From Isosphaera sp. (GTDB lineage: Bacteria; Planctomycetota; Planctomycetia; Gemmatales; Gemmataceae), in NCBI GenBank assembly GCA_013822345.1, contig PNKH01000079.1, forward strand, positions 1 to 37,596: a stretch of DNA of 37,596 nucleotides, written 5' to 3'. The notes beneath the pieces were generated by a model. It did no database searches. It was not told where the DNA came from and worked only from the letters and a program-made list of their open reading frames with translations. A program made the translations under genes and the position numbers. Positions 1 to 37,596 of the stretch are shown one piece after another. How positions within the stretch are numbered: position 1 is the first letter of the stretch; each line of letters begins with the position of its first letter.

Positions 1-7
1 GTCCCGT

Positions 8-50
8 GGTGGGACTCGCGGGCGAAGCGCCCGCTTCGGCCCACCCTACA
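8..50. repeat. Family C palindromic element, single arm
   Basis: This 43-base arm matches, with two differences in its inner stem, the right arm of the complete element at 17275-17371. It contains its own small hairpin (GCGGGC and GCCCGC around GAA). Read on the minus strand it begins GTAGGGTGGGCCGAAGC, and that TAG (positions 46-48) is the stop codon of the glycerophosphodiesterase gene. Any second arm would lie at or before the window edge. Confidence 0.8.
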
Positions 51-753
51 GGCCCAACGCCCCCCGCAGCCACCCCGGCCGGTCGGTGGTGATCGCCCCC
101 ACCCCGACGCCCACCATCTCCCGCGCCAGGTCGGCGTCGTTCACCGTCCACACGCACAACTTCAACCCCGCGGCCCTCACCGCCGCCGCGAATGCCGCGT
201 CGAGCACCGCAGGGTTCGCGGACAGGTCGAGGCCGTCCGCCCGGATCGCCGTCGCCGTCGCGATCAGCTCCGCGGCCGTCGTCCGGTCGGTGAGTTCGGC
301 GACCAGGTACGCGGGCCGGTCCGGGCGGGCCGCCTTCGCCGCCGCGACCACGTCCGCCGAGAAGCTGATGGCCACCATCTGGAGCGGGCCGAGCCCGCTC
401 GCGGCCAGGACGCGGTCGAGTTCCGGCACCGCCTCCGGCCCGGCCTTCACCTCGACGTACACCCGCTTCCCGGCCGGCACTGTCGCCAGCACCTCGCCGA
501 GGATTGGGACGCGCTCCCCGCGACCCACGTCGAGGCGACGGAGTTCGGCGAGTGTCTGGTCGGCGACAGGTCGGTCGACCCCGGCGACGCGGGCCGAGTC
601 CGGGTCGTGGATGACGACGAGGCGTCCGTCGCGGGTCAGCCGCACGTCGCACTCGACGGCGTCGGCGTGCTGGTGCCAGGCGAGGCGGAAGGCGGCGAGG
701 GTGTTCTCGGGGGCGTCGAACGACGCCCCGCGGTGGGCGACGATCTCGATCAT
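46..753 (-). CDS. Glycerophosphodiester phosphodiesterase (GDPD family)
   Basis: This 235-residue protein should hydrolyse glycerophosphodiesters to glycerol-3-phosphate and an alcohol, in a TIM-barrel fold. Seen: the N-terminal VAHRGA motif with His7-Arg8, PENTLAAF at 15-22, metal-ligand candidates Glu34 and Asp36 in VECDVRLT, the second catalytic His49 in VVIHD, and a later VEVK pair (Glu101, Lys103). The C-terminus holds the usual ITTDRPGWL segment. I start at the ATG that puts the HRG motif at residue 7; the frame stays open far upstream, but only by reading through a palindrome and the next gene in a non-coding frame. No signal peptide is visible, so it is probably cytoplasmic. It lies 83 nt downstream of the DUF1549 gene on the same strand, with a palindrome between. 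Its TAG stop is supplied by a repeat element. Confidence 0.93.
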   Translation of the reverse strand: MIEIVAHRGASFDAPENTLAAFRLAWHQHADAVECDVRLTRDGRLVVIHDPDSARVAGVDRPVADQTLAELRRLDVGRGERVPILGEVLATVPAGKRVYVEVKAGPEAVPELDRVLAASGLGPLQMVAISFSADVVAAAKAARPDRPAYLVAELTDRTTAAELIATATAIRADGLDLSANPAVLDAAFAAAVRAAGLKLCVWTVNDADLAREMVGVGVGAITTDRPGWLRGALGL

Positions 754-769
754 GGGCGGGCCCGGGTTG

Positions 770-834
770 AGGCGAGCCGGGAGCGTGAGCGACCGGAGGG
801 CGTTCCTCCGGTCGCTCACGCTCCCGGCTCGCCT
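770..834. repeat. Family A palindrome, perfect 30-bp arms, 5-nt loop
   Basis: The arms at 770-799 and 805-834 are exact reverse complements. On the minus strand the element begins 2 nt after the TGA stop of the DUF1549 gene and ends 16 nt before the GDPD start. Its arm sequence (GGCGAGCCGGGAGCGTGAGC and onward) recurs at 18893-18958, as a single arm at 3309-3337, and as a diverged copy at 36903-36963. It could act as a 3'-end RNA hairpin, but there is no T-tract. Confidence 0.9.
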
Positions 835-836
835 GG

Positions 837-3284
837 TCACCGGTTGAACTGGAACTCGCGGCTGTTCGCCAGCACCCACAGCAGGTCCTGTAGCCCCTCC
901 CGCACGCCCGGGGCCGACTTCACCCACCCCTCGGCCTTCTTCGCCTCGTCGGCGGTCGGGGGCCGCGACCACGTCGCCAGGTACAACTCCTCGACCGCCG
1001 CCGGCAGAGCCGCCTTCGCGGCGACCAGCTTCTCCACCCGCCCGGCCTTGTCCGCGACCTTCCGGTTCAGCGTGTCGCCGTTCAGCAGGTGCATCGCCTG
1101 CGCGATGTTCGGGGCCGTCGTCCGCTCGCACTCGCACAGCACCTGCCGGGCCGGCCGGCCGAACGTGTCCATCAGGTACGACTTCACCTCGCTGTCCGGC
1201 AGCTGGATCGCCCGCGTCCCGAGCGGCAGCCCGAGGTACTTCTCCCGCGTCCCGGTGGCGGCGTCCACCGCGTCGGCCAACTGCTCGGCGGTCAGCCGGC
1301 GGACGGTCCGGCGCGTGAAGTGGGTGTTCGCCGCGTCCGCCCGGTTCCCGTCCGTCGCGTCCGCCGACAACTGGTACGCCCGGCTGGTGAAGATCGTCCG
1401 GAGCAGGTGCTTGAGGTCGAACTTCGCCTTGACGAAGTCGTCCGCGAGGGCGTCGAGCAGTTCCGGGTTGGTGGCCGGGTTGGTCGCCCGCATGTCGTCC
1501 AGCGGCTCGACCAGCCCGCGGCCCATCGTGTACCCCCAGAACCGGTTCGCCAGGTTCCGGGCGAACATCCGGTTCGTCGGCGCGGTCAGCCAGTCGGCCA
1601 GCTTCTTCCGCCGGTCGAACTCGTCGTCCCACGACACCCGCGGGTCGGCGTCCAGCGGCAGCGGCTTCACCACCGCCCGCTTCCGCGGGTGCGTCGCCTC
1701 CCCGGTCGCCCGCACGTACACCACCGTCTCCCGGCCGAACAGCCCGAACTCCTGGCTGTTCTTCGTCCCCATCCGGGCGAAGAACGCGCTCAGCCCGTAG
1801 TAGTCGTCCTGGCTCCACTTCTCGAACGGGTGGTGGTGGCACTTCGCGCACCCGACGCGGATGCCGAGGAACAGTTGGGCCGTCGTCTCCGCCCAGTCGT
1901 CGGCCGTCCGGCCGATCTGGAAGAAGTTCGCCGGCCCGTCCAGGAACGTGCTCCCCTCGGCGGTCACCACGTCGCGGACGAACTGGTCGACCGGCACCCC
2001 GTCGCGGACCTGGCCGCGGACCCAGTTGTGGAAGCTCCACATCCCCTTCTCTTGCAGGGCGGTCCGGTTGATCCGCAGCAGGTCACCCCACTTCAGCGCC
2101 CACCAGTCGGTGAACTCGCCGCGGTCGAGGACGGCGTCGACCGCCTTCGCCCGCTTCTTCGGGTCGGCGTCCTTCAGGAACGCCCGCACCTCGTCGGGGG
2201 TCGGGAGGGTGCCGATCGCGTCGAGGTACAGCCGGCGGAGGAACTCGTCGTCGTCGCACAGCGGGGACGGCGTCAGCCCGAGGTCGACCCACTTCGCCCG
2301 CAGTTTCTCGTCGACGAAGTTGTTCGCGGGGAAGTCGGGGAACTTTTCGACCCGGGCGAACGGCAGGGTCACCTGCGACACCACCGCCTGGCCGCCGAAC
2401 CGGACCATGACGTGCGTCTCGCCGGCCGCCTTCGCGGTCACCACCCCGGCCGGGGTCACCGCCGCGACGGCCTCGTTCAGTGCGTCGAACTGGGCGGTCG
2501 CGGACACGTCCTCGCGTCGCCCGTCGGACCACTCGGCGGTCACCGCCAGGTGCTGCCGCTCGCCGGGCCGCATCACCCGGGCTGCCGGGAACACCTCCAG
2601 CTTCGTGACGAACGGGTCCTTCGCGGTCGGGGCCGGGGCGCCGTCCTCGAGCCACTGCCGCATCCGCGTGTAGTCGCGGCCGCCGAGCTTCAGCTTCTCG
2701 CCGCCGCCGTGCTCCATGACGAGCGCCGGCTTCGCCAGCAGGATGCTCCGCTCCGGGTCGCTGACGACCACCCGCCGGCCCTCGTTGCTGCCGACGATCT
2801 GGGCGTGGTCGAACGCCGGGTCGAACCCGAACAGGGACAGCCGGAACCCGCCGCGGCCGAGGGACGCCCCGTGGCACCCGCCGCCGTTGCACCCGGCCTT
2901 CGTCAGGATCGGCACCACCTCCCGGGTGAAGCTCACCGGCACGTCGGCGGTCGCCTTCTCGACGGTCACCGGCACCACCGTCCGCCCGCCGGCCGCGTCG
3001 ACCGTGACCGTCGTGTTCCCGTCCCCGACCGGGCGGACCGTCCCCTTGTCCGCGGACGCCACGTCCCGGTCGCCGGTGGTGAACCTGGCGGTCGGGGTGA
3101 GGTCGAAGGTGCGGCCGTCGGCCCAGACGCCGAGGACGACGAGCCGCTGCTCGTCTCGCGGGCCGGTGAACGTCAGCGACCGAGGGTAGACGACGACATC
3201 CTTCGGGGTGCCGGGCGGGGCGTCGGCGGCCGGGGCACCGGTGGCGGACAGGACGGCGGCGAGTGCCAGGAGGCGGGAGGGCAT
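837..3284 (-). CDS. Secreted DUF1549/DUF1553 protein with Ig-like domains
   Basis: This 815-residue exported protein belongs to a planctomycete-rich family of unknown biochemical role, often thought to bind or degrade extracellular polymers. Seen: a signal peptide (residues 1-20, ending TGAPAADA), a bacterial Ig-like region at about 30-110, then CNGGGCHG at 132-139, a second Ig-like region at about 225-305, the DUF1549 core with CAKCHHHPF at 479-487, and the DUF1553 part with a NRFWGYTMGRGLVEP motif and a REFQFNR end. The first cysteine pair is spaced CX4CH rather than the usual haem CX2CH; the second is CX2CH. It lacks the DUF1501 partner that usually sits beside such genes, having the GDPD gene downstream instead. 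A promoter-like site lies at 3372-3400. Family assignment is strong; function is unknown. Confidence 0.92.
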   Translation of the reverse strand: MPSRLLALAAVLSATGAPAADAPPGTPKDVVVYPRSLTFTGPRDEQRLVVLGVWADGRTFDLTPTARFTTGDRDVASADKGTVRPVGDGNTTVTVDAAGGRTVVPVTVEKATADVPVSFTREVVPILTKAGCNGGGCHGASLGRGGFRLSLFGFDPAFDHAQIVGSNEGRRVVVSDPERSILLAKPALVMEHGGGEKLKLGGRDYTRMRQWLEDGAPAPTAKDPFVTKLEVFPAARVMRPGERQHLAVTAEWSDGRREDVSATAQFDALNEAVAAVTPAGVVTAKAAGETHVMVRFGGQAVVSQVTLPFARVEKFPDFPANNFVDEKLRAKWVDLGLTPSPLCDDDEFLRRLYLDAIGTLPTPDEVRAFLKDADPKKRAKAVDAVLDRGEFTDWWALKWGDLLRINRTALQEKGMWSFHNWVRGQVRDGVPVDQFVRDVVTAEGSTFLDGPANFFQIGRTADDWAETTAQLFLGIRVGCAKCHHHPFEKWSQDDYYGLSAFFARMGTKNSQEFGLFGRETVVYVRATGEATHPRKRAVVKPLPLDADPRVSWDDEFDRRKKLADWLTAPTNRMFARNLANRFWGYTMGRGLVEPLDDMRATNPATNPELLDALADDFVKAKFDLKHLLRTIFTSRAYQLSADATDGNRADAANTHFTRRTVRRLTAEQLADAVDAATGTREKYLGLPLGTRAIQLPDSEVKSYLMDTFGRPARQVLCECERTTAPNIAQAMHLLNGDTLNRKVADKAGRVEKLVAAKAALPAAVEELYLATWSRPPTADEAKKAEGWVKSAPGVREGLQDLLWVLANSREFQFNR

Positions 3285-3308
3285 GGCGGGAACCCGAGCG
3301 GTGGGGTC

Positions 3309-3337
3309 GGCGAGCCGGGAGCGTGAGCGACCGGAGG
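3309..3337. repeat. Family A element, single arm
   Basis: 29 bases identical to the left arm of the palindrome at 770-834. No matching second arm follows; the sequence runs into GGCGGCCGGAGC. It sits in the 5' leader of the DUF1549 gene, 24 bases before its start on the minus strand. Confidence 0.8.
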
Positions 3338-3371
3338 GCGGCCGGAGCGGGTCGCAGGCGGGATAATGAAA

Positions 3372-3400
3372 ATGATCCGGGGCCGGCGGGCCGGCGTCAA
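3372..3400 (-). promoter_or_regulatory. Candidate promoter of the DUF1549 gene
   Basis: Minus strand: TTGACG (3400-3395), a 17-nt spacer, GATCAT (3377-3372), then TTTTC and CCCGCCTGC at 3362-3354. The same order of elements occurs upstream of the genes starting at 13450 and 30171. The leader would be about 80 nt. It is inferred from similarity between the three sites and a sigma-70-like -35; no start site is known. Confidence 0.5.
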
Positions 3401-3490
3401 GCGGAACACCCGTAAAGAAATGCCGGCGGGCGGCGAACGTCTCCGTAACGCCCGGTTGCGGTTCTCATTTTCTCCCGACAGGTGCGACCC

Positions 3491-5065
3491 ATGAAGTTGA
3501 CTGTCCTCACGCCGCTGCTCGTGCTGGTCCTGGTGGGGGCGAACCCCGCGTCGTCGGACGACAAGCCCGCCCCGAAGCCGGCCGGCAAGCCGACCCGCAT
3601 CACCGGGCCGCTCGACAAGAAGGGGCGGATCGACTACGAGGCGGCGCTGAACGAGCAGCTCGGCAAGGGGGTCACCGCCGAGACGAACGCGAACGTCCTC
3701 CTGTACCAGGTGTTCGGCCCGGCCCCGGAGGGCGGGGACGGGATGCCGGACGAGTACTTCAAACTGCTCGGGATGCCGCGGCCGCCGCAGGACGGAAATT
3801 ACTTCGGCGGGATCGGCACGTACGGGCGGAAGCAGCTCAGCCTCGGTGACGACCAGTTGAGCGCCCTGTTCGACCAGATGGACCAGGCCCGGGCGCGGCC
3901 GTGGAAGGCCGCGGACTACCCGTCGGTCGCGGCGTGGCTGAAACTGGACGAGAAGCACCTGGCGGCGGTGGTCGGGGCGACGAAGCGGCCGCACTACTTC
4001 AACCCGCTGGTGTCCACCCGGAACAAGGACGGGGAGTCCGGCGGGCTGATCGGGGCCCTCTTGCCGAGCGTCCAGAAGTGCCGGGAGCTGGCCGCCGCCC
4101 TGACCGCCCGGGCGATGCTCCGGGTCGGGGAGGGGAAGTTCGACGAGGCGTGGGCCGACCTGCTGGCCTGCCACCGGCTGGCCCGGCTGGTGTCCCGCGG
4201 CGGCACCCTGATCGAGGCGCTGGTCGGGATCGCCATCAACCAAATCGCGTGCAACGCCGAGTTGGCGTGGCTGGAGGCGGCGAAGCCGACCGCCGACCAG
4301 GCCCGGGCCCGGCTGAAGGACCTGCAGAACCTCCCGCCGTTCCGCCCGGTGGCCGAGCTGGTCGACGTCGGGGAGCGGTGCATGGGGATGGACAGCCTCC
4401 AGCTCATCCGCCGGGGTTACGGCGGCGGGCTGATCGACGGGGTGGGCGGGAAGCCGACCCCGGAGGAGCTGAAGGCACTGGAGTCGCTCGACTGGGCGGA
4501 GATGGAGAACGTCTGCAACGGGTACTACGACCGGATGGTGGCGGCCCTGCGCGTCCGCGACCGGGCGGCCCGGGAGAAGGCGTTCGACAAACTGGACGCG
4601 GACTTCGAGGCGGCGCGGAAGCTGGTGAAGGACGAGCCGTTCAACTTCGGGGCGCTGGCGAAGCTGTTCGGCGGGCCGAAGGTCGACCCGAAGGTGGTGA
4701 GCCGGAAGGTCGCGGAGACGCTGATGGGCCTGCTCGCCCCGGCGGTGCGGAAGGTGAACGGGGCGTTCGACCGGGCGGAGCAGATCGCGCGGAACCAGGA
4801 GTTGGCGTTCGCCCTGGCGGCGTACCGGGCGGACGAGGGCAAGTACCCGGCGAGGCTCGCCGACCTGGCCCCGAGGTACCTGCCGGCGGTCCCGGACGAC
4901 GTGTTCGCCGGGAAGCCGCTGACCTACCGGGTCGAGGACAACGGGTACCTGTTCTACAGCATCGGGCAGGACGGGAAGGACGACGGCGGGCGGTCGTTCG
5001 ACGACGACCCGCGGGGCGACGACCTGCGGGTGCGGATGCCGCTCCCGGCCCCGAAGAAGCCGTGA
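3491..5065 (+). CDS. Secreted protein of unknown function, paralogue 1
   Basis: I do not recognise a named family for this 524-residue protein. Seen: a signal peptide (MKLTVLTPLLVLVLVGANPA, probable cleavage near residue 20), a proline/lysine-rich linker, a long mostly helical middle with the segment LTARAMLRVGEGKFDEAWA, and a C-terminal part with LAAYRADEGKYPARLADL, PRYLPAVPDDVFAGKPL and LFYSIGQDGKDDGG. That last stretch is a common C-terminal motif in planctomycete exported proteins and resembles the end of type II pseudopilin-like domains. I chose the ATG at 3491, preceded by ACAGGTG, over an in-frame GTG 9 nt earlier, because it gives a cleaner signal peptide. It is followed after 20 nt by a full-length paralogue, so the pair is probably one operon created by tandem duplication. 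Confidence 0.85.
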   Translation: MKLTVLTPLLVLVLVGANPASSDDKPAPKPAGKPTRITGPLDKKGRIDYEAALNEQLGKGVTAETNANVLLYQVFGPAPEGGDGMPDEYFKLLGMPRPPQDGNYFGGIGTYGRKQLSLGDDQLSALFDQMDQARARPWKAADYPSVAAWLKLDEKHLAAVVGATKRPHYFNPLVSTRNKDGESGGLIGALLPSVQKCRELAAALTARAMLRVGEGKFDEAWADLLACHRLARLVSRGGTLIEALVGIAINQIACNAELAWLEAAKPTADQARARLKDLQNLPPFRPVAELVDVGERCMGMDSLQLIRRGYGGGLIDGVGGKPTPEELKALESLDWAEMENVCNGYYDRMVAALRVRDRAAREKAFDKLDADFEAARKLVKDEPFNFGALAKLFGGPKVDPKVVSRKVAETLMGLLAPAVRKVNGAFDRAEQIARNQELAFALAAYRADEGKYPARLADLAPRYLPAVPDDVFAGKPLTYRVEDNGYLFYSIGQDGKDDGGRSFDDDPRGDDLRVRMPLPAPKKP

Positions 5066-5085
5066 CCCCGAGCCGGAGCGACCCG

Positions 5086-6600
5086 ATGCACGCGTTCGCC
5101 GTTCCGCCGCTGTTGGTGCTGTTCCTCGCCGGGGCGGAGCCGGCCCCGGCCCCGCGGCCGGCCGCCGCGCCGACCCGTGTCGCCGGCCCGCTCGACGCGA
5201 AGGGCCGGGTCGACTACGAGGGGGCGGTGAACCGGTGGCTGGCCGACGGGGTCACGCCGGAGAACAACGCGAACGTGCTGCTGGTCGCGGCGCTCGGCCC
5301 GGCCCCGGCGGGCGACGCCCTGTCCGACGAGTATTTTCGCCGGCTCGGGGTATCGCGGCCGCCGGCGGGCGGGAACTACTTCGTCCGCCTCGACCGGTTC
5401 GGCAAGGAGACGCTCAAGCTCGGCGAGAAGGAACTCGCCGCCCTGCACGAGCAGCAGGGGCGGGCGTCGAGGCGGCCGTGGAAGGCCGCGGACCACCCGT
5501 CGGTCGCGGCCTGGCTGACGGCGAACGAGAAGCCGCTGGCCCTGGTGGTCGAGGCGACGCGGCGGCCGGGGTACTACAACCCGCTCGTCACCCGGCCGGA
5601 GAAGGACGGGGAGCCGGGGTGGTTGATCGGGGCGCTGCTGCCGACGGTGGCGCGGGGCTGGGACCTGCGGGACGCCCTGACCGCCCGGGCGATGCTCCGG
5701 GCCGGCGAAGGGAAGTACGACGACGCCTGGGCCGACGTGCTCGCCTGCCACCGCCTCGGCCGGCTGCTGTCCCGCGGCGGGACGCTGCTGGAAGCGCTGA
5801 TCGGCCGGGCCGTCGACCGGGGCGCGGCGGACGCCGCCCTCGCCTGGTTGGCGGCGGCGCGGCCGACCGGCCAGCAGGTCCGGGCCCGGCTGAACGACCT
5901 GCGGGAGCTGCCGACGTTCCGCCCGGCCGCCGATATCGTCGACCACGGGGAGCGGTGCACCGGGCTCGACTCGCTCGCCCACATCCTCCGGGGCGGCCCG
6001 GACGGGACGGCGACGCCGGCCGAGCGGGCGGCGCTGGAGAAGCTCGACCGGGGGGAGATGGAGGCGGTCTTCGACGGGTGGTACGACCGGGCGGCCGGGG
6101 CGCTGCGGCTGACCGACCGGGCGGCCCGGGAGGTGGCGTTCGACCGGCTCGACGCGGAGGGGAGGGCGGGGAAGAGGCCGCCGACCGTCGGGGAGGTCGT
6201 CGGCCTCGTGACGGCGGGCGACGCGAAGCCGTTCAGTCGGAAGTTGGCGCGGGTGCTCGCGGCGATGCTCGCCAAGGACGTACGTCGGGTCCAGGAGAAG
6301 GTCGATCTGGCGGAACAGGTCGGGCGGAACCTGGAGGTGGCGTTCGCCCTGGCGGCGTACCGGGTGGACGAGGGCCGGTACCCGGGCACGCTCGCCGACC
6401 TGGCCCCGAGGTACCTGCCGGCGGTCCCGGACGACGTGTTCGCCGGGAAGCCGCCCGCGTACCGGCCCGACGGGACGGGCTACCTGCTGTACAGCGTCGG
6501 GCCGGACGGGCGGGACGGCGGCGGGCGCGGGGCCGACGACGACCCGCCGGGCGACGACCTGCGGGTCCGGATGCCGCTCCCGGCCCCGAAGAAGAACTGA
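5086..6600 (+). CDS. Secreted protein of unknown function, paralogue 2
   Basis: This 504-residue protein is the tandem paralogue of the gene before it, aligning along its whole length. Seen: a signal peptide (MHAFAVPPLLVLFLAGAEPA), the GPLDAKGRVDYEGAVN opening, the helical LTARAMLRAGEGKYDDAWA segment, and the C-terminal DEGRYPGTLADLAPRYLP, PAVPDDVFAGKPP and LLYSVGPDGRDGGG motifs. It lacks about 20 residues of the first copy in the middle (after the TPAERAAL region). A 64-nt stretch (6390-6453) is identical at DNA level to 4854-4917 although flanking codons differ, which suggests gene conversion or strong constraint. Its stop lies 5 nt from the stop of the convergent lipoprotein gene. Biochemical function is unknown. 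Confidence 0.85.
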   Translation: MHAFAVPPLLVLFLAGAEPAPAPRPAAAPTRVAGPLDAKGRVDYEGAVNRWLADGVTPENNANVLLVAALGPAPAGDALSDEYFRRLGVSRPPAGGNYFVRLDRFGKETLKLGEKELAALHEQQGRASRRPWKAADHPSVAAWLTANEKPLALVVEATRRPGYYNPLVTRPEKDGEPGWLIGALLPTVARGWDLRDALTARAMLRAGEGKYDDAWADVLACHRLGRLLSRGGTLLEALIGRAVDRGAADAALAWLAAARPTGQQVRARLNDLRELPTFRPAADIVDHGERCTGLDSLAHILRGGPDGTATPAERAALEKLDRGEMEAVFDGWYDRAAGALRLTDRAAREVAFDRLDAEGRAGKRPPTVGEVVGLVTAGDAKPFSRKLARVLAAMLAKDVRRVQEKVDLAEQVGRNLEVAFALAAYRVDEGRYPGTLADLAPRYLPAVPDDVFAGKPPAYRPDGTGYLLYSVGPDGRDGGGRGADDDPPGDDLRVRMPLPAPKKN

Positions 6601-6605
6601 CCCCG

Positions 6606-7301
6606 CTACCGGGGCACGTCCGGGTCCCGGCCGGCCAGCACCCGCATCCGCCGCAGCACCTCGCCCCCGAACCGCGCGACCGCCTCCGCCTTGGCCCGCG
6701 ACACCGCGTCCTTGTCCTCCACCAGGAACGTCGGGCGGACGACCTTCCCGACGCCCTCCGTCTGCACCCCGGCGTACACGTACTCGTTGTCCACGTCGAG
6801 GAGCAGCCCCTCCATCAGGAACAGCGCGTCCCGGTGGCTGGCGGGGACGACGTACCCGCCGACGACCGTCAGATTCAGCACCGCCGCCCAGTTCAGGTAG
6901 CCGTCCACCTGGGCCGCCCCGCGGACCACGAACAGCACGTCCGCCCCGCACTTCGCGGCCGCCAGCCGGAGGTCCTTCACCTTCCCCTCGCCGACGAGCA
7001 TCTCCGGCAGCGGGAACACGTCCGACGCAAGCCCCTCCTTCTTGAGCGCGGCCGCCCACCCCTCCATCGCCGCCCGGTCCTCCGGCGTCCACCGCCAGTC
7101 GCCGCCGCCCGGGGGCCGGAGGTGGACGGCGACCCGGCACGGGAACTTGAGCTGCGGCCTCGCCGCCCGGGCCTCGGCGACGGCCGCGTCCGGGGACTGG
7201 AGGGTGCCGTCGTTCAGCCGCTCGCGGAGGGCGTCGCGGTCGAACCCGGTGGCGTGGCAGCCGCAGAGAACCAAGACGATCAGCAGCGGGCGCGGGGGCA
7301 C
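6606..7301 (-). CDS. Lipoprotein resembling the rhombotarget lipoprotein family
   Basis: This 231-residue protein has a short basic start, a hydrophobic stretch (LLIVLVL) and a lipobox LCGC, so Cys15 should be lipidated and membrane-anchored on the outer face. I start at GTG 7301 because a strong GAGGAGGT ribosome site lies just upstream (7313-7306); the frame stays open further up but without a signal sequence. The C-terminal half (AAAKCGADVLFVVRGAAQVD, GGYVVPASHRDALFLMEG, then VDNEYVYAGVQTEG) resembles, from memory, lipoproteins linked to rhombosortase systems. No GlyGly-CTERM tail is present, so a link to that sorting system is only an inference. It is divergent from the membrane protein starting at 7475. 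Confidence 0.8.
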   Translation of the reverse strand: MPPRPLLIVLVLCGCHATGFDRDALRERLNDGTLQSPDAAVAEARAARPQLKFPCRVAVHLRPPGGGDWRWTPEDRAAMEGWAAALKKEGLASDVFPLPEMLVGEGKVKDLRLAAAKCGADVLFVVRGAAQVDGYLNWAAVLNLTVVGGYVVPASHRDALFLMEGLLLDVDNEYVYAGVQTEGVGKVVRPTFLVEDKDAVSRAKAEAVARFGGEVLRRMRVLAGRDPDVPR

Positions 7302-7305
7302 GGTG

Positions 7306-7313
7306 ACCTCCTC
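7306..7313 (-). promoter_or_regulatory. Strong ribosome binding site deciding a GTG start
   Basis: GAGGAGGT on the minus strand lies 4 nt before the GTG at 7301. It is one of the best Shine-Dalgarno matches in the window and fixes the lipoprotein start. Many genes here have weak or no such site. Confidence 0.75.
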
Positions 7314-7355
7314 GGGTCGGGGTGGTGCGGGCCGGTGTCGTCGGGTGCGGGCGGC

Positions 7356-7384
7356 GGGATACGGGGGCACGCCGCGGCGGTCAA
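7356..7384 (-). promoter_or_regulatory. Candidate promoter of the lipoprotein gene
   Basis: Minus strand TTGACC (7384-7379), 17-nt spacer, TATCCC (7361-7356). The -35 is good and the -10 is poor. The leader would be about 48 nt. The -35 and its context (CTTGACCGCC) match the site upstream of the gene starting at 13450. Confidence 0.4.
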
Positions 7385-7474
7385 GGCCGGGGCCGCAGCC
7401 CCGGATTTTCGTTTTTCGGAACGGCCGTCCCGTGATAGACTCACCCCACACATTCGTGCCCCGGGAGGCCGGCC

Positions 7475-8566
7475 GTGGCCGACAAGCCGGATACGGAGAA
7501 GGGGTGGCTCCTCCGCGCCCTGCTCGGGTTCCTCGGCACCACCACCGGGCTGGTCGTGGTGTGCGTGGTCCTGGACCTCGCCGGGGTGGTGAAGTGGAAG
7601 GACCTGGTCGACCTCCGCCACGGGCGCGAGCAGACGGCCGGGGCCGACAAGGTCCGGCCCGCGCCCCCGGGCCCGGCCCCGCAGGTCGGCCCGCGGCCCG
7701 GCGGCGACCCGCCGACCCCCGCCGTCCCGCCGAACGCCCCGCCGCGGGTCACGCCCCGGCCCGACGCGGTCACCTTCGGCCCCGGCGAGCGGACCCGGCA
7801 GGTCGAACTCGTGGTCGCGGACGAGGACCCGGCCGGGGTGAAGGTCACCGCCGGCGTCCCGGCACCGGGCCTGGTCCCGGCCGGCGGGGCGTCCGTCACA
7901 GGGACCGGGCCGACCCGGTTCCTGACCGTGACGGTCGACCCCGACCGGTGGGGGGCCGCGTCCGTCCGGGTGGCCGCGACCGACCGGGCGGGGCTGTCCG
8001 CCGAGGCGACGGTCCGGGTGGCGGTCCCGCCGCCGGCCCTGGAGATCGGGCCGATCCCGGACATCTCGGTCGGGTTCGGGGAGCCGATCGGGGCGGTCCG
8101 GGTGGCGGTCGAGGACGCGGCCCGGAAGCCGGCCCGGGTGACCGTCACCCCGGTCGTCGCCGGCCCGCTCCTCCCGGCCGGGACGTGGGCGTTCGACCCG
8201 GACGGGCGGACGCTCACCCTGACCCCGGAGCCCGGGGCGAGCGGGACCGCGACGGTCACCCTCGTCGCCCAGGCCGACGACGGGCGGGAGGCCCGGCGGT
8301 CGTTCGCCGTGACGGTCGCCCCCAAGCCCCCGCCCCAGCTCCGGGTCGGCGGCCGGGCGACGCTGGTCGTCGCCCTCCCGGAGGGGGCCCTGGACGCGGA
8401 CCCGAAGGGGCTGAACAAGGTGCTCGGGTCGCCCGCCCTGGACCGGGGCGCGGCGGTGACCGTCCGGGAGCTGCAGGGGAAGCGGTGCCGGGTCGAGTGG
8501 GCCGCCGGCGGCGCCACCCACATCGGGTGGGTGGACGCGGCCGTCCTCGCCGCCGGAGAGTCGTAA
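7475..8566 (+). CDS. Membrane-anchored Ig/cadherin-like repeat protein
   Basis: This 363-residue protein starts at GTG, with GGGAGG just upstream. Seen: a short charged N-terminus, one membrane segment at about residues 12-38 (ALLGFLGTTTGLVVVCVVLD), a proline-rich linker at about 55-90, then at least two beta-rich repeats of about 90 residues. The second contains IPDISVGFGEPIGAVRVAVE and TWAFDPDGRTLTLTP, typical of cadherin/Ig-like folds. The C-terminal part (LQGKRCRVEWAAGGATHIGW) looks like a small SH3-like domain. The orientation with most of the protein outside the cytoplasm is inferred. It lies 22 nt before a small secreted protein gene, probably an operon. Function is unknown; a structural or surface role is likely. 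Confidence 0.82.
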   Translation: MADKPDTEKGWLLRALLGFLGTTTGLVVVCVVLDLAGVVKWKDLVDLRHGREQTAGADKVRPAPPGPAPQVGPRPGGDPPTPAVPPNAPPRVTPRPDAVTFGPGERTRQVELVVADEDPAGVKVTAGVPAPGLVPAGGASVTGTGPTRFLTVTVDPDRWGAASVRVAATDRAGLSAEATVRVAVPPPALEIGPIPDISVGFGEPIGAVRVAVEDAARKPARVTVTPVVAGPLLPAGTWAFDPDGRTLTLTPEPGASGTATVTLVAQADDGREARRSFAVTVAPKPPPQLRVGGRATLVVALPEGALDADPKGLNKVLGSPALDRGAAVTVRELQGKRCRVEWAAGGATHIGWVDAAVLAAGES

Positions 8567-8588
8567 CAACCGTTCCGGAGAGAGTGTC

Positions 8589-9113
8589 ATGCGAACGTAC
8601 CTGACCGCGGCGGCCGCCCTGTGGCTCGCCGCCCCGGCCGCCGCCCAGGCCCCCAAGCTCGGGGTCCAGACCCAGGTCGAGTTCGCCGACAAGACCCCCA
8701 AGGGCGGGACGCTCGGCTGGCGCATGTTCGTGTTCGAGTACCCGATCGGGCAGGGCGACCGCTTCCGGGTCGAGGCCGAGCCGGTGGGCGGGGCCGAGAT
8801 GATGCTGTACGCGGCGGTCGAGAAGGAGACCGGCGACGGGTTCGAGCAGGTCGGGAACGCGGACTTGGCCGGCAAGGTCGACTACACCAACCCCAAGGGG
8901 CTGCCCGGGAAGCGGGCCCGGGTCGTCCTGTACTCCGCGGACGTGGGCAAGGTCAACGTCCGCGTCACCAAAGTCGGGGTCGAGCCGGCCGACGACCCGA
9001 GGGACGCGACGATCAAGAAGTTGGAGGGCGAGAACGCGGCCCTCCGGAAGGAACTGGCGGACGTGAAGGCCCAACTGGCCGACATCAAGAGGCTGCTCGA
9101 GAAGAAGAAGTAG
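8589..9113 (+). CDS. Small secreted protein with C-terminal coiled coil
   Basis: This 174-residue protein has a clear signal peptide (MRTYLTAAAALWLAAPAAAQ) and a GGAGAGA ribosome site about 5 nt before its ATG. The middle (about 25-130) is predicted beta-rich and unassigned. The last 38 residues (from DATIKKLEGENAAL onward) form regular heptads rich in Glu, Lys and Leu, ending LLEKKK, so a short coiled coil for oligomerisation is likely. It follows the membrane Ig-like protein by 22 nt on the same strand and faces a convergent cytochrome/WD40 gene, with a hairpin between the two stops. I do not recognise the family. Confidence 0.82.
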   Translation: MRTYLTAAAALWLAAPAAAQAPKLGVQTQVEFADKTPKGGTLGWRMFVFEYPIGQGDRFRVEAEPVGGAEMMLYAAVEKETGDGFEQVGNADLAGKVDYTNPKGLPGKRARVVLYSADVGKVNVRVTKVGVEPADDPRDATIKKLEGENAALRKELADVKAQLADIKRLLEKKK

Positions 9114-9139
9114 CCCCGAGCGCGGCGCTGCCCGGCGGG

Positions 9140-9172
9140 GTGGAGGGACGCCTCCGGGAGGCGTCGCTCCAC
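9140..9172. terminator. Hairpin between convergent genes
   Basis: Arms 9140-9155 and 9157-9172 pair over 16 bases with one mismatch, in practice with a small loop at CCGGG. It sits between the stop at 9113 and the opposing stop at 9181. It could serve both genes, but neither side carries a T-tract, so terminator function is inferred from position. Confidence 0.5.
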
Positions 9173-9180
9173 GGGGCGGG

Positions 9181-10683
9181 TCACTTCTTCTTCGGCTCCG
9201 TCTTCGGCTCGTCCTTCTTCGGCTCCGCGTCCGGCGGCAGCGCGGCCTTCACCAGAGCCCCGCTCGTCCCGTTGTACACCCGCAGCACCCCGTCCTCGCA
9301 CCCGCTCGCCACCACCGCCCCGTCCGGGCTCGCCGACACCGCGTACACGAAGTCCGGCGCCCCGGGGAACTGCCGCACGTTCCCGCCGTTGTCCGCGTTC
9401 CACATCCGCACCGTCGCGTCCCCGCTCGCGGTCAGGAACTGCGGCGTCTTCCCCACGAAGAACAGGTTCGTCACCTGCTTCTGGTGGCCCTGCATGTCCC
9501 GCAGCTTCTCCCCCTTCTCGTAGTCCCACACCTTCACGAAGTTGTCCGCCCCGCACGACGCGATCTTCTTCCCGTCCGGCGTCCAACCGACTCCCATCAC
9601 GTGGTGCGTGTGCCCCTCGAAGCTCTTCACGAACTTCGCCGCCTTCCCCGCCTCCGCCGACAGCTCCCACACCTTCACGAACTTGTCCGCCCCGCACGTC
9701 GCCAGCAGCTTCCCGTCCGGGCTGAACGCCAGGCCGAACACCGTGTCCGAGTGCCCGCTCTTCACCTCCGAGAACGGCTTCCCGTCGGCGGTGAAGACCC
9801 GCACCTCCCCGTCCTCCGTCGGCGCCCCGCCGCCGGTCCCGAGGTACTTCCCGTCGGCCGAGTACGCGACCGCCGTCACCTTGTCCGCGAACCCGCCGAC
9901 CCGGGCCCTCGGCTCGCCCTTCTCGAAGTCCCACAGGGTCAGCTCCTGGAAGCTCCCGGAGGCGAGCGTCTTGCCGTCCGGGCTGAACGCCAGCGACTCG
10001 ACCAGCGACACGTGGGCCGCCTTCGCCGCCTTCCCGTCCGGCGTCTTCAGCTGCGGGTCGAGCAGGGTCCGGGCGAACACCCAGTCCTTCTTCTCCGGGC
10101 CGCCCTTCTTGTCCGCCGGCTCCGTCTTCGCCTCGAACACGTGGATCTGGTTGCCGCGGCTCGCCGCCACCGTCTTCCCGTCCGGGGCGACGGCCACCGC
10201 CCGCACCGGCTTGACCAGCGCCGGCGGGAGGTTGACGACGACCTTCTCCTTCACCCGCACGGTGGTCGGGGCCTTCGCCCCCTCGTCGATCCACAGCTTG
10301 ACCAGGCTCAGCTCCCGCGACGTGAGCGGCTCCTCGGTCTTCGGCGGCATCATCGGCTTCACCTGCCGGGCGCACGACAGGAACAGGAAGCTGTCGCCCG
10401 ACTTCCCCGGGACGACCACCTTCGCCCCGCGCTTCGCCCCGCCCTTCATCACCTTCTCGTAGGTCGACATGTCGTACTTGCCGTTGTCCGCGGCCACGTT
10501 CCCGGTGTGGCAGACGAAGCACTTCTTCTCGAAGATCGGGGCGATGTCGGCCCCGTACTCGACCGGGGCCGACCGCTTCAGGTCGACCGTCGGGATCGGC
10601 GGGAACTCGTCCTTCTTCGGCTCCTGGGCGGTCAGGGCGTGGGCCGCGAGGGCGGCCGCGGCGAGTGCGATGAACCGGGGCAT
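9181..10683 (-). CDS. Secreted cytochrome c / WD40 beta-propeller protein
   Basis: This 500-residue protein has a signal peptide (ending near LAAHALTAQ), then a planctomycete-type cytochrome domain with the haem site CFVCH at 55-59 and a likely distal Met in VKPMMPPKTEEPL, then about seven WD40 repeats. The repeats are marked by SPDGKTLASGSFQELTLWD, SPDGKLLATCGADKFVKVW, TPDGKKIASCGADNFVKVWD, FLTASGDATVRMW and SPDGAVVASGCEDGVLRVY. Seven repeats would close a propeller. The tail is charged (DEPKTEPKKK). It lies 97 nt downstream of the PPC-domain gene on the same strand, with a 62-bp palindrome between, so the two are probably co-expressed. A surface redox or binding role is inferred; no substrate can be named. 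Confidence 0.92.
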   Translation of the reverse strand: MPRFIALAAAALAAHALTAQEPKKDEFPPIPTVDLKRSAPVEYGADIAPIFEKKCFVCHTGNVAADNGKYDMSTYEKVMKGGAKRGAKVVVPGKSGDSFLFLSCARQVKPMMPPKTEEPLTSRELSLVKLWIDEGAKAPTTVRVKEKVVVNLPPALVKPVRAVAVAPDGKTVAASRGNQIHVFEAKTEPADKKGGPEKKDWVFARTLLDPQLKTPDGKAAKAAHVSLVESLAFSPDGKTLASGSFQELTLWDFEKGEPRARVGGFADKVTAVAYSADGKYLGTGGGAPTEDGEVRVFTADGKPFSEVKSGHSDTVFGLAFSPDGKLLATCGADKFVKVWELSAEAGKAAKFVKSFEGHTHHVMGVGWTPDGKKIASCGADNFVKVWDYEKGEKLRDMQGHQKQVTNLFFVGKTPQFLTASGDATVRMWNADNGGNVRQFPGAPDFVYAVSASPDGAVVASGCEDGVLRVYNGTSGALVKAALPPDAEPKKDEPKTEPKKK

Positions 10684-10710
10684 GGGGATGTCTCGGGTGT
10701 ATTGGTGGTC

Positions 10711-10772
10711 GGCGAACCGCGACCGTCAGGGAGCGGGTGACGTCACCCGCTCCCTGACGGTCGCGGTTCGCC
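10711..10772. repeat. Family B perfect 62-bp palindrome, no loop
   Basis: Two 31-base arms meet at 10741/10742 in the centre TGACGTCA with no mismatch. On the minus strand the element begins 8 nt after the stop of the PPC gene and ends 27 nt before the next start. It matches the palindrome at 26872-26933 except at three arm positions, each with the complementary change in the other arm. No T-tract follows. Confidence 0.93.
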
Positions 10773-10780
10773 CGGGTCGG

Positions 10781-13450
10781 TCACTTCGCCACGGTGAAGG
10801 TCACCTTGGCCTCGTGGGTCACGGGGTGCTTGTCGGCGTACTTCGCGGTCAGGGTCACGGTCGCGTTCGTCACCGCCCCGGGCTTGGCGTCGTCGGCCAC
10901 CTTCACCAGCAGCTTCGCCTCGTCCTTGCCCGCCGGGATCGTCACCTCCTCGGCGGTCACCCCGGTGACGCCCATCGGCGGGGCGAACTTCACCTTGAAC
11001 TCCCCGGCGAAGTCGTACTGCCGCTCGACCTTCACCACCACCTCGGCGGTCGCCCCGAGCTTCGCCGTGTTGTTCGGCATCGGGCTCACGGTGACCTTGG
11101 CGACGGCGGACGGGACGACGAAGAACGCGACCGGGTCGGCGAACGCCTCGGCCGGGACGTTCCCGCCCTTGGCCATCGCCCCGCCGCCGGCCGGCCGGGC
11201 GTACGGCACCTGGGCGACGCCCTTGACCGTGACCGCGTACGGCCCCGGGGCGGCGGTCGCCTTCACGTCGAAGTTCACCACCGCCTCCGGCTTGTCCTTG
11301 GTCGGCTGGGCCGGGATCTGGACCGTGACCGGGCTGTTCTGCTGGTTCTGGGCGAGCGGCTCGGCCGTGAGGACGACGGCCTGCTTGTCCCCGACCGCCC
11401 ACGCCACCTTCACCGGGACGCTGAACTTGTCGCCCTGCTTGACGACCAGCGGGGCCGGCAGCTTCTCGTCCTTCATGTTCACCTTCACCACCGCGCTCGC
11501 GGTGTCCGCGGCGAGGGTGTAGATCGCCTTCTCGCCGCGGACCGCGAGGACGAACCCGTGGTCCAACCGGGCGACCACCGGGGCGGCGTTCTGCTGGGTG
11601 AGGAGGCCCCAGGTGACCGACGCCGACCTGACTTCTCGGGCCAGCGGCTTCCCGTCCGACCCGGTCCCGACCGCCTTCAGGGTGAACGGCCCGACCGCCG
11701 GCGCCGCCCCGCCGGCGGCGGTCAGCACCAGCACGCCCCACCGCGCCCCCGACCCGATCGTCAGCGGCTTCGCGGTCACCCCGGCCGGCAGCCCCTCGGC
11801 GGTGACCGCCACCGGGCCGGCGAACCCGTCGACCCGGTGGACGTACACGTCGTAGGCGAGGGTGCCGCCCTGCCACGCCGTCGCCCCGGTCTGGAAGTGC
11901 CGGCAGTACGGCATGGCGACCGCCCGGAAGTCCGGCCGGGGCGGGGCGACCCGGAGCCGGTACGCGGTCCGCGGCCCGCTCACCACGTTCGCCTCCCGGC
12001 ACCCGACCAGTACCAGGTACTGGCCGTCCTCCGGGGCGGTGAACCGGTACGGGGCGGGGTCGGCGGACCGGCTGTAGAACCCGAACGGGTGCAGACTGTC
12101 GTTGTCGTCGTCCTGTTCGCCGGACAGGTCGCGCTTCGGGTCCTTGCCGTCGCGGACCGAGACGAAGAAGTCGGCCGGGGTGCCGCCGCGCTCGGCGGTC
12201 AGCTCGACGACGAACACCTCGCCCTTCTTGGCGGTGAACCGGTACCAGTCGGTGTCGCCGCGGCGGGCGAGGAACCCGGCCACCTCGCACGGGGCGGGGA
12301 TGTCTTCGGGGGCGGCCGCGGTCGTCCCGCCGGCGTTCTTCTTCACCACCGGCTTGGCCCGGGCGAAGTAGATCGGCACCGGGTTCGACACCCCGCCGGG
12401 GCCCTTCAGCGTGAACTCGAACCCGTCCTGCAGCCCGGTGACCGGGTCGGCCCGGTGCCGGAGGGCCAGGCGGGTGGCGGCGGCCGCGTCTGCCGGCGGG
12501 GTGACGGTGACGGCCAGCTTCTCCAGCGGGAAGCCGTCGACCGTGAACCCGTCGGCGGGTTGGCCGCCGGGGAGGTTCCGGCCGTACAGCGTGACCGGGG
12601 TCGGCTTCCCCGGCTCGACCGCCGGCGGGAACACGGCGTCGATCCACGGGGCGGCGGAGACGGTGAGCCGGTAGACGTAGTCCGGGCCGCCGCCGAGGTA
12701 CGCGAACTGGAACAGCCGGACGAGGTAGTCGCCGTCGGCCGGGAGGGTCACGTCGGCGACCGCGTCGGCGTCGCGGTAGTTGCGGTTGACCGCCAGCTTC
12801 CGCCCGGCGGCGTCGAACACCTCGACCATCGGGGTGGCCCGGCTGTCGACCGAGGTGGCTTGGCACGACACCACGACGCGCTGCCCCTTCTTTCCGGCGA
12901 ACACCGTGTAATCCACGTCGGTCGAGGTGGCGAGGACGCCGTTGACGGTGGTGCCGACCGCGACCCGCTGGGCTTCGGGCACGTCGTTGTTCGGCTCCCG
13001 CTCGGACACCTCGTCCCGGTTCCCGACGACGAACGCCCGCGGGTTGCTGACCCCGAACTTGCCGACGAACCGGACGTCGTAGGTGCCGGGCGGCACGTCG
13101 GCGGCGACGGCGACCTTGAAGGTGTGCGGGCCGGTCGGGTTCGCCTTCGGCGGGGGGGCGTCCTTCTTCTTCGGGTCGGGCTCCGGCAGCTTCGGGGCGG
13201 CGAACGTGGCGGTGATGCCGGGGTGCGAGAAGACGAGCTTCTCCGGCTCGTCGAGGTCGGTCCCGGTGACCGACACCTGGGTGTCGCCGCCGAAGGTGAA
13301 CCCGAGGGCGCGGACGGTCTCGGCCGGGCCGGCCTTGGCCCCGGGCGGGAAGACGAACGTGACGCGCGGGTTCGGCAGCCCGGGCGGGGGCTGTGCGGCG
13401 GCGGTGCCGCAGGCCGCGAGCACGAGAAGACCGAGCACGGGCCGGCACAT
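10781..13450 (-). CDS. Large secreted PPC-domain protein (possible lipoprotein)
   Basis: This 889-residue exported protein starts MCRPVLGLLVLAACGTAAAQ, which reads either as a signal peptide cleaved after AAAQ or as a lipoprotein signal with lipobox LAAC. I start here because residues encoded further upstream are arginine-rich and non-hydrophobic. Seen: a VGNRDEVSEREPNNDVPEAQ segment and a following DVDYTVFAGKKGQRV block, the hallmark of bacterial pre-peptidase C-terminal (PPC) domains. A second copy (REGDTDWYRFTAKKGEV-like, beginning GFLARRGDTDWYRF) follows, then several beta-rich Ig-like modules. No protease catalytic domain is visible. Such proteins are abundant in planctomycetes next to DUF1549 and WD40 genes. 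It is first of a two-gene minus-strand set with the cytochrome/WD40 gene, behind a promoter-like site at 13543-13571. Confidence 0.88.
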   Translation of the reverse strand: MCRPVLGLLVLAACGTAAAQPPPGLPNPRVTFVFPPGAKAGPAETVRALGFTFGGDTQVSVTGTDLDEPEKLVFSHPGITATFAAPKLPEPDPKKKDAPPPKANPTGPHTFKVAVAADVPPGTYDVRFVGKFGVSNPRAFVVGNRDEVSEREPNNDVPEAQRVAVGTTVNGVLATSTDVDYTVFAGKKGQRVVVSCQATSVDSRATPMVEVFDAAGRKLAVNRNYRDADAVADVTLPADGDYLVRLFQFAYLGGGPDYVYRLTVSAAPWIDAVFPPAVEPGKPTPVTLYGRNLPGGQPADGFTVDGFPLEKLAVTVTPPADAAAATRLALRHRADPVTGLQDGFEFTLKGPGGVSNPVPIYFARAKPVVKKNAGGTTAAAPEDIPAPCEVAGFLARRGDTDWYRFTAKKGEVFVVELTAERGGTPADFFVSVRDGKDPKRDLSGEQDDDNDSLHPFGFYSRSADPAPYRFTAPEDGQYLVLVGCREANVVSGPRTAYRLRVAPPRPDFRAVAMPYCRHFQTGATAWQGGTLAYDVYVHRVDGFAGPVAVTAEGLPAGVTAKPLTIGSGARWGVLVLTAAGGAAPAVGPFTLKAVGTGSDGKPLAREVRSASVTWGLLTQQNAAPVVARLDHGFVLAVRGEKAIYTLAADTASAVVKVNMKDEKLPAPLVVKQGDKFSVPVKVAWAVGDKQAVVLTAEPLAQNQQNSPVTVQIPAQPTKDKPEAVVNFDVKATAAPGPYAVTVKGVAQVPYARPAGGGAMAKGGNVPAEAFADPVAFFVVPSAVAKVTVSPMPNNTAKLGATAEVVVKVERQYDFAGEFKVKFAPPMGVTGVTAEEVTIPAGKDEAKLLVKVADDAKPGAVTNATVTLTAKYADKHPVTHEAKVTFTVAK

Positions 13451-13542
13451 GGGGAGGTCTCCAGGCGAGCGAGGGGCGTCAGCCCCCTGAGCGGTTCGGC
13501 GGGAGTGAGGACGCACGGAGTGCGGGCAGGCGGGTAGGTGAA

Positions 13543-13571
13543 ATGGTAATGCGGCGGTGGGGGGCGGTCAA
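13543..13571 (-). promoter_or_regulatory. Candidate promoter of the PPC-protein gene
   Basis: Minus strand TTGACC (13571-13566), 17-nt spacer, TACCAT (13548-13543), then TTC and CCCGCCTGC at 13534-13526. The element order matches the sites at 3372-3400 and 30208-30238. The leader would be about 85 nt. Confidence 0.5.
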
Positions 13572-13638
13572 GCGGGTCGTTGACGCGGACAACCGGCGGA
13601 TCCGCCGGGGGGTTGCGCACCGGCCCGGCCGTGTCCGC

Positions 13639-13783
13639 CGCCAGGGGTTCCGGCCCGCCGTCGCGGGCGGCTCCTCCACCCCTGGCTACCGTCGGTCGCC
13701 CCTCCGGGACTATAACAACCGGGTGTAGCCGCGGAGCGGCGGCCGACGGTAGCCAGGGGTGGAGCGCAGCGCAACCCCTGGCG
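13639..13783. repeat. Nested imperfect palindrome upstream of hydrolase gene (family H)
   Basis: Outer arms (CCGCCAGGGGTT and AACCCCTGGCGG) enclose inner arms of about 35 bases carrying CCACCCCTGGCTACCGTCGG and its complement, with a few mismatches. The centre is AT-richer (GACTATAACAACC) and has a -10-like TATAAC facing the hydrolase gene. The right inner arm is preceded by GTAG. It could be a mobile palindrome that now forms part of the hydrolase promoter or leader. Confidence 0.75.
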
Positions 13784-13820
13784 GCCTACCGAGACCGCCT
13801 CGACCCGAAGGAGTCTCGTC

Positions 13821-15956
13821 ATGCTCTCCCGCCGCGAACTCCTCGCCGCGTCCGCCGCTTCGGTGGTGCCGCTCGGCCTCCCGGCCCTCGCCGCCGACGA
13901 CCCCGACCCGACCCGCGTCTTCACCGGCGACCGGAAGCCGACCGACATCCGGCTCGGCCCGCCGAAGACGCTGAACGATTACTTCCCGTTCTTCGTGCCG
14001 AAGACGAAGGAGGCGTGGGAGGCCAGGCGGACGCAACTCCGCGAGCAGCTCCTCGTCGCCACCGGGCTGTGGCCGACGCCCGAGAAGACGCCGCTGAACG
14101 CCGTCGTCCACGGGAAGATCGGGCGCGACGGGTACACGATCGAGAAGGTGTTCTTCGCCAGCACGCCGGGCCACTACGTGACCGGGAATCTGTACCGGCC
14201 GGCGAACCCCGACCGTAAGGGAGGGGGTGACGCCAAGCGCCCCGGGGTGCTGTTCGCCCACGGGCACTGGGCAAACGGCCGGTTCCACGACGCCGGGGAG
14301 AAGGCGGCGGAGGCGAGCGTGAAGGCCGGAGGCGAGCCCGACCTCGACCGCGGCCGGTACTTCATGCAGGCGATCCCGGTCACGCTCGCCCGGCTCGGGT
14401 TCGTCGTCTTCCAGTACGACATGATCGGGTACGCGGACAGCACCACGATCCCGCACCGGGAGGGCTTCCGGGACGCGGCGGCGGAACTGCGGCTGCAGAG
14501 CCAGATGGGGCTGCAGACGTGGAACAGCGTCCGCGCCCTGGACTTCCTCGCCGGCCTGCCGGACGTGGACCCGAAGCGGCTCGGGATGACCGGGGCGAGC
14601 GGCGGCGGCACCCAGACGTTCATGCTCGCGGCGATTGACGACCGGTTGGCGGCGGCGTTCCCGGCGGTGATGGTGAGCACCGGGATGCAGGGCGGGTGCG
14701 TGTGCGAGAACTGTTCGCTCTTGCGGGTGAACACCGGGAACGTCGAGATCGCCGGGCTGTTCGCCCCGAAGCCGCTGGCGTTCTCCGCGGCGGACGACTG
14801 GACGAGGGAGTTCCTGACGAAGGGTTACCCGGAACTGCAGGCCCTCTACGAGCTGTACGGGGCCGGGGACCAGGTGGCGGCGAAGGCGTGGCTGGAGTAC
14901 AAGCACCAGTACAACGTCCACGCCCGCCAGTTCATGTACGCCTGGTTCCAGAAGCACCTCGCCGGCAAGGCCGTGGAGGTGAAGGAAGCCGCGTTCAAGC
15001 CGACCCCGCCGAAGGAGCTGAGCGTCTTCGACGCCGAGCACCCGCGGCCGAAGGACGAGCTGGGCGCGGAGCAGCTCCGCGAGGCGATGTCGAAAGCGAG
15101 CGACGGGCAGATCGAGAAGCTGACCCCGAAGGACGCCGCCGGCCTGAAGGAGTTCCGGCGGGTGGTCGGTACGGCGCTGCGGGCGATGCTGAACGACCGG
15201 CTGCCGGGCGAGCCCGGCGTCCGGATCCTGCCGCGGAACAACCGGGTGGAGGACTACACCGGGCTGCTGTCCCGGCACGGCCGGGACGGGACGGATGTCC
15301 CGTCGCTGTCGCTGTGGGCGAAGGGGTCGAACAACATCCCGGTGATCTGGGTCCACCCGCGCGGGAAGGCGAGCCTCGTCGCGGACGGCAAGGTGACCCC
15401 GGCCGCCAAGGCGCTCCTGGACGCCGGCTACCTGGTCTGCGCCCCGGACGTGTTGGGGGTGGGCGAACTCGCCTTCCCGAAGGCCCACCCGGTCGACAAG
15501 GGGTTCGCCGGGTTCACCTACGGGTACAACCGCTCGCTGCTCGCCAACCGGGTCCACGACGTGCTGACCGTGCTGGCCGACCGCCGGAGCATCGGCGTTC
15601 AGGGGAAAACTTGCCGCCTCGTCGGGTGGGGTGAGATGGGGGTGGTCGCCGTCCTCGCGGCGGCGCTGGCCGGCGACGCCGTGTCGAAGACGGCCGCCGA
15701 CCTGAACCAGTTCCGGTTCGAGAACCTGAAGGACGCGGCCGACCCGATGATGCTGCCGGGGGCGGTGAAGTACGGCGGGCTGCCGGCGTTCCTGGCCCTG
15801 TGCGCCCCCGGCGAGGTGCTCGCCCACAACCACAAGGGGACCGGCAGCGGGAGACTCGCCAAGGCCGCCTACGACGCCGCCGGCGCCGCCGACAAGCTCA
15901 CCCGGTCCGAGGCCAGGCTCGACGACCTGAAGGTGGTCGAGTGGCTGGTGAAGTGA
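13821..15956 (+). CDS. Tat-type secreted alpha/beta hydrolase (acetylxylan-esterase-like)
   Basis: This 711-residue protein starts MLSRRELLAASAAS, a twin-arginine-like signal, after a GAAGGAG ribosome site. Seen: an alpha/beta hydrolase core with VLFAHGHW (oxyanion region), the nucleophile elbow GASGGG with Ser260, VCENCSLL, and a GLFAPKPL segment typical of large planctomycete acetylxylan-esterase-like proteins. A second hydrolase-like half follows from about residue 500 (IPVIWVHPRGKAS, LVCAPDVLGVGEL) but lacks an evident G-x-S-x-G nucleophile (it has VGWGEMG). So the protein is probably a catalytic half fused to a degenerate half. Residues about 127-137 (ANPDRKGGGDA) are encoded by an inserted repeat arm. 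Substrate is inferred as esterified polysaccharide; uncertain. Confidence 0.87.
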   Translation: MLSRRELLAASAASVVPLGLPALAADDPDPTRVFTGDRKPTDIRLGPPKTLNDYFPFFVPKTKEAWEARRTQLREQLLVATGLWPTPEKTPLNAVVHGKIGRDGYTIEKVFFASTPGHYVTGNLYRPANPDRKGGGDAKRPGVLFAHGHWANGRFHDAGEKAAEASVKAGGEPDLDRGRYFMQAIPVTLARLGFVVFQYDMIGYADSTTIPHREGFRDAAAELRLQSQMGLQTWNSVRALDFLAGLPDVDPKRLGMTGASGGGTQTFMLAAIDDRLAAAFPAVMVSTGMQGGCVCENCSLLRVNTGNVEIAGLFAPKPLAFSAADDWTREFLTKGYPELQALYELYGAGDQVAAKAWLEYKHQYNVHARQFMYAWFQKHLAGKAVEVKEAAFKPTPPKELSVFDAEHPRPKDELGAEQLREAMSKASDGQIEKLTPKDAAGLKEFRRVVGTALRAMLNDRLPGEPGVRILPRNNRVEDYTGLLSRHGRDGTDVPSLSLWAKGSNNIPVIWVHPRGKASLVADGKVTPAAKALLDAGYLVCAPDVLGVGELAFPKAHPVDKGFAGFTYGYNRSLLANRVHDVLTVLADRRSIGVQGKTCRLVGWGEMGVVAVLAAALAGDAVSKTAADLNQFRFENLKDAADPMMLPGAVKYGGLPAFLALCAPGEVLAHNHKGTGSGRLAKAAYDAAGAADKLTRSEARLDDLKVVEWLVK
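14201..14231 (+). repeat. Family B half-element inside a coding sequence
   Basis: 31 bases match one arm of the palindrome at 26872-26933 at 30 positions (one A for G). Only one arm is present. It is read in frame in the hydrolase gene as about ten extra residues (ANPDRKGGGD) in the loop between GNLYRP and RPGVLFAHGHW. Confidence 0.8.
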
Positions 15957-15958
15957 GT

Positions 15959-16201
15959 GTGTCGCACCCCCTCGGGGTGCCCGGGTCGGTCCGGCAGCCT
16001 ACCCGGGGCGTCGCCCCGGGCTATGTTGTCCGAGCCCTTCGGGCTCAAGACACCGCGCCGTGCCGGCCGCCGGGAGCCCGGCCGACGCCCCCTGCCGCCC
16101 GACGGGTCCGGTCTTCACCCCGGAGGGGTGGGACACCATAGCCCGGGGCAACGCCCCGGGTCCGGACGCCGACCCGACCGCACCCTGAAGGGGTGCGACA
16201 C
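15959..16201. repeat. Mosaic of short hairpins (BIME-like cluster, family I)
   Basis: At least six short hairpins lie in a row: GCACCCC/GGGGTGC, CCCGGGGC-GTC-GCCCCGGG, GAGCCCTTCGGGCTC, CACCCCGGAGGGGTG, CCCGGGGCAACGCCCCGGG and GCACCCTGAAGGGGTGC. The outer units form a larger inverted pair: GTGTCGCACCCC at the left and GGGGTGCGACAC at the right. The cluster fills the space between the hydrolase stop and the hflC start and leaves only 15 nt for an hflC leader. Confidence 0.85.
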
Positions 16202-16216
16202 CGCGCGGTCACACCC

Positions 16217-17278
16217 ATGTCCCGCTACGCCCTGATCGCCGTCGCGGTCGTGCTCCTCGTCTGGGGTCGCACCGCGTTCTACGCCGTCGACCACGCCGAG
16301 TTCGCGTACGTCACCCGGTTCGGCGAGCTGGTCGCCCTGCGCGACGGGGCCACCGACGCCGGCCTCCACCTCAAGCTCCCGTGGCCGATCGACGCCGTCC
16401 AGACGATCGACCGGCGGGTGCAGTCGGTCGATCTGCCGGCGGTCGAGGTGCTGACCCGCGACCGGGCCCGCGACTCGACCCTGCAGCAGTCCGTCGGCAG
16501 TACCCTGACGGTCGACGCGACCGTCACCTGGCGCGTCCCGGACGCGGACGCCGCCGACCGGTTCTTCCGCACCGTCCGCACCCCGGACCAGGCGAACCGC
16601 ATCCTCACCCCGCAGGTCAACGGCCGGCTGTCGGCGGTGGTCAGCGCCGTCCCGATCGAGTCGCTGATCGACGTGGCGGACGTGCAGTCGGCGGCGGCCG
16701 GCGTGGTCGGGGCGGCCGCCGTGATGTCCGCCGATTCCGTCTTCCGGGCCGCCGACTACCGCCAGATCGACGACCGGGTGGAGCGGGTGCGGCGGCGGCT
16801 GACCGGCGAAGACGGGTTGCACGGCGGGCTGCCGTCGGAGGCCGAGAACCTGCGGACCCGGGCGCTGGCCGATTACGGGATCGAGGTGATCGACATCCGG
16901 GTCCGGCGGTTCAGCTACCCCGTGGCGGTGCGGGAGAAGATCGCCGAGTTGATCCGGAGCGAGCGGGAGAAGAAGGCCGCCGACTACGAGAGCGAGGGCC
17001 GGAGGCGGGCCGCCGAGATCACCGCCGACGCCGACCGCCTGGCCCGGGTGACCGAGGCCGACGCCCGCGCCCGGAAGACCGAGGTCGAGGGCCAGGCGAA
17101 CGCCGACGCCGCCCGCACCCGCGCCGCCGCGTACGCCCAGGACCGCGAGTTCTACCTGTTCCTGGAGGGCCTGCGGGCGTTCCAGGGGATCCTGTCCGGC
17201 ACCCGCGACGTGCTGCTCCTGAGCACCAAGCACCCGCTGCTGAAGCCGCTCGCCGGCCCGCCGGCGCCGAAGCCGTAG
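16217..17278 (+). CDS. hflC: HflC-like SPFH/band 7 membrane protease modulator
   Basis: This 353-residue protein has an N-terminal membrane anchor (residues 4-24) followed by a band 7/SPFH domain (EFAYVTRFGELVALRDGATD, GLHLKLPWPIDAVQTIDRRV). A charged coiled coil at about 240-305 (REKKAADYESEGRRRAAEIT) comes next, then the HflC-type end (DREFYLFLEGLRAFQGIL). In E. coli, HflC with HflK forms a large cage around FtsH and modulates its proteolysis; the same role is inferred here. The ATG at 16217 is chosen because the upstream in-frame GTG lies inside the repeat cluster. No clear ribosome site is seen. The TAG stop is the first triplet after G in a family C palindrome. It precedes hflK, the reverse of the E. 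coli order. Confidence 0.9.
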   Translation: MSRYALIAVAVVLLVWGRTAFYAVDHAEFAYVTRFGELVALRDGATDAGLHLKLPWPIDAVQTIDRRVQSVDLPAVEVLTRDRARDSTLQQSVGSTLTVDATVTWRVPDADAADRFFRTVRTPDQANRILTPQVNGRLSAVVSAVPIESLIDVADVQSAAAGVVGAAAVMSADSVFRAADYRQIDDRVERVRRRLTGEDGLHGGLPSEAENLRTRALADYGIEVIDIRVRRFSYPVAVREKIAELIRSEREKKAADYESEGRRRAAEITADADRLARVTEADARARKTEVEGQANADAARTRAAAYAQDREFYLFLEGLRAFQGILSGTRDVLLLSTKHPLLKPLAGPPAPKP

Positions 17279-17371
17279 GGTGGGCCGAAGCCGGCGCTTC
17301 GCCGGCGAGTCCCACCCCGACGCGAAGCAGGTGGGACTCGCCGGCGAAGCGCCGGCTTCGGCCCACCCTAC
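17275..17371. repeat. Family C element: perfect 42-bp arms, GTAG ends
   Basis: The arms 17275-17316 and 17330-17371 are exact complements around a 13-nt loop. Each arm read inward begins GTAGGGTGGGCCGAAGC and holds its own hairpin (GCCGGC-GCTTC-GCCGGC), so the whole looks like two REP-type units head to head (a BIME). REP sequences bound by TnpA-REP (RAYT) transposases characteristically carry GTAG at the 5' foot of the hairpin. Here the TAG of the left end is the hflC stop, and the right end lies 10 nt before the hflK ATG. Confidence 0.92.
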
Positions 17372-17381
17372 AAGAACCCCC

Positions 17382-18323
17382 ATGCTCCGCCTCCGCTACC
17401 TCCTCGCCGCCGCAGTCGCCGCCTACCTCCTCACCGGGGTCGCGCAGGTGCGGCCGGAGGAGCGGGCCGTCGTCCGCCGGTTCGGGAAGGTGGTCGCCCG
17501 GCCGGGGCCGGGGCTGTGGGTCGGGCTGCCGTGGGGGTTCGACCGGGTCGACCGCGTCCCGGTCCGCACCGCCCGGCAGCTCACCGTCGGGTACGTCCCG
17601 GAGAACTTCTCCGACGAGGCCGGCACCCCGCCCGGCCAGTTCCTCACCGGCGACCAGAACCTCGTCGACGTGCAACTCGTCCTCGACTACGCGGTCGGCG
17701 AGGCGGACGACGAGCTGGACGACTACGTGAACCACCGGGACCGGGTCGACGCCGTGCTGGCCCGGGTGGCCGAGGCGGCGGCCGCGGAGTGGTGCGCCGG
17801 CCGCGGCATCGACCGCGTCCTGCGGACCGGCACGGCCGCGCTGCCGGCGTGGGTGATGGACCGGGTCGGGGAGCGGCTGCCGGCGTTCCGGCTCGGGGTG
17901 CGGGTGCAGCGGGCGAGCGTCGCCTACCTCGCCCCGCCGGAGGGGGTGCGGGCGGCGTTCGAGGCCGTGACCCAGGCCCAGACCGGGGTCCGGACGCGCG
18001 AGCAGCAGGCGCTCCAGGAGAAGCAGCAGCGGGAGCGGCAGGCGGCCGCCCTGCGGTACAAGCTGGGGCAGGAGGCGGACGAGTACCGGGAGTCGCAGGC
18101 CCGCCAGGCCCGGGCCGACGCGGCCGCGTTCCTGGCCGAGTTGGCCGCGTTCCGGGAGGTGGCGGGGGCGAACCCGGACGCGCTCGCGTTCGTGTGGTGG
18201 GCCGAGATGGGGAAGGCGCTGGCGGCGCTCGAGGCCCGCGGCGGCCGGGTCAAGCCGCTCGACCACCACCTCCAGAACGGCGAGCTGAACCTCTCCGAGT
18301 TCTTCCCCGTCCCGAAGCGGTGA
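17382..18323 (+). CDS. hflK: HflK-like SPFH/band 7 membrane protease modulator
   Basis: This 313-residue partner of HflC has one membrane anchor (residues 4-22), a band 7 domain opening with VRPEERAVVRRFGKVVARPG and GLWVGLPWGFDRVDRVPV, then RVQRASVAYLAPPEGVRAAF and an Arg/Gln/Glu-rich coiled coil at about 205-260, ending in a short polar tail (SEFFPVPKR). The pattern matches HflK rather than a prohibitin or stomatin. I start at ATG 17382; the frame is open to 17280 only through the palindrome. It is shorter than E. coli HflK, mainly by lacking the long Gly-rich N-terminus. Its stop lies 10 nt from the convergent TPR lipoprotein stop. Confidence 0.88.
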   Translation: MLRLRYLLAAAVAAYLLTGVAQVRPEERAVVRRFGKVVARPGPGLWVGLPWGFDRVDRVPVRTARQLTVGYVPENFSDEAGTPPGQFLTGDQNLVDVQLVLDYAVGEADDELDDYVNHRDRVDAVLARVAEAAAAEWCAGRGIDRVLRTGTAALPAWVMDRVGERLPAFRLGVRVQRASVAYLAPPEGVRAAFEAVTQAQTGVRTREQQALQEKQQRERQAAALRYKLGQEADEYRESQARQARADAAAFLAELAAFREVAGANPDALAFVWWAEMGKALAALEARGGRVKPLDHHLQNGELNLSEFFPVPKR

Positions 18324-18333
18324 CACCGGGTTG

Positions 18334-19038
18334 TCACTGGGGGAGGCCGGGCGGCCGCCCCGCGGGGACCAGGGCGGCCCGGGCGGCGGCCCGCTCGGCG
18401 GCGGCCGCCCGGCGGTTGCCGGCCCGGTCGTGGGCGTCGGCCAGCAGCGCCGGCGGCCGCGGGTCGCCCGGCCGCAGCCCCTTCGCCTCGCCCAGCGCCT
18501 CGACCGCCTTGCACAGCATCTCCTCGCAGAACCCGTCGTCCCGGTCCGCCTTGCCGTCCTCCCCCTCGACCAGCAGCAGTAACCCGGCCCCGCGGTGGAA
18601 CGCCTCCGCGAACCGGTCGTCGGCCCGCCGGGCGATCCCCATCAGCTGCGTGTGGGCGTGGACCAGGCGGCCCCGGGTCGGGCCGGCGGCGCGGGCGGCG
18701 TCGGCGGCGAACCGCTCGAAGTGGACCCTGGCCGCGTCGTCCCGGCCGGCCTTCACGAGGAGGTCGGCGAGCTGCGCCCGGAACAGGAGGTGGTCGGGGA
18801 ACGCCCGGACGTGGGCTTCGAGGTGGGTCGCGGCGGCGGGGTCGTCGCCGCGCTCGAGGGCGTCGGCGGCGAGGGCGAGGTGGTCGGGGTCTGGCGAGCC
18901 GGGAGCGTGAGCGACCGGAGGGGTCGCCGCCTCCGGTCGCTCACGCTCCCGGCTCGCCGCTTCCGGCGCCGGCGGGTTCCGCAGCGACTCGCAGCCGGCG
19001 AGCGCGACCAGGCCGAGCGTGAGCCAGCGGAACCGCAT
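18334..19038 (-). CDS. TPR-type lipoprotein with an inserted palindrome
   Basis: This 234-residue protein has a lipoprotein signal (MRFRWLTLGLVALAGC, lipobox LAGC, lipidated Cys16), a linker, then helical tetratricopeptide-like repeats from about residue 52 (LALAADALERGDDPAAATHL, FRAQLADLLVKAGRDDAARV, LLADAHDRAGNRRAAAAERA). TPR lipoproteins act as scaffolds at membranes; no partner can be named. Residues 27-49 are encoded by a complete family A palindrome (18893-18958) that keeps the frame and sits in the linker between lipid anchor and first repeat, where an insertion should be tolerated. It lies downstream of the sigma-factor start on the other side of a 118-nt gap and is convergent with hflK. 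Confidence 0.83.
   Translation of the reverse strand: MRFRWLTLGLVALAGCESLRNPPAPEAASRERERPEAATPPVAHAPGSPDPDHLALAADALERGDDPAAATHLEAHVRAFPDHLLFRAQLADLLVKAGRDDAARVHFERFAADAARAAGPTRGRLVHAHTQLMGIARRADDRFAEAFHRGAGLLLLVEGEDGKADRDDGFCEEMLCKAVEALGEAKGLRPGDPRPPALLADAHDRAGNRRAAAAERAAARAALVPAGRPPGLPQ
18893..18958. repeat. Family A palindrome inside a coding sequence
   Basis: Perfect 29-bp arms at 18893-18921 and 18930-18958, identical to the arms of the intergenic element at 770-834, with an 8-nt loop. The 66-base span is a multiple of three, and the loop length differs from the intergenic copy (5 nt). It is translated on the minus strand as AASRERERPEAATPPVAHAP and three further residues. Confidence 0.92.
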
Positions 19039-19156
19039 GCCCGACCCCCCGGCGTCGAGGACGCAAGGGGGATCGACCGGGGGAACGGGGCGGGTTGACC
19101 CGGCCGGGGAAAGACGGGCGGCCGGGGCGCGAAACTGGGGGGTTGGTGCCGGTCGG

Positions 19157-19993
19157 TCAGTCGCAGCTCAGGTCCTCGCCGAGCTTGGCCAGGGCCTCGC
19201 TCTCGATCTGCCGGACCCGCTCCCGGGTCAGCCCGAGGCACTCGCCGATCTCCTTCAGCGTCCGCGGCTCCTCGTCGTCCAGCCCGAACCGCATCCGCAG
19301 TACCGTCGCCTCCCGCTTGTCCATCCGGTCCAGCAGGTGCATCACCTGCTTCAGGTCGTCCGTCTCGACCATCTCCGTGTCCGGGGTCTTGGCCCGCCCG
19401 TCCATCAGCATCTCGTCGATACTCCACCCCTGCTCGCCCTGGTCCGACTGCGGGGCGGCGTTGTACACCCGGATCGCCTTCTTGATGATGTTCAGCTTCT
19501 TCCGCGGCAGCCCCAGGACCTTCGCCACCTCCTCGTGGGTCGGGGTCCGGCCGAGCTCGTCGGTCAGCCGGTTCGTCGCCCGCCGCCACTTGGCCAGCAG
19601 CTCGACCATGTACGCCGGGATGCGGATCGTCTTGGCGGTGTTCACCAGGGCCCGCTTGATGCTCTGCTTGATCCAGTAGCTGGCGTAGGTGCTGAACCGG
19701 GTGTTCATCGTCGGGTCGAACCCCTCGACCGCCCGCAGCAGGCCGAGGTTCCCCTCCTCGATCAGGTCCTGCAGGGCCAGGCCCTTGCCGGTGTACCCGC
19801 GGGCGATGTTGACCACGAGGCGCAGGTTCGCCCGGACCATCTGGTCCCGGGCCGACGTGTCGCCCTCCCCGATCGCCCGGGCCAGGGTCTTCTCCTGGTC
19901 GGCGGTCAGCAGGGCCGTCTCGTTGATCTCCCGCAGGTACGTCTCGAGCGGGGACTGCACCACGTCCGGGCGGTAGCGGCGGAGTCGGGACAT
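19157..19993 (-). CDS. RNA polymerase sigma-70 factor (primary-like, no region 1.1)
   Basis: This 278-residue sigma factor directs RNA polymerase to promoters. Seen: region 1.2 at about 15-45 (SPLETYLREINETALLTADQ), region 2 at about 50-120 (RANLRLVVNIARGYTGKGLA, DLIEEGNLGLLRAVEGFDP, RFSTYASYWIKQSIKRAL), region 3 (RTPTHEEVAKVLGLPRKKL) and the region 4 helix-turn-helix (TLKEIGECLGLTRERVRQIE). It is closest to group 1/2 factors but lacks region 1.1 and the long non-conserved insert, so it is more probably an alternative or RpoS/RpoH-sized factor than the main RpoD. Region 2.4 reads IRIPAYM where RpoD has IRIPVHM. The ATG at 19993 follows a CAGGACGG; the frame is open to 20257, but that stretch is arginine/proline-rich and unlike any sigma N-terminus. 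Confidence 0.93.
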   Translation of the reverse strand: MSRLRRYRPDVVQSPLETYLREINETALLTADQEKTLARAIGEGDTSARDQMVRANLRLVVNIARGYTGKGLALQDLIEEGNLGLLRAVEGFDPTMNTRFSTYASYWIKQSIKRALVNTAKTIRIPAYMVELLAKWRRATNRLTDELGRTPTHEEVAKVLGLPRKKLNIIKKAIRVYNAAPQSDQGEQGWSIDEMLMDGRAKTPDTEMVETDDLKQVMHLLDRMDKREATVLRMRFGLDDEEPRTLKEIGECLGLTRERVRQIESEALAKLGEDLSCD

Positions 19994-20294
19994 GAATGGA
20001 CCGTCCTGTCGGCTGGGGTTCCGGCACGGGCCGCGGTCGGGGGTGCCCGGGGCGGCGCGGGACGCCGGCGCCGGACGAACCCGCAGGCACCTATCGACCG
20101 CTGGAACGAGAACCTGGATGAATGCGGCGGTGGAGCGCGCGGCCGAGGGGGGTGGGGGCCGGCGCGGGTCATACACGAGGCACGACCCGAACGCCGCGGC
20201 CCGCGGGGGCGGGTGCCGGCCGGGGCCGGCGCGCGGCGGGCGCGGTCGGGCGAACACGGGACGGGACGGGGGGAGCCTCCGTGTTCACACCCAA

Positions 20295-20322
20295 CATATA
20301 TTCAGTCTCGGGCGGAGTACAA
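20295..20322 (-). promoter_or_regulatory. Proximal promoter candidate of the sigma-factor gene
   Basis: Minus strand TTGTAC (20322-20317), 16-nt spacer, TATATG (20300-20295). The -35 falls in the loop of an 8-bp stem (20309-20316 with 20330-20337). It would give a leader of about 295 nt. Confidence 0.35.
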
Positions 20323-20463
20323 CTTTTTTTCCGCCCGTCACCCGCCCCGCCCCCGCACCCCCCTCCTAACCCGTTGCCGCCTTTTCCGTTTTCGACCCAA
20401 CCGGCGGCCGAAAGTTTCCCGGGATTCCGCCCGCGGCGGGCCGCCCCCACCACCGGCGCGGCT

Positions 20464-20492
20464 ATAGTATACGCAATAACAGTAGTATACAA
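20464..20492 (-). promoter_or_regulatory. Distal promoter candidate with repeated TAGTATAC
   Basis: Minus strand TTGTAT (20492-20487), 17-nt spacer, TACTAT (20469-20464). Two direct copies of TAGTATAC (20465-20472 and 20483-20490) lie 18 bp apart and overlap both promoter boxes. Each contains the palindrome GTATAC. The arrangement could be an operator, or just two overlapping promoter boxes. Confidence 0.4.
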
Positions 20493-20534
20493 TACGGGAA
20501 CCGAAAGATTCCGCCGGACGGCCGGGAAACGGAA

Positions 20535-20561
20535 ACGCCCACGGGTCCGACCCGTGGGCGT
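20535..20561. terminator. Short 12-bp hairpin downstream of rpsA
   Basis: Perfect arms 20535-20546 and 20550-20561 (ACGCCCACGGGT) around CCG. It lies beyond the larger palindrome at the rpsA 3' end, and the two together could stop transcription. There is no T-tract on either side. Confidence 0.5.
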
Positions 20562-20571
20562 CGCGGGGGGT

Positions 20572-20632
20572 GACGAGCCCGCGGCGCGAGCAAGGGCTTC
20601 GCTTCCGCCCTTGCTCGCGCCGCGGGCTCGTC
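20572..20632. repeat. Perfect 25-bp-arm palindrome at the rpsA stop (family G)
   Basis: Arms 20572-20596 and 20608-20632 are exact complements around the loop CTTCGCTTCCG. On the minus strand it begins 8 nt after the rpsA stop. No other copy of this sequence is seen in the window. Confidence 0.88.
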
Positions 20633-20640
20633 GCTCCGGG

Positions 20641-22488
20641 TCACTCCTTCTTGTCGCCGGGCAGGGAGAACAGCGGGCCGGCGGTCCCGGTCCCGCCGCG
20701 GAGGCTCTTCTTCTCCTCCTTCGCCCCGTCCCGGTCCTTCGCGGCCGCCGGCGGCTTGCCGGTGGCCTTCTCCTCGGCCGGGGCCGCCGCCCGCTCGGCC
20801 GCCTCCATCGCCTCGACCGGCATGTCGGGGATGTCGTCCGGGACCAGGCCGTCGTCGACGTTCCGCATGGAGAGCCCGATCTTCCGGTCCTTGGCGTCGA
20901 CCCGGAGAACCTTCACGTCGACCTCGTCGCCGACCTTGACCACCTCTTCCGGGCTCTCGATCTTGTTGTCCGACAGCTCGGAGATGTGGAGCAGGCCCTC
21001 CAGCCCCGGCTCCAGCTCGACGAACACCCCGAAGTTGGTGAGCTTGGTCACCTTCCCGCGGGTCTTCTGGCCGGGGGCGAACCGGGCCGGGATGTCCGTC
21101 TCCCACGGGTCGTTGCCCATCTGCTTCAGGCCGAGGGCGACCCGCTTCCGCTCCTGGTCCACGGACAGGACGACGCAGGTCAGCTTCTGCCCCTTCTGCA
21201 CCACCTCGGACGGGTTCGACACCTTCCGGACGTAGCTCATGTCGCTGACGTGCAAGAGGCCGTCGATCCCCTCCTCGATCTCGATGAACGCCCCGTAGTT
21301 GGTCAGGTTCCGGACGACGCCGGAGATGACGGTGCCGGTCGGGTACTTCTTGGCCACCTCGCCCCACGGGTTCGCCTGGCACTGCTTCATGCCGAGCGAG
21401 ATCTCCTTCTTGTCGTGGTTGATGTTCAGCACCTGGACCTCGACCTTGTCGCCGGTCTGGACCAGCTCCTTCGGGTCGGCGATCCGCTTCACCCACGACA
21501 TCTCGGAGATGTGGACCAGCCCCTCGATCCCCGGCTCCAGCTTGACGAACGCCCCGTAGGGCATGATGTTCACGACCTCGCCGGTGTGGCGGGTGCCGAC
21601 CGGGTACTTCTCCTGGATGTTCTGCCACGGGCTCGGGGTCTTGTGCTTCAGCGAGAGGGCGATCTTCTCCTTCTCCCGGTCGATGTGGAGGATGTACACC
21701 TCCAGCTCCTGGTCGATCTGCACCACGTCCCGCGGGTTGGTCACCCGGTGCCAGCCCATGTCGGTGATGTGCAGGAGGCCGTCGATCCCGCCGAGGTCGA
21801 CGAACGCCCCGAACTCGGCGATGTTCTTGACCACCCCGCGGCGGATCTGGCCGACCTCCAGCTCGGCCATCAGCTTGTCCTTCTGGAGCCGGCGGCGGTC
21901 CTCGATCAGCTTGCGGCGGGAGACGACGATGTTCCGCCGCTGCTCGTCGATCTTGAGGATGACGCACTCGATGGTGCGGTCGATGTACTCGTCGATCGAC
22001 TGGGGGCGGCGGATGTCGACCTGGCTGGCCGGGAGGAAGACGTTGACCCCGATGTTGACGAGCAGCCCGCCCTTGATCTTCTTGAGCACCTTCCCGGCGA
22101 CCACGTCGCCTTCCTTGTGCTTCTCCAGGACCGCGTTCCACTCCTTCTGCCGCTTCGCCTTCCGGTAGGACAGGGCGATGGTGCCGTCCTCGCCCTCGAC
22201 CGTCTCGAGCAGCACCTCGACCGTGTCCCCGGGCTTCGGCGGCGGGGCGTCGGAGCCCTCCTCCTTCCACTCGTCGATCCGGATCACGCCCTCGGACTTG
22301 TACCCGATGTCGATGACCACGTCGTCGCCGCGGATCTCGAGGACCTTGCCGGTGACGATCTTGTTCGCCTCGTAGTCCTGGTCCTCGCGGTTGACCCAGT
22401 CGGCGATTTCCTGGTTGAAGATGTCGTCGGCGGTCTGGAGGTCGTCGTCGGAGATGTCGAACTGGCGGAGGAGGTTGCGGTTGACCAT
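20641..22488 (-). CDS. rpsA: 30S ribosomal protein S1
   Basis: This 615-residue protein holds six S1 RNA-binding repeats: VLEIRGDDVVIDIGYKSEG, KVLKKIKGGLLVNIGVNVFL, VVKNIAEFGAFVDLGGIDGL, EVVNIMPYGAFVKLEPGIEG, VVRNLTNYGAFIEIEEGIDG and KVTKLTNFGVFVELEPGLEG. Each of the last four has the canonical GLxHISxM-type strand. S1 helps mRNAs bind the 30S subunit, which fits a genome where many starts lack a Shine-Dalgarno site. The tail (about 575-615) is a low-complexity Ala/Glu/Lys stretch. I start at the ATG giving MVNRNLLRQFDISDDDL; the longer frame upstream is not S1-like. No ribosome site is visible. It has its own promoter candidate and is divergent from the VapB-like gene. Confidence 0.95.
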   Translation of the reverse strand: MVNRNLLRQFDISDDDLQTADDIFNQEIADWVNREDQDYEANKIVTGKVLEIRGDDVVIDIGYKSEGVIRIDEWKEEGSDAPPPKPGDTVEVLLETVEGEDGTIALSYRKAKRQKEWNAVLEKHKEGDVVAGKVLKKIKGGLLVNIGVNVFLPASQVDIRRPQSIDEYIDRTIECVILKIDEQRRNIVVSRRKLIEDRRRLQKDKLMAELEVGQIRRGVVKNIAEFGAFVDLGGIDGLLHITDMGWHRVTNPRDVVQIDQELEVYILHIDREKEKIALSLKHKTPSPWQNIQEKYPVGTRHTGEVVNIMPYGAFVKLEPGIEGLVHISEMSWVKRIADPKELVQTGDKVEVQVLNINHDKKEISLGMKQCQANPWGEVAKKYPTGTVISGVVRNLTNYGAFIEIEEGIDGLLHVSDMSYVRKVSNPSEVVQKGQKLTCVVLSVDQERKRVALGLKQMGNDPWETDIPARFAPGQKTRGKVTKLTNFGVFVELEPGLEGLLHISELSDNKIESPEEVVKVGDEVDVKVLRVDAKDRKIGLSMRNVDDGLVPDDIPDMPVEAMEAAERAAAPAEEKATGKPPAAAKDRDGAKEEKKSLRGGTGTAGPLFSLPGDKKE

Positions 22489-22594
22489 AAGTGGGGGTTG
22501 GGGTTGCCCGGATTGCCGGGTGCAGAGAGGGTTCGGGGCCTGTCCCGTTCCCGGCCGGCGGACGCGCGCGGCTCCCTCGGGAGCGAGATGGGGC

Positions 22595-22621
22595 ATTGTA
22601 GCGGGGCCGGAAAGTCGGCAA
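22595..22621 (-). promoter_or_regulatory. rpsA: Promoter candidate of rpsA
   Basis: Minus strand TTGCCG (22621-22616), 15-nt spacer (or TGTTGC with 17), then TACAAT (22600-22595), a five-of-six -10 match. The leader would be about 100 nt. A similar pair (TTGCCC, CACAAT) lies before ligA. Confidence 0.55.
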
Positions 22622-22683
22622 CAGGGGAAAGCGGGACCGGCCGGCGGGGTGGTAAGATGCGGGGAGGCGAGGAGGGCACGACG

Positions 22684-22979
22684 ATGGCGGTGATCCGCGG
22701 CACGATTCAGGACGGCAAGGTGGTGTTCGCCACCCCGCCCGGCTGGCCGGACGGGACGGAGGTGACGGTGACCGCCCCGGCTTTCGGGGCGGACGAGTTG
22801 CCGGACGATAACGACTCGAGCCCCGCGGCGATCACGCAGCGGCTCGCCTTGATGGACCGGGTTCAGGGGTGGATGACGCCCGAGGATTACGCCGCGTGGG
22901 AGCGTGCGCGGGCCGAACAGAAGGCGTGGGAGCTGGCGAACTGGGACGCCCGCTGCAAGAAGATCGAGGACCTCTTCAA

Positions 22980-22983
<4 letters not shown>
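22684..22983 (+). CDS. VapB-like antitoxin
   Basis: This 99-residue protein begins MAVIRGTIQDGKVVFATPPG and WPDGTEVTVT, a short beta-rich DNA-binding-type N-terminus seen in antitoxins paired with PIN-domain toxins. A charged helical C-terminus (GWMTPEDYAAWERARAEQKA) follows and would wrap the toxin. A purine-rich GCGAGGAGGG lies just before the ATG. Its TGA stop overlaps the toxin GTG start (GTGA), the usual translational coupling of such pairs. By analogy it should neutralise the toxin and repress their shared promoter. No close antitoxin subfamily can be named. Confidence 0.82.
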
Positions 22984-25494
<2,511 letters not shown>

Positions 25495-25502
25495 GACATT
25501 CC

Positions 25503-25569
25503 CGGGAGGGCGAGGCTCCCGCCGAGCCGCGTGGGTGGTCGGCGGCCCGGCGGGAGCCTCGCCCTCCCG
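25503..25569. repeat. Family D palindrome, perfect 22-bp arms
   Basis: Arms 25503-25524 and 25548-25569 (CGGGAGGGCGAGGCTCCCGC and two more bases) are exact complements. The element fills the space between the convergent stops of ligA (8 nt away) and the beta-propeller gene (16 nt away). A single arm of the same family lies at the right edge of the window. Confidence 0.88.
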
Positions 25570-25585
25570 CCGGCCGGTACTCCAG

Positions 25586-26848
25586 TCACTTCGCGTCCGC
25601 CGGGTCGATCCGCAGCAGCGTGAACGGGTAGATGACGGTGCCGTACAGGGTGCCATCCTTCGCCTGCGTCAGCGCCATGTGGGCGTGCAGCGGGGTGACG
25701 GTGCCGTCCGGCAGCTTGTGGAACCCGTGCGACCACGGCTTCGGCTTGCCGTCCTTGCCGGGTCCGAAGTCGAACCAGTCCGGGTTCTTCACCGCCAGCA
25801 CCCCGTGGTCGCGGGCCTTCTTCGCCTCCGGGTCGTAGCTCAACAGGTGGTGAAGGAAGCCCGTCCCGAACTTCGTGTCGTTGTTCACCCGCCCCAGGGC
25901 GTACACCTTCCCGTCGTGCCCAACGATCAGCGACCCGCGGGAGTCGAACCCCTTCCCGTCGATCAGCCTCCCGAGGTCGGCGACCGGCAGCTTCGCCCCG
26001 CCGGCGGTGAGGTCGATGCGGAACAGCGTCGGGTCGGACATGCGGATCAGGTACGCCGACTTCGCGTCGGCGGTCAGCGCCCAGCAGGCGGGACCGAGCT
26101 TGTCGTCGGCCGCCCCGACCGACTTCCCGTCGGACGCGAGGGTCAGGTACTCGAGCTTGCCGGTGGCCGGGTCGAACCGGGCGACGCGGAAGTCCCGGGT
26201 GACGACCACTGCCCGGCCTTTGCTGTCGATGAGCGTCTGGGCGTAGGGGGTGAGCCGCAACTCCGGGTCCGGCTCGCGGAAAGCCTTCGACTTCAGGTCG
26301 AGGACCACCCAGTGGTGATCCTCGCACGTCACGACGTACGCCAGCCCGGCCTTCTCGTCCGCCGTCACATCGTTCACGCCCTCGCCGCGGAACGGCATCC
26401 CGAGGTTCTCGGCCTTGCCGGTGGCCGGGTCGTAGACGACGACGTACCCGCCGGGGTAGGCGGCGGTGTCGTCCTTGCCGCGGCGGTAACCCTGCTTGCT
26501 GCCGACGTAGATCTTGCCGCTCGGGGCGACGAAGTTCCGGGTGTGGATCTTCGACTGCGCCGCGTAGGTCGGCTTCTCGGGCGTCTTGAGCCCGCAGACC
26601 TGGTTCACGTCCACGACGATCCGCTGCTTGCCGGTCTTCGGGTCGAACTCGACGAGGTAGGCGTTGAGGCCGTAGGCGGCGGTGCCGACGTAGACCTTGC
26701 CGTCGTGCCCCTCGCAGAGCGAGAAGTACCCGGACTCGTCGGTGTGGGTGCCGGGCAGGACGTGGTGGGCGGTCGCCTTGACGTACGGGAACGGGGCCTT
26801 CGGCGGGTCCGCCGCGGGGGCCAGGGCGAGGAGGACGGAGAGGAGCAT
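25586..26848 (-). CDS. Secreted beta-propeller-like protein
   Basis: This 420-residue protein begins with a short signal peptide (MLLSVLLALAPAADPP). The rest is a series of about 45-50-residue beta repeats built on GKVYVGTAAYGLNAYLVEFD, GKIYVGSKQGYRRG, YVVVYDPATGKAENLGMP, VARFDPATGKLEYLTL and GKVYALGRVNNDTKFG. This pattern is typical of six- or seven-bladed propellers of the SMP-30/NHL or lactonase type. No catalytic residues can be assigned. It follows the giant glycosidase-like gene by 92 nt, separated by a 62-bp palindrome, the same layout as the PPC and WD40 genes at 9181-13450. The pair may be co-transcribed. Confidence 0.85.
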   Translation of the reverse strand: MLLSVLLALAPAADPPKAPFPYVKATAHHVLPGTHTDESGYFSLCEGHDGKVYVGTAAYGLNAYLVEFDPKTGKQRIVVDVNQVCGLKTPEKPTYAAQSKIHTRNFVAPSGKIYVGSKQGYRRGKDDTAAYPGGYVVVYDPATGKAENLGMPFRGEGVNDVTADEKAGLAYVVTCEDHHWVVLDLKSKAFREPDPELRLTPYAQTLIDSKGRAVVVTRDFRVARFDPATGKLEYLTLASDGKSVGAADDKLGPACWALTADAKSAYLIRMSDPTLFRIDLTAGGAKLPVADLGRLIDGKGFDSRGSLIVGHDGKVYALGRVNNDTKFGTGFLHHLLSYDPEAKKARDHGVLAVKNPDWFDFGPGKDGKPKPWSHGFHKLPDGTVTPLHAHMALTQAKDGTLYGTVIYPFTLLRIDPADAK

Positions 26849-26871
26849 GGTGGTGGGTGGGGTTAGGGTCT

Positions 26872-26933
26872 GGCGAACCCCGACCGTGAGGGAGGGGGTG
26901 ACGTCACCCCCTCCCTCACGGTCGGGGTTCGCC
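26872..26933. repeat. Family B perfect 62-bp palindrome, no loop
   Basis: Two 31-base arms meet at 26902/26903 in TGACGTCA. On the minus strand it begins 7 nt after the stop of the 1076-residue gene and ends 23 nt before the next start. It differs from 10711-10772 at arm positions 9, 17 and 24, each with the matching change in the other arm. Confidence 0.93.
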
Positions 26934-26940
26934 CGGGGTG

Positions 26941-29900
26941 TCACCGGTCGATCAGGATCATGTCCGCGACATCGAGCTGCATCGTCAGGCGGATGCCCCC
27001 CTTCCCCTGCTCGAACTTCAACTCGCCGCGCTCGACGCTCCGCACCTTCGACGGGTTCTCCACCCCGCGGATCGTCACCGTCAGCGAGGTGACCGGGGCG
27101 CCGCTCCAGTTCACCAGCGGCACCGCCAGCTTCGCCGGCTTCCCGTCCTTCGCCGGCGTGTCGATGCACGTCGCCTCGACCAGCCCGTCGGTGCTGACCA
27201 CCGGCCGGGCGTCGGACGCGGCGCGGCCGAGGAAGTCGTCGACGAGGCGGGCGCGGAGGTGCGGGCTCATCCCGGTCGGGAGGAAGTGGGCGAAGCTCTC
27301 CGGGCTCGCCCCGCGGTCCACCGGCCGGACCGGCAGCGCCCCCTTCAGGTACGCCTGGCCCGGCAGGAACCCGAACAGCACCGCCCGGCCCTTCCCGTGC
27401 TCCTTCCGCACCACCGCCGGCGACCCGTCCTTGAACTTCCCGATCACCGTCCCGTCGCCCGCCGTCAGCGGCTGCTTCCAGGCGATGACCGGGATGTTGA
27501 ACACGTGGTTCGGCGACGGGTTCGGGGCCGGGTCCACCTTCGGCAGCCCGGCGAAGTTCCACTGCGCCGCGTCCATCGGCTCGTACCGCGGCAGGTCGTG
27601 CTTCGTCAGGAACGGCACGTTCTCCTTCAGCAGGTGCTTCGGCACCAGGTTCGGGTCGACGGTGATGGCGAGGCCGGTCGCGCCGTAGAGCTTCGCGGCC
27701 GCCGGGTTCTCCTTCTGGAACTCGTTGAGGAACCCGCCGCCGGCGAGGGCCACCACCGTCCCGCCCGCCTCACACCACTTCGTCAGGGCATCAATACACT
27801 TCGAGTGCACATACTGCTGGGTGACGTAGATGAGGGAGTAGTCCTTGGCCCGGCCCTCGATCACGTCGTCCTCCGAGAGGAAGTCGACCGGCACCTGGGC
27901 GTGCTTCAGGGCGTAGTAGATCGCCTTCCGCTCGTTGTTGTGCAGCGCAAGATTGAAATTGTTGACGCCGGTGACGAGTTCATCCACACTCGACAGCAGC
28001 AACCCGACCTTCGCCGGCCGCACCTTCCCGTCGAGCACGTAGTCCTCGAAGATCCCCACCTCGTGGGTGCAGCGGTGGATCATCCGCCACATCGGCAGGT
28101 CGTCGCTCTCGACGTAGTTCTCGGTGTACCCCACGGCCGACGGCGAGGCGCAGAAGTAGTTGAGGATCTTGGCCCCGTGCGCGACGGAGGCGTAGAAGCT
28201 CTGCCGGAACTCGCTCGGGATCTGGCCCGGGGAGTGCGGCATCACATACATGTGGATCGGCAGGTCGTCATACTTCGCCCCGGCCCGCAAGCCGCTGAGG
28301 AGGTAGCCGACCACCTGCGGGCTGAACTCGGCGATCTGCCACGCGTAATCCTCCGTCCACGGCATCGACATGGCCTTGATCTTGAACGGCCGGATGTAGT
28401 CGATCTCGGTGACGAGGAAGTTGGCGTGCGGGGAGTAGTTCGCCCCGGTGAGGACGCCCTTCGTCTTGTAGTACGCGGTGCCGGCGGCGTACTTCGCCCC
28501 GCCCTTCTCCTTCGCCGCGATCTGCGAGTAGTAGTACAGCGGGTGCTTCTTGTCCGTCGTGTACTTCACCTCGCCGTCGTACTTTGCCCCCCGCGCCTTG
28601 AGCCAGGCCGCGAACTCGTCGTCCTTCAGCGGTACGGCGGGCAAGTGAATCTCATCCCCGTAACTCACGATGGCGAGGTCGTCGAACCCGCCCTTCCGCC
28701 CGGCCTCCTGCTTCTTGATCCACTCCGGGTCCGGGTTCCCCCAGTGGGCGACCAACTCACGCTTCTTCCCGGCCGCGTTCACCATCGTGTTGTCGCCGAG
28801 CGCCAGCGCCAACTGCTTCGCCTCGGGGAACACGCCCAGCGCCCCGCCGAACCCGAGGAGGTTGTACACCGGCATCCGCTTCGGCACGCTCCCGACCTTC
28901 GGGAACTTCGCCACCTCGGCGTTCAGGAAGTCGAGGATCTCCTTCTGGGTGCGGATCGTCGGCAGCCAGTACCGCTTCTTCATCAGAGCCGCGAGTTCGG
29001 GGCCGGGGTTCGCACACCCGGGGATGTCGAAGCACGCCGGCGACAGGTTCGACGCCGGCCCCTTGACCGTGATGTCCTTCACCGCCTTGACGCCGCCTTT
29101 GCCGTCCGGCACGCCGAACTCCAGCCGCAGGTGCAGCGCGTCGGCCTTCGCCCTCGACAGCACCTTCGGGAACCACTGCGAGTGGTACAGCGAATCGACC
29201 GCGTTCCCGAGCGGCACCCACCCCGACGCTTCGCCCGGCTTGAGATACTGGTCGTCGGGGATCACCTTCGGCAGTGCGACGACCGGGGCGAGCGCCGCCG
29301 GCTTCACCTGAGTCGAGCGCGGCCCGGCGACCTGGTACTTCGTCGCGGTGGTGGACCGGCCGGACTTCAGCACGGTGGTCGTCGGCCAGTCGCGGACGTG
29401 GACGTAGTACGGCGAGTGCTGGCCCTGGTCGAACGGGGCGACGACCGGGACGACCGGGCCGGCCGCGTCCGCCGGGTTGGTGAACCGGACGAACAGGTCG
29501 CCGTCCTGAACCAGCCACCCGTCGTACTCCAGGTAATTGGTCTTCTTCTGGGCCTCTGCCCCGGCCGTGTCGTTGGTCAGGCAGATGACATCGACGTGCC
29601 GGCGGGCGGCGTTCTCGCGCTCCTTCCCGCCGTCCGTCTGCCCGCCGGCGATGAGCCGCAGTGTGGCGGGGCCGGCGGCCAACTTCACCGTCCCGGGGTT
29701 CTGCCACACGATGTTGTCGGTCCCGCTCCAACTGTACCGCTCCATCGGCACCCGCTTGTGCCCGTTCAGCCCCCAGATCTTCGGGTCGGTGAGCCGGCCG
29801 CACGGGAACGCCGCCACCACCTTGCCGCCCTGCTCGACCTCGACCGTGAACTCGACCGAGAACTGGAACGGCTGCTCGAACCGGGCGAGCAGGTCGTAGG

Positions 29901-30171
29901 TGTCGGCGGTGGGGATGTCGACCGCCAACTCGGCGACGGCCGGCTTGCCGTCGGCGGGCTGCTCGGGGGCGCCGAGGCAGCCCATCCGCGACAGGAAGGT
30001 GACGGCGAACGAGCCGGCGAAGTAGTTGTCGCGGTACGGCATCACCTTCCAGCCGGACTTCACGGTGAAGTCCTCGGCCTCGGCGAACAGGCGGACCGGG
30101 GTCTTGTCCTGGGCGGCCGCTGGCGGGGCAAGGGCGAGGACGGCGGCGAGGGCGAGAGAGGTGCGAGGCAT
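26941..30171 (-). CDS. Giant secreted glycoside-hydrolase-like protein
   Basis: This 1076-residue exported protein starts with a signal peptide (MPRTSLALAAVLALAPPAAA). Seen: an N-terminal beta-rich region (about 20-230) with carbohydrate-binding-like strands, a central TIM-barrel-like part (about 380-720) containing MPWTEDYAWQIAEFSPQVVG and YFCASPSAVGYTENY, and then a Rossmann-like segment. That segment (VGLLLSSVDELVTGVNNFNL, VPVDFLSEDDVIEGRAKDYS, EAGGTVVALAGGGFLNEF) resembles the beta-galactosidase trimerisation domain of family GH42. A beta-rich end follows. A sugar-cleaving role is inferred; I cannot assign the catalytic pair. I chose the ATG at the signal peptide over an in-frame ATG 48 nt upstream. 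A promoter candidate lies at 30208-30238. Confidence 0.85.
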   Translation of the reverse strand: MPRTSLALAAVLALAPPAAAQDKTPVRLFAEAEDFTVKSGWKVMPYRDNYFAGSFAVTFLSRMGCLGAPEQPADGKPAVAELAVDIPTADTYDLLARFEQPFQFSVEFTVEVEQGGKVVAAFPCGRLTDPKIWGLNGHKRVPMERYSWSGTDNIVWQNPGTVKLAAGPATLRLIAGGQTDGGKERENAARRHVDVICLTNDTAGAEAQKKTNYLEYDGWLVQDGDLFVRFTNPADAAGPVVPVVAPFDQGQHSPYYVHVRDWPTTTVLKSGRSTTATKYQVAGPRSTQVKPAALAPVVALPKVIPDDQYLKPGEASGWVPLGNAVDSLYHSQWFPKVLSRAKADALHLRLEFGVPDGKGGVKAVKDITVKGPASNLSPACFDIPGCANPGPELAALMKKRYWLPTIRTQKEILDFLNAEVAKFPKVGSVPKRMPVYNLLGFGGALGVFPEAKQLALALGDNTMVNAAGKKRELVAHWGNPDPEWIKKQEAGRKGGFDDLAIVSYGDEIHLPAVPLKDDEFAAWLKARGAKYDGEVKYTTDKKHPLYYYSQIAAKEKGGAKYAAGTAYYKTKGVLTGANYSPHANFLVTEIDYIRPFKIKAMSMPWTEDYAWQIAEFSPQVVGYLLSGLRAGAKYDDLPIHMYVMPHSPGQIPSEFRQSFYASVAHGAKILNYFCASPSAVGYTENYVESDDLPMWRMIHRCTHEVGIFEDYVLDGKVRPAKVGLLLSSVDELVTGVNNFNLALHNNERKAIYYALKHAQVPVDFLSEDDVIEGRAKDYSLIYVTQQYVHSKCIDALTKWCEAGGTVVALAGGGFLNEFQKENPAAAKLYGATGLAITVDPNLVPKHLLKENVPFLTKHDLPRYEPMDAAQWNFAGLPKVDPAPNPSPNHVFNIPVIAWKQPLTAGDGTVIGKFKDGSPAVVRKEHGKGRAVLFGFLPGQAYLKGALPVRPVDRGASPESFAHFLPTGMSPHLRARLVDDFLGRAASDARPVVSTDGLVEATCIDTPAKDGKPAKLAVPLVNWSGAPVTSLTVTIRGVENPSKVRSVERGELKFEQGKGGIRLTMQLDVADMILIDR

Positions 30172-30207
30172 TGCGGGTTCCGTGCGGGGCAGGCGGGCGG
30201 AACGGAA

Positions 30208-30238
30208 ATGGTAACCCAACGGCGGGGCGGGGGGTACA
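30208..30238 (-). promoter_or_regulatory. Candidate promoter of the giant GH-like gene
   Basis: Minus strand TGTACC (30238-30233), 19-nt spacer, TACCAT (30213-30208), then TTCC and CCCGCCTGC at 30197-30189. It matches the -10-side sequence and downstream block of 13543-13571 and 3372-3400. The -35 is weaker and its spacer longer. The leader would be about 30 nt. Confidence 0.42.
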
Positions 30239-30367
30239 GCGTTTCGCCGGGCCTCGCGGCAGTCGGCATTTTAATGAGAACCCGAAGATGCGAAAAATCC
30301 ATGAGACGCGTCATGCCGCGGGGGGCGGCGGGTTTATGCTGTACCCACCGTCACCGGCCGTCCGCAC

Positions 30368-30373
30368 AGGAGG
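30368..30373 (+). promoter_or_regulatory. Strong ribosome binding site
   Basis: A full AGGAGG lies 10 nt before the ATG at 30384. It decides this start over the long open frame upstream, which has no signal peptide. Confidence 0.7.
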
Positions 30374-30383
30374 GTGTCACGTC

Positions 30384-33194
30384 ATGACTCGGCTCGCGCT
30401 CGGAGCCCTGGCCTTCGCCGGGGCCGCACTCGTCGGGCACGCCGGGGCGCAAGCCCCCGACCCGGCCGCCCCGTTCAAGCTCGGCGACACGAACAAGGAC
30501 GGGAAGCTCTCGTTCGACGAGTTCGCCGCCCTGACCGCCAAGAACCCCAAGTTCCAGGAGACCCCCGACCTCGCCCGGGTGGTGTTCGACCGGCTCGACG
30601 CGAACGCGGACAGGTTCCTCTCCCCCGACGAGTTCAAGAAGATCGTCGAACTCGGGGCGAAGGGCGCGGAGAAGGCCGAGCCGCCGGCGACGCCCGCCCC
30701 GCCGCCCGCCGGCGGGGCGAAGGGGTTCGCCGACAAGCCGACCGACGAGCAGCTCGCGTTCTTCGAGAAGAAGATCCGCCCGGTCCTCGTCGACAAGTGC
30801 TACACCTGCCACTCGGCCGAGGCCGAGAAGGTCCGCGGCGAGTTCCTCCTCGACACCCGCGACAACCTTCGCAAGGGCGGGGCGACCGGCCCGAGCGTCG
30901 TCCCCGGCAACCCGGACCGGTCGCTCCTGATCCTCGGGCTGCGGCACAAGAACCCGGACACCGCGATGCCGCCGAAGGGGAAGCTCCCCGACCAGGTGGT
31001 CGCGGACTTCGAGGCGTGGGTGAGGATGGGCGCCCCCGACCCGCGCGACGGGAAGGCGGCGGCCGCCAACAAGTACGTCGTCGACGTCGAGAAGGGGCGG
31101 TCGTTCTGGGCGTTCGTCGCCCCGAAGAAGGCGCCCGCCCCGGCGGTGAAGGACGCCGCGTGGGCGGCCTCCGACATCGACCGGTTCCTCCTCGCCGCGC
31201 TGGAGAAGAAGGGGATCAAGCCGGTCGGGGACGCGGACAAGCGGACCCTGATCCGCCGCGTCTTCCTCGACCTGACCGGGCTCCCCCCGTCGGGCGACGA
31301 GGTCGAGGCGTTCGTCGCCGACACCGCCCCGGACGCGTTCGAGAAGGTGGTCGACAAGCTCCTCGCGTCGCCGCGGTTCGGCGAGAAGTGGGGCCGCCAC
31401 TGGCTGGACGTGGCCCGGTACGCCGAGTCCTCCGGCAAGGCCGTCAACGTCAACTACCCGCACGCCTGGCGGTACCGCGACTACGTCATCGCCGCGTTCA
31501 ACGCCGACAAGCCCTACGACCAGTTCGTCCGCGAACAGCTGGCCGGCGACCTGATGCCGACCGACGACCCGAAGCTGAAGGCCGAGCGGACCGTCGCCAC
31601 CGGGCTCCTCGCCATCGGGCCGAAGACGCTGAACGAGCGGAACGGCACCCAGTTCGAGCTGGACGTGGCCGACGAGCAGATCGACGTGGTCAGCCAGGCG
31701 TTCCTCGGCATCACCGCCGCCTGCGCCCGGTGCCACGACCACAAGTTCGACCCGATCCCGCAGAAGGACTACTACGCCCTGGCCGGCATCTTCCGCAGCA
31801 CCGAGACACGGTACGGCACCATCCGCCAGGTGCAGAGCCAGCGGCCGGCCCCGACGATCGAGTTGCCGAAGGACAGCGGGATGCCGGCCCACACCACCGA
31901 GAAGCTCACGGCCGAGGAGCGGGCCCGCCTCGAGAAGCAGATCGACGACATCAACAAGGCGGCGGCCGAGAACACGGACGTGATCCGCCGGATCTTCACC
32001 CAGGCCCAGGTGGCCGGCATCCGCAGCCGGCTCGCCGCGTTCGACGCCGACGGCAATGCGAAGCTGCTGGCCGTCGGGGTGAAGGACAAGCCGGCCGGGA
32101 AGGGCGGGCAGTTCGGCCCCGGCGGGTTCGGCCCGAAGGGCGGGGGCGGCGGGTTCGGCGGGTTCGGCGGCAGCTTCGCCATCGCCGACAGCCCGGTGTA
32201 CGGCCGCGGCGAGCCGGACAAGCCGAGCGCCGACCGGGTCCCGCGCGGCACCCTCCAGGTGATGAGCGCGGCCCCGCTGAAGATCCCGAGCGGGACCAGC
32301 GGGCGGCTGGAGCTGGCGAACTGGATCGCGTCGAAGGACAACCCGCAGACCGCCCGGGTGATGGCGAACCGCGTCTGGCTGCACCTGTTCGGCCGCGGCC
32401 TGGTGCCGACCGCCGACAACTTCGGGGCCGCCGGCCAGCCGCCGACCAACCCGGAGTTGCTCGACCACCTCGCCCTGTCCTTCATGGACGACGGGTGGAG
32501 CGTGAAGAAGCTCATCAAGCGCGTCGTGACGAGCCACGCCTACCGGCTCGACTCGAAGTTCGACAAGGCGGCGTTCGAGGCCGACCCGGACAACGCCCTG
32601 GTGTGGCGGATGTCGCCACGGCGGCTCGACGCCGAGAGCCTGCGGGACTCGATCCTGGCGGTCAGCGGGCAGCTCGACACCGCCCCGCCGGTCGGGTCGG
32701 CGGTGGCCCGGGCCGGGGAGGGGAACGCCGGCGGGTTCGGCCGCGGGGCCGGGCTGATCCAGGCGATCAACGACCCGCGGAACGTCCAGCGGTCGGTGTA
32801 CCTGCCGATCGTCCGGGACAACCTGCCGGAGGCGCTGGCCCTGTTCGACGCCCCGGACCCGAGCCTGATCGCGGCCGACCGGCCGACCACCACGGTGCCG
32901 TCGCAGGGGCTGTTCATCCTGAACAACCCGTTCGTGATCCGGTCGGCCGAGGCCGCCGCCGACAAGCTGCTGAAGGGGACGACGACCGACACCGAACGGG
33001 TGCGGGCCGCGTACCTGGCGTTCTACGGCCGGCCGCCGGTCGAGAAGGAACTGGCCGCGTCGGAGAAGTTCCTCGGGGCGTACAAGGTTCAGTTGGAGAA
33101 GGACCGGGTGGCCGAGCCCCGCCGGGAGCGCGAGGCGTGGGCGGCGTTCACCCAGGCCCTGATCGCCAGCGCCGAGTTCCAGTACCGGAAGTGA
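30384..33194 (+). CDS. Secreted EF-hand/cytochrome/DUF1549/DUF1553 protein
   Basis: This 936-residue exported protein has a signal peptide (residues 1-23), two EF-hand loops (DTNKDGKLSFDE at 35-46; DANADRFLSPDE at 72-83), a planctomycete cytochrome domain with haem site CYTCH at 139-143 and MPPKGKLP, then DUF1549 with CARCHDHKFDP from 447. A glycine/phenylalanine-rich insert lies at about 571-597, followed by DUF1553 (NRVWLHLFGRGLVPTADNFG) with the usual EFQYRK end. Calcium binding and a haem are inferred from the motifs; the reaction of the family is unknown. It is followed after 135 nt by its usual partner, a DUF1501 gene, across a 39-bp-arm palindrome, and both proteins carry similar Gly-rich inserts. 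Confidence 0.94.
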   Translation: MTRLALGALAFAGAALVGHAGAQAPDPAAPFKLGDTNKDGKLSFDEFAALTAKNPKFQETPDLARVVFDRLDANADRFLSPDEFKKIVELGAKGAEKAEPPATPAPPPAGGAKGFADKPTDEQLAFFEKKIRPVLVDKCYTCHSAEAEKVRGEFLLDTRDNLRKGGATGPSVVPGNPDRSLLILGLRHKNPDTAMPPKGKLPDQVVADFEAWVRMGAPDPRDGKAAAANKYVVDVEKGRSFWAFVAPKKAPAPAVKDAAWAASDIDRFLLAALEKKGIKPVGDADKRTLIRRVFLDLTGLPPSGDEVEAFVADTAPDAFEKVVDKLLASPRFGEKWGRHWLDVARYAESSGKAVNVNYPHAWRYRDYVIAAFNADKPYDQFVREQLAGDLMPTDDPKLKAERTVATGLLAIGPKTLNERNGTQFELDVADEQIDVVSQAFLGITAACARCHDHKFDPIPQKDYYALAGIFRSTETRYGTIRQVQSQRPAPTIELPKDSGMPAHTTEKLTAEERARLEKQIDDINKAAAENTDVIRRIFTQAQVAGIRSRLAAFDADGNAKLLAVGVKDKPAGKGGQFGPGGFGPKGGGGGFGGFGGSFAIADSPVYGRGEPDKPSADRVPRGTLQVMSAAPLKIPSGTSGRLELANWIASKDNPQTARVMANRVWLHLFGRGLVPTADNFGAAGQPPTNPELLDHLALSFMDDGWSVKKLIKRVVTSHAYRLDSKFDKAAFEADPDNALVWRMSPRRLDAESLRDSILAVSGQLDTAPPVGSAVARAGEGNAGGFGRGAGLIQAINDPRNVQRSVYLPIVRDNLPEALALFDAPDPSLIAADRPTTTVPSQGLFILNNPFVIRSAEAAADKLLKGTTTDTERVRAAYLAFYGRPPVEKELAASEKFLGAYKVQLEKDRVAEPRREREAWAAFTQALIASAEFQYRK

Positions 33195-33206
33195 CCCCGA
33201 CCCCGG

Positions 33207-33292
33207 CGTTTAGCCGCGACGCGGAGTCCGCGGAGCGGAGCGCGGGGGAGCCGCCGCGCTCCGCTCCGCGGACTCCGCGTCGCGGCTAAACG
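33207..33292. repeat. Palindrome with perfect 39-bp arms inside the DUF1549-DUF1501 set (family E)
   Basis: Arms 33207-33245 and 33254-33292 (CGTTTAGCCGCGACGCGGAG and onward) are exact complements around an 8-nt loop. It starts 12 nt after the DUF1549 stop and ends 37 nt before the DUF1501 start. As the two genes are almost certainly expressed together, a full stop of transcription here would be unexpected. Confidence 0.92.
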
Positions 33293-33329
33293 GGAAGCAC
33301 ACCCAAACACCAAACACGGAACCATACCC

Positions 33330-34772
33330 ATGCTCACCCGCCGCCACCTGCTGAAGTCCACGTCGTCCGGGTTCGGCTACCTGGCGTTCGCCGCGCTGGC
33401 CCACGAGCAGGCCGCCCGGTCAGCCGAGTCCGCCCCGAACCCGCTCGCCCCGAAGAAGTCGCACTTCCCGGCGAAGGCGAAGCGGGTCATCTTCCTGTGC
33501 ATGGAAGGGGCCCCGAGCCACGTCGACACGTTCGACCACAAGCCGAAGCTGACCGCCGACGACGGCAAGGCCCCGCCGCGCGGCCGCGGCGGGTTCGGCG
33601 GCGGCAAGCTGATGGCCTCGCCGTTCAAGTTCGAGAAGCGCGGCGAGAGCGGGCTGTGGATCAGCGAGCTGTTCCCGGAGCTGTCCAAGCACGCCGACAG
33701 CCTGTGCCTGCTGAACGGCATGCACACCGACCTGCCGAACCACCCGCAGGCGTTCATCCAGATGCACTGCGGCATCTTCCAGTTCCCGCGGCCGAGCCTC
33801 GGGGCGTGGGTGCTGTACGGCCTCGGGACCGAGAACGCGAACCTGCCCGGGTTCGTCACCCTGTCCCCGCCCGGGAACAACGGCGGGCCGGTGAACTACG
33901 GGGCGTCGTTCCTGCCGGCGATGTACCAGGGGACGAAGATCGGCCGGGGCGGGTTCGGCGGCGGGTTCGGGGGCGGCCCCGGCGCCCAGCAGGTGGCGAA
34001 CCTGAAGAACCCGAAGCAGACGCCGGACGCCCAGCGGGTGCAGCTCGACTTCGTCCAGGAGTTGAACCAGAACGCCCTGGCGGCCGGCGGCGACAACCCG
34101 GAGATCGAGGGGCTGATCGGGTCCTACGAGCTGGCCTTCCGGATGCAGGGCGAGCTGCCGAAGCTCCTCGACACCAGCAACGAGACGGCCGCGACGCTGA
34201 GGCTGTACGGGATCGACGGCGGCCGGGGCGGGGCGCCCGCCGGCCCCGGCGGGATGGGCGGCCCCGGGGGCGGGGGCGGGTTCGGCCGGCAGTGCCTCCT
34301 GGCCCGCCGCCTGGTCGAGGCCGGGGTGCGGTTCGTCGAGCTGACCGTCGGCGGGTGGGACCACCACCAGAACCTGAAGGACGCCCTGACTAACAGCTGC
34401 GGCAACATCGACAAGCCGATCGCCGGGCTGCTCGCGGACCTCAAGCAGCGCGACATGCTGAAGGACACGCTGGTGGTCTGGGGCGGGGAGTTCGGCCGGA
34501 CGCCGAGCGGCCAGGGGACCGGGCGGGACCACAACTCCCGCGGGTACACGATGTGGATGGCCGGCGGCGGGGTGAAGGGCGGGTACGCCCACGGCCGGAC
34601 CGACGACTACGGGTTCGAGGCGGTCGAGGGCAAGACCCACGTCCACGACTGGCACGCGACGGTCCTGCACCTGCTCGGGTTCGACCACGAGAAGCTGACG
34701 TACAAGCACGCCGGCCGGGACATGCGGCTGACCGACGTGAAGGGGAACGTGGCCAAGGAAGTGATCGCGTAG
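33330..34772 (+). CDS. DUF1501 protein, Tat-exported
   Basis: This 480-residue protein opens MLTRRHLLKSTSSGFGYLAF, a twin-arginine signal, so it is probably exported folded. DUF1501 has a sulfatase/alkaline-phosphatase-like fold. Seen: VIFLCMEGAPSHVDTFDHKP near the N-terminus, LCLLNGMHTDLPNHPQAFIQ, RRLVEAGVRFVELTVGGWDH, DTLVVWGGEFGRTPSGQGTG, and a C-terminal DWHATVLHLLGFDHEKLTYK; the last three carry the conserved metal-type residues. Three glycine-rich insertions (near residues 83-90, 205-220 and 297-321) interrupt the fold. It is the standard partner of DUF1549/DUF1553 proteins, here the gene just upstream. Substrate is unknown. Confidence 0.94.
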   Translation: MLTRRHLLKSTSSGFGYLAFAALAHEQAARSAESAPNPLAPKKSHFPAKAKRVIFLCMEGAPSHVDTFDHKPKLTADDGKAPPRGRGGFGGGKLMASPFKFEKRGESGLWISELFPELSKHADSLCLLNGMHTDLPNHPQAFIQMHCGIFQFPRPSLGAWVLYGLGTENANLPGFVTLSPPGNNGGPVNYGASFLPAMYQGTKIGRGGFGGGFGGGPGAQQVANLKNPKQTPDAQRVQLDFVQELNQNALAAGGDNPEIEGLIGSYELAFRMQGELPKLLDTSNETAATLRLYGIDGGRGGAPAGPGGMGGPGGGGGFGRQCLLARRLVEAGVRFVELTVGGWDHHQNLKDALTNSCGNIDKPIAGLLADLKQRDMLKDTLVVWGGEFGRTPSGQGTGRDHNSRGYTMWMAGGGVKGGYAHGRTDDYGFEAVEGKTHVHDWHATVLHLLGFDHEKLTYKHAGRDMRLTDVKGNVAKEVIA

Positions 34773-34782
34773 ACCGACCGCC

Positions 34783-34842
34783 GGGTCGCCGCTTGCGGCG
34801 CTGCGGGCGCCGCGGCGCCCGCAGCGCCGCAAGCGGCGACCC
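34783..34842. repeat. Perfect 60-bp palindrome, no loop (family F)
   Basis: The arms meet at 34812/34813 in CGCCGCGGCG with every base paired. It starts 10 nt after the DUF1501 stop. The sequence is unrelated to the other families in the window. Its extreme GC content and lack of a loop favour a cruciform or a very stable RNA hairpin. Confidence 0.9.
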
Positions 34843-34875
34843 CGGATCGCTGAAACCCCCGTCCCGGTCCGCGGG

Positions 34876-34881
34876 TATCAT
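34876..34881 (+). promoter_or_regulatory. Possible -10 element before the redoxin fusion gene
   Basis: TATCAT followed by CTCGG lies 38 nt before the ATG at 34919. It resembles the TACCATTTC and GATCATTTTC sites of three other genes. No good -35 is seen at 17 nt (AAACCC). Confidence 0.3.
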
Positions 34882-34918
34882 CTCGGCACTCCCATCGCGT
34901 CCCCTACGGAACTCGCAC

Positions 34919-36895
34919 ATGCGTCCCGCCGTACTCGCGCTGCTCCTCAGCGCCCCGCTGGCCGCCGGCCAGGCCGCCGACGCCCCGGCCGACCCGGTCA
35001 AGACCGCCCCCAAGGTGCTCAAGCCGGCCGAGGCCGGGGTCGGCCGCCTCGTCCCGGACGTGGCGTTCACCGACCTCGCCGGCAAGCCCGGCAAGCTGTC
35101 CGACTTCAAGGCGAACAAGTTCACCGTCGTCGCGTTCACCAACGCCACCTGCCCGCTCTGCAAGAAGTACGCCCCGGCCCTGGCCCGGCTGGAGAAGGAG
35201 TACGCGGCCAAGGGGGTCGCCTTCCTGTTCGTCAACCCGACCGAGAAGACGGCCGCCGGCCACGGGTTCACCGGGCGGTACGTCGCGGATGTCGACGGCA
35301 AGCTGACCGCCGCCCTCGGGGCGACGTCCACCACCGAGGTGATCGTCCTCGACGCCGCCCGGACGGTCGTGTACCGCGGGGCGGTCGACGACCAGTACGG
35401 CCTCGGGTACTCGCTCGACGCCCCGAAGGCCCGGTACCTGGTCCCGGCCCTGAACGAGTTCCTGGCGGGCAACGTGCCGGCGGTCGTCGCCACCACCGCC
35501 CCGGGGTGCGCCCTGGAGGCGGACGCGGCCAAGGCCCCGCCGGTCCCGCTGACGTACCACGCCCGGGTCGAGCGGATCGTGCAGGCGAACTGCGTCGAGT
35601 GCCACCGCCCCGGCGGGGTCGGGCCGTTCGGCCTGGAGACGTACGACCAGGTGGTCGCCCAGAAGGGGGCGATCAAGCAGGTGGTGACCGGGGGGACGAT
35701 GCCGCCGTGGTTCGCCGCCCCGGGGAAGGGGAAGCACGCGACGTTCTCGAACGACCGGAGCCTGACCCCGGACGACAAGAAGGACCTGCTCGCGTGGCTC
35801 GGCGGGGACCTGAAGAAGGGCGACCCGGCCGACGCCCCGCTGCCGCGCACCTACGAGGGCGGGTGGCTGATCGGCAAGCCGGACGCGGTGTTCGAGCTGC
35901 CCAAGCCGATCGCGGTCAAGGCCGAGGGGACGATGCCGTACCAGCACGTCCGGGTCGACACCGACTACGCCGAGGACCGGTGGGTGCGAGCCCTGGAGGT
36001 CCGGCCGACGGCCCGGGAGGTGGTGCACCACGTGCTGGTGTTCGCGGCCCCGCGGGGGGCCCGGGGGATCGGGTCGGAGGCGATGGGGTTCTTCGCCGCC
36101 TACGTCCCGGGGAGTAACGGCCTGGTCTACCCGGAGGGGTACGCGAAGAAGCTGCCGAAGGGGTCGACGCTGACGTTCCAGATCCACTACACCCCGAACG
36201 GGAAGGCGACCACCGACCAGACGAAGATCGGGCTGGTGTTCGCCAAGGACGCCCCGCGGTACGAGGTGCACGTGACCGGGATCGCCAACCCGGCCCTGCG
36301 GATCCCGGCCGGGGCGGACAACCACGCGGTGACCGGGCGGATCCCGGTCCCGTTCGACGCCCGGGTGCTGGCCCTGTTCCCGCACGCCCACCTGCGCGGC
36401 AAGGCCGCCCGGTTCGAGCTGACCACCCCGGACAAGAAGACGGAGACGGTCCTGGACGTGCCGCACTACGACTTCAACTGGCAGCTCCAGTACCGGTTCG
36501 CCGACCCGGTGGTCGCCCCGAAGGGGAGCAGCCTGACGTATACCACCTGGTACGACAACAGCGACAAGAACCCGGCCAACCCGGACCCGACCAAGGTGGT
36601 CCGGTGGGGCCAGCAGACGACCGACGAGATGCACCTGGGGTACGTCGAGTACGTGAGCGACGCCGGCGGGGGCGGGCGGCTCGGCGGGCTGGCCCTCGGG
36701 TCCCGCCCGGCCGACTTCAAGTTCCCGAAGGGCGGGGTCGAGCTCCCGGCCCAGGCCCAGATCCGGAACGTCTTCCTGAAGTACGACACGAACACCGACG
36801 GCAAGCTCGACGAGAAGGAGTTCGAGGCGCTGCCGGAGTTGCTCAAGAACGTCGTGCTGGAGTACGCCTACCGGACGATGCCGCAGACGCCGTGA
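34919..36895 (+). CDS. Redoxin/haem/copper-monooxygenase/EF-hand fusion protein
   Basis: This 658-residue exported protein joins four modules. After a signal peptide (1-20) comes a thioredoxin-like domain with CPLC at 78-81 (peroxiredoxin/TlpA-like). Then a haem site CVECH at 225-229 with MPPW as possible distal ligand. Then a domain like the copper type II, ascorbate-dependent monooxygenases (PHM): His370-His371 (VVHHVLVF), His423 (QIHYTPNG), His489 and His491 (FPHAHLRGKA) and Met571 (DEMHLGYV). These match the PHM copper ligands His107/108, His172, His242/244 and Met314 in order and rough spacing. It ends with an EF-hand loop (DTNTDGKLDEKE, 623-634). So hydroxylation of an exported substrate, with electrons passed from the redoxin/haem part, is a reasonable inference. 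It is third in line after the DUF1549 and DUF1501 genes. Confidence 0.92.
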   Translation: MRPAVLALLLSAPLAAGQAADAPADPVKTAPKVLKPAEAGVGRLVPDVAFTDLAGKPGKLSDFKANKFTVVAFTNATCPLCKKYAPALARLEKEYAAKGVAFLFVNPTEKTAAGHGFTGRYVADVDGKLTAALGATSTTEVIVLDAARTVVYRGAVDDQYGLGYSLDAPKARYLVPALNEFLAGNVPAVVATTAPGCALEADAAKAPPVPLTYHARVERIVQANCVECHRPGGVGPFGLETYDQVVAQKGAIKQVVTGGTMPPWFAAPGKGKHATFSNDRSLTPDDKKDLLAWLGGDLKKGDPADAPLPRTYEGGWLIGKPDAVFELPKPIAVKAEGTMPYQHVRVDTDYAEDRWVRALEVRPTAREVVHHVLVFAAPRGARGIGSEAMGFFAAYVPGSNGLVYPEGYAKKLPKGSTLTFQIHYTPNGKATTDQTKIGLVFAKDAPRYEVHVTGIANPALRIPAGADNHAVTGRIPVPFDARVLALFPHAHLRGKAARFELTTPDKKTETVLDVPHYDFNWQLQYRFADPVVAPKGSSLTYTTWYDNSDKNPANPDPTKVVRWGQQTTDEMHLGYVEYVSDAGGGGRLGGLALGSRPADFKFPKGGVELPAQAQIRNVFLKYDTNTDGKLDEKEFEALPELLKNVVLEYAYRTMPQTP

Positions 36896-36902
36896 CGACT
36901 CG

Positions 36903-36963
36903 GTCCGAGCCGGACGCGTGAGCGACGGCCAGCTCAGCCGTCGCTCACGCGTCCGGCTCGGAC
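36903..36963. repeat. Diverged family A palindrome between convergent genes
   Basis: Arms 36903-36929 and 36937-36963 are exact 27-bp complements around CAGCTCA. The core (AGCCGGACGCGTGAGCGACGG) is a variant of family A (AGCCGGGAGCGTGAGCGACC). It starts 7 nt after the stop at 36895 and ends 7 nt before the opposing stop at 36971. Confidence 0.88.
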
Positions 36964-36970
36964 GGACACC

Positions 36971-37486
36971 TCACTCCGCCCACAGCAGCGCCGCGGCCCC
37001 CGGCCGGTCCGCTAGGCCGCGGAGCGCGGCCGCCACCTCGGTCGCGGTCGCGGCTGCCGGGTCCACCTCGGTGTACGGCAACTCCCACGCGGCCACCAGC
37101 TTCTCGGCGAACCGCGGGCAGTTGTCGGCACTCGTCCCGGCGCGCGCCGCCCGCAGGCTCCGCACCCCGACGACCAGCTTCAGCGGCAGCTTCAGGTCGT
37201 GGGCCACGTTCCGGACCGCGTCCCCGGCCTCGAAGAACCCGGTACACTGGACGGCCACCAGCGGCCGCGCCCCGCCGAGCATGAGCCCGGCGGCCACCCC
37301 GACCGCCTCGCCCTCGCGGGTGACCCGGATCGGAGCCAGCCTCGTCCCGGCCAGGGCCGGCTCCCACGTCCCGAGGTGGCTGTCGGGGACCCACACGAGG
37401 TGGGTGAACCCGGCGGCCTCCAGGGCGGCGACCACGTCGGCGGGCCGGGTCGGAATCGGTTCGGGTTCCACGGTTTCACGCTTCAC
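36971..37486 (-). CDS. TPP-enzyme PYR-domain protein (sulfopyruvate/phosphonopyruvate decarboxylase alpha-like)
   Basis: This 171-residue protein is the size of a stand-alone PYR (pyrimidine-binding) domain of thiamine-diphosphate enzymes. Seen: an N-terminal Rossmann-like start (PADVVAALEAAGFTHLVWVP), the cofactor-activating Glu60 in REGEAVGVAAG, then VQCTGFFEAGDAVRNVAHDL and PLKLVVGVRS, all close to the alpha subunit of sulfopyruvate decarboxylase and the N-half of phosphonopyruvate decarboxylase. Such a subunit needs a separate PP-domain (beta) subunit. None lies downstream, where a palindrome and a convergent gene follow; one could be upstream, beyond the window. The GTG start has no good ribosome site. 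The exact substrate cannot be told. Confidence 0.85.
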   Translation of the reverse strand: MKRETVEPEPIPTRPADVVAALEAAGFTHLVWVPDSHLGTWEPALAGTRLAPIRVTREGEAVGVAAGLMLGGARPLVAVQCTGFFEAGDAVRNVAHDLKLPLKLVVGVRSLRAARAGTSADNCPRFAEKLVAAWELPYTEVDPAAATATEVAAALRGLADRPGAAALLWAE

Positions 37487-37507
37487 GGGGGGAGACGACT
37501 CCGGGTA

Positions 37508-37536
37508 AGGTTAAGGCTTTCCGGCGTGCAACTCAA
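37508..37536 (-). promoter_or_regulatory. Weak promoter candidate of the PYR-domain gene
   Basis: Minus strand TTGAGT (37536-37531), 17-nt spacer, TAACCT (37513-37508). It is locally AT-richer than its surroundings. The leader would be about 20 nt. Confidence 0.35.
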
Positions 37537-37562
37537 ACGTGAACCGGGTCGTGTCTCGGTTT

Positions 37563-37587
37563 GGGAGGGCGAGGCTCCGGCCGAGCC
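37563..37587. repeat. Family D element, single arm at the window edge
   Basis: 25 bases match 25504-25528 with one difference (GGGAGGGCGAGGCTCC[G]GCC). The window ends before a second arm could be seen. Confidence 0.75.
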
Positions 37588-37596
37588 TCCGCCCCG

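Follow-up and report, generated by a model that had tools for sequence, protein, structure and literature searches.

The window analysed here (the whole stretch of DNA, 37,596 nucleotides) is contig 79 of a 7.47-Mb Gemmataceae genome. It contains two long palindromes of one repeat family, here called family B, each between two minus-strand genes. The features relevant to these elements and to the related repeats in the window are as follows.

770-834, no strand: homodimer of sister family A; the stop of 837-3284 precedes it by 2 nt
9181-10683, minus: WD40 propeller gene, next in the same direction after the first element
10711-10772, no strand: first element, perfect 62-bp palindrome, family B head-to-head homodimer (G9/C24, loop base C17)
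10711-10739, plus: first element, unit 1, 29 nt (G + GCGA-tagged hairpin + GTG); intra-unit pair 10719-10734, loop base 10727
10744-10772, minus: first element, unit 2, 29 nt, inverted, identical to unit 1
10781-13516, minus: large gene with PPC domain, stop 8 nt from the first element
14202-14226, plus: single unpaired B2-like arm with loop GTAA, inside a called gene
18893-18958, no strand: sister family A homodimer, within called gene 18334-19038 according to the gene calls
25586-26848, minus: next same-direction gene after the second element, no Pfam hit above cut-off
26872-26933, no strand: second element, perfect 62-bp palindrome, subfamily B2 homodimer (C9/G24, loop base G17)
26872-26900, plus: second element, unit 1; intra-unit pair 26880-26895, loop base 26888
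26905-26933, minus: second element, unit 2
26941-30219, minus: gene with Glyco_hydro_42M as sole Pfam hit, stop 7 nt from the second element
36903-36963, no strand: homodimer of the related CCGAG type; the stop of 34919-36895 precedes it by 7 nt

The two family B elements share the centre TGACGTCA and differ at positions 9, 17 and 24 and at the mirror positions 39, 46 and 54; the differences are hence symmetric, as the initial annotation had stated. That annotation had also placed both elements 7-8 nt after a stop codon and before a propeller-type gene. The distance to the stop holds at both loci (8 nt at the first and 7 nt at the second). The propeller assignment holds for the first locus only, because the single Pfam match of 25586-26848 is to DUF5074 and lies below that family's cut-off. 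Translation of 26941-30219 from a later start gives the same sole Pfam hit. An Rfam scan of the window gave 0 matches at the gathering score and a tRNA scan gave nothing. Read in the direction of the genes, neither element has a T-run after its stem.

Near-perfect long palindromes of other families also lie at gene 3' ends in the window (17275-17371, 20572-20632, 25503-25569, 33207-33292, 34783-34842 and 36903-36963). Long near-perfect inverted pairs whose arms are tandem repeats or A+T-rich were seen at L067:1315, L083:10494, L057:17095 and L053:9916. They suggest that inverted pairing in the window's genome involves more than a single type of unit. At L207:353-446 and L213:3269-3360, a family B heterodimer directly adjoins an arm that belongs to a different family (GCGAGCGGGGGGCGTGAGCCCCCTG) and looks as though it had been inserted into or beside an older element.

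The two elements belong to a large family of short paired hairpin repeats in Gemmataceae. A 26-nt arm pattern, searched with up to three mismatches, matches the genome 178 times on the forward and 177 times on the reverse strand (355 in total), with 0 + 0 matches for the reversed-pattern control. The window's genome was sampled as 60 stretches of 20 kb chosen blind to repeats, plus 20 that were partly targeted. Strong hairpins number 313 within 1.24 Mb, and the first 20 of 61 stretches contain 116 of them versus 0 in dinucleotide shuffles. A template made from three families (GCGA-N-CC-NN-GA-NN-GTNA-NN-GA-NN-GG) matches the window's genome 237 + 234 times, a density of about 1 arm per 16 kb. 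Outside this genome it is present in 14 of 18 further members of the genus, 7 of 18 further members of the family, 1 of 7 genomes at the level of the order and 0 of 15 at that of the class, and its reversed control has 0 matches across all 59 genomes. The exact arm was found in 9 stretches of the named genome collection, which come from Gemmataceae or Planctomycetia metagenome-assembled genomes (MAGs). The arms are arranged either head to head (HH, the form of both window elements) or tail to tail (TT), and the family B pairs analysed comprise 72 HH and 21 TT pairs with a variable spacer. Spacing between the 25-nt arms of HH pairs ranges from 9 to 47, and the TT spacer is 11 in 17 of the 21 pairs. 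The tag of family B arms is GCGA; most listed arms of one relative (G060, a CANLGS MAG) have GTGA.

The unit of this family is a 29-nt hairpin with a GCGA tag, a covarying stem that includes a G.A/A.G step, and a GTNA loop. Its outer edge was defined from the 72 HH pairs, its inner edge from 54 loops and its stem from covariation. The outer edge is a G in 143 of 144 cases, and the next bases outward are softer (67%, 84% and 69%). The inner edge is sharp, with GTG at 108, 107 and 107 of 108, followed by 66%, 64% and 70%. When the arm is numbered from its GG, positions 9 and 24 pair with each other in the hairpin that each arm forms by itself, and position 17 is the N of the GTNA loop. The three apparent changes between the window elements are therefore one stem-pair flip and one loop base, and since both elements are homodimers each change is shown doubled.

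Pairing within the arm is supported by covariation. Among 17 distinct arms, chosen by hand from arm lists of several genomes, 96.1% of stem cells are paired versus 70.5% after shuffling, and pairing falls to 28-47% when the partner is slid. Cells with a double change number 24 versus 6.7 shuffled, and none of the 500 shuffles reached 24. In this set, two of five measures of covariation fail to beat the shuffles, namely the number of pairs with a double change (4 versus 3.1; 125 of 500 as high) and the number of further pair types (9 versus 7.4; 76 of 500 as high). Of 19 distinct template arms in a mechanically defined set, 17, 17 and 18 have Watson-Crick bases at three of the stem pairs, respectively, versus means of 9.0 to 9.5 and maxima of 17 in 2000 shuffles; the fourth pair is invariant. 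Because the template itself fixes the GCGA tag, the G.A steps and the GTNA loop, their invariance in this set is no evidence. The unit can fold on its own as a single strand.

The two units of a pair are strongly concordant. Most copies do not carry unpaired mismatches, the finding that would have made the two window elements fortuitous perfect copies: the arms are identical in 79 of 93 distinct family B pairs (63/72 HH, 16/21 TT), a sample that mixes sampling schemes and was partly ascertained via exact-arm lists. Random re-pairing gives a mean of 35.1 identical pairs and a maximum of 44 in 2000. In the repeat-blind stretches 26 of 30 pairs are identical (random mean 13.6, maximum 20 in 5000 re-pairings). 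Of the 42 pairs that contain a variant arm, 14 have arms that differ from each other. Relative to the most frequent arm, 56 deviations are symmetric and 18 are confined to one arm, and random re-pairing produces a mean of 6.1 symmetric deviations (maximum 17). The original argument that symmetric changes exceed what independent drift would leave is thus borne out. Its further step, that selection on the hairpin or arm-to-arm correction must be responsible, does not follow, because subfamilies copied as pairs could also explain the symmetry. In G060, where 100 of 128 arms were listed, the loop base is concordant in 25 of 25 listed HH pairs (12 A, 11 G, 2 C; re-pairing mean 10.5, maximum 19 in 5000), and 20 of these 25 pairs have fully identical arms. 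The loop base in this relative is A or G in 23 of the 25 listed HH pairs, and in the listed TT pairs it is only C (10/10).

Several variants define such subfamilies. A GTCC loop variant comprises 29 arms in 16 elements, of which 13 have both arms exact (6 HH, 7 TT) and 3 have a changed partner. A long-arm variant comprises 8 arms in 4 HH elements; loops are related among the three that were read, two of which are distinguished by a compensated base-pair change. Both variants had been candidates for private symmetric changes that would prove local correction, and both proved to be subfamilies when searched genome-wide. A zero-loop class, with the centre GTGACGTCAC or a close variant of it, occurs with arm types B, B2, a further B2 form and C, and includes one asymmetric intermediate (L235). 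In the window's genome a heterodimer at L237:551-609 consists of a C-like and a B2 arm around a 9-nt centre, GTGCGTCAC. Symmetric differences are thus inherited with the subfamilies, at least in part together with the loop. The B2 pair at L089:7902 has its centre GTGACGTCAC interrupted by about 37 nt, which contain a second small hairpin. Two pairs 2.5 kb apart (L120:16216 and L120:18691) share the same one-arm change and have different loop lengths, a sign that loops change faster than arms.

Unit boundaries, covariation within the unit, concordance within pairs, subfamilies, heterodimers in other genomes (described below) and the position after stop codons are established. The elements are probably REPIN-like mobile repeats whose units are copied as inverted pairs, and the symmetric changes between the window elements would then reflect homodimers of two subfamilies. 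The proposed model is as follows. Single-stranded hairpin units would be recognised one by one. The units would be propagated as inverted pairs, such that the pair is the copied object, by a putative enzyme acting on putatively mobile elements. Both units of each new homodimer would be written from one template unit. As pairs are inherited and copied as pairs, a subfamily variant would normally be present in both units. Because new subfamilies are themselves homodimers, some step must copy both units from a single template; local correction could be that step.

Two observations count against plain pair copying. The loops of the main HH subfamily are nearly unrelated between copies and its arms are almost invariant, whereas plain copying of the whole pair should carry the loop too. 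Arm sites depart from the commonest arm in 131 of 4650 cases (2.8%), the 18 one-arm deviations amounting to 0.4%, and next to the inner edge of the unit bases deviate in 30-36% of sides. With variation in the unit so far below that of the inner flank, plain copying of whole pairs is insufficient. It is possible, though doubtful, that a unit-bounded system independent of known RAYTs writes the same 29-nt unit to the left and right of a spacer, one copy per strand, and can rewrite the two units of existing pairs jointly as the loop drifts. Such a system would leave near-invariant, jointly changing units around near-random loops and would place the same subfamily in both HH and TT pairs.

Local arm-to-arm correction is a doubtful explanation. 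Under it, a template switch by the replicating polymerase inside the palindrome would copy the sequence of one arm onto the other and make any mutation symmetric. Template switching is a known mechanism that creates and repairs perfect hairpins, according to the available portion of PMC8794818, and the elements resemble hairpins made in this way in their perfect stems and multi-base paired changes. The repeated, independent appearance of homodimer subfamilies needs some copying step, as do symmetric changes at a base that is unpaired within the arm (position 16 in template numbering). Correction by template switching predicts symmetry up to the loop, but left-right agreement at inner positions 4-6 is 81/162 versus 79.0 for re-paired sides (1837 of 5000 as high). 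Positions 4-6 were counted because positions 7-9 reach the centre of short loops; the latter were left out, except for 7-8 in loops of at least 17 nt. In the 41 loops of at least 17 nt, positions 4-8 agree in 88/205 cases versus 96.1 expected. A slight excess is present at position 4 alone, the first base past the unit (31/54 versus 25.5; 175 of 5000 re-pairings as high). In addition, a zero-loop element at L007:1501-1562 carries GTGGCGCCAC in place of GTGACGTCAC, so that its midpoint itself is changed symmetrically. The position-4 excess and this central change lean towards local correction.

A further difference from template-switch hairpins is the existence of heterodimers. In G059 (MAG JAIEQO), each of the 5 exact B arms found has an arm of a different type as its partner. 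The 14 listed HH pairs of this genome (33 of its 113 arms were listed) comprise 8 homodimers and 6 heterodimers, the latter differing at 3 to 5 arm positions. Intra-arm pairs are kept in 6 of 6 heterodimers and arm-arm pairs are not. As the search pattern left positions 8, 12, 16, 19 and 23 free, broken intra-arm pairs could have appeared. Enforced symmetry is contradicted by these heterodimers and by the chance-level agreement of the inner positions.

The elements also have a characteristic position relative to genes. In gene-called stretches, 28 of 36 family B HH pairs are intergenic, 6 are inside called genes and 2 are at edges. A stop codon adjoins 27 HH pairs at a median of 9 nt (10-90% range 5-21) and only 5 TT pairs, at a median of 74 nt. 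Strong intergenic hairpins of any family in gene-called stretches (n = 249) have a median distance of 8 nt to the nearest stop, and in the window a stem scoring at least 25 lies within 16 nt downstream of 11 of the 24 called genes (9 distinct hairpins, two of them shared by convergent genes). Gaps of 60-600 nt contain a strong hairpin in 171/396 co-directional, 61/87 convergent and 17/110 divergent cases. Stretches of eight relatives show a similar bias at a looser score (42/122, 24/64 and 1/37 ends, respectively). Window genes share few neighbours with stretches of these 8 relatives, so comparison with them is of little use beyond the two loci. At the loci themselves, orthologs were read in 11 of 17 matching relatives for the first and 15 of 18 for the second, where one relative without an upstream match was dropped. 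Hairpins in the orthologous gaps, where present, are unrelated in sequence except for a few related short ones. A hairpin site conserved across species seemed strong by eye, but hairpins scoring at least 11 occur in 4/11 and 6/14 orthologs, respectively, which is not enriched over the base rate of 34-38% at gene ends as measured in 8 relatives rather than in all those compared. This indicates a general habit of 3'-end placement and not a conserved hairpin at the two loci.

Placement after stops, with its bias against divergent gaps, and the frequent presence of sequence-unrelated hairpins in orthologous gaps are what would be expected if selection on a long RNA hairpin (as a terminator or for protection of the mRNA 3' end) kept the arms complementary. 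This explanation is nonetheless unlikely. RNA selection predicts a surplus of G.T mismatches, whereas the 205 mRNA-strand mismatches in co-directional hairpins within 1.63 Mb comprise 43 G.T, 54 A.C and 108 others; there is no wobble excess in these hairpins and so no sign of selection at the RNA level. Heterodimers break the long stem, the ortholog rates are near the base rate, and neither element is followed by a T-run. The elements are like intrinsic terminators in being G+C-rich hairpins a few nt after a stop codon, and unlike them in having a 31-bp stem and no T-run. The same 205 mismatches include 36 G.G and 34 C.C versus 97 of the transition type, and G-to-C changes in the stems look frequent.

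A candidate dyad site for a dimeric DNA-binding protein, which would itself keep the symmetry, is very unlikely. The near-invariance of the unit, also in TT pairs with their largely constant spacer of 11, would suit such a site, but the HH spacing of 9 to 47 would not, and subfamily changes paired to fit intra-arm stems are not predicted by double-strand binding. That the window elements are two chance perfect copies amid mostly imperfect ones can be dismissed, given 79 identical pairs of 93 and 0 hairpins in the shuffles of 20 stretches.

Propagation as REPIN-like inverted pairs can be compared with known systems. REPINs are inverted REP pairs with diverse spacers in which compensatory changes are common, as described in the available portions of Bertels and Rainey 2011 (PMC3116915) and PMC8049555. 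As in the REPINs of the former, the present elements have two inverted, conserved units, a variable spacer with diverse loops, high copy number and an intergenic location. With REPs and REPINs they share a unit of 20-40 nt, high copy number, a mainly intergenic position, an imperfect stem-loop, inverted pairs and a variable spacer; they lack an unpaired GTAG or CGTC tag and an association with RAYT (Y1_Tnp). Unlike REPINs as presented in that portion of PMC3116915, family B has no GTAG-type tag and no template arms at the Y1_Tnp loci examined. Template arms were absent within 1.5 kb on each side of all 33 Y1_Tnp loci examined, out of 80 matches in the genus. Five of these loci are in the window's own genome, where the lack of arms would by itself mean little at about 1 arm per 16 kb. 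In addition, one arm-rich genome of the genus (G008, with 39 + 31 template arms) has no Y1_Tnp hit. No link to a RAYT was found at the loci examined. Loss of the hairpin nuclease SbcCD as the cause of long-palindrome persistence was rejected, as every one of the 19 genomes of the genus has an SbcD match that exceeds the cut-off. Neither an empty site nor a new insertion was observed; over its full length the first locus has a best match of 77%.

The available text of PMC3733652 describes tagged GTAG and CGTC stem-loops that form HH and TT homo- and heterodimers near gene 3' ends; the CGTC repeats lack flanking transposases and GTAG members are reported in the PVC superphylum. The present repeats likewise consist of small tagged stem-loops, arranged HH or TT as homo- or heterodimers near gene 3' ends, and, as with the CGTC repeats, no flanking transposase was found. 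They differ in the tag of family B (GCGA, or GTGA in most listed arms of G060), the GTNA loop and the tandem G.A stem. The word Gemmata is absent from that text. Enterobacterial REP/BIME elements are also inverted REP pairs after genes, but according to the same text their dimers are formed exclusively by elements with different loops, whereas homodimers predominate in the window's genome. In the mainly open-access literature on palindromic repeats, REP, REPIN and terminators in Gemmata, Gemmataceae and Planctomycetes, the family is undescribed among the matches listed.

The elements appear to represent a new, GCGA-tagged class of REPIN-like repeats in Gemmataceae, with no RAYT found beside it. 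They raise a sharp question, namely why the units are far less variable (2.8%, or 0.4% for one-arm deviations) than the adjoining bases (about a third). As homodimers prevail in one genome and many heterodimers occur in a relative, the family offers a test system. More generally, symmetric changes in the two arms of a palindrome are not by themselves a sign of arm-to-arm repair or of selection on a hairpin; subfamilies of self-folding units propagated as pairs can also produce them.
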